From Streptomyces sp. NRRL S-118 (GTDB taxonomy: Bacteria; Actinomycetota; Actinomycetes; Streptomycetales; Streptomycetaceae): 64,000 bases of DNA. This document shows, one piece after another, positions 1 to 64,000 of this stretch. Both the position numbers and the translations under genes were made by a program. The DNA lies in assembly GCF_000716335.1 (NCBI RefSeq), contig NZ_KL591017.1:121011-185010 (forward strand), read 5' to 3'. The notes beneath the pieces are model-generated. The model was not told the origin of the DNA. It saw nothing but the letters and a program-made list of their open reading frames with translations, and ran no database searches. Position 1 is the stretch's first letter. The number at the start of each line of letters is the position of its first letter.

Positions 1-35
1 AGCTGACCGACCCCCGGATCGCCCCGGCGCCGGAC

Positions 36-124
36 ACGAAAAAGCCCAGGTCAGGGATACGGACCTGGGCTTTCTCATGAAAGCCGCCTTCGGGATTCGA
101 ACCCGAGACCTACGCATTACGAGT
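36..124. repeat. attL: left direct repeat of the AICE
   Basis: This 89-bp copy matches 17081-17169 with three mismatches (two in the terminator loop, one between terminator and tRNA). The 42 bp at 83-124 are identical to the 3' part of tRNA-Thr up to the anticodon loop; identity stops right after GAGT. It is the tRNA fragment left at the far end after site-specific integration. Bases 1-35 are therefore chromosome outside the element. Confidence 0.93.
41..73 (-). terminator. Copied tRNA-Thr terminator hairpin in attL
   Basis: AAAGCCCAGGTC (41-52) pairs perfectly with GACCTGGGCTTT (62-73) around a 9-nt loop. On the minus strand the hairpin runs into a T stretch. It duplicates the hairpin at 17086-17118 as part of the att repeat, so it keeps a terminator facing out of the left end of the element. 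Confidence 0.8.
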
Positions 125-241
125 TGTCCGATCTTGGTCCGGGTGAGTCCACGTCCGTCCGCTCCAGTCCCAAACCCGCTGCTGAGCGCAGGAAGCCGTA
201 CTTCTGTGGACGTCAGTGCACCACCCGGAGCCCCACCCCGT

Positions 242-260
242 TGAGACCACAACTGAGACC
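242..260. other. Putative integrase arm sites, left end
   Basis: TGAGACC occurs at 242-248 and 254-260, start to start 12 bp. The same pair in the same orientation and spacing lies at 17014-17020 and 17026-17032. The rest of 125-398 has no recognisable gene apart from the ribosome binding site of the kinase. Confidence 0.45.
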
Positions 261-398
261 GAGCTGTGTGGGCGTCGCCGACCCGGTATGAACTTCAGAC
301 GGTCGGGTTCGGCCAAACCGCTTGAACGCACGACCACATGCGGGATGATTGTGTGGTCACACCATCACTTCGCGTAGTGCAGAACGGCGAGGAGAGAC

Positions 399-1223
399 TT
401 GAACGAGCCTGCCGTGCCACGGTTCGCACCTGGAGAGGTGGCTAAACAGCTTGGCGCGGAGGCCACGTTCCTCGGCGCCGGCGCCTTCGGCGACACATGG
501 AAGGTAGGCGGCGAGGCAGTCAAGATCATCTGTGCCGACGACTACTCCATGGCGCGGCTGGAACGTGAAGTTGAGGGACTTCGTCGCGTCAGCTCACCTC
601 ATGTTGTCGCCTTCCACGGCCCCATCACTGTCCGCCTTGGCGGTAGAGCCAGGCCAGGATTGCGGTTCGAGTACATCGCCGGTGGCGACCTTGAGGGGCG
701 GATAGCTGATGGCGAGCTGTTGCCTCCTGAGCATGCAGAAGAGTGCCTAAGAGGACTTTTGGTCGGAGTCCAAGCACTACACAAGGCCGCCACCATCCAC
801 CGCGACATCAAACCCGCTAATATCGCTTTGCGTAACGGGAGATGGCAGGACCCAGTCATTTTGGACCTGGGACTCGCTAAGCAGATCGACGCGAGCACCA
901 TCACCATCTACCCCGGGCACATCGGAACTTTTCCTTACATGGCGCCCGAGCAATTGATTGGGCAGCGAGCGAGAAAAGCAGCCGATCTATGGGCCATCGG
1001 AGTCACAATCCGGCACGCCCTGACCGGTAAGCACCCCTTCTACGAGATAGATCAGTCGTACACTGTCGATGAGGCATACACGCGCCTGACTCAGGGACCG
1101 CAATCGCTACCCGGCAACTGCCCTGAGAATGTCTCGGCAATTCTTGACCGACTCACGTCGGTCGTGGAACACGAGAGAGGAAGCGTTTCAAGCAATCTGC
1201 TACGCCTGAGTCGCGGTTACTGA
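399..1223 (+). CDS. Small cytoplasmic Ser/Thr protein kinase
   Basis: This 274-residue protein is a single Hanks-type kinase domain. It has the glycine loop GAGAFGDTW (about residues 26-34), the ATP-anchoring lysine in AVKII, the catalytic loop HRDIKPANI, the metal loop as DLGLA instead of DFG, and the activation segment end GTFPYMAPEQ. There is no transmembrane segment and no PASTA or sensor domain, unlike the housekeeping kinases of Streptomyces. It starts at TTG with GAGGAGAG just upstream. A putative partner follows after 13 bp. Codon use is less GC-biased than in the transfer genes, a sign of recent arrival. The substrate is unknown; a role in phage defence or self-control of the cargo is inference. 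Confidence 0.85.
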   Translation: MNEPAVPRFAPGEVAKQLGAEATFLGAGAFGDTWKVGGEAVKIICADDYSMARLEREVEGLRRVSSPHVVAFHGPITVRLGGRARPGLRFEYIAGGDLEGRIADGELLPPEHAEECLRGLLVGVQALHKAATIHRDIKPANIALRNGRWQDPVILDLGLAKQIDASTITIYPGHIGTFPYMAPEQLIGQRARKAADLWAIGVTIRHALTGKHPFYEIDQSYTVDEAYTRLTQGPQSLPGNCPENVSAILDRLTSVVEHERGSVSSNLLRLSRGY

Positions 1224-1236
1224 GTGGGGGGTTGCA

Positions 1237-2658
1237 ATGCATCAGGACGAGCCCGATCCGATGCCTGAGGATGACCTGGATTGGTCGACAGGCGTACAGG
1301 GCGAACTTGACTGGCCGATGGTGGACGAGGAGCAGCTAGAGAACGCCGCGCTGAACGCCTATCTAGATGCCGAGGACGAATATGCTCCCCTGCCCAGCGA
1401 AGATAGCTTCCTCATACTGAGTGGCGATAACGCGGGCAGCGTAGTTACCGCTCCGCCAGCAGGGTCGGTGGCGAGCAAAAGTGGAATTGCGCCGCCCAGG
1501 ATTGAGCGAGATCAGGCGCTGTTGGGATCACGACCCATTTACCTCGTTCAGCGTGGGGGCAGGTACCACAGGTTCATACCCCGCGTTCTTGTCGGCCTCC
1601 ATGCGTCCTACGGAGACAGCTTGGCTTTGGGCGCAATTGCGAATCTCCCATCAGCCAATGCGCAAGCTCACCGCGATTTTTTCGCTCTTTCTCCAGTATC
1701 TGCGCTTCAGATTGCAGATCCCCGCTGCTACCTCCTCGATAAAGACATTCTGCGCCTCCAGAAGGAGCCGATCACGGCTCGCGGCTATAAGAACGCTCCC
1801 TACCTCGCCCACGCCGACGCGCGTGATTGGGTGCAACACGTGCTCGACGCTCAAAGAGGCGCGGGAGCAAACCTCCTCCTGACTCCGGGCCGGGCGTTGG
1901 ACCCCGACGATCCTCAACGATCTCTAGACCGGGCCTATGAGGAAGGCGACGACGTCCTGTCGCGTCTTGGCCGCGGTGAGCGCGTCGCACTAAATCTCAC
2001 GTTGCCCGCCCGCTGGCTTTCAAGCGCGGCGCTGAGAAACCGCCTTCTGGACCAAATAATGGACCAGGATCAATTCGACACCCTCTACGTCCGTGTGCAG
2101 TGGGCTCAAGGCAAAGCCTTCACCCCTCCGGACGACGCCGAGCTGCTTGCGGGCATCAAGAAGCTCGCCAACCTGTGCGCGGATGAGGAGCGGTGTCTGC
2201 TTCTACCACAGACGGGTATGACAGGCTGGTACGCTCTCGCGCACGGGGCTGCTGGGTTTGGACTTGGCGTCAGCGGGGCCGACCAGGCTTTTGCCGAATA
2301 CGTCTTCCGCCCCGGCGCCAAGGGCGCGGTCGAAAGGTACTTCGAAAAGCAGCTTCTCCACACGCTGGATAGGAATACGCACAAGGTTCTTGCCAGGACA
2401 CCTGGCTATGTACGGTGCACCTGCCCATACTGCCCAGCGCTCTTCGCAAACGAGCCATGGTCTCACGAACTTTCCGCCCTGCACTACTTGCACAACATGG
2501 GCGAACTTACGGCCAAGGTGCAGCGGGACTCGGCACGCAATGGAAGGCACGCCGCCCTCAGGAGAATTGTTGCGGCCGCCCAAAGATTCGCTACTGGCCT
2601 GCCTCTCAGCACGGAGCAGTCTCCAAAGCATTTGGACGCCTGGGGTCAGGCCCTGTAG
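1237..2658 (+). CDS. TGT-like CxCxxC protein of unknown function
   Basis: This 473-residue protein begins with an acidic, disordered-looking region (about 1-85). The long middle part alternates strand- and helix-like segments, as in a TIM barrel. Near the C-terminus CTCPYC (about residue 400) is followed about 17-20 residues later by LHYLHNM and a helical tail. That C-x-C-x2-C...H arrangement followed by Asn resembles the zinc site of tRNA-guanine transglycosylases and their DNA-modifying DpdA relatives. I cannot place the catalytic aspartates with confidence, so base exchange is only a hypothesis. The gene follows the kinase by 13 bp with a G-rich ribosome site (TGGGGGG), so the two probably form an operon. 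It overlaps the convergent nuclease gene by 53 bp. Confidence 0.7.
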   Translation: MHQDEPDPMPEDDLDWSTGVQGELDWPMVDEEQLENAALNAYLDAEDEYAPLPSEDSFLILSGDNAGSVVTAPPAGSVASKSGIAPPRIERDQALLGSRPIYLVQRGGRYHRFIPRVLVGLHASYGDSLALGAIANLPSANAQAHRDFFALSPVSALQIADPRCYLLDKDILRLQKEPITARGYKNAPYLAHADARDWVQHVLDAQRGAGANLLLTPGRALDPDDPQRSLDRAYEEGDDVLSRLGRGERVALNLTLPARWLSSAALRNRLLDQIMDQDQFDTLYVRVQWAQGKAFTPPDDAELLAGIKKLANLCADEERCLLLPQTGMTGWYALAHGAAGFGLGVSGADQAFAEYVFRPGAKGAVERYFEKQLLHTLDRNTHKVLARTPGYVRCTCPYCPALFANEPWSHELSALHYLHNMGELTAKVQRDSARNGRHAALRRIVAAAQRFATGLPLSTEQSPKHLDAWGQAL

Positions 2659-3394
2659 AAGTGGTTAGGTGACTTCCAAACACGTGTTGGATGGGGCCGC
2701 TCACCTTGCCGTGCATGCACAGTTCAGCGGCCCTCTCCACCAATAGCTCCCGGTAGACACTTTCTCCACGGCTTTTAGCCGGCTTCGGAGCAACCAGCGG
2801 CTTCAGACCGGTTTTTTGGTCTAGAGATGCAAGCCCGATTCCCGCGATCGAGAACCAGTCGCGATGGGCGAGAGCTGGTGCGGACAGCTCAGCATCAAGC
2901 ACGAGCCAGGCTTCATCGGCAGCTAGCCCATGTCGAAGAGTTTGATGGTAGCCGCCTCGCCAGTCCCGAATCTTCGCTTCGATGGTGCAAATTCGAGTAG
3001 CTAGGCTGCGGAAGCGACTCACCGCCCTCCATTGCCCCCTCGAATGCTTTTCCACGTGCCCCGAACTAGCGAGCTGGGGTAGGACCGTAGAGGAAATATG
3101 CCCAGGACTCAAACGAGTCTGCTTGGCGATCTGGGAAGGAGACAGAGACTCCCCCAATCTCTTCTGGAGGGACAATAGGACGCTCATACCGCCAAGATCT
3201 AGGATCAACCCCTGTGACCGCAAACGCCGTTGGCGGACCGCTTCTTCGTCGAAACACACAAGGACAATGTCAGGAATGCCGGAAGTTGACTGAACCTCAA
3301 AAAATACCCTACTTCTTGCGCCGATCAACTTAGATGCGTGCTTAACAATTGGTTCGAGCATGTCGGCTTCTCTCACAAACTGCGCTTTTGGCAT
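2606..3394 (-). CDS. PD-(D/E)XK nuclease-like protein with inserted HTH
   Basis: The 262 residues fit a restriction-type nuclease core split by a winged-helix insert. GIPDIVLV supplies the PD motif (Pro41-Asp42), IEAKIRDW supplies ExK (Glu139-x-Lys141), and Gln151 sits on the following helix. Between them residues about 83-125 (SPSQIAKQTRLSPGHISS and onward) look like an MarR/GntR-like helix-turn-helix. A short C-terminal region has no match I recognise. The gene is convergent with the kinase/TGT-like pair and overlaps it by 53 bp, so it is probably part of the same cargo although separately transcribed. GGAG lies just before the ATG. Nuclease activity is inferred from motifs only. Confidence 0.65.
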   Translation of the reverse strand: MPKAQFVREADMLEPIVKHASKLIGARSRVFFEVQSTSGIPDIVLVCFDEEAVRQRRLRSQGLILDLGGMSVLLSLQKRLGESLSPSQIAKQTRLSPGHISSTVLPQLASSGHVEKHSRGQWRAVSRFRSLATRICTIEAKIRDWRGGYHQTLRHGLAADEAWLVLDAELSAPALAHRDWFSIAGIGLASLDQKTGLKPLVAPKPAKSRGESVYRELLVERAAELCMHGKVSGPIQHVFGSHLTTSTGPDPRRPNALETAPC

Positions 3395-3737
3395 GAGCGC
3401 AACTCCTCGACTCGAACCTAGGAACAGAAACTAGCAACGGAAGTCTAGCGGAAATTCTGCCACCACGGCTAACAGAACGGCTAAAATCGACGCAGTTGAC
3501 TGTGTTGGACGTCTGCATGCGAAATTGCTCACCCTTTTTGTCGAGCCTGTCGGCCGAGGTCCCTACATAGAGCGTTGAGAGGCAGCAGCCTGACGACTTC
3601 ATCCCAGCCACCGCACCTGAGGCGGTGCGTAGACCTCCTACCCCCCGCCTCACCGACGACGGTTCCAGGCACTCCGCATGGGTCGCAAGTCATGGGAGTC
3701 TTGTGGTCGACGACGGGCGAACAGAGAGGGAGAACGA
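3395..3737. other. Intergenic control region between cargo and GntR gene
   Basis: No gene is supported here. The left half is A/T-richer than the element average and must hold the leftward nuclease promoter. A TTGACT hexamer at about 3496 could be part of a rightward promoter. A weak inverted repeat (CACCGC at 3609-3614, GCGGTG at 3622-3627) precedes the GntR gene. None of these is strong. Confidence 0.4.
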
Positions 3738-4199
3738 GTGTCGCAGCAGGCCAACCCTCGGGGAACCTTCCTGAAGGTTGCCGACTCGGTGAAGGATCAG
3801 ATCGAGGGCGACCCGGACATGACGGAGCTTCCATCCCTGGCGGAGATCATGCGCGACCACAAGGTCTCGCGCGGAGTCGCGCTGCGCGCGTTCGGCGTGC
3901 TGCGACAGGAGGGCGTTGCCGAACCGGTACCGGGCGGGCGGTGGCGAGTCGTGCGTGGGGGTGGGCAAGTCGACCGGCGCCCCCTCGAACAGCGGATCGC
4001 GGACGTCATCGTGACCGACGGACTTGAGGTGGGGCAGCCATTCCCCAGCGCTTCCGCGCTGGCCGACCGGTTCGGGGTGTCGCGTCCCACGGCGTCCAAG
4101 GCCCTGGAGAAGTTGGAGTCCGCCGGCGTGCTGGCGGGAGGCGGACAGGGCAAGGTGCGGACGGTCCGCGCTGTGCCGACGCGAGAGGAGCGTTCGTAG
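3738..4199 (+). CDS. Double winged-helix GntR-family regulator
   Basis: The 153-residue protein has two GntR-type winged-helix units: about residues 20-63 (SLAEIMRDHKVSRGVALRAF) and about 77-140 (SASALADRFGVSRPTASKAL). There is no ligand-binding domain after them. Start GTG at 3738 is chosen because GAGGGAGAAC lies at the right distance; the upstream ATG at 3678 has no ribosome site. GntR regulators are the known master repressors of AICE transfer and excision (KorSA of pSAM2), so this is the likely repressor of tra or xis/int. It probably forms an operon with the HD gene, whose TTG start follows its stop by one base. Confidence 0.8.
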   Translation: MSQQANPRGTFLKVADSVKDQIEGDPDMTELPSLAEIMRDHKVSRGVALRAFGVLRQEGVAEPVPGGRWRVVRGGGQVDRRPLEQRIADVIVTDGLEVGQPFPSASALADRFGVSRPTASKALEKLESAGVLAGGGQGKVRTVRAVPTREERS

Positions 4200-4200
4200 C

Positions 4201-4767
4201 TTGCCGGAGTTGACAGAGTGGGCCTATCCCCTGGCTGAGTCACTGCTCGCCGAGCCGCTGCCGCGGCGGTGGAAGCACTGCCTCGGAGTCGCCGAGAGGG
4301 CGCGCACGATTGCGCTCGTACTCGGCCAGGACGCCGATCTACTGGAGGCCGCGGCCGTCCTGCACGACATCGGTTACGCGCCGGACCTGGCCAAGACTGG
4401 CTTCCACCCGCTGGACGGGGCCCGCTATCTCCGAGACGTGGCCGGCGCCGACAACCGCGTCATCAACCTGGTCGCCCACCACTCCTGCGCCTGGCTGGAG
4501 GCGGAAGCGCGCGGTATGCGCAGGGAGCTGGAGGCCGAGTTCCCCCGGGAGAGCGCGCACCTGAACGACGCACTCTGCTACTGCGATATGAACACGACGC
4601 CGGACGGTACGCCCACGAACCCGATCGACCGAATCAACGAGATTGCCGGGCGATACGGGCCCGACAGTCTGATCGGTATGTTCATCCGCCGGGCCGAGCC
4701 GGAGATCCTCGCGAGCACGTCGCGTGTCCTTGAACGGGTCGCTACCGTCAAGCGTCAGCCAATGTAG
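4201..4767 (+). CDS. HD-domain phosphohydrolase
   Basis: The 188-residue protein carries a compact HD domain. HCLGVAERA supplies the first histidine, VLHDIGY the HD pair, FHPLDGARYL and VAHHS the later histidines. HD proteins of this size hydrolyse phosphate esters of nucleotides or related small molecules; the substrate here is unknown. Start TTG at 4201 follows the GntR stop directly, with AGGAG about 11 bases upstream. The 3' end overlaps the convergent Nudix gene by 13 bp. The GntR-HD/Nudix neighbourhood recurs in Streptomyces AICEs and suggests a shared nucleotide-linked control of transfer. Confidence 0.8.
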   Translation: MPELTEWAYPLAESLLAEPLPRRWKHCLGVAERARTIALVLGQDADLLEAAAVLHDIGYAPDLAKTGFHPLDGARYLRDVAGADNRVINLVAHHSCAWLEAEARGMRRELEAEFPRESAHLNDALCYCDMNTTPDGTPTNPIDRINEIAGRYGPDSLIGMFIRRAEPEILASTSRVLERVATVKRQPM

Positions 4768-5228
4768 GGGGTCGTCCGCGCCCGGTCTATGGCGTGCTCG
4801 ATGCGGAGACGCATGGTGGGGTGGATGTTCAACGTCGACAAGTCCGCTGGGTCGACCCAGCGGACTTGTGTCGTCTCGTTGCTCGTACGCAACTCACCGC
4901 CGACGGGGCGCGCGCGGAAGCAGATGCTGAACTGCTGGCGAACCTCTCCGTCGTCGTACTGCATCACGTGACCGGGGTCGGTGTAGATCCCGGACATGCT
5001 GACGACTTCGGCCTTGATGCCGGTCTCTTCCCAGACTTCGCGCACCACGGTGTCGCTGATCGACTCGCCCGTGTCGTGGCCACCGCCGGGCAACGCCCAG
5101 CGCCCGTTGTCGGACCGCTGGATCATCAGCACCTGGCCGGCATCGTTCTGGACGAAGGCCACGACAGACGGGACGACCGAGTTGGCCGGCGGGGCGTCAG
5201 GATCATGCAGGTAGTCGATGCGTCCCAT
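4755..5228 (-). CDS. Nudix hydrolase (Pif-like position in AICE)
   Basis: The 157-residue protein has an exact Nudix box at residues 49-71: Gly49, Glu55, Arg63-Glu64, Glu67-Glu68 and Gly70, which binds the metal and cleaves a nucleoside diphosphate linked to another group. pSAM2 encodes a Nudix protein, Pif, that blocks redundant transfer between donor cells, so an immunity role is plausible here. It lies 3 bp behind the XRE gene and is clearly co-transcribed with it. Its tail overlaps the HD gene by 13 bp. The substrate cannot be told from sequence. Confidence 0.88.
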   Translation of the reverse strand: MGRIDYLHDPDAPPANSVVPSVVAFVQNDAGQVLMIQRSDNGRWALPGGGHDTGESISDTVVREVWEETGIKAEVVSMSGIYTDPGHVMQYDDGEVRQQFSICFRARPVGGELRTSNETTQVRWVDPADLSTLNIHPTMRLRIEHAIDRARTTPYIG

Positions 5229-5231
5229 ATT

Positions 5232-5990
5232 TCAAGCTCCCGTGATGTCGCGATCCGTGATCTGGCGTGCGCCTCCCCAGGTCTGTTCGATGCTATTCGC
5301 GTAGGTGTCGAACAGACCGCCACCCGGCATACGCCGTAGGTGAAAGACCGGCGCCATGTAGGCACCGATGCCATAGACGTGGGGGTTGACGAGCATCTCG
5401 TCATCGGACCGGTAGATGGAGTTGTAGAGCGTAGTCGCGTGCAGGCGGAAGCCAATCTCTGGATGGCTCTTGAAGAGAGGCCGATAGTTCACCAGCGCGT
5501 TCCGGATCTTGCCGTCCATGACCCGGTGACCTTCGTCTACGCCGCGCTGCTGAACGGCTTCGCAATCGGGGTCCCCCAGCAGGATGCGTACCTGCGTGGT
5601 TCCCTCGGTCTTCTTCTTCAGGAGATCCAGGAACACAGGATCCTCGGACAGGAAGAGCCCCGAGTAGACCAGCACGTCAAGGTTCCTCTCGGCCCTCGCG
5701 TACAACTGCCGCCAGAGGCCGGGGGGCACGGTGTGCCGATGCGGGTAGACAGCGACGATCTCCGCTTTGGTCAAGTCCGTCGCGGCGTCGACCGCACGGC
5801 TGTCATCCCACAGTGTCGTGACGTCGACGTTGAGCGCTGCGGCCGTTGAGTACTGGTGTCGCCGGTACGGCACTTTGCCCTGCGTGATCCAGCGCTCAAC
5901 CGTCTTCGGGTTGACTCCGATCTCGTCAGCCAATCCCTGAACGGTCATGCCACGGGCTAACAGAGCCGACCGCAGGCGTTCGTTGGACAT
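5232..5990 (-). CDS. XRE-family regulator with PLD-like C-terminal domain
   Basis: Residues 1-60 form a Cro/C1 helix-turn-helix (TVQGLADEIGVNPKTVERW). Residues about 90-252 form a second domain (LDVLVYSGLF, VRILLGDPD, SIYRSDDEMLV) that resembles the phospholipase D-like fold of the DUF5919 type but lacks a visible HKD motif, so it more likely senses than cuts. Start ATG at 5990 is preferred over the far upstream codons because GGGGGTG precedes it. It heads the leftward operon with the Nudix gene. The perfect palindrome at 6154-6190 lies in its upstream region and is the obvious candidate operator. Confidence 0.8.
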   Translation of the reverse strand: MSNERLRSALLARGMTVQGLADEIGVNPKTVERWITQGKVPYRRHQYSTAAALNVDVTTLWDDSRAVDAATDLTKAEIVAVYPHRHTVPPGLWRQLYARAERNLDVLVYSGLFLSEDPVFLDLLKKKTEGTTQVRILLGDPDCEAVQQRGVDEGHRVMDGKIRNALVNYRPLFKSHPEIGFRLHATTLYNSIYRSDDEMLVNPHVYGIGAYMAPVFHLRRMPGGGLFDTYANSIEQTWGGARQITDRDITGA

Positions 5991-6153
5991 CTGCACCCCC
6001 GATGGGACGTCTAGGGACTTCTTGACGGTAGCGAGAACTCCCTGAGCTGTCCACGCATGGGGTAACCAACTCCCGCTACCTGCGCCGATGCTGAGTGGGC
6101 GCCAGAGCACATCGGCGCAAAGCCAAGCGACTCCGTCGACGTGCTTGACGAAC

Positions 6154-6190
6154 CTGCATGTAGTACCTGTAAAACAGGTACTACATGCAG
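6154..6190. promoter_or_regulatory. Perfect inverted repeat, candidate operator
   Basis: Arms CTGCATGTAGTACCTGT (6154-6170) and its exact complement (6174-6190) flank AAA. The stretch is A/T-rich against its surroundings. TTGACG at 6145-6150 and TGTAAA at 6168-6173, 17 bp apart, would make a rightward promoter whose -10 lies inside the repeat, so a bound repressor would silence the transfer operon. The likely binder is the XRE or the GntR protein; which one cannot be told. Confidence 0.65.
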
Positions 6191-6473
6191 CGGGGGCGAG
6201 ATTCGCTCGGCTGGGTGGCGGCTGATGTCGCACGTGCAGAGGGCGGGGACGCTGCAATCCCGCTAAAGGCCAGGTGGAACAGGGTTTCGGCCCGTACTGG
6301 CGAGGTGGCCCGGTGACCGCGAGCAACGGCCGGAGAGTGGGGACGAGGTCCCCCTTGCAGTGCTTAATTCCCCATTGCTCGACACCAAGGAGGCCCGGTG
6401 CTCCGAAGAAGACTCCAGGCGCCGCCACCACTGGACCGGCGAGACGGCCACGCCCACCGCATTACCTGACCCC

Positions 6474-6493
6474 CCGCAGCAGCCTTGCTGCGG
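6474..6493. other. Short hairpin
   Basis: CCGCAGCA pairs with TGCTGCGG around GCCT. It lies in the leader of the transfer operon. No T run follows, so it is not a clear terminator. Confidence 0.4.
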
Positions 6494-6574
6494 CCGGTTG
6501 CCTCCCCTGCCCGTCCGGCCTTCGGGCTGTACGGGCGGGGCCGAGGGGAGCCGGATTGCTGGTTCCAACGGCGT

Positions 6575-6600
6575 GCCCCCGGTGCTGGAACACCGGGGGC
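6575..6600. other. Leader hairpin before the transfer operon
   Basis: GCCCCCGGTG pairs with CACCGGGGGC around CTGGAA, 41 bp before the first start codon. A 10-bp GC stem without a T run at this place could be a transcript-stabilising or attenuating element of the transfer-operon leader. Confidence 0.5.
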
Positions 6601-6641
6601 GCTGTTCGGGCCGTTCCCACCTGTGAGAGGAACACGACCCA

Positions 6642-6911
6642 ATGAGCCACATCGTCACTGTTCAGGACGCTGTTACCGCGTTCGCCGACTTCATGGAGCC
6701 GACGAACGCGGAGCTGGACGCCATCGAGCAGGAGATGCCCGTAATCCTCGCGGACGTCGACCTGCTGGACGCCCACATCGTCACCCTCGACCGCACACCG
6801 ACCGAGCTGGACGAGCGGCGTATCCGCCGGGCCCGCCGCCGCGCGCTGGCCGCCCGGGTCGCGCTGGTCAACCGCACGGCCGGTACGAGCCTTTCCGGCG
6901 GTGCCGCGTGA
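6642..6911 (+). CDS. Small conserved AICE protein (DUF6284-like)
   Basis: This 89-residue acidic-then-basic helical protein has EPTNAELDAIEQEMP followed by a long helix with RRIRRARRRALAAR. It resembles the DUF6284 family found as the first gene of many Streptomyces transfer operons; the family has no known function and my match is from memory. There is no membrane segment. GAGAGGAA precedes the ATG. Its stop overlaps the GTG start of the next gene by 4 bp, so it is translationally coupled to the transfer operon. Confidence 0.7.
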   Translation: MSHIVTVQDAVTAFADFMEPTNAELDAIEQEMPVILADVDLLDAHIVTLDRTPTELDERRIRRARRRALAARVALVNRTAGTSLSGGAA

Positions 6912-7357
6912 GCACCGTGACGGAGAAGAGCCTGACCGCCGCCCACGCGGAGGTTAAGGCGGAGATCGCGCGGACGGACACGAAGACGGCGCTGCTGCTG
7001 GCGTTCGTCGGCGCTGTCCTCGCCGGCGCCTGGACGGTCGCCCGCGACCTGTCGTTGCACACGGCCGCGAGCATCGTCGGCGGTACCGGTATGGGCGTGC
7101 TGATCGCCGCGGCCGGTCTGTTGCTGCGGTCGGTGCGGCCAAACCTGTCCGGGCGACACGGCTTCCCGCTGTGGGCCACCCTCACGGCCGAGGAGATCAC
7201 GGCGGCGGTGCAGAGGGACATGGCCGCTGACATTGCCGGGCTGTCCCGGCTGGCGGTCGCCAAATTCACCTACCTGCGCCGCGCGGTCGACTTGATCTGC
7301 GCCGGTGGGCTGCTGCTCATCCTCACTGCGCTGATCGCGGCAGGGGGTGCGCTGTGA
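6908..7357 (+). CDS. Pycsar-effector-like two-helix membrane protein
   Basis: The 149 residues have an N-terminal helix with TDTKTALLLAFVGAVLAG leading into a first hydrophobic stretch (about 25-48), a second one (about 55-77), the link VRPNL...GFPLWATL, a helical segment (EEITAAV, LSRLAVAKFTYLRRA) and a third hydrophobic stretch at the C-terminus. This layout matches the PycTM/Pycsar effector family (DUF5706). In Pycsar defence such proteins bind cyclic UMP or CMP and damage the membrane; in AICEs they are common and unstudied, probably in transfer or pore control. The GTG start and the stop both sit in 4-bp overlaps with neighbours. Confidence 0.75.
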   Translation: MSTVTEKSLTAAHAEVKAEIARTDTKTALLLAFVGAVLAGAWTVARDLSLHTAASIVGGTGMGVLIAAAGLLLRSVRPNLSGRHGFPLWATLTAEEITAAVQRDMAADIAGLSRLAVAKFTYLRRAVDLICAGGLLLILTALIAAGGAL

Positions 7358-8210
7358 AGGTGAAGACGGTGCTTCCGGCTGTCGCGCTGACGGCCGTGTC
7401 GATGGTGCTCACCCTCGCGGTGGTCATGATGTGGCTGGGTGCGGCGGTGCCGTGGCCGGTCACTCTGGTCGTCGGTCTGGGGATCGACGGGGGATGGCTG
7501 GCCACCCTCGCCTACGAACGTCGCCTTGCCGCGCAGGGGGACCACAACTGGGCCGTTACGGCGGTGGGCTGGTCGTTCGGTGTCCTCGCCGCGGGCATCC
7601 TGGTCGCGCACGCGCTGACCGCTGAGCACTCCGCCGAAGCGTGGCTGGCTGTGGCGTGGCTGCCGATCGCGGCCAAGGCCCTGTGGCTCGTGCACAGCCT
7701 GTGGGAGCGCACCGCGCTCACGCCCCTCGCGCTGGACACGATCCGGGGAATCCAGCAGGAGGCGCGCGACGAAGCGGCCGTGGCCCGTGCCCGGCTACGC
7801 GCAGAAGCGGCCACCGAGGAGACGCGGCTGACGGCCGTGACGGAAGCCGGGGCCCGCGTCGCACGCGTCCAAGCCAAGACCTCACGGATCCTCGCGGGGG
7901 CGTGGTCGACCCTGGAGACCGCCCGTAAGGGCGATGAGACGGGCAGGGCTCTGACCAGCGTGACGACACCCGTCACGCCCGGCGTCGCACCCCGCTGGGA
8001 ACTGCCCGTCTGGGGACCGACCGAGCCGGTTCCGGCGCTGGAGACAGCCGCCCCGGCCCTGTCGGATGACGCGCTGGACACGCTGGTCTACGACATCCGG
8101 CACAGTCAGACCCCGCCCCTGTCCTACCGGGAAATGGCCGCCCGCTTCCGCGCAGCCGGCCACTCCGCTTCCGAGGTCCGGTTGCGGGCTGCGTGGAAGC
8201 GGGTGGCCGC

Positions 8211-8214
<4 letters not shown>
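7354..8214 (+). CDS. Four-helix Spd-like membrane protein
   Basis: The 286-residue protein has four predicted membrane helices (about residues 8-28, 34-53, 66-88 and 95-114). A long charged helical region follows (about 120-185, ARDEAAVARARLRAEAA), then a Pro/Thr linker and a small C-terminal fold (about 230-286, SYREMAARFRAAGHSASEVRL) that looks like a winged helix. It resembles DUF2637/SpdB-type plasmid-spread proteins that help move plasmids across mycelial septa. The cytoplasmic C-terminus could touch DNA or the TraB pump; that is inference. The gene is coupled by 4-bp overlaps to its neighbours on both sides. Confidence 0.7.
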
Positions 8215-8821
<607 letters not shown>

Positions 8822-8825
<4 letters not shown>

Positions 8826-9160
8826 GCACGTTGCCCGTCTTCCGGTGGCGCCTGGCTCCGGACGGCTACGCCACCCGCCGCCAACTCCGGGCCCGTGGCC
8901 TGCGGCCCGGTGGTCAGGGTGTGGCCGCTCAGCTCGAAAGGCCCCGGCGGCGGGGCCGCCCGCCCCTGGTCGCCTACCTCTACCGCATCGACCTGGCCAA
9001 GCCGGTCCGGCCCATGACTCCGGCCCGGTGGGCCGCACTCGCCAAGGCCAACGCCGCCCGACGCACCTGCCCCGCCTGTCGGCGCGACGCCGGCTACGCC
9101 ATCCCCCCGACGCTCGGCACGTGCGTGCCGTGCGCCTACCCCGAGCAGTACGCCGCCTGA
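8822..9160 (+). CDS. Small RRQL / zinc-ribbon AICE protein
   Basis: This 112-residue protein has an N-terminal WRLAPDGYATRRQLRARGL motif and a C-terminal CPAC...CVPC pair (about residues 83-104) typical of a zinc ribbon. The RRQL segment recurs in small proteins of Streptomyces AICEs and plasmids; its function is unknown. The GTG start overlaps the cyclase stop by 4 bp. A nucleic-acid or protein adaptor role is plausible from the zinc ribbon but not shown. Confidence 0.7.
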
Positions 9161-9241
9161 AGTCCCGGCAGGGCCGGTCCGCTCACCTCCTACAGCGACG
9201 GACCGGGCCCCGCCTTCCCTCTGCGAGAGAAGGAAGTCTCA

Positions 9242-11416
9242 GTGAAGCATCCCGACGACGACCACGAATTGTTCAACCGCCTGGAAGCCGAGATGGCGGC
9301 CGACCAGGGCGCCGACGTAGTCGACCTGGACAAGGCCCGCGCCGCCCGCGAACCGGCCCCCGCCACCGGCCCGGAGCCGGCGGACCCGGGCACGCCGGTC
9401 ATGGTCGACCAGCCGGCGCCCGCGGCGACCGGTCCCGGCTACCTCGGGCGGCTCGCCGGCGCTCGCCGCCGCCCGGTCGTGCCCCTCTGGCTGAAGTCCG
9501 TGGCTGAGCTGCGCACCGCCGCCGCGTGGGTGGCCCGGCACTACGCCCACGCTGCCGGCTACCACGTGCTGCGTGCCCCCGTCTACGCCGCCCGGCTCGC
9601 CCTCCAGGCCCCGGCCGGCGCCGCGAAGGTCGTTGGGGGCACGATGCGGTGGGTGGCCGACCGCGAGGGCGAACCGGTCCGGCTCGCCGCCGTGCGCCGT
9701 GAGGACGCTGCCGAGTATCTGAAGCTGTCGCGCCAGCGTGACGGACGGGTCCGGCTGCGGACCCTGGTCGCCGCGCTCGCGCTGTTCACCGGTCTCGGTC
9801 TGGCGCTCGCCCTGTACGTGCTGGCCCCCGACTGGCTGCAGGCCGTGTCCGTCGGCGCGGTCGTCCTCGCCCTGGGAGCGGCCGGCCGCAAGCCGGACGC
9901 CCCGGTCGTGCACCGCGCGGTGGAACTGCCCAAGGCAACCAAGCTCACCAGTGACATCGTGCTGCGGGCGCTGGGAGCGCTGGGCATTCCCGCGATCAAT
10001 CAGGCGCAGGGCAAGGGCCGGGACGGGTTCGAGTTCACCGCCCCGATCACCCGCGACGGGCCCGGCTGGCGCGCGGAGGGGAACCTCCCCTATGGCGTGA
10101 CCGTGACGGACATCATCGAGCGTCGCGAGCGGCTCGCCTCCGGTCTGCGCCGCCCGCTCGGATGCGTGTGGCCCGAGGCGGTCCCCGACGAGCACACCGG
10201 GCACCTCGTGCTGTGGGTCGGGGATCAGGACATGTCCCGTGCCTCTCAGCCGACGTGGCCGCTGCTGAAGTCCGGGCAGGTGGACCTGTTCAAGCCGGTC
10301 GCCTACGGCACCGACCAGCGCGGCCGGTGGACTGAAGTCACGCTCATGTACATCGCGGGCGTCATCGGCGCGATCCCGCGCATGGGCAAGACGTTCCTCC
10401 TGCGTCTGCTGCTGCTGATTGCGGCTCTCGATCCGCGTGCTGAGCTGCACACCTACGACATGAAGGGCACCGGCGACCTGGACCCGGTCGGCAACGCGGT
10501 CGGCTACCGGCACGCCGCCGGCGACGACGACGAACCCGTGCAGTACGCGCTGAACGACTTCCGGGCCCTGCGCGAGGAACTGCGCCGGCGCACGAAGGTC
10601 ATCCGTTCCCTGCCCCGGGACATCTGCCCCGAGTCCAAGGTAACCAGCGCTCTTGCCGACAAGCGCTCCCTCGGTCTCCACCCGATCGTGGTGGGGGTGG
10701 ATGAGTGCCAGGTCCTCTTCGAGCACCCCGAGCACGGCAAGGAGTTCGAGGAGGTCATCACCGACCTGGTCAAACGCGGCCCCGCCACCGGCATCGTGGT
10801 CCTGCTGGCCACGCAGCGACCCGACGCCAAGTCGCTGCCCACCGGGATCAGCGCCAACGCGTCCGCCCGGTGGTGCCTGAAGGTGATGGGCCAGCTGGAG
10901 AACGACATGGTCCTCGGCACCTCCGCCTACAAGCGCGGGGTGCGGGCGACCATGTTCGCCTGGGGAGACAAGGGCATCCACTACTTCGTGGGTGAAGGCT
11001 CCGACGCCCGTATCGTGCGCTCCGTCTACGTCGACGCCGGCGGCGCCGAAGCCATCGCAGCCCGCGCCCGCCGCGTCCGCGAGAAGACCGGACTGCTCGC
11101 CGGCCACGCGCTCGGGGAAGCACCGGAGCCGACCACGGCCGCCTATGACCTGCTCGCGGACATCCTCGCGGTGGTCCCGGCCAAGGAAGCCAAGGTGTGG
11201 TCGGAAACCATCGTGACCCGGCTCGCGGACCTGCGCCCCGAGGTCTACGACGGATGGGACCCCGACGCGCTCGCCGCCGCGCTCAAGCCGCACGGCGTGT
11301 CCACCATCCAGGTTGGGCGCCGGGTCAACAGCAAGGTCGTCAACCGGCGCGGAGTCGACCGCTCCCACATCACCACCGCAATCGCAGAGCGTGATGGGAA
11401 GCGGGACGCGGGCTGA
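9242..11416 (+). CDS. traB: TraB/FtsK-type conjugative DNA translocase
   Basis: The 724-residue protein is the DNA pump that moves double-stranded element DNA between mycelial cells. A charged N-terminus (1-175) is followed by two membrane helices (about 175-220). The motor has Walker A in GAIPRMGKTF (about 375-385) and Walker B in VVGVDECQVLF with Asp487-Glu488. ATQRPDAKSLPTGISAN is the conserved post-Walker segment of FtsK-like pumps. The C-terminal part (about 620-724) contains a small helix-turn-helix-like fold that would recognise the clt locus. GTG start at 9242 has GAGAAGGAAG upstream. Repeats at 11431-11514 directly behind it are candidate clt. Confidence 0.95.
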   Translation: MKHPDDDHELFNRLEAEMAADQGADVVDLDKARAAREPAPATGPEPADPGTPVMVDQPAPAATGPGYLGRLAGARRRPVVPLWLKSVAELRTAAAWVARHYAHAAGYHVLRAPVYAARLALQAPAGAAKVVGGTMRWVADREGEPVRLAAVRREDAAEYLKLSRQRDGRVRLRTLVAALALFTGLGLALALYVLAPDWLQAVSVGAVVLALGAAGRKPDAPVVHRAVELPKATKLTSDIVLRALGALGIPAINQAQGKGRDGFEFTAPITRDGPGWRAEGNLPYGVTVTDIIERRERLASGLRRPLGCVWPEAVPDEHTGHLVLWVGDQDMSRASQPTWPLLKSGQVDLFKPVAYGTDQRGRWTEVTLMYIAGVIGAIPRMGKTFLLRLLLLIAALDPRAELHTYDMKGTGDLDPVGNAVGYRHAAGDDDEPVQYALNDFRALREELRRRTKVIRSLPRDICPESKVTSALADKRSLGLHPIVVGVDECQVLFEHPEHGKEFEEVITDLVKRGPATGIVVLLATQRPDAKSLPTGISANASARWCLKVMGQLENDMVLGTSAYKRGVRATMFAWGDKGIHYFVGEGSDARIVRSVYVDAGGAEAIAARARRVREKTGLLAGHALGEAPEPTTAAYDLLADILAVVPAKEAKVWSETIVTRLADLRPEVYDGWDPDALAAALKPHGVSTIQVGRRVNSKVVNRRGVDRSHITTAIAERDGKRDAG

Positions 11417-11430
11417 CGCTCCGGGGCAGC

Positions 11431-11514
11431 TAACGATAGCGGCAGCCCCCGCTAACGTTAGCGGCCCCGCTAGCGCCCCAAACCACCTCTGATCAGGCCG
11501 CTAGCGGATAGCGG
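11431..11514. repeat. TAGCGG/CCGCTA repeat cluster, candidate clt
   Basis: TAGCGG stands at 11437, 11459, 11502 and 11509, and CCGCTA at 11449, 11467 and 11498. Two copies form the perfect palindrome CCGCTAACGTTAGCGG (11449-11464). The known clt locus bound by TraB is a set of short repeats near the 3' end of traB, and this cluster begins 15 bp after the traB stop. It could also be a promoter operator for the genes that follow. Confidence 0.55.
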
Positions 11515-11557
11515 CCCACCTGCGCAAACCCCAGAAACCCGCCAGGAAGGGCCCCGC

Positions 11558-11833
11558 ATGACCCCCGCCCTGCTCGCTATCGCCTGCCTGCTCGCCATCA
11601 CCCTCGGTTACGGCGGTGTGTGTGCGGTGTCGCCATTCGGTGACTGCCGCCGCTGCCGTGGCATGGGCCACGCCCTCAAAACCGACCGCAAGGGACGCAT
11701 GAAGCGCGGCAAGGACTGCCGCCACTGCCACGCCACCGGCAAGCGCATCCGTACCGGCCGCTGGCTCTACAACCGCTGGGCGCGCATCTACCGCACCGGC
11801 ACCGACACCGACACCCCGGAAGGGTCCCGATGA
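11558..11833 (+). CDS. Membrane protein with DnaJ-like CxxCxGxG motifs
   Basis: The 91-residue protein starts with a hydrophobic helix (about 3-28). CRRCRGMG (about 30-37) and CRHCHATG (about 53-60) follow, separated by a basic stretch; this spacing resembles half of the DnaJ zinc centre. The C-terminus is basic (RWLYNRWARIYR). It lies in the spread-gene position of the AICE. Function is unknown; a membrane-tethered zinc module that holds a protein partner or DNA is possible. Its stop overlaps the next start as ATGA. Confidence 0.7.
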   Translation: MTPALLAIACLLAITLGYGGVCAVSPFGDCRRCRGMGHALKTDRKGRMKRGKDCRHCHATGKRIRTGRWLYNRWARIYRTGTDTDTPEGSR

Positions 11834-12024
11834 TCCTCAACATCTCCGCCGTGCTGCTGTTCGGCACCGCCTCCATCTTCGCGGTCAAGACGAAGTCCAC
11901 CGGCGGCGGCGCCGCGCTCGTGCTGTTCCTGTTCGGGTTCTTCACCGCCGGCACCGGCGCCTACGAGCCCATCCACAACCTCGTGCAGGCATCCGCCGAC
12001 GCCCTGTCCGCCCTCGGCAACTGA
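11830..12024 (+). CDS. Small two-helix membrane protein (Spd-like)
   Basis: The 64 residues form two hydrophobic helices (about 2-20 and 27-45) with a short KTKSTGG loop between and a polar C-terminus. Size and position fit the small Spd proteins that support intramycelial plasmid spread. It is coupled to the preceding gene by a 4-bp ATGA overlap. No motif gives a more exact function. Confidence 0.65.
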   Translation: MILNISAVLLFGTASIFAVKTKSTGGGAALVLFLFGFFTAGTGAYEPIHNLVQASADALSALGN

Positions 12025-12037
12025 AGGAGACCCGGCC

Positions 12038-12493
12038 GTGAACGAACCCACCACCCACCACGCCGCGCCCCTCGTGGTCCACCACCCCACCCCGCTCACC
12101 CCCGCCGCCATCCACCCGGCGCCGGTCGTCCCCATCCAGCCGAGCACGGTGCCGGCGGTCGCGAGCGTCGTCCTTCCCGACGGGCGTGTCGTCACCGGCT
12201 ACGCCGTGGCACCGGCTCAGCCGGAACCGGTCGCCGCCAAGCCGGCTGTGTCCCGCTCGGCGGTGAACGTCGCCCTCGGAGGCGTCGGGTTCGGCGCAGT
12301 CTGCGGCGGGCTGTTCCTGCTGACCTCGTTCATCACGGCGCTGGCCGCGTTCATCCACCAGCTCGTCATCCTCGCCGCCGTCGTCTTCGGCGGCTGGATC
12401 GCCGTGCAGGTCTTCAGCGGCCGCGGCCGCCGGGGCGGGATGACCGTGAACATCCGCAAGGCCGTGTTCAAGCGCAACCACTTCCCCAGCTAG
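12038..12493 (+). CDS. Spd-like membrane protein with Pro-rich N-terminus
   Basis: The 151-residue protein has a His/Pro/Val-rich flexible N-terminus (1-75), two membrane helices (about 76-98 and 103-125) and a basic C-terminus (GRGRRGG...RKAVFKRN). It resembles DUF6251-type proteins of AICEs and Streptomyces plasmids; that match is from memory. It starts at GTG with AAGGAGA at good distance. It is the last gene before a strong terminator and so closes the transfer/spread unit. Confidence 0.7.
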   Translation: MNEPTTHHAAPLVVHHPTPLTPAAIHPAPVVPIQPSTVPAVASVVLPDGRVVTGYAVAPAQPEPVAAKPAVSRSAVNVALGGVGFGAVCGGLFLLTSFITALAAFIHQLVILAAVVFGGWIAVQVFSGRGRRGGMTVNIRKAVFKRNHFPS

Positions 12494-12500
12494 CTACGCC

Positions 12501-12543
12501 AAGGGCGGCCCCTCCGTCTCGCCAAAGCCGCGGGGCCGCCCTT
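12501..12543 (+). terminator. Terminator of the transfer/spread unit
   Basis: AAGGGCGGCCCC (12501-12512) pairs with GGGGCCGCCCTT (12532-12543) over a 19-nt loop. It lies 8 bp behind the last spread gene and before the replication genes. Confidence 0.75.
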
Positions 12544-12583
12544 GTCCACCTGCCAACCACTTGACTTGTGGAGGTCTCCCAGC

Positions 12584-13471
12584 ATGACGCAACCGACCCT
12601 GCTCCGGCGAGTACGCGGCGACATGAGCACGCTGCCCGAACCCCTGCGGACCGCGTTGACACTGGCCGCTACCGGGGTGCCGGTGCTGCCCCTGCGCGCG
12701 GGGAAGGCGCCGTTCGGCAACTGCCGTACCTGCGCGGGCAACGCGTGTGGTGGCCGGCCGAACATGAAAAGTGCGGGCCCCTGCCAGTGCCCCGGCGTCT
12801 GCCACGCATGGGCCGCCGCCACCACCGACCCGGTCGTTCTCACCTCCCCGCCATGGGCGGCCGCATGGCAGCGGGCGGTCTGCGTTGCCTACCACCCCGG
12901 CGCTGGCGGGCTGACCGTGGTGGACCTGGACAACGCCGACGCCGTCGACTGGGCACGTACTGCCCTGCCCGCCACCCGAACCGTGCAGACGACGCGCGGT
13001 GAGCACTGGATCTACCAGGGCACCATGACGTCGTCCAACAGGGTGCGTCCCGGCGTCGACATCAAGTCCACGATGGCCTACGCCCGCTACCTCGGGCCCG
13101 GCGCCGGTCACCTGGCCGACCTGCCGAACGCTGTGCGCGCGCTCGCGGTGAAGAAGCCTTCCCCGGCCCGGCTGGCGCCGCATGCGGGCGTCGTGCCCGC
13201 GGGCGCCGGCGGTGGGGAGTGCCCGCACCGCACGCCGGTCTATCTGGAGCGCGGCATCGCCATGGCCGAGCAGCGCATCACCGCGGCTTCCAGTGCGGTC
13301 CACGCCACCGTCTACCGCACGTTCCTCGCGGTGCTGTCCACGCATGGCCGGTGCGGCTGCCTGACCGACGCGCACATCACCCGCCTGTTCGCCGCCGCGC
13401 AGGCCAAGGGCGAGAGCGCCCGGCACTGCACCGACGCGTGGACCAACGCCCGCACCACCCTGGGGATGTGA
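12584..13471 (+). CDS. Primase-polymerase (RepPP-type AICE replication protein)
   Basis: The 295-residue protein is an archaeo-eukaryotic primase/Prim-Pol. The catalytic DxD is in VVDLDNADAV (Asp114, Asp116), the sxH-type histidine is His141 in GEHWIYQG, and the third acid is Asp159 in GVDIK. A Cys-rich insert (CRTCAGNACGG, CQCPGVC, about 46-75) is usual in this actinobacterial branch. ATG at 12584 is chosen because GGAGG precedes it. With the helicase that follows after 3 bp it forms the initiator pair of RepPP-type AICEs, which replicate after excision and before transfer. Confidence 0.88.
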   Translation: MTQPTLLRRVRGDMSTLPEPLRTALTLAATGVPVLPLRAGKAPFGNCRTCAGNACGGRPNMKSAGPCQCPGVCHAWAAATTDPVVLTSPPWAAAWQRAVCVAYHPGAGGLTVVDLDNADAVDWARTALPATRTVQTTRGEHWIYQGTMTSSNRVRPGVDIKSTMAYARYLGPGAGHLADLPNAVRALAVKKPSPARLAPHAGVVPAGAGGGECPHRTPVYLERGIAMAEQRITAASSAVHATVYRTFLAVLSTHGRCGCLTDAHITRLFAAAQAKGESARHCTDAWTNARTTLGM

Positions 13472-13474
13472 GCC

Positions 13475-14947
13475 ATGCCAGAGGACGAGAAGACCCCGGC
13501 GCGCGAGATCATCACCGACTACGCGCAAGCGCACTTCCGGTACTTCCGCACCGCCGACGGGACCGTGTACGCGCAGCGCAACGGCCACCCCGTGGCCCGA
13601 CCGATCCGGTCGCAGGGCACCACGGGCAGCCACCGGCAGGAACTCATGGTCGGCCTGTTTCGCGACGGCGTGGGCGTGTTCAACGGCACCGCCCTCAAGG
13701 AGGCCCTGGACCTGATCGAGGCACTGGCGCTGACCGAGAACACCCAGCCCGTGCACATCCGCGTCGCGCCCGGCTTCGACGGCGCCACGTGGCTGGACCT
13801 GGGCCGCACCGACGGGCGGTCGGTCCGTATCCACCCCACCGGCTGGGACATCGCCGTCCCCGACCCGCGTGAGGTGTGCTGGCGGCGCACCCAACTCACC
13901 GGCGAGTTGCCCTTGCCGGCCAAGGACACCGACGGCAAGGGCATCGACCTGCTGCTGCGGCTGACCAACTTCGCCAACGCAGAGACCGAGTGCCTGGCCA
14001 TCGCCTGGCTCATCGGCTGCCTCGGCCCCTCCGTACCCGTCCCCGCGCCATTCCTCACCGGCCCCCAGGGCGCGGGGAAGTCCACCGCCGGGCGGATGCT
14101 CGTTCGGATCATCGAGGGCATGAGCGGCGACCTGCGCCGCGCCCCGAAGGACGAGGAAAACCTGACCGCGGCCGTCGCCGCCGGATGGGTCACCGCCCTG
14201 GACAACCTCTCCCACATGACCCCGGACCTGTCCGACGCCATGTGCTGCATCGTCACCGGCGCCGAGAACGTCAAGCGCGCCCTGTTCACCGACGGGGACG
14301 TCTTCCGCGCCCGCTACCGCCGCCCCATGCTGCTGACCGGCATCGACGTCGGCGTCATCCGGCCCGACCTCGCCGAACGCCTCCTCCCGCTGCGCCTGGA
14401 GCGCCCGCGCGTACGGCGCACCGAGGCCGAGCTGTGGGCGGAGTACGAGGAGGTGCTACCCGTCATCCTCGGCTCGCTCCTGGACCTGACCGTGAAGGTG
14501 CGGGCCGCCGAGGCGGACATCCCGACCGATCTGCGGATGGCCGACTTCGCGCACCTGTGCGCGCAGCTCGACGCAGCGACCGGCTTCGGCTCGCTGAACG
14601 CCTACCGGGCCAGCCTGGACGACCTCAACGACGACGTCATCGAGGGCGACCTGCTGGCACAGACCGTGCTCAAGCACGCCGCCGGCATGACGCCGGGCAC
14701 GGAGGTCCGGATGACGTCCTCGGAGTGGCTACACGCCCTCACCGGCCTCTACAGCGGCGAGGAGTGCCGTCCCATGCCCAAAGGCTGGCCCACCACCGGC
14801 AAGGTCCTCTCCGACCGCCTCAAGCGCCTCCAGCCCACCCTCGCCGCCCGGGGCGTCGTCATCGACTGGGGCCGCACCGGCTCCGCCCGCTACATCGAGA
14901 TCACCCGCCCCGCACCTCCGGCACATGAGCAGGCGGCGCTGCACTGA
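13475..14947 (+). CDS. Replication helicase partner of the Prim-Pol
   Basis: The 490-residue ATPase has Walker A GPQGAGKST (residues 196-204) and Walker B in VTALDNLS (Asp243), followed by LTGIDVGVIRPDLAERLLPLRL, the arginine-finger region of phage-type helicases. The N-terminal part (1-130) is a mixed domain and the C-terminal 100 residues look like a winged helix that could bind the origin. It lies 3 bp behind the primase gene, so both are one operon. In RepPP AICEs these two proteins start replication of the excised circle. The candidate origin iterons are at 15135-15342. Confidence 0.88.
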   Translation: MPEDEKTPAREIITDYAQAHFRYFRTADGTVYAQRNGHPVARPIRSQGTTGSHRQELMVGLFRDGVGVFNGTALKEALDLIEALALTENTQPVHIRVAPGFDGATWLDLGRTDGRSVRIHPTGWDIAVPDPREVCWRRTQLTGELPLPAKDTDGKGIDLLLRLTNFANAETECLAIAWLIGCLGPSVPVPAPFLTGPQGAGKSTAGRMLVRIIEGMSGDLRRAPKDEENLTAAVAAGWVTALDNLSHMTPDLSDAMCCIVTGAENVKRALFTDGDVFRARYRRPMLLTGIDVGVIRPDLAERLLPLRLERPRVRRTEAELWAEYEEVLPVILGSLLDLTVKVRAAEADIPTDLRMADFAHLCAQLDAATGFGSLNAYRASLDDLNDDVIEGDLLAQTVLKHAAGMTPGTEVRMTSSEWLHALTGLYSGEECRPMPKGWPTTGKVLSDRLKRLQPTLAARGVVIDWGRTGSARYIEITRPAPPAHEQAALH

Positions 14948-14977
14948 CCTGCCGCGCCGCGCCATCGGCGCGGACAA

Positions 14978-15019
14978 GCAAGAAGAGCACCAGGCGCCGC
15001 ACCGGCGTGCTCTTCTTGC
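14978..15019 (+). terminator. Terminator of the replication operon
   Basis: GCAAGAAGAGCAC (14978-14990) pairs perfectly with GTGCTCTTCTTGC (15007-15019) around a 16-nt loop, 30 bp after the helicase stop. The stem is unusually purine/pyrimidine-split and long. Confidence 0.75.
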
Positions 15020-15134
15020 AGTTCGGCGGCTCGCCGCCGCGCGATGGTCGCGCCGCGAAGCGGCTCCGCATTCGCGCTCTGAGCCGAGCCGCACCACTAC
15101 AGACACCCTCCCTTTGTCCTAAGGGAAGAGGCGC

Positions 15135-15342
15135 TGCGTCACCTGCGTCACCTCGGCGCGCACAACGGCCCCTGGCCTGCCGCAACAGGAGTGACGCAGA
15201 CAGCGGCGGCTGCGTCATTCCGCGTCACCTGCGTCATCGGTGACGCGGGCCCTGCGTCACCGATGACGCACACCATGACCCGGCGCGTCACGAGAAAGCG
15301 CAGGTCAGACGCGTGACGTGACGCAGATGACGCAGTGACGCA
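15135..15342. repeat. TGACGCA/TGCGTCA iteron array, candidate origin
   Basis: Exact TGCGTCA starts at 15135, 15144, 15211, 15230 and 15253. Exact TGACGCA starts at 15192, 15264, 15319, 15328 and 15336. Three one-base variants (15221, 15241, 15284) lie among them. Ten exact copies of a heptamer within 208 bp cannot be chance. The position between rep and xis/int suits either the replication origin bound by the Rep pair or a control region of xis-int. Confidence 0.8.
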
Positions 15343-15405
15343 GAAGTCCGCACCTCGGACAGGCGCAAGCCCTGACAAGTGCCCAAGACCCTAGGAGACA
15401 CCCGG

Positions 15406-15609
15406 ATGAGCACCGCGATTGCCGCTCCCGTCGATCGACTCCTGTACAAGCCCGAAGAGGCTGCCGAGGCGCTCGCCGTCGGCCGTTCGACTGTCTACGA
15501 GCTGATGGCCGAAGGAAGTCTGAAGTACATCAAGTTGGGCCGCACTCGCCGAATCCGGCGTGCCGACCTCGAAGCGTACGTGGCCAACCTCGCCCCGCTG
15601 CCCAACTGA
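15406..15609 (+). CDS. xis: Excisionase, MerR-like HTH
   Basis: The 67-residue protein is a single winged helix-turn-helix of the excisionase/MerR type: YKPEEAAEALAVGRSTVYELM, then KYIKLGRTRRIRRADLEAYV. It bends attL and attR DNA and steers the integrase to excise the element. ATG at 15406 has TAGGAGA at good distance. It sits just before int, the usual AICE order, but a strong hairpin separates the two, so their expression may be uncoupled. Confidence 0.92.
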   Translation: MSTAIAAPVDRLLYKPEEAAEALAVGRSTVYELMAEGSLKYIKLGRTRRIRRADLEAYVANLAPLPN

Positions 15610-15624
15610 CCCCAGCACGTCACC

Positions 15625-15657
15625 GAGGCGCCCCGAGCATCTTGCTCGGGGCGCCTC
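15625..15657 (+). terminator. Hairpin between xis and int
   Basis: GAGGCGCCCCGAGCA (15625-15639) pairs perfectly with TGCTCGGGGCGCCTC (15643-15657) around TCT. It is as strong as any terminator in the window, yet the int start follows only 17 bp later. It may attenuate read-through from xis into int. Confidence 0.7.
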
Positions 15658-15673
15658 CCGCATGGAGGAGCAC

Positions 15674-17080
15674 ATGAGTCCCCGAAAGCCCAACATGGAG
15701 TCGTCCATCTACTTCGGTGCCGATGGCTGGTGGCACGGCCGCGTGACGATGGGCGTCAAAAGTGACGGTGGGCCCGACCGGCGCCACCGCCGGGCCCGGA
15801 CCGAGGCCGAGATCAAGCGCAAGGTGAAGGAGCTAGAACGCCAACGCGACCAGGGGCGCGCGCCCGCCGCCGGCCGTAAGCCGACCGTCACGGCGTGGAT
15901 GGTGACCTACCTCACGGATATCGCGAGCCTGAAGCTCAAGCCGCGCTCCCTCGACGACTACTGGTCCAAGACCCGCAACGACATCATCCCCGGCGTCGGC
16001 AAGCACCGCATCGACAAGTTGCAGCCCGAGCACTTGGAGCGGATGTACCGGGCCATGCTCGACGCCGGGCACGCTCCCTCGCACGTCGTGAAGGTGCACC
16101 GCATCCTGTCCCGTGCTTTGAAGATCGCCCACCGCCGCCGCATCGTCGGCGAGAACGTCGCCACGCTCGTGGACCCGCCAAGCATTGACGAGACCGAGGC
16201 CAACCCCTTCACCAAGGAGGAGGCGAAAGCGTTCCTCGAAGCCGCGGCGAAGCGGCCCACCTTCATGCGGTGGGTCGTCGGAGTCGGCATGGGCTTCCGG
16301 CAGGGCGAGACTCTCGGGCTGCGCTGGTCGTACGTCGATCTGCAAGCAGAGCTATTCCGCCCAGAGTGGCAACTTCAGCGCCTCACGTGGCGGCACGGGT
16401 GTGACGACCCGCATGCCTGTGGGGGGCGGCTGCACCGCTTCGAGCCGTGCCCGCCGGACTGCACCTCGCACAAGGGCTACAAGCGTGGTTGCCCGAAGCC
16501 GTGCGCCAAGACGTGCACCAAACACGCAAGCACCTGCCCGGAGCGCAAGGAAGGCGGGCTCACCTTCACCCGACCCAAGACCAAGAAGAGCCGGAACGCC
16601 GTGCCGATCCCGCCCGTGTTCGTTCCCTTCCTGCTCGACCACAAGGCCCGGCAAGAAACGGAACGGGAAGCTGCCGGGGAACTGTGGCAGGAGCACGACG
16701 TCGTCTTTTCCCGTCCGGACGGCCGGCCACTGGATCCGCGCGCCGACTACGAGGAGTTCAAGGAACTGCTCAAGGAGGCCGGGATCGATGACCGCCGCCT
16801 GTACGACGGGAGCCGCCACACCGCCGGCACGATCCTGAACGAGCTGGGCGTCGACATGCCCACGATCATGGAGATCCTGAGGCACACGCAGATCAGCCAG
16901 ACCCGGCGGTACGTCAAGGGCCGGTCCCACCTGTCCAGGGACGCCATGCGGAGGATGGGCGAGTTTTTCGTATCGCCGCCGACGCCTCCGTCAGCCCCCA
17001 ATCCGGGCCCCACTGAGACCAGAAGTGAGACCACCGACACCCGTGCGGCACGCTCCCTGCGCCGTCGCCGCATCCGCTGA
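15674..17080 (+). CDS. int: Tyrosine recombinase (AICE integrase)
   Basis: The 468-residue enzyme integrates and excises the element at tRNA-Thr. It has an arm-binding N-terminus (about 1-60), a core-binding SAM-like domain (about 70-165) and a catalytic domain with Arg209 (MGFRQGETLGL), Arg381-His382-Thr (GSRHTAG), His404 (ILRHTQ) and nucleophile Tyr413 (TRRYVKG). Between the first Arg and the RHT box lies a Cys-rich insert with eight cysteines (about 240-300), probably zinc-binding and seen in other Streptomyces AICE integrases. ATG at 15674 has GGAGGA. The stop lies directly at the attR repeat, and the 3' coding end carries the putative right arm sites. Confidence 0.96.
   Translation: MSPRKPNMESSIYFGADGWWHGRVTMGVKSDGGPDRRHRRARTEAEIKRKVKELERQRDQGRAPAAGRKPTVTAWMVTYLTDIASLKLKPRSLDDYWSKTRNDIIPGVGKHRIDKLQPEHLERMYRAMLDAGHAPSHVVKVHRILSRALKIAHRRRIVGENVATLVDPPSIDETEANPFTKEEAKAFLEAAAKRPTFMRWVVGVGMGFRQGETLGLRWSYVDLQAELFRPEWQLQRLTWRHGCDDPHACGGRLHRFEPCPPDCTSHKGYKRGCPKPCAKTCTKHASTCPERKEGGLTFTRPKTKKSRNAVPIPPVFVPFLLDHKARQETEREAAGELWQEHDVVFSRPDGRPLDPRADYEEFKELLKEAGIDDRRLYDGSRHTAGTILNELGVDMPTIMEILRHTQISQTRRYVKGRSHLSRDAMRRMGEFFVSPPTPPSAPNPGPTETRSETTDTRAARSLRRRRIR
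17014..17032. other. Putative integrase arm sites, right end
   Basis: TGAGACC at 17014-17020 and 17026-17032, same orientation and same 12-bp period as the pair at 242-260; 17 of the 19 bases agree. Here the sites lie within the 3' end of int. Confidence 0.45.
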
Positions 17081-17169
17081 ACGAAAAAGCCCAGGTCAGG
17101 GGTACCGACCTGGGCTTTCTCATAAAAGCCGCCTTCGGGATTCGAACCCGAGACCTACGCATTACGAGT
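17081..17169. repeat. attR: right direct repeat of the AICE
   Basis: The 89-bp repeat begins at the base after the int stop and ends in the anticodon arm of tRNA-Thr. It matches 36-124 with three mismatches. The 42-bp identical core is 17128-17169. The complete tRNA gene is kept at this end. Confidence 0.93.
17086..17118 (-). terminator. tRNA-Thr terminator
   Basis: AAAGCCCAGGTC (17086-17097) pairs with GACCTGGGCTTT (17107-17118); on the minus strand the stem runs into TTTTT. It lies 9 bp behind the tRNA 3' end. Confidence 0.88.
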
Positions 17170-17200
17170 GCGTTGCTCTGGCCAACTGAGCTAAGGCGGC
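17128..17200 (-). tRNA. tRNA-Thr, anticodon CGU
   Basis: The 73-nt minus-strand gene folds into a full cloverleaf: acceptor stem GCCGCCT/AGGCGGC, D arm, anticodon loop CTCGTAA with anticodon CGT (reads ACG, Thr), and T arm GGTCTCGGGTTCGAATCCC. CCA is not encoded, as usual in Streptomyces. Its 3' half is the attB site of the element; the gene is rebuilt intact by the element end. Confidence 0.96.
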
Positions 17201-17279
17201 ATGCTGTGCGAACCCCGCGGGGGGTGCATCAGCGAGCCCAAGTCTACACAGGTCCGGGGGGTGCCTCGCACATCCCTCA

Positions 17280-17306
17280 CCGGCGGCCGCACGGTGCGGC
17301 CGCCGG
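17280..17306 (-). terminator. Terminator behind the peptidase gene
   Basis: CCGGCGGCCGCAC (17280-17292) and GTGCGGCCGCCGG (17294-17306) form a near-continuous 27-bp palindrome. It lies 26 bp behind the end of the minus-strand peptidase gene. Confidence 0.7.
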
Positions 17307-17332
17307 GGCGGAAGGACGGCCGGACCGGGGCG

Positions 17333-18871
17333 TCAGCGGCAGCGCTTGCCGTCCGGGGGGACCGTGCCCTGGAGGAGGTAGGTGTTGATCGCGGTGTCGA
17401 TGCAGTCGCTGCCGCGGCCGTACGCGGTGTGGCCGTCGCCCTCGTAGGTGAGCAGGGTTCCGGTGGCGAGCTGGCCGGCGAGGGCCTGGGCCCACTTGTA
17501 GGGGGTGGCCGGGTCGCGGGTGGTGCCGACCACCAGGATCGGGGCCGCGCCCCTGGCCTCGATGCGGTGCGGGGCGCCGGTGGGCTCGGCGGGCCAGCCC
17601 GCGCAGCTCAGGGAGGCCCACGCCAGGCCCCTGCCGAACACCGGGGACGCCTTCTCGAAGGCGGGCAGGGCGCGGGTCACCTCGTCGGGGCCGGTGAAGG
17701 CGGGCGCCTGGTCCAGGCAGTTCACCGCGGCGTTGGCGTACATCAGGTTCGAGTACGTGCCGTCGCTCTCCCGCTCGTAGTAGCTGTCGGCGAGTGCGAG
17801 GAGAGCCGCGCCCTCGCCCTTCATCGCACGGGTGAGGGCGTCGCGCAGCTGCGGCCAGGCGCTCTCGTCGTACATCGCGGCGATCACCCCGGTGGTGGCC
17901 AGGGCCTCGCCGAGGGGGCGGCGCTCGCCGGTGGGGACGGGGTGGGCGTCGAGCCGCTTGAAGAACGCCTTCAGACGGGTGGCCGCGTCGGCGGGCGACC
18001 GGGTGCCGAGGGGGCAGTCGGGCTGCTCGACGCAGTCGGCGGCGAAGGACTCGAAGGCCCGCTGGAATCCCGCCGTCTGGTCGCGGTTGAGCTCGGAGGT
18101 CGGCAGCGAGGGGTCCATCGCGCCGTCCAGGACGAGGCGGCCCGTGCGGGACGGGAAGAGCTCCGCGTACGTCGCGCCGAGAAACGTGCCGTACGAGGCG
18201 CCGACGTAGTGCAGCTTCTTGTCGCCCAGCACCGCGCGCAGGATGTCCATGTCGCGGGCGGTCTCGACCGTGGAGACATGCGGGAGGATCCTGCCGGAAC
18301 GCTTCGCGCAGCCCCGCGCGAAGCGCTGGTACGAAGCGGTCAGCAGATCCGTCTCGCCCGGCCCGTCCGGTGTCTGGTCGACCTGGGTGTACGCGTCCAT
18401 CTCCGGTCCGTCGAGGCACTCGACCGGTTCGCTGCGGGCCACGCCGCGCGGGTCGATGGCCACCATGTCGTAGCGGGCGCGCACCGGGGCGGGGTAGCCG
18501 ATCCCGGCGTACCCCTGGAGGAAACCGACCGCCGAACCGCCGGGCCCGCCCGGGTTGACCAGCAGCGAGCCGATGCGCTTGCCGGGGCCGGTGGCCCGGG
18601 CCCGGGAGACGGCCAGCTTCACCTGCTCGCCGTCGGGCTTCGCGTAGTCCAGCGGGGCACGCAGCGTGGCGCACTCGAAGCCGGGGACGCCGCACCCGCG
18701 CCAGCGCAGCCGCTGACCGTAGAAGGGCTTGAGCTCCTCCGCCGAGGCGACGGCTCGGGAGGCGGAGGCCGATGCGAAGGGGGTCGTTCCGCCGTCGGTG
18801 CAGCCTGCGACGAGCAGGCCGAAGGCCGAGAGGGCGACGGCGGTGGAACGGAACAGGCGAGCGGAGTACAT
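17333..18871 (-). CDS. Secreted lipoprotein alpha/beta hydrolase (tripeptidyl-peptidase type)
   Basis: The 512-residue protein has a signal peptide with lipobox VAGC (lipidated Cys24), so it is anchored outside the membrane. The alpha/beta hydrolase fold has oxyanion segment NPGGPGGS, nucleophile Ser in GASYGT, Asp in GTTRDPATPY and His in GDGHTAYG. The C-terminal TAP-like segment with paired Cys is typical of SlpD/Tap-type aminopeptidases that trim tripeptides from secreted proteins. Fits the secreted proteinase found beside holB in S. coelicolor. It is transcribed away from holB-topA on the same strand with 84 bp between. Confidence 0.88.
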   Translation of the reverse strand: MYSARLFRSTAVALSAFGLLVAGCTDGGTTPFASASASRAVASAEELKPFYGQRLRWRGCGVPGFECATLRAPLDYAKPDGEQVKLAVSRARATGPGKRIGSLLVNPGGPGGSAVGFLQGYAGIGYPAPVRARYDMVAIDPRGVARSEPVECLDGPEMDAYTQVDQTPDGPGETDLLTASYQRFARGCAKRSGRILPHVSTVETARDMDILRAVLGDKKLHYVGASYGTFLGATYAELFPSRTGRLVLDGAMDPSLPTSELNRDQTAGFQRAFESFAADCVEQPDCPLGTRSPADAATRLKAFFKRLDAHPVPTGERRPLGEALATTGVIAAMYDESAWPQLRDALTRAMKGEGAALLALADSYYERESDGTYSNLMYANAAVNCLDQAPAFTGPDEVTRALPAFEKASPVFGRGLAWASLSCAGWPAEPTGAPHRIEARGAAPILVVGTTRDPATPYKWAQALAGQLATGTLLTYEGDGHTAYGRGSDCIDTAINTYLLQGTVPPDGKRCR

Positions 18872-18955
18872 GTCCGGAGCGTATCCGTGCGGTCACGGAT
18901 CGTTCCCCATCGTACCCGTACGGGTGAGCGCGATCCCGCGATCCGGACGCGGCGC

Positions 18956-20161
18956 TCAGCCCGCGCGCAGCGCCATCGTCATGGCCTCCACCGCGAGCAG
19001 CGGTGCCACGTTGGTCTCCAGGGCCTCCCGGCAGGCGAGGATCGCCTCGATGCGGCGCAGGGTCGCCTCGGGGGCGGAGTTGCGGGCCGTCCGCTCGACC
19101 GCGTCGCGTACGTCCTCGTTGGCGAGGGCGCTGCGGGCGCCGAGCTGGAGGGCGAGCACATCGCGGTAGAAGCCGGTGAGGTCGCTGAGGGCCAGGTCCA
19201 GGCTGTCGCGCTGGGTACGTGTCTTGCGGCGCTTCTGCTTGTCCTCCAGCTCCTTCATGGCGCCCGCGGTGCCGCGGGGCATCCGGCCGCCCTGGGAGGC
19301 GCCCAGCGCGGCCTTCAGGTCCTCGGTCTCCTTGACGTCGACCTCCTCCGACGCCTGCTTGGCGTCCTCGGCCGCGGCGTCGATCAGCTCCTGGGCCGCT
19401 TTGAGGCAGCCGCCGATGTCCTCGACGCGCAGCGGCAGCTTGAGCACGGTGGCCCGCCGCGCGCGGGCGCGCTCGTCGGTGGCGAGGCGCCGGGCACGGT
19501 CGATGTGCCCCTGGGTGGCGCGGGCGGCCATCGCCGCGGCTTGCGGCTCGACGCCGTCGCGCCGGACCAGGACGTCGGCGACGGCGTCCACCGGTGGCGT
19601 GCGCAGGGTGAGGTGGCGGCAGCGGGAGCGGATGGTGGGCAGTACGTCCTCGATGGACGGGGCGCACAGCAGCCAGACCGTACGGGGCGCGGGCTCCTCG
19701 ACGGCCTTCAGCAGGACGTTCCCCGCGCCCTCGGTGAGGCGGTCGGCGTCCTCCAGGACGATGACCTGCCAGCGGCCGCCGGCGGGTGAGAGCTGGGCGC
19801 GCCGGACGAGCTCGCGGGTCTCCTTGACGCCGATGGACAGCAGGTCGGTGCGGACGATCTCCACGTCGGCGTGCGTGCCGATGAGGGTGGTGTGGCATCC
19901 GTCGCAGAACCCGCAGCCCGGTTCGGCGCCGAGTGCCCGGTCGGGGCTGACGCACTGCAGGGCGGCGGCGAAGGCCCGGGCGGCGGTCTCCCGCCCGGCT
20001 CCGGGCGGGCCCGTGAACAGCCAGGCGTGCGTCATCCTCGACGCGTCAGGCGGCGCGACGCCGTTCGCCTGGGCGGTGACGAGCGCGTCGGCGTCGCGGG
20101 CGGCCCCGCCGAGCTGTGCCTGGACACGGTCCTGGCCGACCAGGTCGTCCCATACGGGCAC
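18956..20161 (-). CDS. holB: DNA polymerase III subunit delta'
   Basis: The 401-residue clamp-loader subunit belongs to the AAA+ replication machinery. It has VWDDLVGQD at the N-terminus, a P-loop variant GPPGAGRET with Arg for Lys as in non-hydrolysing delta' subunits, a zinc module CGFCDGC, sensor-type segment VIVLEDADRL and SRC motif in IRSRCRHL. The C-terminal collar helices begin at about 220. Position next to tmk is the usual bacterial arrangement; 128 bp separate them. Confidence 0.93.
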   Translation of the reverse strand: MPVWDDLVGQDRVQAQLGGAARDADALVTAQANGVAPPDASRMTHAWLFTGPPGAGRETAARAFAAALQCVSPDRALGAEPGCGFCDGCHTTLIGTHADVEIVRTDLLSIGVKETRELVRRAQLSPAGGRWQVIVLEDADRLTEGAGNVLLKAVEEPAPRTVWLLCAPSIEDVLPTIRSRCRHLTLRTPPVDAVADVLVRRDGVEPQAAAMAARATQGHIDRARRLATDERARARRATVLKLPLRVEDIGGCLKAAQELIDAAAEDAKQASEEVDVKETEDLKAALGASQGGRMPRGTAGAMKELEDKQKRRKTRTQRDSLDLALSDLTGFYRDVLALQLGARSALANEDVRDAVERTARNSAPEATLRRIEAILACREALETNVAPLLAVEAMTMALRAG

Positions 20162-20289
20162 GGGTCACCGCCCTTCTGCGTACGCGTCGTGCTGCCGGTG
20201 CGGTCTCCATTGTGGGGGACGGGTACGACAACGCCGGCCGTCGGCATCCCGGCGGGGCCTTGAGGCGGCGGCTCGCCGGGCGCGGCCCC

Positions 20290-23200
20290 TCAGCGGCCGC
20301 CGCCCCGCGGGTCGTCGTCGTCCTCGTGCGGGCCGAGCAGTTCGTCCGCGAGCGAGGGCAGGTCGTCCAGCGGGGTCTCCTCGGCCCAGTCGGAGCGGCG
20401 CCGCGGGCGCCCCTGCTCGTCGACCTGCGGCAGCTCACGCGTCCGCTCGGCTCCCGCGCCCCCCTCCGGCCGGTCGGCCCTGTCGTTCCGGTCGCTCCGG
20501 TCGCTCCGGTCGCTCCGGCGGGGCTCCTCGTCCCGGAAGAACCCGGGAGGTACGCGGTCCGCCGGGCTGCCGCCGCGTACCGGTGGCAGGGCGGCCGTCT
20601 CGTCGGCGGGCCCGGCGTGGCCGTCCCGTACGGGGCGCAGCAGAGCCGTCTCGTCGTCCGCACCCGGGGCCGGGGCGGGCGGCTCCGCGCCGCTGCCGCG
20701 CGGGACGCCCGCCGAGCGGCCGGCCGGGGCCGTGCCGCCGCGTACCGGCGGCAGGACCGCCGTCTCGTCGGCGGGCCCGGCGGCACCGGGGGTCCCGGAG
20801 GCCGCACCGTCCCGGTCCGTACCGTCCTGGACGCGGGGCAGGACCGTGGTTTCGTCGTCCTTGCGCATGTTGATGCGCGGCGCCGGGACCTCCTGGGTGT
20901 CCTGGTCCGGGTTCACGACCGGGGTCGGCACCGTGACGTCGGTGGCGGAGACGGAGGCGGAAGCGGCGGCGGCGGCCTCCGCGAGGCGGCGTGCCTCCTC
21001 GGCGCGCAGCAGCGCCTCCTCGGCCTTGCGCTGCTTCTCCAGACGCCGCGCCTCGGCCTCGGCACGCAGCCGCTCCTGCTCCTCCTTCAGCTTGCGCAGC
21101 CGCTCCTGCTCCTCCCGGCGGGCCTTCTCCTCGGCCTCACGGCGCCGCCGCTCCTCCTCGGCCAGCCTGCGCGCCTCCTCGGCACGCCGCCTGGCCTCCT
21201 CGGCCTGCCGCTCGGCCTCGCGCTGCCGCGCTTCCTCCTCCTCGCGGCGCTTGCGCTCCTCCTCCTCGGCGCGCAGCTTGGCGAGCTGCTCCTGGCGCTC
21301 ACGCTCCAGGCGCTCCTCCTCGGCCTTGCGCGCCGCCTCCTCCTCGGCCTTCCGCCGGGCCTCCTCCTCGGCCGCCTTCCGCGCCGCCTCCATGGCCCGG
21401 ATCTCGGCCTCGGACAGCGGCAGCATCCGGTCGAGCCGGTGGCGCACGACGGTGGTGACGGCCTCCGGCTCCTGGCCGGCGTCCACCACCAGGTAGCGCC
21501 CGGGGTCGGCCGCCGCGAGGGCGAGGAACCCGGCCCGTACGCGCCGGTGGAACTCCGCGGGCTCCGACTCCAGCCGGTCCGGCGCCTCCGTGAACCGCTC
21601 CCGCGCGGCCTCCGGCGAGACGTCCAGCAGGACGGTCAGGTGGGGTACGAGCCCGCCGGTCGCCCACCGGTTGATCCGGGCGATCTCGGTCGGGGACAGG
21701 TCCCGGCCGGCGCCCTGGTAGGCCACGGAGGAGTCGATGTACCGGTCGGAGATGACGATCGCGCCGCGCTCCAGGGCGGGGCGGACCAGCGAGTCGACGT
21801 GCTCGGCGCGGTCGGCGGCGTACAGCAGTGCCTCCGCGCGGTGGGACAGTCCGGCGCTCGACACGTCGAGCAGGATCGAGCGGAGCCGCTTGCCGATGGG
21901 TGTGGCGCCGGGCTCGCGCGTGACCACGACCTCGTGGCCCTTGGCGCGGATCCACGCGGCGAGCGCCTCCACCTGCGTGGACTTGCCGGCCCCGTCGCCG
22001 CCCTCCAGGGCGATGAAGAACCCCGTGCTCGACGGCGCCTGGGCCGGGTCGGCCCCGCGCAGCGCGTCCCGCAGGTCGCGGCGAAGCGGGACGCCGGAGC
22101 GGTCGTCGGTCTTGGCGAGGACGAGCGCCGCGACGGGCAGCAGCAGTGCGCCGACCAGCATGAGCGTGAAGGCGGCGCCGCCGTGCGCGAAGACGAAGTC
22201 CCCGCCCGCGAGCCGGTGGGGCCCGATGGCGGCGGCCAGCAGCGGGGCGACGAGCGCGCCGAGCGCGATGGCGACCCGTACGACCGCCTGGAGGTGCTCG
22301 GTGACGCGCGGCCGCCGGAACTCCTCGGTCTCCTGGTCGATCAGCGCATGGCCCGTGTGGGCGGCGACGCCGGCCGGGAAACCGGCGGCGAGCCCGAGGA
22401 ACAGCATGGTCGCCATGTCGGGCACGAGCCCGATGGCGAGCAGCGCGACTCCGGTCACGGCGAGCGTCAGCGCGAGCAGCCGGCGCCGCGAGAGCGCGGG
22501 CAGGACGGCCTTGGCGGAGCGGATGCCCAGCCCCGTGCCGCCCGTCAGGGCGAGGACGAGCAGCGCGAACGCGACCGGTCCGCCCCCGAGGTCCCTGGTG
22601 TGCAGCACGGCGACGGAGGCGGCGGCCGCGATGGCCGCGGCGACGGCGGCGCAGGCGAGCACGAGCAGCGGTATGGCCGCCGTACGGCCCTTGTCCGGAC
22701 CGGTGCCGGTGGACGGGCGACGCAGGCCCTCGAGCGGGGAGCGCGGGCGGGGGGTCTGCCCGTCGGGCAGCTCCAGGAAGTACAGGACGGACACGGACGC
22801 GGCGAACAGTCCGGCCGCGACGTACGACCCGAGGGCGGCCTGGTGGGTGGTGAACCAGTCGATGCCCGTCCCCAGCAGATTGCCGACGAGCGTGGCGACG
22901 AGGAGCACGGCGGCCGCGGCCGGGACGGCGAGGAAGCTGGTCCGCAGCGACAGGCGGCGCAGCGCGTCCAGGTGGTCCGGCAGCGGGCGGACGGTCGCGC
23001 CCTCCGGCGGCGATGCGGGCAGCAGCGCGGGGGCGGCGCTCTCCTTGGCGACGGTCCAGAACCGCTCGGCCACACCGGCCAGGAAGGCGGTGCCCAGCAG
23101 GAAGGCGAGTGCCTTGTCGGGCGTCCAGCCGATCCACAGCGGCGCGACGACCAGCAGCGCGACGCGCACGCCGTCGGCGCCCACCATCGTCCAGCGCCGG

Positions 23201-23550
23201 TCGAGCGGCCCGCCGGGGGCGGTGAGGGTCGTCATCGGGCCGAGCAGCACGGCACCGAAGAGGAGGGTGGCGAGGATCCGCGCCCCGAACACGGCGGCGA
23301 CCGCGAACGCCGCACCCCGGTACCCGCCGCCGAACGCACCTTCGGTGACCGCGGCCTGGAGGGCCAGCAGCACCAGGACCAGCAGGGCGAGGGCGTCACC
23401 GACCCCGCCGACGAGCTGTGCGCTCCACAACCGCTTCAGCGGCTGGTTGCGCAACAGGGCCCGCACGGCGCGCTCGCGGGAGTCCGCGGCAAGTGCGGCG
23501 TCGGAGTCTGAGGTGGGGCTCAAGACCGTTGGCTGCTCGGCTCGCGTCAT
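20290..23550 (-). CDS. tmk: MFS-like membrane domain fused to thymidylate kinase
   Basis: This 1086-residue fusion starts with an MFS-like region of about ten to twelve membrane helices (about 30-480). The dTMP kinase follows (about 505-710), with FIALEGGDGAGKST, the DR(Y/F) loop SDRYIDSSVAYQG and a TREPGATPIGKRL segment; it makes dTDP for DNA synthesis. A charged coiled coil rich in EEARRKAEEE repeats (about 715-880) and a Pro/Asp-rich tail follow. The tail repeats a DETxxLPPVRGG-like motif four times. A similarly large Tmk occurs at the same place in S. coelicolor. The kinase is surely functional; the role of the membrane part is unknown. Confidence 0.9.
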   Translation of the reverse strand: MTRAEQPTVLSPTSDSDAALAADSRERAVRALLRNQPLKRLWSAQLVGGVGDALALLVLVLLALQAAVTEGAFGGGYRGAAFAVAAVFGARILATLLFGAVLLGPMTTLTAPGGPLDRRWTMVGADGVRVALLVVAPLWIGWTPDKALAFLLGTAFLAGVAERFWTVAKESAAPALLPASPPEGATVRPLPDHLDALRRLSLRTSFLAVPAAAAVLLVATLVGNLLGTGIDWFTTHQAALGSYVAAGLFAASVSVLYFLELPDGQTPRPRSPLEGLRRPSTGTGPDKGRTAAIPLLVLACAAVAAAIAAAASVAVLHTRDLGGGPVAFALLVLALTGGTGLGIRSAKAVLPALSRRRLLALTLAVTGVALLAIGLVPDMATMLFLGLAAGFPAGVAAHTGHALIDQETEEFRRPRVTEHLQAVVRVAIALGALVAPLLAAAIGPHRLAGGDFVFAHGGAAFTLMLVGALLLPVAALVLAKTDDRSGVPLRRDLRDALRGADPAQAPSSTGFFIALEGGDGAGKSTQVEALAAWIRAKGHEVVVTREPGATPIGKRLRSILLDVSSAGLSHRAEALLYAADRAEHVDSLVRPALERGAIVISDRYIDSSVAYQGAGRDLSPTEIARINRWATGGLVPHLTVLLDVSPEAARERFTEAPDRLESEPAEFHRRVRAGFLALAAADPGRYLVVDAGQEPEAVTTVVRHRLDRMLPLSEAEIRAMEAARKAAEEEARRKAEEEAARKAEEERLERERQEQLAKLRAEEEERKRREEEEARQREAERQAEEARRRAEEARRLAEEERRRREAEEKARREEQERLRKLKEEQERLRAEAEARRLEKQRKAEEALLRAEEARRLAEAAAAASASVSATDVTVPTPVVNPDQDTQEVPAPRINMRKDDETTVLPRVQDGTDRDGAASGTPGAAGPADETAVLPPVRGGTAPAGRSAGVPRGSGAEPPAPAPGADDETALLRPVRDGHAGPADETAALPPVRGGSPADRVPPGFFRDEEPRRSDRSDRSDRNDRADRPEGGAGAERTRELPQVDEQGRPRRRSDWAEETPLDDLPSLADELLGPHEDDDDPRGGGR

Positions 23551-23752
23551 CCCCTCAGCCTATCCGGACGGGCTGACATGCAGTCCTCCTGCCCGAACAA
23601 ACGAGCGCGAGCCGGGGAAAGCCGGGCGCCCGGTCCTCGACTTCTCGACGGACCGGGCGAACGGAGCACGGCAGGGTGCCGCCGGTCCGGGCCACGGTGC
23701 TCCGGGCCTTCCCGGGGTCTCCCGGGTGGATCGGCGGGTCGGGGTGACGGCG

Positions 23753-26608
23753 TCAGTCGTCCGACGCGGTCCGGGAGGCGCCGGCCTTGGAGGCCGTGGC
23801 CTTCTTCGCCGTCGTCGTCTTCTTCGCCGCGGTCTTCGCCGTCGTCTTCTTGGCGGCCGTCTTCTTGGCCGCCGTCTTCTTCGCCGTCGCGGTGGTCTTC
23901 TTCGCGGCGGCCTTCTTGGCCGGGGCCTTCTTGGCGGTCTTCTTCGCCGGTCCCTTGGCGCGCTTCTCCGCCAGCAGCTCGTAACCGCGCTCCGGCGTGA
24001 TCGTCTCCACGCTGTCACCGGTTCGCAGGGTGGCGTTCGTCTCGCCGTCCGTGACGTACGGGCCGAAGCGGCCGTCCTTCACGACCACCGGGCGCTCGCT
24101 GACCGGGTCGGTGCCCAGTTCCTTGAGCGGCGGCTTGGCGGCGGCGCGCCCGCGCTGCTTGGGCTGGGCGTAGATCGCGAGGGCCTCGTCCAGCGTGATG
24201 GTGAAGAGCTGTTCCTCGTTCTCCAGGGAGCGCGAGTCCGTGCCCTTCTTCAGGTACGGACCGTAGCGGCCGTTCTGCGCCGTGATCTCGACGCCCTCCG
24301 GGTCGGTGCCGACCACGCGCGGCAGCGACATCAGCCGGAGCGCGTCCTCCAGGGTCACCGTGTCCAGGGACATGGACTTGAAGAGGGAGGCGGTACGCGG
24401 CTTGACCGCGTTCTTGCCGGTCTTGGGGGTGCCCTCGGGAAGGATCTCCGTGACGTACGGGCCGTAGCGGCCGTCCTTGGCGACGATCTGGTGGCCGGTC
24501 GCCGGGTCGGTGCCCAGCTCGAAGTCGCCGCTGGGCTTGGCCAGCAGTTCCTCGGCGAGCTCGACGGTCAGCTCGTCGGGTGCCAGGTCCTCCGGGACGT
24601 CCGCCCGCTGGTGGCCGTCCTGGTCCTTCTCGCCGCGCTCGACGTACGGGCCGTAGCGGCCGACGCGCAGCACGATGCCGCTGCCGACGGGGAAGGAGGA
24701 GATCTCCCGGGCGTCGATGGCACCCAGGTCGGTCACGAGCTCCTTGAGGCCGCCGAGGTGGTCGCCGTCACCGTTGCCCGCGTCGGCGGCGCCACCGGCT
24801 CCGGCGCCCTCGCCGAAGTAGAAACGCTTCAGCCACGGCACCGCCTGGGCCTCACCGCGCGCGATGCGGTCGAGGTCGTCCTCCATCTTCGCGGTGAAGT
24901 CGTAGTCGACGAGCCGGCCGAAGTGCTTCTCCAGCAGGTTGACGACGGCGAAGGAGAGGAAGGACGGCACGAGGGCCGTGCCCTTCTTGAAGACGTACCC
25001 GCGGTCGAGGATGGTCCCGAGGATGGACGCGTACGTCGACGGGCGGCCGATCTCCCGCTCTTCCAGCTCCTTGACCAGCGACGCCTCGGTGTAGCGGGCC
25101 GGCGGCTTGGTGGCGTGGCCGTCCGCGGTGATCTCCTCGGCGGTCAGCGCGTCACCCTCGGCGACCTGCGGCAGCCGGCGCTCGCGGTCGTCCAGCTCCG
25201 CGTTCGGGTCGTCGGCGCCTTCCACGTACGCCTTCATGAAGCCGTGGAAGGTGATCGTCTTGCCGGACGCGGAGAACTCGACGTCCCGGCCGTCGGCCGA
25301 CCGGCCGCCGATCTTGACGGTGACGGAGTTCCCGACGGCGTCCTTCATCTGGGAGGCGACGGTCCGCTTCCAGATCAGCTCGTACAGCTTGAACTGGTCG
25401 CCGGTCAGTCCGGTCTCGGCGGGCGTACGGAAACGATCACCCGAGGGGCGGATCGCCTCGTGCGCCTCCTGCGCGTTCTTGACCTTCCCGGCGTACACGC
25501 GCGGCGCGGCGGGCAGGTAGTCGGCGCCGTACAGCTGGGTGACCTGGGCACGGGCCGCCGCGACGGCGGTGTCGGACAGGATCGTCGAGTCCGTACGCAT
25601 GTAGGTGATGAAGCCGTTCTCGTACAGCTTCTGCGCGATCTGCATCGTCGCCTTCGCGCCGAAGCCGAGCTTGCGGCTGGCCTCCTGCTGGAGGGTGGTG
25701 GTGCGGAAGGGCGCGTACGGGGAGCGGCGGTACGGCTTGGACTCGACCGACCGGACGGCGAACGACGTGTCGGAGAGCGCGGCGGCCAGGGCGCGTGCGT
25801 TCGCCTCGTCCAGGTGCAGCACCTGGCCGGCGGCGGACTTCAGCTGCCCGTCCGGACCGAAGTCGCGGCCCTGGGCGACACGCCGGCCGTCGACCGCGGC
25901 GAGGCGGGCGGCGAGGGTGGAGGGGTCGGAGGCGTCACCGGTACGGCCGGTGGCGAAGGTGCCGGTCAGGTCCCAGTACTCGGCGGAGCGGAACGCGATG
26001 CGCTCCCGCTCCCGCTCGACGACGAGGCGGGTGGCGACGGACTGGACGCGCCCGGCCGACAGCCGGGGCATGACCTTCTTCCACAGGACCGGCGAGACCT
26101 CGTAGCCGTAGAGGCGGTCGAGGATGCGGCGGGTCTCCTGGGCGTCGACCATCCGCTTGTTCAGCTCGCGCGGATTGGCGACGGCCGCCTGGATCGCGTC
26201 CTTGGTGATCTCGTGGAAGACCATCCGGTGGACGGGGACCTTGGGCTTGAGGACCTCCAGCAGGTGCCAGGCGATGGCCTCGCCCTCGCGGTCCTCATCG
26301 GTGGCGAGGAAGAGCTCGTCCGACTCGGCCAGCTGCTCCTTGAGCTTCCTGACCTGTGCCTTCTTGTCGGCGTTGACGACGTAGATGGGCTGGAAGTCGT
26401 GCTCGACGTCCACGCCCAGGCGGCGCACCTCGCCGGTGTACTTCTCGGGCACCTCGGCGGCGCCGTTGGGGAGGTCGCGGATGTGCCCGACGCTCGCCTC
26501 GACGACGTAGCCGGGGCCGAGGTAGCCCTTGATCGTCTTCGCCTTGGCAGGCGACTCGACGATGACGAGTCGGCGGCCGCCTCGTGCGGTCTCGCTGGTC
26601 GGGGACAA
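23753..26608 (-). CDS. topA: DNA topoisomerase I
   Basis: The 951-residue enzyme relaxes negative supercoils. TOPRIM domain: LVIVESPAKAKTIKGYL and DEDREGEAIAWHL. The catalytic tyrosine is Tyr336 in FITYMRTDST. Several C-terminal repeats with GRYGPY follow. The last ~60 residues are KKTAAKK-like lysine/alanine repeats, known in actinobacterial TopA to raise processivity. I choose TTG at 26608 because it gives the usual start SPTSETARGG and the length of S. coelicolor TopA; GGAGAGAAG precedes it. The open frame continues upstream to 26905, but that part has no homology. Confidence 0.96.
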   Translation of the reverse strand: MSPTSETARGGRRLVIVESPAKAKTIKGYLGPGYVVEASVGHIRDLPNGAAEVPEKYTGEVRRLGVDVEHDFQPIYVVNADKKAQVRKLKEQLAESDELFLATDEDREGEAIAWHLLEVLKPKVPVHRMVFHEITKDAIQAAVANPRELNKRMVDAQETRRILDRLYGYEVSPVLWKKVMPRLSAGRVQSVATRLVVERERERIAFRSAEYWDLTGTFATGRTGDASDPSTLAARLAAVDGRRVAQGRDFGPDGQLKSAAGQVLHLDEANARALAAALSDTSFAVRSVESKPYRRSPYAPFRTTTLQQEASRKLGFGAKATMQIAQKLYENGFITYMRTDSTILSDTAVAAARAQVTQLYGADYLPAAPRVYAGKVKNAQEAHEAIRPSGDRFRTPAETGLTGDQFKLYELIWKRTVASQMKDAVGNSVTVKIGGRSADGRDVEFSASGKTITFHGFMKAYVEGADDPNAELDDRERRLPQVAEGDALTAEEITADGHATKPPARYTEASLVKELEEREIGRPSTYASILGTILDRGYVFKKGTALVPSFLSFAVVNLLEKHFGRLVDYDFTAKMEDDLDRIARGEAQAVPWLKRFYFGEGAGAGGAADAGNGDGDHLGGLKELVTDLGAIDAREISSFPVGSGIVLRVGRYGPYVERGEKDQDGHQRADVPEDLAPDELTVELAEELLAKPSGDFELGTDPATGHQIVAKDGRYGPYVTEILPEGTPKTGKNAVKPRTASLFKSMSLDTVTLEDALRLMSLPRVVGTDPEGVEITAQNGRYGPYLKKGTDSRSLENEEQLFTITLDEALAIYAQPKQRGRAAAKPPLKELGTDPVSERPVVVKDGRFGPYVTDGETNATLRTGDSVETITPERGYELLAEKRAKGPAKKTAKKAPAKKAAAKKTTATAKKTAAKKTAAKKTTAKTAAKKTTTAKKATASKAGASRTASDD

Positions 26609-26953
26609 CTTGGCTCTTCTCTCCGGTCGACGCTCGGTGGCATGTGCGGCGTGGTGCGGCGCACCGCGTGCACTGCTCACGCACTGCTCGCTCTGCTCGC
26701 TCACAGCTGTGACGCTGCTGTCGCTGCGGAGTGTGACGGTACAACCCGCCCCCGTGTCAAACGGCAAAAGACCGCAACGGCCACTCGAACGGTAACCCGA
26801 GTCACGGCATTCCTGCCGCCCGGACTCCCCTCTCTTCGCGGAGCCTGTCATTCCGTCCGCGGCCCCGCCATGATCGACCGGTGATCGTTCCGGGCCGGGT
26901 GGCACCCGGGGCCGTAGCGCCGCGGCAGGTGCCGGGCGGGCGCCCGCGAGGCA
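26609..26953. other. topA upstream region
   Basis: No gene is visible in these 345 bp. The part at 26640-26790 is less GC-rich and must hold the topA promoter, which in S. coelicolor responds to supercoiling. A minus-strand TTGACA at 26760-26755 has no good -10 at normal spacing. Confidence 0.5.
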
Positions 26954-27151
26954 TCAGATCCGCCCGAAGCACCACACCCCGAGGATCACGAACGCCGCAC
27001 CGAGCGAGGCCGCGAATGTGAGCCCCGCCACCGGGCTGACGCCGTACGCGACCGGAGCCCGATGCAGTGCGCGAGCCCCGGTCCATACCAGCAGCGCCGC
27101 TCCGAACAGCGTGAATGCCGTGCCGGCGAAGATGGCCGGTCCGCTCTCCAT
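26954..27151 (-). CDS. Small two-helix membrane protein
   Basis: The 65-residue protein has two hydrophobic helices (about 6-27 and 39-60) joined by GARALHRAPVAYGVSP. The start at 27151 is chosen because upstream sequence in frame is Arg/Pro-rich and unlike coding sequence. The ribosome site (GGAACGGGG) is weak. A small gene stands at this place next to topA in related genomes, from memory. Function unknown. Confidence 0.6.
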   Translation of the reverse strand: MESGPAIFAGTAFTLFGAALLVWTGARALHRAPVAYGVSPVAGLTFAASLGAAFVILGVWCFGRI

Positions 27152-27540
27152 GCCCGTACCCCGTTCCGTCCGTGGTGCCTGCTTCCCGCGAAGGCGACGT
27201 TGACACCTCCGGACGTCAGGAGCGCGAATGACGGGTGAACGGCACGCTGCGGCACACCGGGCTTCACCCGGGTGGCGCCCCGGCGGGGGCGACGGGCTCC
27301 ACCGCCCGGGCGGGCGGGCGGCGTGGCGGGTACGCCCGGCGGATGTGCCGACCGTCACGGCGCGGGGCAGGACGCGGGGCACGGCCCGCCGATCTTGGCC
27401 GGATTCCCACCGTCACCGGCCGCTCACTCCTGGCTGCCACCGACCCGTCCCGGCCCGGCGGCCCGCCACCGGGGCATCGCCCGACGTGTCGCACACCACG
27501 CACGCGGCCCGGGACGTCACCGGGCGAGCGTGTCGGGACG
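27152..27540. other. Intergenic region with 24-bp tandem copy
   Basis: The 389 bp between the small membrane gene and the methyltransferase gene show no supported gene. The only structure is the tandem duplication at its right edge (27511-27558). Confidence 0.5.
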
Positions 27541-27558
27541 TCACCGGGCGAGCGTGTC
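27511..27558. repeat. Perfect 24-bp tandem duplication at a stop codon
   Basis: Bases 27511-27534 are repeated exactly at 27535-27558. The second copy contains the last codons and stop of the methyltransferase gene (minus strand), so the first copy would encode the same last residues DTLAR and stop. It is a recent replication-slip event. Confidence 0.85.
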
Positions 27559-29061
27559 GGCCGGGTCCAGGAAGCCCTCCTCCACGAGCAGCCGGATCGC
27601 CTGCGGCGTACGGTCCCGCAGCAGCACGGGGTCCTCCCCCATCAGCTGGGCGATGGCGTCCAGGATCCGGCCCGCGGTGAGCGTGCCGTCGCACACGCCG
27701 GCGAAGCCCGCGCCGACCGCGTCCACCTTGGTGGCGCGCCGCATGCCGCGGTTCTGACGGAGCACCACGTGCTCCGGGTCCTCGGCACCCGGCAGGCCGA
27801 CCTGCTCCTGCGTCACCTCAGGCGCCAGGACGAAGTGGTCGCCGAGCAGCGCCGCGTCGTCGCGCGAGCGCAGGTAGTCCTGGCGCGCGAAGTGCGCCCG
27901 TACGGTCTCGCCGAGGGGCTGCTCGACCGGATGCGGCCACTCCTCGACGACGATCGACGGATCCTCGGCACCGGACTTGCGCAGCGTGATCCAGCCGAAG
28001 CCGACGGCCCTGGTCCCGCGCGCCTCGAACTCGTCCAGCCACGCCGCGTACCGCTCCTCGTACGCCTCCCTGCCCGCGCGGTGATCACCCGCGTCCCGCA
28101 GCCAGAGCTCGGCGTACTGCGTGATGTCCTGCACCTCGCGCTGCACGATCCAGGCGTCGCAGCCGCGCGGCACCCAGGAGCGCAGCCGGTCCTGCCACTC
28201 CTCCCCCTCGACGTGCTGCCAGTTGGCGAGGAACTGCGCGTATCCCCCGTCGTTCAGCCGGTCCCCGGCCTGCTGGACGAGCGTGCGGCACAGGTCGTCC
28301 CCGCCCATGCCGCCGTCCCGGTAGGTCAGCCGGGCGCGGGGCGAGATCACGAACGGCGGGTTCGACACGATCAGGTCGTACGTCTCGGACTCCACCGGCG
28401 CGAAGAGCGAGCCCGCGCGCAGATCGGCCTCGGGCGCGCCGGACAGGGCGAGGGTGAGCCGGGTGAAGCCCAGCGCCCGGGGGTTCAGGTCGGTGGCGGT
28501 CACGCGCGTGGCGTGCTGGGTGGCGTGCAGCGCCTGGATGCCCGAGCCGGTTCCGAGGTCCAGCACGGAGGCGACGGGCGTGCGGACGGTGATCCCGGCG
28601 AGGGTGGTGGAGGCGCCGCCGACCCCGAGGACCACGCCTTCGTCGTGGCCGCTCGCCCCGCCGGCCCCGCCCACCGCGCAACCGAGGTCCGAGACGATGA
28701 ACCAGTCCTGGCCCTCCGGGCCGCCGTACGGGCGGATGTCCACGGCGGCGCGGACCTCGCCGCCCTCCTGGCGCACCCAGCCGTCGGCGAGTGCCTCCTC
28801 CAGCGGCAGTGCGGCGCGGGCCCGCGCGGACGGCACGGAGCGCTGGAGCAGGAACAGCCGTACGAGGGTGTCGAGCGGATCGTCCCCGCGGGTGGCGCGC
28901 AGGGCGGGCACGGTCTCGCTGCGGGCGAGCGCGGCGTAGGCGGCCGCGCCGAGGCGCTCCAGCAGCCCGTCGGCGGTGAAGTCGGCCGCGAGCAGGGCGT
29001 CGCGGAGGCGGGCGGCGCGGTCGGGCGCCGGAAGGCTGGCGAGGAGGCTGGTCGTACTCAC
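27541..29061 (-). CDS. Class I SAM-dependent methyltransferase, small-domain type
   Basis: The 506-residue protein has an N-terminal helical domain (about 1-145) and a methyltransferase core with SAM-binding motif VLDLGTGSGIQAL (about 170-182), acidic loop ATDLNPRAL and catalytic SNPPFV. The NPPF motif marks N-methyltransferases of the HemK/RlmG kind that modify amino groups of rRNA or proteins. A C-terminal region of about 200 residues is specific to actinobacteria. GTG at 29061 gives the usual STTSLLASLPAPD start; an upstream ATG at 29118 lacks a ribosome site. The exact target is unknown. Confidence 0.85.
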   Translation of the reverse strand: MSTTSLLASLPAPDRAARLRDALLAADFTADGLLERLGAAAYAALARSETVPALRATRGDDPLDTLVRLFLLQRSVPSARARAALPLEEALADGWVRQEGGEVRAAVDIRPYGGPEGQDWFIVSDLGCAVGGAGGASGHDEGVVLGVGGASTTLAGITVRTPVASVLDLGTGSGIQALHATQHATRVTATDLNPRALGFTRLTLALSGAPEADLRAGSLFAPVESETYDLIVSNPPFVISPRARLTYRDGGMGGDDLCRTLVQQAGDRLNDGGYAQFLANWQHVEGEEWQDRLRSWVPRGCDAWIVQREVQDITQYAELWLRDAGDHRAGREAYEERYAAWLDEFEARGTRAVGFGWITLRKSGAEDPSIVVEEWPHPVEQPLGETVRAHFARQDYLRSRDDAALLGDHFVLAPEVTQEQVGLPGAEDPEHVVLRQNRGMRRATKVDAVGAGFAGVCDGTLTAGRILDAIAQLMGEDPVLLRDRTPQAIRLLVEEGFLDPADTLAR

Positions 29062-29158
29062 CTGTTCATTGTGACCGCCACCACCGACAACCGCCGATCG
29101 GCCCGGCTCCCTCCTCATGGTGGGGGAACCGGGCCCTCGGGCCGTGACGCGGAAGGCG

Positions 29159-29842
29159 CTACGAGGAGCGCTTGCTCGGCGAGGCGGAGGCCGGAGCCGA
29201 GGCGGAGGCGCCGGCGGACGCCGCGGCAGAGGCGGAAGCGGCGGCCGAAGGCGAGCCCGCCGGACCGGGCTTGGCCGGCGGGGCGGTCGGCGGCACGCTC
29301 GCCGTGGCCTTCTGGCAGCCGGGCTGCTTGGCCATCGCCTGGCCCAACTGGCCTGCCTGCAGCTTGGCGAGCGCGTCCTGGTCCATCTTCTCGATCTTCT
29401 TCAGGCCGTCCGCGACCCCCGACAGACCGTCCGCGAACTTCTGCTGGTTCTTCGGGTCGAGCGCGTCGACCTGCTTCTTCAGACCCTCGTACGCCGCGGC
29501 GGTGGCGTTCAGCTCCTTGACCGCGTCCTGCTGCAGCTTGTCGCCGTTCTCGACGGGCGGCACGCCGGCGTCCTGGACCGCCTTGGCGAGCGCCTTGTCG
29601 GCGTCGGCGATGTCCTGGAACGCCTTCGAGTCCGCCGCCTGGATGTCGGCGGGCTTGCCGTCGGCCGCGGTCGAGATGATGGCCTGCTGGGCGTTGGCCC
29701 TCTTCTGAATCTGAGGCTGCGCCTGGTCGCAGACGTTCTTGGCCCAGGCGTCGACCTTGCTGTCCTCGTCGTCACCGCAGCCCGACAGTACGAGCATCAG
29801 TACCGCACCGCCGGACAGTGCGGCTGCAAGCTTCTTGTTCAC
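29159..29842 (-). CDS. Small secreted lipoprotein, helical
   Basis: The 227-residue protein has a signal peptide ending in LSGC (lipidated Cys22), then a helical domain (about 30-180) with DAWAKNVCDQ and a second Cys near 188, probably forming a disulfide. The C-terminal 40 residues are Ala/Ser/Pro low-complexity. GTG at 29842 is chosen because the lipobox then stands at the right place and GGAAAGGGA precedes it. Function unknown; it may be a cell-envelope protein conserved in Streptomyces next to hppA. Confidence 0.8.
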   Translation of the reverse strand: MNKKLAAALSGGAVLMLVLSGCGDDEDSKVDAWAKNVCDQAQPQIQKRANAQQAIISTAADGKPADIQAADSKAFQDIADADKALAKAVQDAGVPPVENGDKLQQDAVKELNATAAAYEGLKKQVDALDPKNQQKFADGLSGVADGLKKIEKMDQDALAKLQAGQLGQAMAKQPGCQKATASVPPTAPPAKPGPAGSPSAAASASAAASAGASASAPASASPSKRSS

Positions 29843-30030
29843 CGGATTGGTCCCTTTCCAAGGCTCTCGGCCCCGGAACATACACGCCAAGTGGGCGACA
29901 TTCGCGTGTCGTGTGACCGTTTCATCCGCTTTCATAGCCGTTTGCACCAAGGGAGAGACACCTCACCACAGCGCGCCGACGGGCGGACGGAACGTCAACT
30001 CGTTCCACCCGCCCGTCACCTGATCAGGCG

Positions 30031-32418
30031 CTATACCGCGGACGCCCCGCTGGTCACTCGTTCGGGTGAGTTGTTTTCGTCACCCATGGACACGGTGCGC
30101 CGCTTGGAGACGTACACCGCCACGACGATGACCACGATCGCGAGGACCGACACCCCCGCCCGTACGCCTGCGCTGGCGTCGTCGCCGTAGCTGAACTGCA
30201 CGACGGCGGGCGCGATGAGCAGCGCCACCAGGTTCATGACCTTCAGCAGCGGGTTGATCGCCGGTCCGGCGGTGTCCTTGAAGGGGTCGCCGACGGTGTC
30301 GCCGATGACGGTCGCGGCGTGCGCCTCGCTCCCCTTGCCGCCGTGGTGCCCGTCCTCGACGAGTTTCTTGGCGTTGTCCCAGGCGCCGCCGGAGTTGGCG
30401 AGGAAGACGGCCATCAGGGTGCCGGTGCCGATGGCGCCCGCGAGGTACGCGCCGAGGGCTCCGACACCGAGGGTGAAGCCGACGGCGATCGGGGCCATGA
30501 CCGCGAGGAGGCCAGGGGTGGCCAGCTCGCGCAGCGCGTCCTTGGTGCAGATGTCGACGACGCGGCCGTACTCGGGCTTCTCCGAGTAGTCCATGATCCC
30601 GGGGTGCTCGCGGAACTGCCGGCGCACCTCGTACACGACCGAGCCGGCCGACCGCGACACCGCGTTGATCGCCAGCCCGGAGAAGAGGAAGACGACCGCG
30701 GCGCCGAGGATCAGCCCGACCAGGTTGTTCGGCTGGGAGATGTCCATGACCAGGTTGCGCTCGGTGGCCCGGGCGCCCACGTCGGCGACGGCCGTGGCGA
30801 TGGCGTCGCGGTACGACCCGAAGAGCGCGGCCGCCGCCAGGACGGCGGTGGCGATCGCGATGCCCTTGGTGATCGCCTTGGTGGTGTTGCCGACGGCGTC
30901 GAGGTCGGTGAGGACCTGGGCGCCGGCACCCTTGACGTCGCCGGACATCTCGGCGATGCCCTGCGCGTTGTCGGAGACCGGGCCGAAGGTGTCCATGGCG
31001 ACGATCACGCCGACGGTGGTGAGCAGACCGGTACCGGCCAGCGCCACCGCGAAGAGCGCGAGGGTGATCGACGCGCCGCCGAGCAGGAACGCCCCGTACA
31101 CCGACAGGCCGATCAGCAGCGCGGTGTAGACGGCCGACTCCAGACCGACGGAGATGCCGGCGAGGACGACCGTGGCGGGTCCGGTGAGCGACGACTTGCC
31201 GATGTCCCGGACCGGGCGGCGGCTGGTCTCGGTGAAGTACCCGGTCAGCTGCTGGATCAGCGCGGCGAGCACGATGCCGATGGCGACCGCCACGAGCGCG
31301 AAGACCCGCGGATCGCCGCCGTGGTTCGTGATCGCGGACTCGGTCACGCCCTCCAGAGCGGCGAAGGAGGACGGGAGGTAGACGAAGACCGCCACGGCGA
31401 CGAGCACGAGGGAGGTCACCGCGGAGATGAAGAACCCGCGGTTGATGGCGGTCATGCCGCTGCGGTCGGCGCGCCGCGGGGCGACCGCGAAGATGCCGAT
31501 CATCGCGGTGACCACGCCGATCGCCGGCACGATCAGGGGGAACGCCAGACCGAGGTCGCCGAAGGCGGCCTTGCCGAGGATCAGCGCGGCGACGAGCGTC
31601 ACGGCGTACGACTCGAAGAGGTCGGCCGCCATGCCGGCGCAGTCGCCGACGTTGTCGCCGACGTTGTCGGCGATCGTGGCGGCGTTGCGCGGGTCGTCCT
31701 CCGGGATGCCCTTCTCGACCTTGCCCACGAGGTCGGCGCCGACGTCGGCCGCCTTGGTGAAGATGCCACCGCCGACACGCATGAACATGGCGATGAGCGC
31801 GGCGCCGAGGCCGAAGCCCTCCAGCACCTTGGGGGCGTCGGCGGCGTAGACGAGGACCACGCAGGAGGCGCCGAGCAGGCCGAGGCCCACCGTGAACATG
31901 CCGACGACACCACCCGTGCGGAAAGCGATCTTCATGCCCCGCTGCGAGACGGTCCTCAGGTCCTTTTCCGGCTGGCCCTCCTCGGGAGTCGCCTCCCGAG
32001 CGGCCGCCGCCACCCGCACATTCGCGCGTACGGCGAGCCGCATGCCGACGTATCCGGTCACCGCCGAGAAAAGCGCGCCGACCAGGAAGAACAGGGAGCG
32101 TCCCGCCCGCTGCGACCAGTTGTCCGCCGGCAGCAGCATCAGCAGGAAGAAGACGACGACGGCGAAGACCGCGAGGGTCCGCAACTGCCGTGCCAAATAG
32201 GCATTCGCGCCTTCCTGCACGGCGGCCGCGATCTGCTTCATGGCGGATGTGCCCTCACCGGCGGCCAGGACCTGGCGCACCAGCAGCTGTGCCACGACCA
32301 GGGCCGCCAGGGCCACGGCCGCGATGACGATCACGATCACGCGGTTGCCGTCGGTCAGCACCGCGGCCGCGAGAGAAGTGGGGTGCCCGGACAGTTGAGT
32401 TTCGAAGAGCCCCGCCAT
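30031..32418 (-). CDS. hppA: Proton-translocating membrane pyrophosphatase, K+-independent
   Basis: The 795-residue protein has about 16 membrane helices and pumps protons by hydrolysing PPi. The substrate site is visible in GGGIFTKAADVGADLVGKVE and in DDPRNAATIADNVGDNVGDCAGMAAD, and in the C-terminal DNAKK and GDPFKDT segments. GNTTKAITKG carries Lys514 where K+-dependent enzymes have Ala, so it belongs to the K+-independent class. It recovers the energy of PPi released by biosynthesis. It stands alone between the lipoprotein and the bldG pair. Confidence 0.96.
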   Translation of the reverse strand: MAGLFETQLSGHPTSLAAAVLTDGNRVIVIVIAAVALAALVVAQLLVRQVLAAGEGTSAMKQIAAAVQEGANAYLARQLRTLAVFAVVVFFLLMLLPADNWSQRAGRSLFFLVGALFSAVTGYVGMRLAVRANVRVAAAAREATPEEGQPEKDLRTVSQRGMKIAFRTGGVVGMFTVGLGLLGASCVVLVYAADAPKVLEGFGLGAALIAMFMRVGGGIFTKAADVGADLVGKVEKGIPEDDPRNAATIADNVGDNVGDCAGMAADLFESYAVTLVAALILGKAAFGDLGLAFPLIVPAIGVVTAMIGIFAVAPRRADRSGMTAINRGFFISAVTSLVLVAVAVFVYLPSSFAALEGVTESAITNHGGDPRVFALVAVAIGIVLAALIQQLTGYFTETSRRPVRDIGKSSLTGPATVVLAGISVGLESAVYTALLIGLSVYGAFLLGGASITLALFAVALAGTGLLTTVGVIVAMDTFGPVSDNAQGIAEMSGDVKGAGAQVLTDLDAVGNTTKAITKGIAIATAVLAAAALFGSYRDAIATAVADVGARATERNLVMDISQPNNLVGLILGAAVVFLFSGLAINAVSRSAGSVVYEVRRQFREHPGIMDYSEKPEYGRVVDICTKDALRELATPGLLAVMAPIAVGFTLGVGALGAYLAGAIGTGTLMAVFLANSGGAWDNAKKLVEDGHHGGKGSEAHAATVIGDTVGDPFKDTAGPAINPLLKVMNLVALLIAPAVVQFSYGDDASAGVRAGVSVLAIVVIVVAVYVSKRRTVSMGDENNSPERVTSGASAV

Positions 32419-32633
32419 TCGTCCTCCTTGACGTCAGAAGAGCTCAAGATGTGGACGGATTGTAGGGAGCGGAACCCGATCAAAACAGGGCGCCGAAGAA
32501 CAGAATTGACCTTCTTTGGCCGGTCGGCAATAGGTCGGTTTCAGAAATACACCCGAAAGCAGTAATGCCTTTGATCCATTGACCGGTGATCGACGATCTT
32601 TTCCGGGTACGGACGCCGATCACGGAAATGGAA

Positions 32634-32666
32634 AAAGACCCTGCTCAGCGGCGCTGAGAGGGCCTT
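32634..32666 (-). terminator. Intrinsic terminator of the bldG operon
   Basis: On the minus strand CCCTCTCAGCG...CGCTGAGCAGGG folds and runs into TCTTTTTCC, a true T tract and rare in this genome. It lies 34 bp behind the anti-sigma gene. Confidence 0.85.
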
Positions 32667-32699
32667 TCGGAATCGCCTAGGAGGAGCCGGCGCCGGGCG

Positions 32700-33161
32700 T
32701 CAGGGCAGGACGGTCGCCGGCGTGGTGGGCCAGCTCATCCGGATGACGCCGCCGTGCTCACCGGCGGACACCTCGACGTCGTCGACGAGCCCGCTGATGA
32801 CGGCGAGGCCCATCTCGTCCTCGCCCTCCACGTCGTCGAAGTCCTCGGCCGGCGGGGTGTGGTCCCCGGTCACCGGGACCCCGGCGGCACCGGCCGCCGC
32901 GACCACGGCACCCGGCACCTCGTCGCCCACCTCGATGGAGAAGGACTTGTCCTCCTCGGTCAGGACGACGTGGATCGGGGAGGACACGTCGTTGCTGCGG
33001 TGCAGTCCCACCGCACGGGAGCACGCCTCGCCGACGGCGAGCCTGACCTCGTCCAGCACGGCTTCGTCGACCCCCGCCCTGCGCGCCACGGCGGCCGCCA
33101 CCAGGCGGGCTGTCCTGACGTGCTCGGGCTGGGCGCTGAAGCGGAGTTCAACGGTGGCCAT
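32700..33161 (-). CDS. RsbW-like anti-sigma factor / serine kinase (BldG partner)
   Basis: The 153-residue protein has the GHKL ATPase fold of anti-sigma kinases: VLDEVRLAVGEACSRAV as N box, a linker, and DEMGLAVISGLVDDVEV as the ATP lid. The usual N-box asparagine is not present (EACSR). It equals the gene co-transcribed with bldG in S. coelicolor (SCO3548), whose product binds BldG. Start at 33161 with GAGGGGG is preferred over ATG at 33179, which has no ribosome site. An acidic loop (about 105-120, EDFDDVEGEDE) is an extra feature. Confidence 0.9.
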   Translation of the reverse strand: MATVELRFSAQPEHVRTARLVAAAVARRAGVDEAVLDEVRLAVGEACSRAVGLHRSNDVSSPIHVVLTEEDKSFSIEVGDEVPGAVVAAAGAAGVPVTGDHTPPAEDFDDVEGEDEMGLAVISGLVDDVEVSAGEHGGVIRMSWPTTPATVLP

Positions 33162-33321
33162 GCGATCCCCCTCGGACATGAGAGCGTGCGTCCCAGAGGA
33201 CCGGGCTGGACGCCCGGACCTCTGCCATACCCTCCGGAAAACCTCCCGGAGAGCCTCGGTGGAAGCCTCTGCGGACTGCGGAAGCCCTCACCGAAAGCCG
33301 GCCGGAAGCCTCTCGGCGGCC

Positions 33322-33675
33322 TCAGTCGGTCGCGTTGACGGCTTCCTCGACCGTGGTGTGGATGGGGAACACCTTGGTCAGACCGGTGATCCGGAAAATC
33401 TTGAGAATGCGCTCCTGGTTGCAGACCAGGCGCAGCGAGCCCTCGTGCGCGCGCACGCGCTTGAGGCCGCCCACGAGCACGCCGAGGCCGGTCGAGTCGA
33501 GGAAGTCCACACCCTCCATGTCGACAACCAGGTGGTAGCTGCCGTCATTCACCAACTCGACCAACTGCTCGCGCAGCTTGGGCGCGGTATACACATCAAT
33601 CTCGCCACCGACCTCGACGACCGTACGGTCGCCACCAGGGCCGGACACATTGCGAGTCGACAGGGACAGGTCCAC
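33322..33675 (-). CDS. bldG: Anti-sigma factor antagonist BldG
   Basis: The 117-residue STAS protein is nearly identical, from memory, to S. coelicolor BldG, which is needed for aerial growth and antibiotic production. The phosphorylated serine is Ser61 in [13 protein letters not shown]. Unphosphorylated BldG binds anti-sigma proteins (SCO3548, UshX/RsfA type partners) and frees sigma factors such as SigH. GTG start has GGAGG five bases upstream. The anti-sigma gene follows after 160 bp and shares its terminator. The divergent helicase gene begins 80 bp away. Confidence 0.97.
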
Positions 33676-33755
33676 GGATCCTCCAGCACCTTGCTATCGA
33701 GCGGTCGCCCCCTCGGGTCTCCCCAGCGGAGCCGGGGGACGGATCGCCAGCCGCG

Positions 33756-36233
33756 ATGGCATTCAATCACTTACCAGCAGCCATGCACGACGCCTTGGGA
33801 GCATTGTCGGTCACGCCGGTGACACACTCGGTGCCGATGGCCACGAATCACCGCCCCAGTCGCCCTCCCGGGAACGGGGACTCCCGCCCCACCCCGGGTA
33901 CGGTCCTCGACCGGCTCACCACGGGGGCGAACCGGGCTGCGCGCATCACTCATACGGAGCACCTGCCCCCTCGGGCGGGTCGGCATGCCCTCTGGCCCGA
34001 TCGCATCCGGCCCGAAGTGATCAAGGCCATTCAGGCGGTCGGAATCGACCATCCGTGGGCCCACCAGGCGGCCGCCGCCGAGCGCGCCCTCGACGGCGAG
34101 TCGGTCGTGATCGCCACCGGAACCGCGTCCGGCAAGTCACTGGCGTACCTGGCGCCCGTCCTGTCCACGCTGCTCGACGGGTCCGAGGCGCCCAACGGCC
34201 GGGGGGTCACGGCCCTCTACCTGGCCCCCACGAAGGCCCTCGCCGCCGATCAGCGCCGCTCGGTGAGGGAGCTGGCGGCTCCCCTGGGCACCCGGATCCG
34301 GCCCGCTGTGTACGACGGCGACACGCCCGTCGAGGAACGCGAATGGGTCCGCCAGTACGCCAACTACGTGCTGACCAACCCCGACATGCTCCACCGGGGC
34401 ATACTCCCCTCCCACCCCCGCTGGGCCTCCTTCCTGCGCGCCCTGCGCTACGTCGTCATCGACGAGTGCCACACCTACCGGGGTGTCTTCGGCTCCCACG
34501 TAGCCCAGGTGCTGCGCAGGCTGCGCCGTCTGTGCGCCCGCTACGGCTCCTCCCCCGTCTTCCTCCTCGCCTCCGCCACCGCCGCCCGCCCGGCCGTGGC
34601 GGCCGGCCGCCTCACCGGTCTGCCGGTCTCCGAGGTCGCCGACGACGCCTCCCCGCGCGGCGAGCTGGTCTTCGCCCTGTGGGAGCCGCCGCTGACCGAG
34701 CTGCACGGCGAACAGGGCGCTCCGGTACGGCGGACCGCCACCGCCGAGACCGCCGACCTCCTGACCGACCTGACCGTCCAGGGCATCCGGTCGGTCGCCT
34801 TCGTCCGCTCCCGGCGCGGCGCCGAGTTGATCTCGGTCATCGCCAAGGAGCGCCTCGCGGAGGTCGACCGCTCGCTGCCCCAGCGGGTCGCCGCATACCG
34901 GGGCGGTTACCTGCCCGAGGAGCGCCGGGCCCTGGAACGCGCCCTGCACTCCGGAGAGCTGCTGGGCCTCGCCGCGACCAGCGCCCTGGAGCTGGGCATC
35001 GACGTCTCGGGGCTGGACGCCGTCGTGATCGCCGGCTACCCCGGCACCCGGGCGTCGCTGTGGCAGCAGGCGGGCCGCGCCGGACGCTCCGGGCAGGGCG
35101 CGCTCGCCGTCCTCGTCGCGCGGGACGACCCCCTGGACACGTACCTCGTCCACCACCCCGAGGCCCTCTTCCGCCAGCCGGTCGAATCGACCGTCCTCGA
35201 CCCGGACAACCCCTACGTCCTCGCCCCCCATCTGTGCGCGGCGGCGGCGGAGCTCCCGCTCACCGAGTCCGACGTGGCGCTGTTCGGCCCCGCCGTCCCG
35301 GAGCTGCTGCCGCAGCTGGAATCGGCGGGCCTGCTGCGGCGGCGCGCGTCCGGTTGGTACTGGACCCGCCGCGAACGTGCCGCCGACCTCACCGACATCC
35401 GGGGGGAGGGCGGCAGTCCCGTCCGGATCGTCGAGGCGGGGACCGGCCGGCTGCTCGGCACGGTCGACGAGTCGGCCGCGCACACCGCCGTCCACGAGGG
35501 CGCCGTCCACCTCCATATGGGCCGGACCTATCTCGTCCGGGAGCTGGACCTGGAGGACTCGGTCGCGCTCGTCGAGGAGGCCAGCCCGCCGTACTCCACC
35601 ACCGCCCGCGACACCACCTCCATCTCCGTCCTGGAAACCGACACCGAGATCCCGTGGGGTGACGGCCGCCTCTGCTACGGCTCCGTCGAGGTCACCAACC
35701 AGGTCGTCTCCTTTCTGCGCCGCCGCCTGATCACCGGGGAGGTGCTCGGCGAGACGAAGCTGGACCTGCCGCCGCGGACCCTGCGCACCCGCGCCGTGTG
35801 GTGGACGGTCACCGAGGACCAGCTGGACGCAGCCCGGGTGAACCCCGAGCAGCTGGGCGGCGCCCTGCACGCCGCCGAGCACGCGTCCATCGGCCTCCTC
35901 CCGCTCTTCGCCACCTGCGACCGCTGGGACATCGGTGGCGTGTCCGTGCCGCTCCACCCGGACACGCTGCTCCCGACGGTCTTCGTGTACGACGGCCACC
36001 CGGGTGGCGCGGGGTTCGCCGAGCGGGCCTTCCACACCGCCCGCGAATGGCTCACGGCGACCCGCGAGGCGATCGCGTCGTGCGAGTGCGAGGCGGGGTG
36101 CCCGTCCTGCATCCAGTCGCCCAAGTGCGGCAACGGCAACGACCCGCTGCACAAGCGCGGTGCCGTCCGCCTCCTCACGGAACTGTTGCGGGGAGCCCCG
36201 GAAGCGCCCCCGGAGGACCCGCCCGCGCCCTGA
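33756..36233 (+). CDS. DEAD/DEAH helicase with C-terminal Cys cluster (MrfA/Hrq1 type)
   Basis: The 825-residue superfamily 2 helicase has Q-region HPWAHQ, Walker A ATGTASGKSLAYL, DEAH-box variant DECHTYRG, motif III SATAAR and motif VI QQAGRAGRSGQG. The C-terminal DUF1998 region ends in CECEAGCPSCIQSPKCGNGN, a four-cysteine zinc cluster as in Bacillus MrfA, which repairs mitomycin adducts, and in eukaryotic Hrq1. A repair role is therefore likely. Start ATG 33756 is the first in frame, with GGGGGACGG rather far upstream; GTG at 33810 or ATG at 33837 are alternatives. Its last 59 bp overlap the convergent pilus gene. Confidence 0.9.
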   Translation: MAFNHLPAAMHDALGALSVTPVTHSVPMATNHRPSRPPGNGDSRPTPGTVLDRLTTGANRAARITHTEHLPPRAGRHALWPDRIRPEVIKAIQAVGIDHPWAHQAAAAERALDGESVVIATGTASGKSLAYLAPVLSTLLDGSEAPNGRGVTALYLAPTKALAADQRRSVRELAAPLGTRIRPAVYDGDTPVEEREWVRQYANYVLTNPDMLHRGILPSHPRWASFLRALRYVVIDECHTYRGVFGSHVAQVLRRLRRLCARYGSSPVFLLASATAARPAVAAGRLTGLPVSEVADDASPRGELVFALWEPPLTELHGEQGAPVRRTATAETADLLTDLTVQGIRSVAFVRSRRGAELISVIAKERLAEVDRSLPQRVAAYRGGYLPEERRALERALHSGELLGLAATSALELGIDVSGLDAVVIAGYPGTRASLWQQAGRAGRSGQGALAVLVARDDPLDTYLVHHPEALFRQPVESTVLDPDNPYVLAPHLCAAAAELPLTESDVALFGPAVPELLPQLESAGLLRRRASGWYWTRRERAADLTDIRGEGGSPVRIVEAGTGRLLGTVDESAAHTAVHEGAVHLHMGRTYLVRELDLEDSVALVEEASPPYSTTARDTTSISVLETDTEIPWGDGRLCYGSVEVTNQVVSFLRRRLITGEVLGETKLDLPPRTLRTRAVWWTVTEDQLDAARVNPEQLGGALHAAEHASIGLLPLFATCDRWDIGGVSVPLHPDTLLPTVFVYDGHPGGAGFAERAFHTAREWLTATREAIASCECEAGCPSCIQSPKCGNGNDPLHKRGAVRLLTELLRGAPEAPPEDPPAP

Positions 36234-36549
36234 CCTGCGGCGCGTAGGGCCCGAACCGCGCCCGCGCGGTCACGTCCGCGATCTCACCCCGCACGCTGCA
36301 CCGCACCAGTTCGGCCTGCTGCGCCGTCGCGACCGTCCCCGCCGCCTCGCAGGCGTCGGCCGCGCCCCACAAGGCCCGGTCGGCCGCCGCGAGGGCGGCC
36401 AGGTCCGCCGCACCGCCGGCCCGGTGCCGGGCGGCCACGGCCTGGCCCAGGGCGAGCACCGCCGCGAAGACCGTGCACAGCACGCTCGCGGCCACGGCCA
36501 CCCATACGGTCGCCCCGCCCCGGTCCACCGTGCGCCCTGGCCGCCTCAC
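36175..36549 (-). CDS. TadE-like protein, Rv3654c type
   Basis: The 124-residue protein begins RTVDRGGATVWVAVAASVLCTVFAAVLALGQ, the cleavage site and hydrophobic N-helix of pseudopilins, followed by HRAGGAADLAALAAADRAL, the signature of the mycobacterial Rv3654c family. Two cysteines (CEAAG, VRCSV) may pair. It is the last gene of the Tad locus and starts in a 4-bp GTGA overlap with the preceding TadE gene. Its 3' end overlaps the helicase gene by 59 bp. Confidence 0.85.
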   Translation of the reverse strand: MRRPGRTVDRGGATVWVAVAASVLCTVFAAVLALGQAVAARHRAGGAADLAALAAADRALWGAADACEAAGTVATAQQAELVRCSVRGEIADVTARARFGPYAPQVRARAGPPGALPGLPATVP

Positions 36550-36971
36550 GTGCCCGCCTCCGCCGCCGACGGCCACCGCACGGGTGCCCCGGCCCCGGGC
36601 GGCACGCCCACCGTGTCCTCGGCGAGTGCCGCCGCCTGGGCCCGCAGGGTCACGCCGAGCGCGCCCGGGCCCGGCGCCGGCGCCTCCACGCGGACGCGCC
36701 ACAACTCCCCGTCCCGCGCCACCGACACCCGCGACCCGGCCGGGGCGGCCGCGCGGGCCGCCGCGACGGCCGCCTCCCGGGGCTCCGAGCGGGCCACCGC
36801 CCGCGCCCCGGCCCGCGCCGCGTCCACGCACTGGATCTGCGCGGCGGCCGCCACGAGACCCCAGACCAGCGCCATGGTGAAGACCACCAGCGCGGGCAGC
36901 GCCACCGCGGCCTCCGCGGTCACCGAGCCGCGGTCGGCACGGCTCCGGGCGCACGTCTCAGAACCCCGCAT
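36546..36971 (-). CDS. TadE-family pseudopilin
   Basis: The 141-residue protein has DRGSVTAEAAVALPALVVFTM, the TadE cleavage/E5 and membrane segment, then a domain with CVDAARAGARAVAR typical of TadE/TadG proteins. TadE-like minor pilins prime or cap Flp pili. The start lies 14 bp inside the previous pilin gene, and the stop overlaps the next gene by 4 bp, so translation is coupled. Confidence 0.88.
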   Translation of the reverse strand: MRGSETCARSRADRGSVTAEAAVALPALVVFTMALVWGLVAAAAQIQCVDAARAGARAVARSEPREAAVAAARAAAPAGSRVSVARDGELWRVRVEAPAPGPGALGVTLRAQAAALAEDTVGVPPGAGAPVRWPSAAEAGT

Positions 36972-37146
36972 CGAGCGCCCTCCCGATCACCGACTCCAGC
37001 CGGGCCGACACGGCACCACTCGTCACGATCTTGTACAGCACCGCCGCGAAGGCACAGGCGGCGAGCGTGCCCATCGCGTACTCGGACGTGGTCATCCCCC
37101 CGTCGCCGCGCAGTCGCGCGACCGCTGCCCTCAACCGGTTCCACAT
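36958..37146 (-). CDS. Flp-like pilin, DUF4244
   Basis: The 62-residue protein has a basic leader (RLRAAVARLRGDGGM), then TTSEYAMGTLAACAFAAVLYKIV, a pilin cleavage site with the Glu at +5-like position and a single hydrophobic helix. DUF4244 proteins occupy the major Flp pilin position in actinobacterial Tad loci. AAGGGGGAC precedes the ATG. A 159-bp gap separates it from tadC, so it may have a promoter of its own. Confidence 0.88.
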   Translation of the reverse strand: MWNRLRAAVARLRGDGGMTTSEYAMGTLAACAFAAVLYKIVTSGAVSARLESVIGRALDAGF

Positions 37147-37305
37147 GACAGTCCCCCTTCGACATTCGTCGGTTCTTCCTGATGACAGGTCACAGAAGCG
37201 CTGGTCACAGCTGTTCCGCTCCAGAAGCCCTGGCCTCTCTTTGCCGCCGCCCTCGTCCAGGCGGCCCTGGCCCCTCGCCCCGCCGCCCTCGTCCAGCAGC
37301 CCTGG

Positions 37306-38103
37306 TCACAGCAGTTCGCTCGCCAGGCCCACGACCACCGGCGCCACTCCGACCGCGAGGAACGCGGGGAGGAAGCAGAGCCCCACCGGCGCGGTGATCA
37401 GCACCTGTGCCCTCTGCGCCCGGGCTGCCGCCGACCGCACCTGTTCCGCCCGCAGGGCGGCGGCCTGCCGGGACACCGCGTCGGCGGCCGGGGCTCCCGA
37501 AGCGGCCGCCCGCTCCAGGCAGCGGGCCAGCCCCCGGGCGCCCGGTATCGCGCCGAAGGCACCCCATGCGGCGGCCGGTTCACCGCCCAGCCGCAGTTCG
37601 GCACCCGCGCGGGCCAGCCGCTCGCCGACCGGGCCGCCCAGACACTCCCCCACCGCCTCCGCCGCCTCGCGCGGCCCCGCTCCTGCCGACAGACAGGCCG
37701 CCAGCAGGTCCGCGGCGAGCGGCAGTCCCCGCGCCACCTCCCCGTCGCCGACGGGCGGCCGGGGGCGCCGCTGCCACAGCCGTACGCCACAGGCGCAGGC
37801 CAGCGCGGTCGCGGCACCCGGATACCCACCGACCAGGACGAACGCCATGACCGCCGCGGCGCACGGGGCCGACCACCTCTTCGGTCCCGCCCCGCGGACC
37901 AGCCGCACCGGCCGGTCGGGCGAGGCGGCCCGCGACCAGGGCCACGCCCGGCGGGACGGGCCGCGGGGCGCCGCCGACAACGCCGCCAGCCGTCCCCGGA
38001 CGCGCCGCTCACGGCGCAGCGCCGCCGCCGACGCGACAGCCCACACCGCGCACGTGGCGAGGAAAGCGGCCATCGTCAGCCGGTGCGTCACCTCGGCGCT
38101 CAC
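37306..38103 (-). CDS. Pilus assembly membrane protein TadC-like
   Basis: The 265-residue protein carries the type II secretion F domain: LPLAADLLAACLSAGAGPREAAEAV and ERAAASGAPAADAVSRQA, between an N-terminal membrane region (about 10-30, 85-110) and a C-terminal helix pair (LITAPVGLCFLPAFLAVGVAPVVVGLA). It forms the inner-membrane platform of the Flp pilus with TadB. GTG start overlaps the tadB stop by 4 bp. Confidence 0.88.
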   Translation of the reverse strand: MSAEVTHRLTMAAFLATCAVWAVASAAALRRERRVRGRLAALSAAPRGPSRRAWPWSRAASPDRPVRLVRGAGPKRWSAPCAAAVMAFVLVGGYPGAATALACACGVRLWQRRPRPPVGDGEVARGLPLAADLLAACLSAGAGPREAAEAVGECLGGPVGERLARAGAELRLGGEPAAAWGAFGAIPGARGLARCLERAAASGAPAADAVSRQAAALRAEQVRSAAARAQRAQVLITAPVGLCFLPAFLAVGVAPVVVGLASELL

Positions 38104-39005
38104 GGCTCCTCCCCGGCGCGTACGATCCGGCCGGCCCACCACAGACCCACCGCCTCCAGGAGCCCGCCCACGACGAGGCACGCCATGCCCACGGGGGTGT
38201 GCAGCAGAACGCGCAGGGGGTCGGCGCCCAGCGCCCAGCCCATCGCCAGGGCCACCACGGGGAGCAGCGCCAGCAGCCCCACCGTTGCCCAGGCACCGGT
38301 CAGCTGGGCCCGCAGCCGCTCACGCTGGTCGCGCCGCTCCCTCAGGGCGGCCTCCAGCCGGTCGAGCCCCGCCGCGAGTCCCGCGCCGCCGTCGGCCGCC
38401 ACCTGCCAGCAGGCCGCCACGCCGGCCAGCCCGTCCCCGCCCTCCTGGCGCGCCGCCCGCCGCAACGCCTCCGGTACGTCACCGCCGAAGCGCGCCGCGG
38501 CCAGCACGGCGGCCTCCTCCCCGCCCAGCGCGCCCGTGGGCCCGGCCGCGAAGCGCAGTGCCTGCCCGGGCTGGCTCCCGGCGCGCAGCTCGCCCGCCAC
38601 CGTCGTGCACAGCGCGATCACCGCCTCCGCACGCCGGTCGCGGGCCCGTCCCCGTTCCCTCGCGAGCAGCCGTCGTCTCACCAGCGGCACCGCCGCACCG
38701 CCCGCCAGCAGCGGCAGGAAGGACTGGCCCAGCACCGCCACGGCGGCTCCCACGAGGAGGCACAGCCACTCCTGGCCGAGCCGTACCGCCGGCCACCGGC
38801 GCCGCCAGGGCCACGGCGCCCCCGGGCTCACCGCACTGCCGCCCGCGAACATCAGCCGCGCCCGCCGCGGGCCCCGGCCGCCGCCCGCCAGCAGCCAAGC
38901 GGCCGCACCCGCGCAGAGCGCCGCCGCCATCACCCAGGTCGCGTACATCCCTGCCGCCGTCCCCGGCGTGTACACCGACGCGTACACCGGCTGTTCCGTC
39001 GTCAC
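38100..39005 (-). CDS. tadB: Pilus assembly membrane protein TadB-like
   Basis: The 301-residue platform protein has an N-terminal membrane helix (about 14-35), a helix pair at about 80-105, the F-domain segment EAVIALCTTVAGELRAGSQPG with partner region (QVAADGGAGLAAGLDRLEAALRERRDQ) and two C-terminal helices. GTG start overlaps the tadA stop by 4 bp. Together with TadC it anchors the TadA motor. Confidence 0.9.
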   Translation of the reverse strand: MTTEQPVYASVYTPGTAAGMYATWVMAAALCAGAAAWLLAGGGRGPRRARLMFAGGSAVSPGAPWPWRRRWPAVRLGQEWLCLLVGAAVAVLGQSFLPLLAGGAAVPLVRRRLLARERGRARDRRAEAVIALCTTVAGELRAGSQPGQALRFAAGPTGALGGEEAAVLAAARFGGDVPEALRRAARQEGGDGLAGVAACWQVAADGGAGLAAGLDRLEAALRERRDQRERLRAQLTGAWATVGLLALLPVVALAMGWALGADPLRVLLHTPVGMACLVVGGLLEAVGLWWAGRIVRAGEEP

Positions 39006-40150
39006 CGCGCACCCCCGATCAGCGACCGCAGCCGCTCCCAGCCCCGCTCGTACAGGAATCCGTCCGTGCCCCACCGCAGGGCGGGCGCGGTCATCACCAG
39101 CCCCTGCCGGTCCCGCTCCAGCACGTGCACCTCGGCGATCCGGCGCTGCCCGCCCCGGTCACGGGCCAGGTGCACCACCACCGACAGCCCTGCCGCCAAC
39201 TGGCTGTGAAGCGCCGCCCGGTCGAGCCCGGCGGCCGTGCCGAGCGCCTCCAGACGGGCCGGCACATCGGCGGCGGTGTTGGCGTGCACCGTGCCGCACC
39301 CGCCTTCGTGGCCGGTGTTCAGGGCGGCCAGCAGCTCGGTCACCTCGGCGCCGCGCACCTCTCCCACCACCAGCCGGTCGGGCCGCATCCGCAGCGCCTG
39401 CCGCACGAGGTCGCGCAGTGTCACCCGGCCGGCCCCCTCCTGGTTGGGGGGCCGGGCCTCCAGGCGCACCACATGGGGGTGGTCGGGCCGCAGCTCGGCG
39501 GAGTCCTCGGCCAGCACGATCCGCTCGCGCTCGCCCACCAGGCCGAGCAGCGTGGAGAGCAGCGTCGTCTTGCCGGACCCGGTCCCGCCGCTGACCAGGT
39601 ACGAGACCCGGGCCTCGACGAGCGCCCGCAGCACCCGGTCACCGCCCGGCGGCACCGTCCCCGCGGCGACCAGTTCCCCGACGGAGAAGGCCCGGGGGCG
39701 TACGACGCGCAGCGACAGGCATGTCGAGCCGACGGCCACCGGCGGCAGCACCGCGTGCATCCGCGTCCCGTCCGGCAGCCGCGCGTCGACCCAGGGCCGG
39801 GCGTCGTCGAGGCGCCGGCCGGCCACCGCCGCGAGCCGCTGGGCCAGTCGGCGCACCGCCGCCGCGTCGGGGAACACCACGTCCGTCGGTTCCAGTCCGG
39901 CACCCCGGTCCACCCACACCTTGTCCGGAGCCGACACCAGTACGTCGGTCACCGCGGGGTCGGCGAGCAGCGGCTCCAGCAGGCCCGTGCCCACCAGTTC
40001 GCACCGCAGCTCCGCGGCGGCACCCAGCACCTCCGCATCGCCCAGGAGCCGGCCCTGTGCCCGCAGGGCCGCGGCGACCCCGGCCGGAGTCGGTTCGGTG
40101 CCGCTTTCGGCGAGCCGCTGCCGTACGGCTTCCAGCAGCCCCGCCGTCAT
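39002..40150 (-). CDS. tadA: Tad pilus assembly ATPase TadA
   Basis: The 382-residue secretion ATPase has Walker A SGGTGSGKTTLL, Asp box VLAEDSAELRPDHPH, Walker B RMRPDRLVVGEVRG and the His box GHEGGCGTVHANTAADVPARLE. It powers Flp pilus assembly. The N-terminal domain (1-150) is shorter than in CpaF of Caulobacter, as usual in Streptomyces. ATG start overlaps the ssd stop (ATGA). Confidence 0.95.
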   Translation of the reverse strand: MTAGLLEAVRQRLAESGTEPTPAGVAAALRAQGRLLGDAEVLGAAAELRCELVGTGLLEPLLADPAVTDVLVSAPDKVWVDRGAGLEPTDVVFPDAAAVRRLAQRLAAVAGRRLDDARPWVDARLPDGTRMHAVLPPVAVGSTCLSLRVVRPRAFSVGELVAAGTVPPGGDRVLRALVEARVSYLVSGGTGSGKTTLLSTLLGLVGERERIVLAEDSAELRPDHPHVVRLEARPPNQEGAGRVTLRDLVRQALRMRPDRLVVGEVRGAEVTELLAALNTGHEGGCGTVHANTAADVPARLEALGTAAGLDRAALHSQLAAGLSVVVHLARDRGGQRRIAEVHVLERDRQGLVMTAPALRWGTDGFLYERGWERLRSLIGGAR

Positions 40151-41250
40151 GACGCGCCCTCCCCGGTGAGGACGCGGTCCCAGAACGCGGCGCAGAACCT
40201 GCCGAGGGGGCTGCGCGTGCTGTCGCCCGGCGGCACGCCCGCGTCCAGGTCGATCATCAGGCCCGGTTCCAGCGGCATCTCTCCGGCGAGCGGCAGCTCC
40301 AGCACATCGGCGACCCACTGCTCGTCCACCCCCGCGGCGTACGGCCCGCGCGCCACGACCCGCAGATCGCGCAGGATCATCGTCGCCATCGACGCGACCC
40401 GTCTGGCGCCCGCGACGGCACGCAGTTCGCCCGGCACGACGAGCAGGCCGACGTCCAGCTGTGCCAGCGCCTCCGCGGTGGACTCGTCGATCCGGCGCGG
40501 CAGGTCGACGACGACCACACCGCCGCGTCTGCGGGCGGCCGCCAGGACCGAGCGCATCGCTTCGGGCGGGATGGTCACGGTGTCGCCCCGGTCCCAGCTG
40601 AGCACCCGCAGGCCGTGCAGCGAGGGCAGGGACTCCTCCAGCGCCCCGCCGGCGACGCGGCCCTTGGAAGCGGCGAAATCCGGCCACCGCAGGCCCTCCG
40701 TCCGCTCGCCGCCGAGCAGTACGTCGAGCCCGCCGCCCAGCGGGTCACCGTCCACGAGCATCGTGCGCCGCCCGTAGCGAGCCGCCGTGACGGCGAGCGC
40801 GCAGGCCAGCGTCGAGGCTCCGGCGCCGCCCCTGCCACCGACCACCCCGACGGTCAGGGCCTGGCGCTCCACACCCTCGACGACGTCCGCGATCCGGTCG
40901 ACGAGCCAGCTCTCCGCGTCGGGCAGCCGCAGCACGCAGTCGGCGCCGATCTCCACCGCGTGCCGCCATACGGCGGGATCGTCCTGGTCACGGCCGACCA
41001 GCAGGACCCCGGGTCTGCGGGTGGCGCCGCGGCACCGCACGGCCGCGTCGTCCCCCACCAGGACCAGCGGCGCGGCGTCCCAGCTCGCCCGGCGCTCCGG
41101 CATGCGGTGGTGGACCTCGGGATGCGCACCGGCCGCGGCGCACAGCCGCAGCAGGTCGTCGAGGAGTTCCGCGTCCTCCGTCACGATGAGGGGTCCGGTG
41201 CGCCGCTCCCCGGTCTCCCCGCCCCGGTCGGACGTGTGCGATCCAGCCAT
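40147..41250 (-). CDS. ssd: CpaE/Ssd-like ATPase of the Tad locus
   Basis: The 367-residue protein has an N-terminal receiver-like domain without clear phospho-Asp (about 20-110) and a MinD/ParA domain with GGRGGAGASTLACAL, a deviant Walker A in which Ser replaces the signature Lys-Thr context, followed by MLVDGDPLGGGLDVLLGG. CpaE-type proteins place Tad pili at the pole; the mycobacterial relative Ssd affects septum placement. Start 41250 has GGGGGAGAG. It heads the pilus operon. Confidence 0.9.
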   Translation of the reverse strand: MAGSHTSDRGGETGERRTGPLIVTEDAELLDDLLRLCAAAGAHPEVHHRMPERRASWDAAPLVLVGDDAAVRCRGATRRPGVLLVGRDQDDPAVWRHAVEIGADCVLRLPDAESWLVDRIADVVEGVERQALTVGVVGGRGGAGASTLACALAVTAARYGRRTMLVDGDPLGGGLDVLLGGERTEGLRWPDFAASKGRVAGGALEESLPSLHGLRVLSWDRGDTVTIPPEAMRSVLAAARRRGGVVVVDLPRRIDESTAEALAQLDVGLLVVPGELRAVAGARRVASMATMILRDLRVVARGPYAAGVDEQWVADVLELPLAGEMPLEPGLMIDLDAGVPPGDSTRSPLGRFCAAFWDRVLTGEGAS

Positions 41251-41634
41251 GACTCTCCCCCTGATTCCTGTCTTCGCCCCGCAGTTCCCGCGGGCGGGTC
41301 CGCATGCGCACGCACGGCTCTCCCGTGCGCGCTTTCGCCGGGCGTTCGCCGGGTGTTCGCGGACTCTCCCCACGACCCCCGCGTCACCTTCGACGGTGTT
41401 CGCACGGGATGAGAGATCTGCGATTCCGGCGTGCCGTGGACTTCGCGACCGGAATCACGGTGCACGACTTCCGGAAATGAAGTGGATCTTGGTGGAAAAC
41501 TGTGGACAACCCGCCGCTTGTGAATATCGCGGTAGCCCGAACCGGCGACTTCCGGAGCGCAGCACATCCACTACGCTGAGTGATGAACACCTCGCGTCAC
41601 AGGTCGGCGCGAGCAAGGCGCCAAGGAGGGCGGA
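41251..41634. other. Divergent region with DnaA-box-like sites
   Basis: The region between ssd and the rightward genes has no supported gene. TGTGGACAA at 41501-41509 is an exact complement of the Streptomyces DnaA box TTGTCCACA, and the looser GTGGAAAAC (41492-41500) lies directly before it. It could be a DnaA-sensitive promoter region. Confidence 0.45.
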
Positions 41635-41781
41635 TTGATCGGATCCGGCTGTCAGCAGCGGGCGAAAACGCGCCCGGACATGCGACGACCCCCGCCGGGG
41701 GGGAGAGCGGGGGTCGTCTCTCCGGCCGACTCGGGGGGGGAGGAGTCGGACCGGGTTAGCACGGTCGCGAACGATCCGTGA
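41635..41781 (+). CDS. Possible small protein (48 residues)
   Basis: A TTG codon at 41635 has the very good ribosome site AAGGAGGG five bases upstream. The frame gives a 48-residue Arg/Pro/Gly-rich, then acidic product ending STVANDP. A strong hairpin (41684-41718) lies inside it. I recognise no family. It could be a leader peptide for the HAD gene 72 bp downstream or a false start. Confidence 0.35.
   Translation: MIGSGCQQRAKTRPDMRRPPPGGRAGVVSPADSGGEESDRVSTVANDP
41684..41718. other. Strong hairpin before the HAD gene
   Basis: GACGACCCCCGC (41684-41695) pairs with GCGGGGGTCGTC (41707-41718) around 11 nt, followed by TCTC. It could terminate a short transcript from the left or form part of a leader controlling the HAD gene. 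Confidence 0.6.
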
Positions 41782-41853
41782 CTTCCATGGTGTACCCGAG
41801 AGCCCTCTCAGGCAAACCCACACGCCCCAGCGTACGCCGAATGGCGGGCACCT

Positions 41854-42684
41854 ATGCTCAGGCTCGTGGAAAACCACTCCTTGCCGCGCACAGCAGCCTT
41901 CTTTGACCTGGACAAGACGGTCATTGCGAAGTCATCGACGCTGACCTTCAGCAAGTCCTTCTACCAAGGCGGCCTGATCAACCGCCGCGCCGTCCTGCGG
42001 ACTGCGTACATCCAGTTCGTGTTCCTCGCGGGAGGCGCCGATCACGACCAGATGGAGCGGATGCGCGCGTACCTCTCCGCGCTCTGCAAGGGCTGGAACG
42101 TCCAGCAGGTCAAGGAACTGGTCGCCGAGACCCTGCACGACCTGATCGACCCGATCATCTACGACGAGGCCGCGTCGCTCATCGAGGAGCACCACGCCGC
42201 CGGCCGGGACGTGGTGATCGTCTCCACGTCGGGCGCCGAGGTGGTCGAGCCGATCGGGGAGCTCCTCGGCGCGGACCGGGTCGTGGCGACGCGGATGGTC
42301 GTCGGCGACGACGGGTGCTTCACGGGGGAGGTGGAGTACTACGCGTACGGGCCGACCAAGGCGGAGGCGGTCCGGGCGCTGGCCGAGTCGGAGGGCTACG
42401 ACCTGTCGCGCTGCTACGCGTACAGCGACTCCTTCACCGATGTGCCGATGCTGGAGGCCGTCGGGCACGCCTATGCGGTGAACCCGGACCGGGCCCTGCG
42501 CCGCGAGGCGCTGGCCCGCGGTTGGCCGGTTCTGGTCTTCACCCGTCCGGTGCGGCTCAAGCAGCGCCTGCCCGCGTTCCGGATGCCGCCCCGCCCGGCG
42601 CTGGTGGCGGCGGCCGCAGTGGGTGCGGCGGCGGCCACGGCCGGGCTCGTCTGGTACGCCAACAGGCGCCGCCAGTCCGCGTAG
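41854..42684 (+). CDS. HAD-superfamily IB phosphatase with C-terminal membrane helix
   Basis: The 276-residue protein has motif I AAFFDLDKTVIA (Asp nucleophile), motif II VIVSTSGAE, a Lys in GPTKAEAV and motif III CYAYSDSFTDVPML. This is the SerB-like IB subfamily. The C-terminus has a hydrophobic helix (about 247-268) and a basic end, so it is membrane-tethered on the inner face. Substrates of related proteins include lysophospholipids and phosphoserine; not known here. ATG at 41854 or GTG at 41866 are possible starts. Confidence 0.88.
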   Translation: MLRLVENHSLPRTAAFFDLDKTVIAKSSTLTFSKSFYQGGLINRRAVLRTAYIQFVFLAGGADHDQMERMRAYLSALCKGWNVQQVKELVAETLHDLIDPIIYDEAASLIEEHHAAGRDVVIVSTSGAEVVEPIGELLGADRVVATRMVVGDDGCFTGEVEYYAYGPTKAEAVRALAESEGYDLSRCYAYSDSFTDVPMLEAVGHAYAVNPDRALRREALARGWPVLVFTRPVRLKQRLPAFRMPPRPALVAAAAVGAAAATAGLVWYANRRRQSA

Positions 42685-43062
42685 GTCCGCGTCGGGCCGG
42701 CCGGTCGGGCCCGGAGGCCACCGGCACCCGGTTGGCCCCATTTGATCCGAAAAGCAAATAAGTGGAGCGAGGGCTTTCGCATCACCGCGGACGGGAGTAC
42801 AAAGGAGTTGACGGCCCGCGAGACCGAGGACATCCGAAAGGATTACTTGTTGAGCAAGAAGGCCCCACGGACCGAACAGCACAGAAGCTGAGCACCCACG
42901 CGACGTCGACCCGTCGATTACGGGCCAGCCGCACCAGGCGTCGGGCAAAGAACCCCGCCTGATGGGCACATATCGAGGACGCATGGTAACTCGGCGGATG
43001 TGCCAGCGGCGGTACCGCTCAGCGGTACCGCCGCAACCCTGTTCAGCCCCCGGAGCTCCGCG
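42685..43062. other. Intergenic region, lower GC
   Basis: The stretch 42735-43000 is visibly richer in A/T than neighbouring genes. Short frames with TTG starts after AAAGGAG-like sequences (about 42808) exist but show no codon bias. The terminator hairpin at 43006-43034 lies at its right end. Confidence 0.4.
43006..43034. terminator. Bidirectional terminator hairpin
   Basis: GCGGCGGTACCGCT (43006-43019) and its exact complement (43021-43034) flank one C. It lies 28 bp behind the minus-strand Fic-like gene and also serves rightward transcripts. Confidence 0.75.
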
Positions 43063-43917
43063 TCACGCGGCGCCGCGCTGCAGCGCCTCGCACACCGCCG
43101 TCGACTCCCGGACGCCGAGTTCCACCGCGCGGCCGCAGTGAGCGATCCACGCCGCCATGCCCTCCGGCGTACCGGACAGATAGCCGTCGAACGCCGTCAC
43201 GTACGCCTCCGGCCCCAGCTCGGCGTGCCCGACCTCCGCGGGACAGACCGCCTTCGGGTCCAGTCCGCTGCCGATCAGCACGATGCGCTCGGCCGTGCGC
43301 GCCACCAGGCCGCTGTACGTGGTGAAGGGGCGCAGCGCCAGCAGTTCGCCGTGCACGACCGCGGCCGTGACGAGCGCCGGGGCGGACGTACCGGCCACGA
43401 TCAGCTCCGACAGACCCTCCAGCCGCCCCGCCACCTCACCGGCGTCCGGTAGCGGCGCCCGGATGAGGGGCTCGTCGACACCCTCGCCGTCCTGGCGGGG
43501 CCTGCCCACCGCGTCCGCCGGACCCGCCGCGGCCCCCCCGGCACGCACCTCGCCCGGATCGCCCGCGGCCACCAGGTGCAACCGGGCCAGCACGCGCAGC
43601 GGCGACTGCCGCCAGATGGACAGCAGCTGGCCGGCCTCCGCGCCGAGGCGGAGGGCCGCTCCGACCGTCCGGGCCTCCGGGTCACCGCCGAAGTCGGTGC
43701 GCCGGCGCACCTCCTCGAGCGCCCAGTCGGCACCCGAGAGGGCCGCCGAACCACGTGCGCCGCGCAGCGCGGCCTCGGAGGTGATCTCGTTGCTGCGGCG
43801 GCGCATCACACGGTGTCCGTAGACCCGATCGACGGCCTTGCGTACGGACTCCACGGCATCGGGCACGCCCGGCAGCGCACCGAGGGCGGCCAGCGGGTCA
43901 GAGGCACTCGTACTCAT
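43063..43917 (-). CDS. Fic-fold protein with degenerate motif
   Basis: The 284-residue protein is helical, with the segment VVHGELLALRPFTTYSGLVARTAERIVLI near residue 200. It aligns with the Fic core HPFx(D/E)GNGRxxR, but His is Arg/Leu and GNGR is SGLVAR, so AMP transfer by the usual mechanism is unlikely. Homologues in Streptomyces are often called oxidoreductase without basis. ATG at 43917 has no clear ribosome site. It is divergent from the ATPase gene at 44030, which might share regulation. Confidence 0.7.
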   Translation of the reverse strand: MSTSASDPLAALGALPGVPDAVESVRKAVDRVYGHRVMRRRSNEITSEAALRGARGSAALSGADWALEEVRRRTDFGGDPEARTVGAALRLGAEAGQLLSIWRQSPLRVLARLHLVAAGDPGEVRAGGAAAGPADAVGRPRQDGEGVDEPLIRAPLPDAGEVAGRLEGLSELIVAGTSAPALVTAAVVHGELLALRPFTTYSGLVARTAERIVLIGSGLDPKAVCPAEVGHAELGPEAYVTAFDGYLSGTPEGMAAWIAHCGRAVELGVRESTAVCEALQRGAA

Positions 43918-44029
43918 AAGTAGCGAGGCTACGCGTCCGGCACCGCCGCCCCACGACGGAGTGGCGTTCCTCATACCTGTTGACGACATGCCGCCATGGA
44001 GACATTACGCACCGCTACGCTAGCTGAAC

Positions 44030-45016
44030 ATGAAGATCGCTTTCGTCGGGAAGGGCGGCAGCGGCAAGACCACGCTGTCCTCGCTCTTCATCCGCCATCT
44101 CGCCGCCACCGGCGCTCCCGTCATCGCCGTGGACGCCGACATCAACCAGCACCTGGGAGCCGCGCTCGGCCTGGACGAGGCGCAGTCGGCCGCGCTCCCC
44201 GCCATGGGGGCGCACCTGCCCCTGATCAAGGAGTACCTGCGGGGGAGCAACCCCCGGATCGCGTCCGCCGAGACGATGATCAAGACGACCCCGCCCGGTG
44301 AGGGCTCGCGCCTGCTGCGGGTCCGGGAGGACAACCCCGTCTACGAGGCGTGTGCCCGGCCCGTGCGGCTGGACGACGGGGAGATCAGACTGATGGCGAC
44401 CGGGCCCTTCACCGAGACGGACCTCGGGGTGGCCTGCTACCACTCGAAGGTGGGGGCGGTGGAACTGTGCCTCAACCACCTGGTCGACGGCCCGGACGAG
44501 TACGTCGTCGTCGACATGACGGCCGGCTCGGACTCGTTCGCCTCCGGCATGTTCACCCGCTTCGACATGACCTTCCTGGTGGCCGAGCCGACACGCAAGG
44601 GCGTGTCCGTCTACCGCCAGTACAAGGAGTACGCCCGGGACTTCGGAGTCGCGCTCCGCGTCGTCGGCAACAAGGTGCAGGGCGAGGACGACGTGGCCTT
44701 CCTGCGGGAGGAGGCCGGGGACGACCTGCTGGTGACGGTCGGCCACTCCGACTGGGTGCGGGCCATGGAGAAGGGCCGCCCGGCGGCGTTCGCCCTGCTG
44801 GAGGAGAACAACCGGGCGGCGCTGCGGAGCCTGCGACGCGCGGTGGACGAGTCCTACCGGCGCCGCGACTGGGAGCGTTACACGCGGCAGATGGTGCACT
44901 TCCATCTGAAGAACGCCGAGAGCTGGGGGAACGCGAAGACGGGTGCCGACCTGGCGGCCCAGGTCGACCCCGCCTTCGTGCTCCGCGAGGGGCTCAGCGC
45001 CGCACAGCCTGCTTGA
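44030..45016 (+). CDS. CooC/MinD-like P-loop ATPase
   Basis: The 328-residue protein begins KIAFVGKGGSGKTTLSSLF, a deviant Walker A with the signature lysine, followed by VDADINQHLG (switch I) and VVVDMTAGSDSFASGMF (switch II). This is the SIMIBI group, nearest to CooC-type maturation or ParA-like ATPases. The C-terminal 80 residues are helical. It probably acts in metal insertion or membrane-linked switching; the partner is unknown. No good ribosome site is visible. The end overlaps the convergent lipoprotein gene by 23 bp. Confidence 0.85.
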   Translation: MKIAFVGKGGSGKTTLSSLFIRHLAATGAPVIAVDADINQHLGAALGLDEAQSAALPAMGAHLPLIKEYLRGSNPRIASAETMIKTTPPGEGSRLLRVREDNPVYEACARPVRLDDGEIRLMATGPFTETDLGVACYHSKVGAVELCLNHLVDGPDEYVVVDMTAGSDSFASGMFTRFDMTFLVAEPTRKGVSVYRQYKEYARDFGVALRVVGNKVQGEDDVAFLREEAGDDLLVTVGHSDWVRAMEKGRPAAFALLEENNRAALRSLRRAVDESYRRRDWERYTRQMVHFHLKNAESWGNAKTGADLAAQVDPAFVLREGLSAAQPA

Positions 45017-46265
45017 CCGGTGAGGCCGAGGGCCGGGCCGGCTCGGCCGCGAGGAACTGAGCCCAGCCGGCCTGCGGGGCCTGACCCACCTTCAGGGTCC
45101 GCAGCTTCGCCAGCACGGCGGGGTCCTGGGCGTCCAGCCAGTCCGCGAGCTGCCGGAAGGACACGCAGCGCACCTCCTTCTTGACGCAGACGTGCGCGAT
45201 GGTCTCCTCGACGGCACGCATGTACGTGCCGCCGTTCCAGGACTCGAAGTGGTTGCCGATGATCAGCGGGGCCCGGTTGCCGTTGTACGCGCGGTCGAAG
45301 GCCTGCACCATGCCGTCGCGGAACTGGTTCCCCCAGTAGGCGTGCATGGAGGAAGCGCCCTTGGCGGTGCCCGACTGGTTGACCATGAAGTTGTAGTCCA
45401 TCGACAACGTCTCGAACTGTCGTCCGGGGACGGGGATCATCTGCAAACCCAGGTTCCACAGCCCCTGTTCCTTCTCGGGCCAGATCTGGTCGTTGACCCC
45501 GCTGGTGTCGTAGCGCCAGCCCAGTTCGCTCGCGGCACGCACGAAGTTGTCGCGACCCTCCAGGCAGGGGGTGCGGGCGCCGATGAGCTCCTTGTCGTAG
45601 TCGAAGGGCAGGGGCTGCTCCCCCTTCAGGCCGGCATTGGTCTTCCAGTTCTTGACGAAGGCCTTGGCCTGGGCGATCTCGCTCTTCCAGTCCTCGACCG
45701 ACCAGGTGCCCACGCCGGTCTCCGGCCCGCAGAAGTGGCCGTTGAAGTGGGTGCCGACCTCGTTGCCCTCCTGCCAGGCGCCGCGCAGTTCGCGCACGGT
45801 GTCGCGGATGCCTTCGCGGTCGTTGAAGCCGATGTCCGACCGGCCCGGGGCGTGTCCGGGCGGGTCGTAGAGGTCGGCCTTGTCCTCCGGCAGCAGGTAG
45901 ACGCCGCTGAGGAAGTACGTCATCGTCGCGCCGTACTTCTTGCCCACCTTGCGGAAGTGGGAGAAGAGCTTCTGGCTGTCCTCGCCGGCGCCGTCCCAGG
46001 AGAAGACGACGAACTGCGGTGGCCGCTCGCCCGGCTTCAGGCGCTGCGGCTTCAGCAGGCCCGGCTGGGCACCGGTGAAGGCGGTGGAGCCGTCGCCGAT
46101 GAGGCGGACGGCGTTCTGGGGGCCTGCGACCTTCTTGGGGCCGCTCGCCCCGGGGGTACGGGCGTCCTCGCCGGAACCGCATCCGGTCAACCCCGCGACC
46201 ATAGCCGCCGCGGTCGCGGCCGCGGCCACGGTCGCGCCGACGGTGAACCTTCTGGTGACGGCCAT
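44994..46265 (-). CDS. Polysaccharide-deacetylase-like lipoprotein
   Basis: The 423-residue protein has TRRFT and a signal peptide with lipobox LTGC (Cys29), so it is exported and anchored, possibly through Tat. The domain shows NodB-like motifs in order: FVVFSWDGAGE for the first acid, THFNGH as H-x3-H metal ligands, and ARTPCLEG for the RxP motif. It should act on an envelope polymer outside the cell. ATG at 46265 has GGCGGAAG upstream; the longer frame upstream is not conserved-looking. It is divergent from the SulP gene across a 314-bp spacer. Confidence 0.8.
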   Translation of the reverse strand: MAVTRRFTVGATVAAAATAAAMVAGLTGCGSGEDARTPGASGPKKVAGPQNAVRLIGDGSTAFTGAQPGLLKPQRLKPGERPPQFVVFSWDGAGEDSQKLFSHFRKVGKKYGATMTYFLSGVYLLPEDKADLYDPPGHAPGRSDIGFNDREGIRDTVRELRGAWQEGNEVGTHFNGHFCGPETGVGTWSVEDWKSEIAQAKAFVKNWKTNAGLKGEQPLPFDYDKELIGARTPCLEGRDNFVRAASELGWRYDTSGVNDQIWPEKEQGLWNLGLQMIPVPGRQFETLSMDYNFMVNQSGTAKGASSMHAYWGNQFRDGMVQAFDRAYNGNRAPLIIGNHFESWNGGTYMRAVEETIAHVCVKKEVRCVSFRQLADWLDAQDPAVLAKLRTLKVGQAPQAGWAQFLAAEPARPSASPVKQAVRR

Positions 46266-46579
46266 TCTTCCGCCCGCCCTTCTCTGCTTCCGGGGGTGTG
46301 CTGCGAGCGCCGTCAACCTCGCACCACGGGCGTGAAGAGGAATATATGACAAGCCGTACTAGAACGATGAATCACTGCATCGGGTGAAATACTGCCCCAT
46401 TTGCACTGAAAGTCATGCCTCAATCTTTACTCTGCATTACGATCCATTTACTAGGAGTTGGCAAACCGTCTACTCGATGCCGTTCACCCACGGCCCGCCG
46501 TGACCCACGGCCGCGACCCCCACACGTTCGTTCGACTCGCACGTACCGCGACCGCGCCGCCCCGGAGGACATGGGAACC
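46266..46579. other. Divergent promoter region, low GC
   Basis: The 314 bp between the deacetylase-like gene and the SulP gene include an A/T-rich part at about 46330-46480 with TATAT and TACTAG motifs, likely holding both promoters. No gene seen. Confidence 0.5.
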
Positions 46580-48943
46580 ATGACCGCCTGTATTCCCCCA
46601 CGCCTGACCCGCTCCCGCTCCGGTCGTTCGACCCGCAAGACCCACGACACACCCCGGCCGCAACGCCCCCACAGTCCGCCCGGCGGCGGCCGGTTCCCGC
46701 GCGCGGAGCGGTTCCGCATCGCCGGCACCGACCTGTCCGCCTCCATCGCCGTCTTCCTCATCGCGCTGCCGCTCTCCCTCGGCATCGCGCTCGCCACCGG
46801 CGCGCCCCTCCAGGCGGGCCTGGTGGCCGCCGCCGTCGGGGGCCTCGTCGCCGGCCGGCTCGGTGGCTCACCGCTCCAGGTCAGCGGCCCGGCCGCCGGA
46901 CTGACCGTGGTGACGGCCGAGTTGATCCACACGTTCGGCTGGCGCACCACCTGCGCCATCACCGTCCTCGCCGGGCTCGGTCAACTGGGCCTGTCCGCCC
47001 TGCGGGTGGCCCGGTCGGCGCTCGCCGTCTCACCCGCGATCGTGCACGGAATGCTCGCGGGCATCGGCACCACCATCGCCCTGGCGCAGCTCCATGTCGT
47101 CCTCGGCGGCACGCCGCAGAGCTCCGCCATCGCCAACGCCCGCGAGCTGCCCGCCCAGTTGGCCGATCCGCACCTGGCCGCGCTCTCCGTGAGCGCGCTC
47201 ACCATCGCCCTGCTGCTGCTCTGGCCGCGGATCCCGGGGCGGACGGGCCACATGGTGCGGAAGGTGCCGGCGGCGCTCGCCGCGGTGGCCGCGGCGACCT
47301 TCCTGGCCGTCGCCGCCGGGATGACCGTGCCCCGCGTGGACCTCCCCTCGTGGAGCAGTCACGCTCTGCCCGGGCTGCCGGACGGGCCGGTCCTCGGCAT
47401 CGCCGCGGGCGTGCTGACGATCACGCTCGTCACCAGCGTCCAGTCCCTGCTGTCCGCCGTCGCGGTCGACAAGCTGGTGGCCGCGCGCAAGGAACCCAAG
47501 GTGCACGTGCCCCGCTCCGACCTGGACCGGGAGCTCGCGGGGCAGGGCGCGGCGAACATCGTCTCCGGCGCGCTGGGCGGCCTGCCGGTCGCCGGGGTCG
47601 CGGTGCGCAGCGTCGCCAACGTGTCGGCGGGCGCGGTCAGCCGCCACTCCACCATGCTGCACGGCCTGTGGGTGGTGCTGGCCGCGCTCTTCCTCGTCCC
47701 CGTCCTGGATCTGATCCCGCTGCCGGCGCTCGCCGCGCTCGTGATGGTCGTCGGCATCCAGATGGTCAGCATCACGCACATCCGCAGCGTCACCCGGCAC
47801 CGTGAGGTGGCCGTCTACGCGGTGACGATCACCGGCGTGGTGCTCATCGGGATCCTCGAGGGCGTGGCGCTCGGCATCGTGATGGCCACGGGACTCGCGA
47901 TGCACCGCCTGTCGAAGACCCGTATCTCCGTGGAGGAGCGGGACAACGCCTACGACGTGCGGGTGCGCGGCCAGTTGACCTTCCTGGCGGTGCCCCGGCT
48001 GAGCCGGGCTCTGCACCAGATCCCCCAAGGCGCATACGTGGCCGTCGAGCTGGACGGCTCCTTCATGGACCACGCCGCCTTCGAGACGCTGCAGGACTGG
48101 CAGATGTCGCACCTGGCACGGGGCGGTCAGGTCGAGATCACCGGCCGCTCCGGCGTCCGCATCGGTGAGAGCGACGGCAGCGCGCACGCCTGCTGCCGGC
48201 CGTGGACGCCCTGGCGGAACCACCACTGCGGTGAGCACCCGTCCGCGGAGCAGCCCGAGCCCGCGACCGGACGTCTCGCCAGCGGGCTCAGCTCCTTCCA
48301 GCGCAACACCGCTCCGCTGGTACGCGACGAACTGGCGCGGCTCGCGCGGGAGGGGCAGCGGCCTTCGCAGCTCTTCCTGACGTGCTCCGACTCGCGTCTG
48401 GTCACCAGCATGATCACGGCAAGCGGGCCGGGTGACCTGTTCACCGTGCGGAACGTGGGCAACCTGGTCCCGCTCCCCGGCGAGGACGCCGGGGACGACT
48501 CGGTGGCGGCCGCCATCGAGTACGCGGTGGACGTGCTGCAGGTGCAGTCGATCACCGTGTGCGGTCACTCCGGCTGCGGGGCGATGCAGGCCCTGCTCAA
48601 CACCGCACCGGACCTCCCGCCGACACCCCTGCGGCGCTGGCTGCGGCACGGGCTGCCGAGCGTCGACCGGATGAAGAGCAAGCACCGCACGTGGGCGCGG
48701 CTGTCGGGCCGCCTGCCGGCCGACGCGGTCGAGCAGCTGTGCCTGACCAACGTGGTCCAGCAGCTGGAGCATCTGAAGGCGCACGAGTCGGTGGCACGGC
48801 GCCTCGCCGAGGGCACCCTGGAGCTGCACGGGATGTACTTCGACGTCGGGGAGGCGCAGGCGTATCTGCTGTCGGGCTCCGACGGGATCGACGAGGTCTT
48901 CGAGCGCGTGACACCCACTTCGCGGGAGGAAGCCGCCGCGTGA
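46580..48943 (+). CDS. SulP transporter fused to beta-carbonic anhydrase
   Basis: The 787-residue fusion has a SulP/SLC26 transporter of about 11 helices (about 50-450), an STAS domain (about 455-540, VRGQLTFLAVPRL, VAVELDGSFMDHAAFETL) and a C-terminal beta-carbonic anhydrase (about 575-780). The zinc ligands are Cys602 in CSDSR, His663 and Cys666 in CGHSGCGA; Asp604 and Arg606 form the conserved dyad. The pair should import bicarbonate and interconvert it with CO2. ATG at 46580 fits the GGAGG at 46563; 46571 is an alternative. Confidence 0.92.
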   Translation: MTACIPPRLTRSRSGRSTRKTHDTPRPQRPHSPPGGGRFPRAERFRIAGTDLSASIAVFLIALPLSLGIALATGAPLQAGLVAAAVGGLVAGRLGGSPLQVSGPAAGLTVVTAELIHTFGWRTTCAITVLAGLGQLGLSALRVARSALAVSPAIVHGMLAGIGTTIALAQLHVVLGGTPQSSAIANARELPAQLADPHLAALSVSALTIALLLLWPRIPGRTGHMVRKVPAALAAVAAATFLAVAAGMTVPRVDLPSWSSHALPGLPDGPVLGIAAGVLTITLVTSVQSLLSAVAVDKLVAARKEPKVHVPRSDLDRELAGQGAANIVSGALGGLPVAGVAVRSVANVSAGAVSRHSTMLHGLWVVLAALFLVPVLDLIPLPALAALVMVVGIQMVSITHIRSVTRHREVAVYAVTITGVVLIGILEGVALGIVMATGLAMHRLSKTRISVEERDNAYDVRVRGQLTFLAVPRLSRALHQIPQGAYVAVELDGSFMDHAAFETLQDWQMSHLARGGQVEITGRSGVRIGESDGSAHACCRPWTPWRNHHCGEHPSAEQPEPATGRLASGLSSFQRNTAPLVRDELARLAREGQRPSQLFLTCSDSRLVTSMITASGPGDLFTVRNVGNLVPLPGEDAGDDSVAAAIEYAVDVLQVQSITVCGHSGCGAMQALLNTAPDLPPTPLRRWLRHGLPSVDRMKSKHRTWARLSGRLPADAVEQLCLTNVVQQLEHLKAHESVARRLAEGTLELHGMYFDVGEAQAYLLSGSDGIDEVFERVTPTSREEAAA

Positions 48944-49028
48944 ACCACCCGCCCGGGCCGCGGCCACGCCCGGGCGGCCGACACGCCGGTGGGTGAACCC
49001 TCCGGGGGTGCCGTACGTGCAAGTCGGC

Positions 49029-49067
49029 GTGGCTCCTGCTTCGCACCGCCCGCAGAGCAGGAGCCAC
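49029..49067 (+). terminator. Terminator behind the SulP-CA gene
   Basis: GTGGCTCCTGCT (49029-49040) pairs with AGCAGGAGCCAC (49056-49067) around 15 nt, 86 bp behind the stop. Confidence 0.75.
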
Positions 49068-49216
49068 ACCCCTGCGCTCTGCGCGGGCACGGGAGGGGCC
49101 CATGGCATGGCGGCGACAGGTCTAAACCAATGCTCGGGAAACCCTTGTCATCCCGGGTGCCTGGCTGATGAGCTATGGGCTGGGACACATCGGACGCCCT
49201 GGGAATGGGAGATGTC

Positions 49217-51172
49217 GTGAGCAACGAGAGCTTGGCCAACCTTCTGAAGGAGGAGCGGCGGTTCGCTCCGCCCGCCGAGCTGGCCGCGAACGCCAACGTG
49301 ACGGCGGCCGCGTACGAGCAGGCCCAGGCGGACCGGCTCGGGTTCTGGGCCGAGCAGGCCCGCCGGCTCAGCTGGGCCACCGAGCCGACCGAGACCCTCG
49401 ACTGGTCGAACCCGCCCTTCGCCAAGTGGTTCGCCGACGGCAAGCTCAACGTCGCGTACAACTGCGTGGACCGCCATGTCGAGGCGGGCCACGGCGACCG
49501 GGTCGCCATCCACTTCGAGGGCGAGCCCGGCGACAGCCGCGCCCTCACCTACGCCGAGCTCAAGGACGAAGTCTCCAAGGCGGCCAACGCGCTGACCGAA
49601 CTGGGCGTCCGTAAGGGTGACCGGGTCGCGGTGTACATGCCGATGATCCCCGAGGCCGCCATCGCGATGCTGGCCTGTGCCCGCATCGGTGCCGCGCACT
49701 CGGTCGTCTTCGGCGGCTTCTCGGCCGACGCCGTCGCGTCCCGCATCCAGGACGCCGACGCCAAGCTGGTCATCACCGCCGACGGCGGGTACCGCCGCGG
49801 GAAGCCCTCCGCGCTCAAGCCCGCCATCGACGAGGCCCTGACTAAGTGCCCGCAGGTCGAGCACGTACTCGTGGTCCGCCGCACCGGCCAGGACACCGCC
49901 TTCGCCGAGGGCCGGGACGTGTGGTGGCACGACATCGTCGGCCGTCAGTCCGCCGAGCACACCCCCGAGGCGTTCGACGCGGAGCACCCGCTCTTCATCC
50001 TCTACACGTCGGGCACGACGGGTAAGCCCAAGGGGATCCTGCACACCTCCGGCGGCTACCTCACCCAGGCGGCCTACACGCACCACGCCGTCTTCGACCT
50101 CAAGCCGGAGACCGACGTCTACTGGTGCACCGCCGACATCGGCTGGGTGACCGGCCACTCCTACATCGTGTACGGGCCGCTGGCCAACGGCGCGACCCAG
50201 GTGATGTACGAGGGCACGCCCGACACCCCGCACCAGGGCCGGTTCTGGGAGATCGTGCAGAAGTACGGCGTCACGATCCTCTACACCGCCCCGACCGCCA
50301 TCCGTACGTTCATGAAGTGGGGCGACGACATCCCGGCCAAGTTCGACCTGAGCAGTCTGCGCGTGCTCGGGTCGGTCGGCGAGCCGATCAACCCCGAGGC
50401 GTGGATCTGGTACCGGGAGAACATCGGCGCCGGCCGGACCCCCGTCGTGGACACCTGGTGGCAGACCGAGACCGGCGCGATGATGATCTCCCCGCTGCCG
50501 GGTGTCACCGAGACGAAGCCGGGGTCGGCCCAGCGGCCGCTGCCCGGCATCTCCGCCACCGTCGTGGACGACGAGGCGAACGAAGTGCCCAACGGCGGAG
50601 GCGGCTACCTGGTCCTCACCGAGCCGTGGCCTTCGATGCTGCGCACCATCTGGGGCGACGACCAGCGGTTCATCGACACCTACTGGTCCCGGTTCGACGG
50701 CAAGTACTTCGCGGGTGACGGCGCCAAGCGGGACGACGACGGCGACATCTGGCTGCTGGGCCGCGTCGACGACGTCATGCTGGTCTCCGGCCACAACATC
50801 TCCACCACCGAGGTCGAGTCGGCGCTGGTCTCGCACCCCAAGGTGGCCGAAGCGGCGGTGGTCGGCGCGGCCGACGAGACCACCGGCCAGGCGATCGTGG
50901 CGTTCGTCATCCTGCGCGGTACGGCCAGCGAGGACGACGCCCTCGTCAACGACCTGCGCAACCACGTGGGCGCCACGCTCGGCCCGATCGCCAAGCCGAA
51001 GCGGATTCTGCCGGTCGCCGAGCTGCCCAAGACCCGGTCCGGCAAGATCATGCGCCGTCTGCTGCGCGATGTGGCGGAGAACCGGCAGCTCGGTGACGTC
51101 ACCACCCTCACCGACTCGTCCGTCATGGACCTGATCCAGTCCCAGCTGCCCACCGCCTCCAGCGAGGACTGA
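49217..51172 (+). CDS. acsA: Acetyl-CoA synthetase
   Basis: The 651-residue AMP-forming enzyme activates acetate to acetyl-CoA. It has [11 protein letters not shown] (P-loop), the acyl pocket region [29 protein letters not shown] and the C-terminal [11 protein letters not shown] with Lys610, the lysine whose acetylation switches the enzyme off. GTG at 49217 gives the family start [12 protein letters not shown] and has GGGAG upstream. A 15-bp terminator follows, so it is monocistronic. Confidence 0.97.
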
Positions 51173-51195
51173 CGCAGGGCTTCACCGCCGTCATC

Positions 51196-51231
51196 GAGGG
51201 CACCCGGCGCACCAGCGCGCCGGGTGCCCTC
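51196..51231 (+). terminator. acsA terminator
   Basis: GAGGGCACCCGGCGC (51196-51210) pairs perfectly with GCGCCGGGTGCCCTC (51217-51231) around ACCAGC, 23 bp after the acsA stop. Confidence 0.88.
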
Positions 51232-51350
51232 ACCGTATGCCGGGTAGGGTGGAGAAACATCAACAAAGCGACAAGAACTCAAGGTGCGCCGGGAAGTCTG
51301 GTCGGCAGGTACATCGTCCTGCCCTCTGAACCGCCCTGGAGGTCCCGCCC

Positions 51351-52850
51351 GTGGCCGCGCCCCAGCACGACCAGTCCGCCGCACGGAAGTTCCTCGGCCG
51401 GCTGCCCTTTCCCGAGCGGACGTTCCTCGCGGAGGCGCTGCGGACCGAGACGGTCGGCGGTGTCCTGCTCCTGCTGGCCGCCGTCGCCGCCCTCGTCTGG
51501 GCGAACACCCCCCTCAGCGCCGGCTACGAGACCGTACGGGACTACCATCTGGGCCCGTCGGCGCTCGGCCTGAACCTCTCCGTCCAGCACTGGGCCGCCG
51601 ACGGCCTGCTCGCGGTCTTCTTCTTCGTCGCCGGCGTCGAACTGAAGCGTGAGCTGGTGGCGGGCGAGCTGCGCGATCCCAGGGCCGCCGCCCTGCCGGT
51701 GGTCGCCGCGCTCTGCGGCATGGCCGCGCCCGCTCTCGTCTACGTCGTGGTCAACACCGCCGGCGGCGGCTCCCTGGACGGCTGGGCCGTGCCCACCGCC
51801 ACGGACATCGCCTTCGCACTCGCCGTGCTCGCCGTCATCGGCACCTCGCTGCCGTCCGCGCTCCGGGCCTTCCTGCTCACCCTGGCCGTCGTCGACGACC
51901 TCTTCGCGATCCTGATCATCGCGATCTTCTTCACGAGCGACCTGAACTTCGCGGCGCTCGGCGGCGCCGTCGCCGCGCTGGCCGTCTTCTGGCTGCTGCT
52001 GCGCAAGGAGGTGCGCGGCTGGTACGTGTACGTGCCGCTGGCGCTGGTCATCTGGGGCCTGATGTACAACAGCGGCGTCCACGCCACCATCGCCGGCGTC
52101 GCCATGGGCCTGATGCTGCGCTGCGTCCGCCACGAGGGCGAGGCGCACTCCCCCGGCGAGCGCATCGAGCGCCTGGTGCGGCCGCTGTCGGCGGGCCTGG
52201 CCGTGCCGCTGTTCGCGCTGTTCTCGGCGGGCGTGTCGGTCTCCGGCGAGGCGCTGGGCCATGTCTTCAGCCGGCCCGTGACCCTCGGCGTGGTGCTCGG
52301 TCTGGTGGTCGGCAAGGCCGTCGGCATCTTCGGCGGTACGTGGCTGACGGCGCGCTTCACCCGGGCGGAACTGAACGAGGACCTGGAATGGGCCGACCTC
52401 TTCGCCGTCGCCGCACTCGCCGGCATCGGCTTCACCGTCTCGCTGCTGATCGGCGAGCTCGCCTTCGCCGGGGACCCTGAGCAGACCGACGAGGTCAAGG
52501 CGGCGGTTTTGATGGGCTCGCTGATCGCCGCCGTACTCGCTTCGGTCCTGCTGAAGCTGCGAGTCCGCAAGTACCAGGCGCTGCTCGCGGAGGAGGAGCG
52601 GGACGAGGACCACAGCGGTGTCCCCGACATCTACGAGGACGAGGACCCCGCGTACCACCTGCGGATGGCGGAGCTGCACGAGCGGAAGGCCGCCGAGCAC
52701 CGGCGCCGGGCCGCCGAGCTCGGCCCGGCCGGCGGAGCGGAGAACGGACCGGAGGGCGCAGCGGGGAGCGGACCGGAAGCGGGCGCGGACGGCGCAGGCG
52801 CGGCCGAAGTGGCGGGGGCACCGCGCGGTGACGGCGACGGTCCGGCATGA
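51351..52850 (+). CDS. nhaA: Na+/H+ antiporter NhaA
   Basis: The 499-residue antiporter has about 12 helices (about 35-405). The ion site is VVDDLFAILI with Asp182-Asp183, preceded by TATDIAFALAV. The tail after about 405 is charged, then rich in Gly/Ala/Glu and probably disordered. It extrudes sodium in exchange for protons. GTG start has GGAGG. A holin-family gene follows after 39 bp, so they may be co-transcribed. Confidence 0.95.
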   Translation: MAAPQHDQSAARKFLGRLPFPERTFLAEALRTETVGGVLLLLAAVAALVWANTPLSAGYETVRDYHLGPSALGLNLSVQHWAADGLLAVFFFVAGVELKRELVAGELRDPRAAALPVVAALCGMAAPALVYVVVNTAGGGSLDGWAVPTATDIAFALAVLAVIGTSLPSALRAFLLTLAVVDDLFAILIIAIFFTSDLNFAALGGAVAALAVFWLLLRKEVRGWYVYVPLALVIWGLMYNSGVHATIAGVAMGLMLRCVRHEGEAHSPGERIERLVRPLSAGLAVPLFALFSAGVSVSGEALGHVFSRPVTLGVVLGLVVGKAVGIFGGTWLTARFTRAELNEDLEWADLFAVAALAGIGFTVSLLIGELAFAGDPEQTDEVKAAVLMGSLIAAVLASVLLKLRVRKYQALLAEEERDEDHSGVPDIYEDEDPAYHLRMAELHERKAAEHRRRAAELGPAGGAENGPEGAAGSGPEAGADGAGAAEVAGAPRGDGDGPA

Positions 52851-52889
52851 TCTGAGGTCGGACCGTAGGAGAGATGAGGGAGCGACACG

Positions 52890-53396
52890 ATGAGCGACCC
52901 CGCCGGCAACGGTGCATTCGGCGCAGCTGGCACGGACCGCAGCCTCGGCCAGCTGGTCGCCTCGGCGACCACCGAGCTGTCCGCGCTGGTGCACGACGAG
53001 ATCGCGCTGGCCAAGGCCGAACTGCGCCAGGACGTCAAGCGCGGCGCCATGGGCGGCGCCGTCTTCAGCATCGCGGGGGTGTTCGCGCTCTTCTCGCTGC
53101 CGGTGCTCAGCTTCGCCGCGGCGTACGGCATCCACAACCTGGGGCTCGGCCTGGCGTGGTCGTTCCTGATCGTGGGCAGCGCGTACCTGGTGCTGGCGGG
53201 GCTGCTGGCCCTGCTGGCGGTGAGCAAGTTCAAGAAGGTCAAGCCGCCGGAGCGGTCCATCGCCTCGGCGAAGCGGACGGCCGCGGTGCTCGGCAACGCC
53301 AAGCCCCACCCGCGTCCCGAGGCGGCGGGTGGTCCGGTTCGTCCCGCCCTTCCGGTCAAAGGCGAGGCCGAGGGTGTGGCACGCTCGTCTGCATGA
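52890..53396 (+). CDS. Phage-holin-family (DUF1469-type) membrane protein
   Basis: The 168-residue protein has an amphipathic N-terminus (LGQLVASATTELSALVHDEIALAKAEL), two membrane helices (about 55-78 and 85-110) and a basic Pro-rich C-terminus. This is the PF07332 layout, common in actinobacterial chromosomes and not a sign of prophage by itself. Its stop overlaps the next start as ATGA. Function unknown, perhaps envelope stress. Confidence 0.85.
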   Translation: MSDPAGNGAFGAAGTDRSLGQLVASATTELSALVHDEIALAKAELRQDVKRGAMGGAVFSIAGVFALFSLPVLSFAAAYGIHNLGLGLAWSFLIVGSAYLVLAGLLALLAVSKFKKVKPPERSIASAKRTAAVLGNAKPHPRPEAAGGPVRPALPVKGEAEGVARSSA

Positions 53397-54328
53397 CGGT
53401 CCCTGAAAGCAGCACTGGCAGTCCCGTACGGATCGATGGGCCCTGGACACACAGGGACGTCGCCGCCAATGGGGCCCGCTTCCACATCGCGGAGCTGGGT
53501 GACGGGCCGCTGGTGTTGCTGCTGCACGGCTTCCCGCAGTTCTGGTGGACGTGGCGCCACCAGCTGACCGCGCTCGCCGACGCCGGCTTCCGGGCGGTCG
53601 CGATGGACCTGCGGGGCGTGGGTGGCAGCGACCGTACGCCGCGTGGTTACGACCCGGCGAACCTGGCCCTCGACATCACGGGCGTGGTGCGGTCGCTGGG
53701 CGAGCCGGACGCGGCGCTCGTCGGGCACGACCTGGGCGGATACCTGGCGTGGACGGCCGCGGTGATGCGGCCGAAGCTGGTGCGCCGGCTGGTGGTCTCG
53801 TCGATGCCGCATCCGCGCAGGTGGCGTTCGGCGATGCTCTCCGACTTCGCGCAGACGCGCGCCGGTTCGTACGTGTGGGGCTTCCAGCGTCCATGGCTGC
53901 CGGAGCGTCAGCTGGTGGCCGATGACGCCGCGTTGGTGGGTCGGCTGATCCGGGACTGGTCGGGGCCGGGGGCGACCGGGCCGGACGAGGAAGCCGTCGG
54001 TGTCTACCGCCGGGCGATGACCATTCCCTCGACGGCGCACTGCTCGATCGAGCCGTACCGGTGGATGGTGCGGTCGATGGCGCGGCCGGACGGCCTCCAG
54101 TTCAACCGGCGCATGAAGCGGCCGGTGCGGGTGCCGACGCTGCACCTGCACGGCTCCCTGGACCCGGCCATGCGTACGCGCAGCGCGGCGGGGTCGGGCG
54201 AGTACGTCGAAGCGCCGTACCGCTGGCGGCTGTTCGACGGGCTCGGGCACTTCCCGCACGAGGAGGACCCGGTGGCGTTCTCGGCCGAACTCGTCAACTG
54301 GCTCAAGGACCCCGAGCCGGACCGGTGA
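53393..54328 (+). CDS. Alpha/beta hydrolase, epoxide-hydrolase type
   Basis: The 311-residue enzyme has HGFPQFWWTWRHQ (oxyanion), nucleophile Asp in VGHDLGGYLAW, acid Asp in GSLDPAMRT and His in GLGHFPHEEDP. An Asp nucleophile points to epoxide hydrolase or dehalogenase chemistry rather than esterase. The cap region (about 145-235) is Trp/Arg-rich. Start in a 4-bp overlap with the holin-family gene. Substrate unknown. Confidence 0.88.
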   Translation: MTVPESSTGSPVRIDGPWTHRDVAANGARFHIAELGDGPLVLLLHGFPQFWWTWRHQLTALADAGFRAVAMDLRGVGGSDRTPRGYDPANLALDITGVVRSLGEPDAALVGHDLGGYLAWTAAVMRPKLVRRLVVSSMPHPRRWRSAMLSDFAQTRAGSYVWGFQRPWLPERQLVADDAALVGRLIRDWSGPGATGPDEEAVGVYRRAMTIPSTAHCSIEPYRWMVRSMARPDGLQFNRRMKRPVRVPTLHLHGSLDPAMRTRSAAGSGEYVEAPYRWRLFDGLGHFPHEEDPVAFSAELVNWLKDPEPDR

Positions 54329-54742
54329 CCGACCGTTGACGGCCCGCTGACGGGTCGCTGATGGGCCGGTGACCACCGGTGCCGGGCGAACGGCGCCTGG
54401 CCGGCGGCGGGTTGCCGCCTGGCACAGAACACCGTAATTCGGGTTGAACGGTTGTCTCATGAACAGCCAAATGCCGCCCGCATAGGCCAATTGGCCGCCC
54501 GCGGGGCGGTTACCGACCTTGGGGCCCGGGCAGACGTCGGGGTATGGGCTGGACGCACGACTACGCTGACGCAGCACGCAACCGCCGCTCCGCCTCGGCC
54601 CCCGCGCCGAACCCCCAGAGGAACGGGCCACAGGGCGGTCAGGGGCCGGATCCGCGCCTGGGGATCCCTCGCATCCTGCGCCGACGGGCCCGCTGGGTCT
54701 CGGCGCGGCTTCGTCACACCCGCGACTGACCGCCCCGGCGGC
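54329..54742. other. Convergent intergenic region
   Basis: These 414 bp lie between two convergent genes. Short imperfect repeats of GACGGxCCGCTGA type occur at 54330-54375. An A/T-richer patch with TTGAACGGTTG is at about 54440-54500. No gene or clear terminator seen. Confidence 0.4.
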
Positions 54743-55942
54743 TCACAGCGCGCAGCTCTGGCTGTCGACCTGCTGGTTCGCAGTGCGGCCGCGCGCGATG
54801 TCCTCGCGGATCTCGTCGACCGTCAGGGCGTACCCGGTGTTCACGTCGTCCAGCGACCTCGCGAAGATGACGCCGTAGACCTTCCCCTCCGGGGTGAGGA
54901 GCGGACCGCCGGAGTTGCCCTGGCGGACGGTCGCGAAGAGCGAGTACACGTCGCGGCGCACCTCGCCGTGGTGGTAGATGTCCGGCCCCTCGGCGTTGAT
55001 GCGCCCGCGCACGCGCGCCGAGCGGACGTCGTACGCGCCGTTCTCCGGGAACCCCGCGACGATGGCGCTGTCCCCGCTGGCAGCGTCCGTGTCGGTGAAC
55101 TGCAGCGGCGTCGCCTTCAGGTCGGGTACGTCCAGCACGGCGATGTCGCGCTGCCAGTCGTACAGGACGACCTTCGCGTCGTACAGCTTGCCCTGACCGC
55201 CTATCTGGACGGTCGGCTCGTCGACACCGCCCACGACGTGGGCGTTGGTCATCACGCGGCGCTCCGAGAAGACGAAGCCGGTCCCTTCCAGCACCTTGCC
55301 GCAGCCCTGCGCCGTACCGACGACCTTGACGATGGACTTCTGGGCGCGGGCGGCCACCGGGCTGTTGGCGAGCGCCGGGTCGGGCGGGCGGACCTCGGTG
55401 ATGGGCTCGTTGGCGAACGGGCTGAAGACCTGCGGGAATCCGTTCTGCGCCAGGACGGAGGAGAAGTCGGCGAACCAGGTGGACGCCTCGGCGGGCATCA
55501 CGCGGGAGACACCGAGCAGCACCTTGGAGTTGCGGACCTCCTTGCCGAGCGTCGGCAGGGACGTACCGGCGAGGGCGGAGCCGATCAGCCAGGCGACCAG
55601 CAGCATCGCGACCACGTTGACCAGTGCGCCGCCGGTGGCGTCCAGGGCACGGGCGGGCGACCAGGTGATGTACCGGCGCAGCCTGTTCCCCAGGTGGGTG
55701 GTGAAGGCCTGCCCCACCGAGGCGCAGACGATGACGACCACGACGGCGCCGATCGCGGCGGCCGTGGAGACCTTCGCGTCGTCGGTCAGCGGCCCCCATA
55801 CGAGGGGCAGGAGGTAGACCGCGACGAGGCCGCCGCCGAGGAAGCCGATCACCGACAGGATTCCGACGACGAAGCCTTGGCGGTAGCCGACGATCGCGAA
55901 CCACACGGCGGCGACCAGCAACAGGATGTCCAGCACGTTCAC
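54743..55942 (-). CDS. MarP-like membrane serine protease with CvpA-type N-terminus
   Basis: The 399-residue protein has four N-terminal membrane helices of colicin V production type (about 3-145) and a periplasm-side trypsin-like domain with His in TNAHVVGG, Asp in WQRDIAVLDV and Ser in RQGNSGGPLL. Two cysteines (QGCGK and the last SQSC) may form a disulfide as in mycobacterial MarP, which protects against acid and oxidative stress. GTG at 55942 fits the GAGG spacing; ATG at 55948 is an alternative. Confidence 0.92.
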   Translation of the reverse strand: MNVLDILLLVAAVWFAIVGYRQGFVVGILSVIGFLGGGLVAVYLLPLVWGPLTDDAKVSTAAAIGAVVVVIVCASVGQAFTTHLGNRLRRYITWSPARALDATGGALVNVVAMLLVAWLIGSALAGTSLPTLGKEVRNSKVLLGVSRVMPAEASTWFADFSSVLAQNGFPQVFSPFANEPITEVRPPDPALANSPVAARAQKSIVKVVGTAQGCGKVLEGTGFVFSERRVMTNAHVVGGVDEPTVQIGGQGKLYDAKVVLYDWQRDIAVLDVPDLKATPLQFTDTDAASGDSAIVAGFPENGAYDVRSARVRGRINAEGPDIYHHGEVRRDVYSLFATVRQGNSGGPLLTPEGKVYGVIFARSLDDVNTGYALTVDEIREDIARGRTANQQVDSQSCAL

Positions 55943-56008
55943 CGTCATTAGCCTCGCAGATTCGTCTCCGGTCACCCCGACCGGCCTCGGAACAGGGCCT
56001 TCAGCCTG

Positions 56009-56719
56009 TCATGCACGCCAGTCGAGCGGGACCTGCTTCGCCCGGTCCCACGGACGTTCCCACCCGGCGAAGTGCAGGATGCGGTCGATCAGACCGGCCG
56101 TGAAACCCCACACAAGTGCGGATTCGACCAGGAATGCCGGGCCGCGGTGGCCACTCGGGTGGACGGTCGTCGCCCGGTTGGCCGGATCCGTGAGATCCGC
56201 CACGGGGGCGGTGAAGACCCGGGCGGTCTCGGCGGGGTCGACGGCGCGGAAGGGGCTCGGGGAGCGCCACCAGGCGAGGACCGGTGTGACGATGAACCCG
56301 CTCACCGGGATGTAGAGGCGCGGCAGCACGCCGAAGATCTGTACGCCGGCGGGGTCGAGGCCCGTCTCCTCCTCGGCCTCGCGCAGCGCGGCGTGCAGCG
56401 GCCCGGTGGTGTCCGGGTCGCCGTCCTCCGGGTCGAGCGCGCCCCCGGGGAAGGAGAGCTGGCCGGCGTGGGAACGCAGGCTGCCGGCGCGCTCCATGAG
56501 GAGCAGCTCGGGGCCGCGCTCACCCTCGCCGAAGAGGATGAGCACGGCGGCCTGGCGGCCACCGGTCTCGGGCGGCAGAAAACGGCTGAGCTGCTCGGGC
56601 GCGATGGTGCGCGCCGCGCGGGCGACGGGCAGCAGCCAGTCGGGCAGCCCTTCGTCGGTGACGGCCACGGCCGTCCGCGTCCGCGCCGGGTGTCCGGCAT
56701 CCTGTCTGGCGCGCGTCAT
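56009..56719 (-). CDS. CoA pyrophosphatase, Nudix
   Basis: The 236-residue protein has the CoA-specific motif LLLMERAGSLRSHAGQLSFPGG followed by the Nudix REAEEETGL, with a short insert (DPEDGDPDTTG) in the box. It cleaves CoA or oxidised CoA into phosphopantetheine and 3',5'-ADP. ATG at 56719 has GGGGGTG. It lies 73 bp behind nth on the same strand, so an operon is plausible. Confidence 0.9.
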   Translation of the reverse strand: MTRARQDAGHPARTRTAVAVTDEGLPDWLLPVARAARTIAPEQLSRFLPPETGGRQAAVLILFGEGERGPELLLMERAGSLRSHAGQLSFPGGALDPEDGDPDTTGPLHAALREAEEETGLDPAGVQIFGVLPRLYIPVSGFIVTPVLAWWRSPSPFRAVDPAETARVFTAPVADLTDPANRATTVHPSGHRGPAFLVESALVWGFTAGLIDRILHFAGWERPWDRAKQVPLDWRA

Positions 56720-56792
56720 AGGCACCCCCGGCTTTCCCAACGCGTTCCGGTCACTGGTTCGTTCCGCCGCTTCCTCATGCCTTCGAGTGATG

Positions 56793-58013
56793 TCACTCCT
56801 CGTCACCGGCGCCGAGCGGGGGCGCCGGCCGGCCCGGGTAGTCCGGCGGCGGTGCCAGGCGCTGGCCCGGCAGGCCGCCCTTCTCGTACTTCAGGAGCTT
56901 CGCGGCCTTCTCGGGGTCCGTCTCGCCCTCGCCGTACGACGGGCACAGGGGCGCGATCGGGCAGGCGCCGCAGGCGGGCTTGCGGGAGTGGCAGATACGG
57001 CGGCCATGGAAGATCACGCGGTGCGAGAGCATGGTCCACTCGGACTTCGGGAAGATCGAGCAGATCTCCTCCTCGACCCGCTCCGGGTCCTCCTGCCCGG
57101 TCCACTTCCAGCGGCGCACGAGGCGGCCGAAGTGGGTGTCGACGGTGATGCCCGGAACGCCGAAGGCGTTGCCGAGGACGACGTTGGCCGTCTTGCGGCC
57201 GACGCCGGGGAGCGTGACCAGGTCCTGCAGGCGGCCGGGGACCTCGCCGCCGAAGTCGTCCCGCAGCGCCTTGGACAGGCCCAGCAGGGACCGCGCCTTC
57301 GCCCGGAAGAACCCGGTGGGCCGGATCAGCTCCTCCAGCTCCTCGGGCACGGCGGCGGCCATGTCCTCGGGGGTCGGGTACTTGGCGAAGAGCGCGGGGG
57401 TCGTCTGGTTGACCCGCAGGTCGGTCGTCTGGGCGGACAGGACGGTCGCCACGAGCAGCTCGAACGGGTTGCGGAAGTCGAGCTCGGGATGGGCGTACGG
57501 ATACACCTCGGCGAGCTCCCGGTTGATCCGCCGCGCCCTGCGCACCATGGCGAGCCGCGACTCCGGCTTGCCCGGCCGGCGCGCGGGCCCGGCGGCGGGC
57601 GTCACCTCGGCGGCCCCGGCCGCCTTCGCGGGCTTCGCGCGCTGGGCTGCCTGGGCGGTCCTGGTGGTCTTGTCAGCCTTCGCGCTCTTCGCGGGCTTGG
57701 CGGTCTTCGCGGGCTTGGCGGTCTTCGCGGGCTTGGCGGTCTTCGCGGGCTTGGCGGTCTTCGCGGGCGCGGCGGTCTTCGCGGGCTCCGCCGCCTTGGG
57801 CGGCTTCGCCGCCTTCGCCGCCTTCGCGGGCTTGGCGGTCTTCGCGGGCTTGGCCGCCTTGGGGGGCTGGGCCGCCTTCGCGGTCGCGCTTGCGGGTGCG
57901 GGCTCGGCCGAGGAGCGACGCGGGCGCGACGCGGTCCGCTTCGCGGTTTTTGTCGGTTGTACGGACGAAGGCGACACCTGTTCGCCCACAGCGGAATTCT
58001 GTTCCCCGGACAC
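56793..58013 (-). CDS. nth: Endonuclease III with long Lys/Ala-rich N-terminal extension
   Basis: The 406-residue protein has a usual Nth core in its last ~230 residues: helix-hairpin-helix [13 protein letters not shown] with the catalytic Lys, VDTHFGRL with the catalytic Asp, and the iron-sulfur ligands in [17 protein letters not shown] (C-x6-C-x2-C-x5-C). It removes oxidised pyrimidines. The first ~150 residues are low-complexity, with tandem PAKTAK repeats, and resemble histone-tail-like DNA tethers. Start GTG at 58013 fits AAGGGGG; upstream starts are possible. Confidence 0.9.
57687..57795. repeat. 18-bp tandem repeats in nth 5' coding part
   Basis: An 18-bp unit (GCGGGCTTGGCGGTCTTC) occurs four times in a row with diverged copies on both sides. 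It encodes repeated EDxx-free PAKTAK-type hexapeptides, so copy number can change without frame shifts. Confidence 0.85.
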
Positions 58014-58163
58014 TCTCCCGGCCCCCTTGGCCTGCGCTCTCACCGGCAATTGGACACCCGGCCAGCCTAAGCGCCCGCACCGACATCTGCCCCGGGCACG
58101 AGCGATCACGACCCAATCGGGGCCCTGCCGTACGGACACGCGTACCAGTGCGTCAAACTTGTT

Positions 58164-58177
58164 GTGATTGATCGCAC
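58164..58177. promoter_or_regulatory. Possible Crp-type site upstream of crp
   Basis: GTG at 58164-58166 and CAC at 58175-58177 with 8 bp between resemble the Streptomyces Crp motif GTG-N6-GNCAC, except that C replaces the inner G. It lies 63-76 bp before the crp start and could serve autoregulation. Confidence 0.35.
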
Positions 58178-58239
58178 TGTTTTACCGTCCGGCATCATGG
58201 GACCAGACTCCCTGAGCAGGTCGACATAGGAGAGAACTC

Positions 58240-58914
58240 GTGGACGACGTTCTGCGGCGCGCCCCGCTCTTCGCGGCGCTCGATGACGAGCAGGCCGCGG
58301 AGCTCCGCGCCTCGATGAGTGAAGTGACGCTCGCCCGTGGCGACGCGCTCTTCCACGAAGGCGACCCGGGCGATCGGCTCTACGTGGTCACCGAGGGAAA
58401 GGTGAAGCTCCACCGCACCTCTCCCGACGGCCGCGAGAACATGCTCGCCGTCCTGGGCCCCGGTGAGCTGATCGGCGAGCTGTCCCTCTTCGACCCGGGT
58501 CCGCGCACGGCCACCGCGACCGCGCTGACCGAGGTCAAGCTGCTGGGCCTCGGCCACAACGACCTGCAGCCCTGGCTCAACGCGCGCCCCGAGGTCGCCA
58601 GCGCCCTGCTGCGCGCCGTCGCCCGGCGCCTGCGCAAGACCAACGACCAGATGTCCGACCTGGTCTTCTCCGACGTGCCGGGCCGCGTCGCCCGCGCGCT
58701 CCTGGACCTGTCGCGCCGCTTCGGCGTGCAGTCCGAGGAGGGCATCCACGTCGTGCACGACCTCACCCAGGAGGAGCTGGCACAGCTCGTCGGCGCCTCC
58801 CGCGAGACGGTCAACAAGGCGCTCGCCGACTTCGCGGGCCGCGGGTGGCTGCGCCTGGAGGCGCGTGCCGTGATCCTGCTCGACGTCGAGCGGCTCGCGA
58901 AGCGCTCGCGCTAG
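58240..58914 (+). CDS. crp: Cyclic-nucleotide-type global regulator Crp
   Basis: The 224-residue protein equals S. coelicolor Crp in length. The cNMP-binding barrel is at about 1-115 with GELIGELSLFDPGPRTATATA, the dimer helix at about 116-145, and the DNA-binding helix-turn-helix is TQEELAQLVGASRETVNKAL. Crp controls germination, development and antibiotic production in Streptomyces. GTG start has TAGGAGAG. A 15-bp terminator follows, so it is monocistronic. Confidence 0.96.
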   Translation: MDDVLRRAPLFAALDDEQAAELRASMSEVTLARGDALFHEGDPGDRLYVVTEGKVKLHRTSPDGRENMLAVLGPGELIGELSLFDPGPRTATATALTEVKLLGLGHNDLQPWLNARPEVASALLRAVARRLRKTNDQMSDLVFSDVPGRVARALLDLSRRFGVQSEEGIHVVHDLTQEELAQLVGASRETVNKALADFAGRGWLRLEARAVILLDVERLAKRSR

Positions 58915-58970
58915 TCACCGTCGGCGGATCCCGCGCCGGTCGGGCGACCGCGCCGGTTCGACGCCACAGG

Positions 58971-59005
58971 AAAGGGCCGCCCCGGAGTTCCCGGGGCGGC
59001 CCTTT
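58971..59005 (+). terminator. crp terminator
   Basis: AAAGGGCCGCCCCGG (58971-58985) pairs perfectly with CCGGGGCGGCCCTTT (58991-59005) around AGTTC. It can also serve leftward transcripts of the other side. Confidence 0.88.
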
Positions 59006-59103
59006 CGGCGTCGGCGCCGCGCGTCAGCCGTGTCGGCCGGAGCGGCCGGCCGTACGGCCGCAGCGGCCCCCTGACGGCCGGCCACGGCCGGCCACGGCCT
59101 ACG

Positions 59104-59994
59104 TCAGTTCTTCGTGCCGTCCACGATCAGCGGGTTCCCGCTGCCGCCGCCGCACGGGACCGCGTAGACGGGCTGCTTGGCGGCCGCCTCCTTGAAGGCG
59201 TCGATGCACTGGTTCATCAGGACCTTGTCCGTCAGCGAGTCACTGAGGATCTTGTTCGCGCGGGCGATGCCCTCCGCCTCGATCCTGCGCCGCTCGGACT
59301 CCGCCTTGGCCGTACGCGCCGCCTCGGTCGCCCGCTCCGTCGCCTGCTGCTGCTGGATCTTGCGGTCGATCTGGCTCTGGAGCTGGTCCGACGGCTTCAC
59401 GTTCCGCAGGTTCACCGTGGTCACGTCGATGCCGCGGGGCGCGAGGCGCTCCTTGATCAGGTCGCCGATCTCCGTGTTGATCTTCTCGCGGGCCGAGGCG
59501 TACCCCTCCTCGCTCGTGTGACGCGCGAAGACGTTACGGATGATCTCCCTGCTGTCCGGGAAGACCAGCCGCTGCTGGATCGCCTCCTCGCTGCCGGCGA
59601 GCTTGTACAGCTCCACGGCCTTGGCGGGCGTGACGGCCCACTTGACCGTCACTTCCGCGTACATCACGCCGCCCTGGGACGAGCGGACCTCGACCACGTC
59701 CTTGTCGGACAGGTTCAGGTCGACCGGGCGGGTCGAGAAGGTGGTGACGTTCGTGAACGGCGAGGTGAAGTTCATGCCGGACGTCATGGGCGAGCCGACC
59801 TTGCCGAAGGTGACCGGCACGCCGACCTCGTACGCGCTGATGACGTGCAGGCAGCTCGCCACCGCGGCGAACAGCCCCGCGAGCAGCGCCCCGGCCGAAC
59901 CGAGCGTGAGGCCGCGCCGGTCGGTGCTGCGGCCGACGAAGAACAGCACCGCCGCCGCGATGAGCAACAGGATGGACAGGACGAACACAGGCAT
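59104..59994 (-). CDS. SPFH/Band 7 (prohibitin-like) membrane protein
   Basis: The 296-residue protein has two N-terminal membrane helices (about 3-20, 30-50), an SPFH domain (about 50-215: VGVPVTFGKVG, EVTVKWAVTP, VRNVFARHTSEEG) and a helical coiled coil (about 215-255, QQQATERATEAARTAKAESERRR). Such proteins form membrane scaffolds and hold proteases. The C-terminus has a Cys near 280. It stands alone with no clear operon partner. Confidence 0.9.
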   Translation of the reverse strand: MPVFVLSILLLIAAAVLFFVGRSTDRRGLTLGSAGALLAGLFAAVASCLHVISAYEVGVPVTFGKVGSPMTSGMNFTSPFTNVTTFSTRPVDLNLSDKDVVEVRSSQGGVMYAEVTVKWAVTPAKAVELYKLAGSEEAIQQRLVFPDSREIIRNVFARHTSEEGYASAREKINTEIGDLIKERLAPRGIDVTTVNLRNVKPSDQLQSQIDRKIQQQQATERATEAARTAKAESERRRIEAEGIARANKILSDSLTDKVLMNQCIDAFKEAAAKQPVYAVPCGGGSGNPLIVDGTKN

Positions 59995-60213
59995 TCCCCC
60001 CAGAACGAAGCGCAGAAGCGCAACAATGAGCTAAGTAAGCGGAGCGTAAAGCATGGGCCCGCGGTTCCCGGACGGGGTTCACCGGGCCCGGATCACGGCA
60101 TGCCGGACCCGGCCCCGCCCTCACACCGGGAGGGGACCGCCGCGCCCGGACGGAGCCGGGCGCGAACGGACCGTGCTCGGAACAGACCGGGCTCGGCGGA
60201 CGCGCTCGGAACA

Positions 60214-60250
60214 GACCGGGTGGGGAACGGACCGGGTGGGGAACGGACCG
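60214..60250. repeat. 16-bp tandem repeats
   Basis: GACCGGGTGGGGAACG stands at 60214-60229 and 60230-60245, followed by a partial copy that reaches the stop codon of the MBL gene. Looser copies lie at 60165-60213. Confidence 0.75.
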
Positions 60251-60251
60251 C

Positions 60252-61082
60252 TCAGATCAGGCCGTGCTCGCCCAGGTACTCCATCTGCGCCCGCACCGAC
60301 AGTTCCGCCGCCGGCCACAGCGACCGGTCCACGTCCGCGTACACGTGGGCCACGACCTCGGGCGCCGTCCGGTAGCCGTTCTCGACGGCGGTCTCCACCT
60401 GGGCGAGGCGGCTCGCGCGGTGGGCCAGGTAGTACTCGACGGCCCCCTGCGCGTCCTCCAGGACCGGCCCGTGCCCCGGCAGGACGGTGTGCACGCCGTC
60501 GTCGACCGTCAGCGAACGCAGTCGGCGCAGCGAGTCCAGGTAGTCGCCCAGCCGCCCGTCCGGATGGGCCACCATCGTCGTACCGCGCCCGAGGACCGTG
60601 TCGCCCGTGAGGACCGCGCGGTCCGCCGGCAGGTGGAAGCTGAGCGAGTCGGCGGTGTGCCCGGGCGTCGGTACGACACGCAGCTCCAGGCCCCCGACCT
60701 CGACCACCTCGCCCGGCCCGAGGCCCTCGTCACCGAGCCGCAGCGCCGGGTCCAGCGCGCGCACCGGCGCGCCCGTCAGCTCGGCGAACCGCACGGCGCC
60801 CTCCGCGTGGTCCGGGTGGCCGTGGGTGAGCAGCGTCAGCGCCACGCGCTTGCCCATCCGCTCGGCGGTCTCGACGACCCGGGAGAGGTGTCCCTCGTCG
60901 AGCGGGCCCGGGTCGACGACCACCGCGGCCGCGGAGCCGGGCTCGGACAGCAGCCAGGTGTTCGTGCCGTCGAGGGTCATGGCGGACGGGTTCGGCGCGA
61001 GGACGTTGACGGCGCGGGCGGTCGCGGGGCCGGAGACCACGGCCCCCCGCGGCTGCCCGGGAAGCGCGGCGGCGTCGGTCAT
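60252..61082 (-). CDS. MBL-fold metallo-hydrolase (LACTB2-like)
   Basis: The 276-residue protein has the metal motif LTHGHPDHAEG, PTPGHTADS, GDTVLGRG and PGHGP in normal order. A C-terminal winged-helix segment (about 225-270) matches the LACTB2 type, which includes RNA endonucleases and thioesterases. Its start overlaps the stop of the Nudix gene by 4 bp (ATGA), so both are coupled. Substrate unknown. Confidence 0.88.
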   Translation of the reverse strand: MTDAAALPGQPRGAVVSGPATARAVNVLAPNPSAMTLDGTNTWLLSEPGSAAAVVVDPGPLDEGHLSRVVETAERMGKRVALTLLTHGHPDHAEGAVRFAELTGAPVRALDPALRLGDEGLGPGEVVEVGGLELRVVPTPGHTADSLSFHLPADRAVLTGDTVLGRGTTMVAHPDGRLGDYLDSLRRLRSLTVDDGVHTVLPGHGPVLEDAQGAVEYYLAHRASRLAQVETAVENGYRTAPEVVAHVYADVDRSLWPAAELSVRAQMEYLGEHGLI

Positions 61083-61969
61083 GCGGAAGACCCCCCTATG
61101 GGTGCGTCCGTCTTCGGTACGTGCTTGGTGAACTCCTCGTGACCCGGCCAGCTCAGGACCACCTCGTCGCCCTCCAGGCGGGCCTGCGCCAGCACGGGGG
61201 TGAGGTCCTGGTGCCGCGCCGCGTCCAGGGCTGCGACGGGCGTCCCGTACGGCTCCAGGGAGCGCAGCGTGGCGATGGTCGGCGGCATCATCAGCAGCTC
61301 GCCGCGGTCGTATCCGGCCGCCGCGTCGGCGGGACGGATCCACACCGTACGGTCGGCCTCGGTGGAGGCGTTGTAGGTCTGCTGGCCCTGTGGCAGCGCG
61401 GCCACGAAGAACCAGGTGTCGTAGCGGCGCGGCTCGAACTCCGGGGTGATCCAGCGCGCCCACGCCCCCAGCAGGTCCGAGCGCAGCACCAGCCCGCGCC
61501 GGTCCAGGAAGTCGGCGAACGCCAGCTCGCGCGCCACCAGGGCCGCCCGGTCCGCCTCCCAGTCCTCGCCCGTGGTGTCGGCGACGACGGAGCCGGCGGT
61601 CGGCCCGGCGAGCAGGACGCCCGCCTCCTCGTAGGTCTCGCGCACCGCCGCGCAGACGATGGCCTGCGCTCCTGCCGGGTCCGCGACCCCGAGCCGGTCC
61701 GCCCATGCCTCGGGGGACGGTCCCGCCCACCGCACCGGGTGCTCGTCCCGCGGGTCCACGCCGCCGCCCGGGTAGGCGTACGCGCCTCCGGCGAAGGCCA
61801 TGGAGGCGCGCCGGCGCAGCATGTGGACCTCGGGGCCGCCACCGTCGGCGCCGTCCCGCAGGAGGAGCACGGTCGCCGCCCGCTTGGGCGTCACGGCCGC
61901 GAGGGTGCCGTCGGCGAGCGCGCGGATGCGGGCGGGCCACTCCGGCGGGTACCACTGACCATTGGACAT
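61079..61969 (-). CDS. Nudix hydrolase, NUDT19-like
   Basis: The 296-residue protein has GGAYAYPGGGVDP and, after an insert of about 40 residues, AAVRETYEEAGVLL: a Nudix box split by an insertion as in NUDT7/19-type CoA hydrolases. It stands first in the operon with the MBL hydrolase. CoA or acyl-CoA is a likely substrate by family; not proven. Confidence 0.85.
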   Translation of the reverse strand: MSNGQWYPPEWPARIRALADGTLAAVTPKRAATVLLLRDGADGGGPEVHMLRRRASMAFAGGAYAYPGGGVDPRDEHPVRWAGPSPEAWADRLGVADPAGAQAIVCAAVRETYEEAGVLLAGPTAGSVVADTTGEDWEADRAALVARELAFADFLDRRGLVLRSDLLGAWARWITPEFEPRRYDTWFFVAALPQGQQTYNASTEADRTVWIRPADAAAGYDRGELLMMPPTIATLRSLEPYGTPVAALDAARHQDLTPVLAQARLEGDEVVLSWPGHEEFTKHVPKTDAPIGGSSA

Positions 61970-62084
61970 GGCCGGATGCTATGCGCATCCGGCCCGATGT
62001 TCGAGAGGAAAGGTGGATACGGCAACGGCTCCACGGAGCACGCGCCGGGCTCGCGCGGAGCGGAGCCGCCAGGTCGTTCCGGTC

Positions 62085-62265
62085 AGGACGATCCGGCCGG
62101 GCCAGAACCGGCCAGGAGGACCGGGCCGGGACGAACCCGCCCGGAACGATCCGGCCAGGGCAGAACCGGTCAGGCCAGAACCGGTCAGGAGGACCGGGCC
62201 GGGACAGGACCGGTCAGGACAGCACCGATACCGATCCGGCCAGGACGAGACCGGTCACGTCAGGT
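62085..62265. repeat. Degenerate GC-rich tandem repeats
   Basis: Units of CCGGTCAGG/CCGGCCAGG type fill this gene-free stretch. AGGAGGACCGGGCCGGGAC is exact at 62114-62132 and 62187-62205; CAGAACCGGTCAGG at 62161-62174 and 62176-62189. It lies between the Nudix and RidA genes. Confidence 0.75.
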
Positions 62266-62735
62266 CAGTCCTGGACCAGTTCCACCTGGATCTCGACCTC
62301 GACCGGCGCGTCCAGAGGCAGCACCGCGACGCCCACCGCGCTGCGCGCGTGCACGCCCTTGTCACCGAGGACCTCGCCCAGCAGCTCGCTCGCACCGTTG
62401 AGGACGGCCGGCTGACCCGTGAAGTCGGGAGCCGAGGCGACGAACCCGACGACCTTCACGATCCGCGCGATGCGGTCCAGGTCGCCCGCGACCGACTTCA
62501 CGGCGGCCAGCGCGTTCAGCGCGCAGATCCGCGCGAGCTCCTTGGCCTCCTCCGGCGTGACCTCGCCGCCCACCTTGCCGGTGACCGGAAGCTTGCCCTC
62601 CACCATCGGCAGCTGGCCGGCCGTGTACACGTACACCCCGGAGCGGACCGCCGGCTGGTACGCGGCCAGCGGGGGCACGACCTGCGGCAGCGTCAGGCCG
62701 AGCTCCGCGAGCACGGCCTCGACACGGCCGGTCAC
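62265..62735 (-). CDS. RidA-family protein
   Basis: The 156-residue protein has the YjgF/RidA fold: VYVYTAGQLPMVEGKLP, CALNALAAVKS, VVGFVASAPDF and SAVGVAVLPLDAPVEVEIQ. The conserved Arg that binds imine substrates is Ala-Arg-Ser in HARSAVG. It likely removes reactive enamine/imine products. GTG start overlaps the DUF4177 stop by 4 bp. Confidence 0.9.
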   Translation of the reverse strand: MTGRVEAVLAELGLTLPQVVPPLAAYQPAVRSGVYVYTAGQLPMVEGKLPVTGKVGGEVTPEEAKELARICALNALAAVKSVAGDLDRIARIVKVVGFVASAPDFTGQPAVLNGASELLGEVLGDKGVHARSAVGVAVLPLDAPVEVEIQVELVQD

Positions 62736-62890
62736 TGCTTCTCCCGCTTCAGGTACGCCACGAGCTGCTCGGGGTTGTTCGGCCCCGGCACGACCTGGAC
62801 GAGCTCCCAGCCGTCCTCGCCCCAGGTGTCCAGGATCTGCTTGGTCGCGTGCACGAGAAGGGGCACGGTCGCGTATTCCCACTTGGTCAT
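62732..62890 (-). CDS. DUF4177 small protein
   Basis: The 52-residue protein has WEYATVPLL and WGEDGWELVQVVPG, the DUF4177 signature; a one-domain beta-alpha fold. It is translationally coupled to RidA. Function unknown. The gene is divergent from the ArsA gene across 87 bp. Confidence 0.85.
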   Translation of the reverse strand: MTKWEYATVPLLVHATKQILDTWGEDGWELVQVVPGPNNPEQLVAYLKREKQ

Positions 62891-62977
62891 GGTGCCGACT
62901 GTAGCCGCTGCCGCCGACAGCACCGCCAAGGGCAGCCTCCTGCTTGACGCGCGCGGGCACTGGTTAGGCTCGAAGGC

Positions 62978-63943
62978 GTGAGCAGGCTCCAGGTCGTCAG
63001 CGGCAAGGGCGGTACCGGTAAGACGACGGTCGCCGCCGCCCTCGCGCTCGCCCTCGCGACCGAGGGCAAGCGGACACTCCTCGTGGAGGTCGAAGGCAGA
63101 CAGGGCATCGCGCAACTCTTCGAAACGGAGGCGCTCCCGTACGAGGAGCGCAAGATCGCCGTCGCGCCGGGCGGCGGGGAGGTGTACGCGCTGGCCATCG
63201 ACGCCGAGCGCGCGCTCCTCGACTACCTCCAGATGTTCTACAAACTCGGCTCGGCGGGGCGGGCGCTGAAGAAACTCGGCGCCATAGACTTCGCGACCAC
63301 CATCGCGCCGGGCGTCCGGGACGTGCTGCTGACGGGCAAGGCCTGCGAAGCGGTACGACGCCGGGAGAAGCAGGCCGGTTTCGTCTACGACTACGTCGTC
63401 ATGGACGCCCCGCCCACCGGTCGCATCACCCGCTTCCTCAACGTCAACGACGAGGTGGCGGGGCTCGCGCGCATCGGCCCGATACACAATCAGGCGCAGG
63501 CCGTCATGCGGGTGCTGAAGTCTCCGGAGACAGCGGTTCACCTGGTGACGCTGCTGGAGGAGATGCCGGTCCAGGAGACCGCGGACGGCGTCGCGGAGCT
63601 GCGTTCCGCCGACCTCCCGGTGGGCAACGTCATCGTGAACATGGTCCGCCCGCACGTCCTGGACGAGGACGCGGTACGGGCCGCCTCCGACGGCCACCGC
63701 AAGGACATCGCCAAGGCGCTCGCCGCAGCCGGGGTGGCCGGTTCGGCCCGGCTGCTCACGCCGTTGCTGGAGGAGGCCGCCGAGCACGCGCAGCGGGTGC
63801 AGCTGGAGCGCGAGCAGCGGGAGCTGCTGGCGAAACTCCAGGTGCCCACGTACGAACTGCCGTTCCTGGGGGACGGCGTCGATCTGGCCGGGCTCTACCG
63901 GCTGGCCAAGGAACTACGCGAGCAGCTTGGGGTGACGGCATGA
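62978..63943 (+). CDS. ArsA/Get3-like ATPase, first of a tandem pair
   Basis: The 321-residue protein has VSGKGGTGKTTVAAALA (deviant Walker A), LLVEVEGRQG (switch I) and VVMDAPPTGRITRFL (switch II). It resembles ArsA/Get3 but stands without ars genes. In Streptomyces such a pair lies upstream of wblA (SCO3577-3578, from memory), so a link to development is likely rather than arsenic. GTG start; stop overlaps the next start as ATGA. Confidence 0.9.
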   Translation: MSRLQVVSGKGGTGKTTVAAALALALATEGKRTLLVEVEGRQGIAQLFETEALPYEERKIAVAPGGGEVYALAIDAERALLDYLQMFYKLGSAGRALKKLGAIDFATTIAPGVRDVLLTGKACEAVRRREKQAGFVYDYVVMDAPPTGRITRFLNVNDEVAGLARIGPIHNQAQAVMRVLKSPETAVHLVTLLEEMPVQETADGVAELRSADLPVGNVIVNMVRPHVLDEDAVRAASDGHRKDIAKALAAAGVAGSARLLTPLLEEAAEHAQRVQLEREQRELLAKLQVPTYELPFLGDGVDLAGLYRLAKELREQLGVTA

Positions 63944-64000
63944 CCCTGGACACGGCCCCCGCCCTCGAGGTCGATCCGCTCCTCGACGACCCGGCGACCC
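63940..64000 (+). CDS. Start of second ArsA-like ATPase (cut by window end)
   Basis: ATG at 63940 overlaps the previous stop by 4 bp and opens a frame that runs out of the window after 20 codons (TLDTAPALEVDPLLDDPAT). Position and overlap identify it as the second ATPase of the pair; the P-loop is not yet reached. Confidence 0.75.
   Translation, partial: MTLDTAPALEVDPLLDDPAT

Follow-up and report, generated by a model that had tools for sequence, protein, structure and literature searches.

Three genes occupy the left edge of an integrated mobile element of Streptomyces sp. NRRL S-118. Do they form a system of their own, and what may this system do? The window, the whole stretch of 64,000 nucleotides that was analysed, had received an initial annotation in which a kinase, a TGT-like protein and a PD-(D/E)XK/HTH nuclease were proposed as defence cargo of an AICE. 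The analysis characterised the trio as a real, recurrent and apparently undescribed three-gene system. A role in defence is likely but unproven.

The cassette and its host element

The annotated reading frames were confirmed at 399-1223 (+ strand, 274 aa), 1237-2658 (+ strand, 473 aa) and 2606-3394 (- strand, 262 aa). The 13-bp gap between the kinase gene and the second gene was found as described, and likewise the convergent 3' overlap of 53 bp (2606-2658) of the TGT-like and the nuclease genes. A less GC-biased codon usage had been noted for the trio; GC3 was indeed 0.57-0.66 versus 0.86-0.94 in the six other element genes measured. For the copies in the window, S. iakyrus and S. lydicus, dN/dS was 0.10 for the kinase, 0.067-0.082 for the TGT-like protein and 0.065-0.131 for the nuclease. 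With values of 0.065-0.131 among three Streptomyces copies, the trio behave as real genes and are under purifying selection.

The element is bounded by 89-bp direct repeats with 97% identity. The left repeat (attL, 36-124) contains the 3' end of a tRNA-Thr gene; the right repeat (attR, 17081-17169) overlaps the tRNA-Thr(CGT) gene at 17127-17200 (- strand), which is intact. The trio is located directly inside attL. The backbone has the order GntR, HD, NUDIX, HTH, FtsK, replication genes and integrase. The FtsK-type transfer gene (9242-11416, + strand) shares 73% identity with an FtsK-annotated gene of NZ_CP107792.1. The site-specific integrase (15560-17080, + strand), the last gene before attR, shares 39% with an annotated integrase on an actinomycete plasmid. 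Repeats at a tRNA gene, integrase, FtsK-type transfer gene and replication genes identify the element as an AICE.

NZ_CP107792.1 is an 18.4-kb circular Streptomyces plasmid with the same backbone order as the integrated element (1-17200). Other genes, not the trio, fill its interval between integrase and GntR. Because the backbone is shared and this interval differs, the trio occupies a cargo slot of the AICE, in agreement with the earlier view of mobile-element cargo. The extent of the cassette is visible in a comparison with Streptomyces lydicus: a single blastn match (82%) covers 117-3487 only, and the rest of the AICE is missing from S. lydicus.

Kinase, TGT-fold protein and nuclease

The first gene starts with TTG and encodes a stand-alone Hanks-type Ser/Thr protein kinase (Pfam Pkinase, E 9.3e-32). 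Its closest solved relative is PknA (E 2.1e-20), and it has the motifs HRDIKPAN, DLGLA and APEQ. The best PADLOC matches, mad6 (5e-38) and PD-T4-6 (1.1e-37), reflect similarity to kinase domains in general. HRD, DxG and PE motifs were present in all 29 module kinases, seven of them distant.

The motifs of the nuclease are intact as well. E33, D42, E139 and K141 are invariant in 19 of 19 aligned sequences and constitute a D...E-x-K active site in the core fold. The structural model has a winged-HTH-like insertion of residues 66-125 (3020-3199, - strand). Alignment and model thus bear out the annotation as PD-(D/E)XK/wHTH protein, for which we propose the role of the effector. The alignment of 19 sequences was preferred over a motif scan (28 of 31 positive), because the scan includes chance matches, for example L059, L020 and L052. 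PADLOC-DB 2.0.0 (2023) had no family for the second and third window proteins at E up to 1.

The second protein is TGT-like at the level of the fold, a TGT-type TIM barrel. The residues C394, C396, C399 and H416 (codons within 2416-2484, + strand) align with C302, C304, C307 and H333 of the E. coli TGT. They provide the zinc-site pattern C-x-C-x2-C...H and are kept in 24 of 24 loci. The mapping of the two aspartates follows from strand order, without superposed coordinates. On this mapping, the position of the nucleophilic Asp (E. coli D264) is apparently Gly342 in the window protein, with G in 20, S in three and T in one of the 24 loci. Position 218, assigned by the same strand-order mapping without superposed coordinates to the base-reading Asp (E. 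coli D143), is G in 23 loci and T in one. These replacements point to the absence of a nucleophilic and a base-reading Asp. The TGT-fold protein probably no longer exchanges bases and is proposed as a recognition subunit.

The Pfam model TGT (PF01702) had no match among 50 members at E up to 10. For DpdA, PADLOC gave no match at E up to 1, and PF23859 was absent from the matches of the 50 members. A PDB sequence search had no match. Proof of kinship with TGT was not obtained at the sequence level: hhalign against 25 canonical TGTs yielded a Prob of 3% and a confident alignment of the zinc region only, and ungapped profile diagonals reached 14.6, compared with a mean of 13.2 and a maximum of 21.4 for column shuffles. 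The TGT link of the protein rests on fold and zinc site.

Canonical TGT was detected in none of the 31 genomes of the own genus and order (host and 30 relatives) and in 68 of 119 genomes of the phylum sample. A deazaguanine sensor might call for the absence of canonical TGT (queuosine) from carriers of the TGT-like gene; this idea was rejected, as six of 18 carrier genomes have a canonical TGT. The host had two partial QueC matches of 22-24 bits. The initial annotation had considered base modification by the TGT-like protein. This remained unsupported, because the nucleophile and one base-reading Asp appear replaced on the inferred mapping, the host lacks a canonical TGT and its QueC matches are weak and partial. 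A DpdA-family gene is present in two of 13 carrier genomes; the own genome and ten others are without it. One of the two (PF23859; L005, 15922-16839, - strand) shares its Streptomyces AICE with the module and is flanked by replication and NUDIX genes; the other, from the genome of L006, is on a separate contig. The AICE of the window has none.

Recurrence and distant relatives of the module

The initial annotation had suggested a check for co-occurrence of the three genes in other genomes. Searches with the second protein yielded 26 loci: 17 from a scan of one genome per species, eight from phylum, genus and plasmid searches, and the window. All three genes were present in 24 of these loci, 22 when two identical copies are set aside (L057 and L058, identical to L006 and L016 and excluded from the trees). 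The trio recurs outside this element more often than by chance and passed the co-occurrence test. It is one conserved, co-inherited module in unrelated neighbourhoods. The exceptions are L018, a fragment with a match of 66 residues in which BLAST found none of the trio, and L014, which has no kinase and whose weak nuclease match is truncated at the end of the contig. On this Nocardia cyriacigeorgica contig, a tRNA-Arg gene is located just upstream of the TGT-like gene (7444-9411). In Streptomyces fulvorobeus (L016, 7995-9415; identical in L058), the TGT-like gene is split into frames of 67 and 388 aa, with kinase and nuclease open.

In 19 of the 20 loci measured, the TGT-like gene and the nuclease gene overlap at their 3' ends, by 4-101 bp. 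Pairwise identities across the three proteins correlate at 0.92-0.97. The main groups recur in all three trees; several deep forks differ or are without support, and in the nuclease tree the pairing of L053 with L059 comes with a long-branch warning. L059, a copy from the same genus as the window, falls together with the copy on an Arthrobacter plasmid at a support of 100/99; their TGT-like proteins share 50% identity. This grouping suggests horizontal transfer of the module. The module is rare, with three of 396 phylum genomes and five of 392 Streptomyces genomes. Strong nuclease matches occurred in exactly those five; a sixth genome, G583, has a distant form.

No common fourth gene was found across the contexts; the recurring cassette consists of kinase, TGT-like protein and nuclease alone. 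Among the matches listed, few of the 18 neighbourhoods (189 genes) have recognisable defence genes close by. In Arthrobacter gallicola (L011), JetA, JetB and JetC of Wadjet directly follow the module. Rhodococcus koreensis (L008) has a SIR2-domain gene at a distance of 4.7 kb, and the PADLOC candidate gene PDC-S01 is near L009. The rest of the 189 neighbour genes, among the matches listed, are mostly regulators, metabolic genes and mobile-element genes. The evidence for a defence island is thin. A viral origin was also considered: viral contig and phage collections contained no relative, which neither helps nor hurts a defence reading.

Distant relatives were found through the nuclease. Nine genomes had a weaker nuclease match alone; seven of these regions were examined and two (E 6.8e-4 and 8.7e-4) left out. 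Five regions (L083, L084, L085, L087, L088) encode, beside the nuclease, a kinase and a middle protein with a length of about 380-424 aa. L089 has nuclease and middle protein without a kinase, and at L086, a contig start, neither partner was recognised. The gene order is kinase, middle protein and convergent nuclease in L083 and L084, and nuclease, kinase, middle protein in L085, L087 and L088. In hhalign, the main group of distant middle proteins and the window family gave an alignment of 340 columns (Prob 98%, E 1.5e-13), and the distant-protein profile also detected the TGT-like protein of G025 (E 4.8e-13). The middle proteins of L083 and L084 reached Prob 95% with the main distant group and Prob 0.8% directly with the window family. 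Neither group matches canonical TGT by sequence, and the zinc pattern is present in none of the five distant middle proteins (L083, L084, L085, L087, L088).

Plasmids carry several of the distant forms. All three genes were found on a Polaromonas plasmid and, 1-2 bp apart, on a plasmid of the haloarchaeon Natribaculum breve. Plasmid p1 of Bradyrhizobium sp. 62B (L092, 470-6879) has a distant trio in pieces near a SAVED-domain gene, and the Arthrobacter AK-1 plasmid has nuclease and middle protein. In short distant nucleases of 147-169 aa (L088, L089, L090, L093), the HTH insertion is seemingly absent. L083 (G583:C15) encodes two equal-scoring kinase/middle/nuclease sets at 3228-6020 and 8627-11419, 5.4 kb apart, either a tandem duplication or an assembly artefact.

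Proposed function and known systems

The trio is a self-contained, horizontally moving cassette and most likely a module for defence against phages or foreign plasmids, a reading to which we give about an even chance. Recognition may be the task of the TGT-fold protein, with a nucleic acid, a nucleobase or a modified partner as its target. Encoded in the same operon, the kinase may sense infection or, by phosphorylation, switch the complex. The nuclease, which is transcribed separately and would be aided by its own winged HTH, would then cut nucleic acid of the invader or the host. A modification enzyme was not recognised in the cassette, so that discrimination between self and non-self would need kinase gating or the TGT-like reader. 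More tentative is the proposal of an undescribed immune system of bacteria and an archaeon, composed of an inactivated TGT-fold reader, a Hanks kinase switch and a PD-(D/E)XK cutter. Its boldest form, a pocket that reads 7-deazaguanine in phage DNA for a kinase-gated, modification-dependent restriction, has a low probability.

Toxin-antitoxin or addiction functions provide a possible, though unlikely, explanation. The nuclease, or the kinase, would be a toxin checked by the TGT-like protein and/or phosphorylation and would stabilise the mobile element. The location on mobile elements fits, as does the convergent gene overlap seen in 19 of 20 loci, and the HTH of the nuclease could serve autoregulation. 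Toxin-antitoxin systems are usually small pairs, from which a trio with proteins of 262-473 aa, among them a kinase and a large TGT-fold protein, stands apart. The convergent arrangement is also not essential, because distant relatives carry all three genes in one operon. TGTs bind tRNA, and all 24 window-family loci retain the zinc subdomain. An RNA-targeting abortive system, in which the TGT fold retains tRNA or RNA binding, brings the nuclease to RNA and halts growth of the infected cell, is nevertheless improbable: the zinc pattern is missing from all five distant middle proteins, and DNA is the target suggested by the winged HTH and by the match to a DNA restriction enzyme.

The module may also serve the elements themselves, by exclusion of related elements or regulation of transfer. 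It is carried by AICEs (window, L002, L005, L006, L016) and a conjugative Arthrobacter plasmid. Since S. lydicus has the cassette without AICE genes and the related plasmid with the same backbone lacks the trio in the slot, this explanation has little likelihood. Least probable is a Dpd-like restriction-modification, the version of the initial annotation, with DNA or RNA bases modified by the TGT-like protein and unmodified invaders restricted by the nuclease. The TGT fold would suit it, and in L005 the AICE with the module also carries a separate DpdA-family gene. On the inferred mapping, all 24 loci have G, S or T in place of the nucleophile, PADLOC and Pfam DpdA models do not match, and the host lacks a canonical TGT or a convincing QueC, all of which argue against base modification.

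For the candidate defence cassette, the parts are of known kind and the combination is apparently undescribed. A kinase/TGT-like/nuclease system was not found in the literature search; preprints and most subscription papers lay outside it, hence this is weak evidence of absence. Passages of PMC13092281 and PMC13279940 also did not contain such a system, and a term search of PMC13329287 gave no hit. If confirmed, the cassette would be an apparently undescribed defence composition of kinase, apparently inactive TGT-fold protein and nuclease in Actinomycetota, Pseudomonadota and a haloarchaeon. The module is often on mobile elements, and Pfam and PADLOC fail to detect its central protein. With about 3.4 kb, it is directly testable in laboratory Streptomyces.

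Hanks-type kinases are shared with PD-T4-6, MADS (mad6), PglW/BREX type 2, Stk2 and KKP. PglW joins a kinase with a nuclease domain, according to the available part of PMC12839542. The trio lacks the PglX, PglZ, MADS and KKP partners, and its kinase always adjoins the TGT-like and nuclease genes. The nuclease differs from 3dnx (SPO1766) and PaqCI (8em1) by an inserted winged HTH that separates the two halves of the active-site motif; it is not detectably related to them in sequence and has no Pfam match.

TGT homologues in Dpd and BREX-related capture (BRC) systems are treated as base-modifying parts in the available text of PMC12839542. Dpd resembles the cassette in having a TGT-related protein in a defence context with a nuclease. 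DpdA makes modified bases according to the same text, whereas the window protein has no DpdA model match and seemingly no nucleophile; DpdB and DpdC were not recognised beside the TGT-like gene. BRC has a TGT homologue in a subset of loci, and is described there as built on HerA/FtsK, PglZ and BrxC-type proteins, none of which is present in the three-gene cassette.

The likeness to Cap10 of type IV CBASS is one by description. In the part of PMC11996544 that was available, Cap10 is a TGT-family protein of an immune system, remodelled to bind an N-terminus modified with 7-amido-7-deazaguanine, and thus a reader. Its partners are a CD-NTase and the QueC-like Cap9. Neither of these was recognised in the trio cassette, which has a kinase and a nuclease instead. 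Cap10, so described, is an example of a TGT fold turned immune reader. The central protein of the cassette would, if confirmed, be a further case beside Cap10 of a nucleobase-modifying fold reused in this way.
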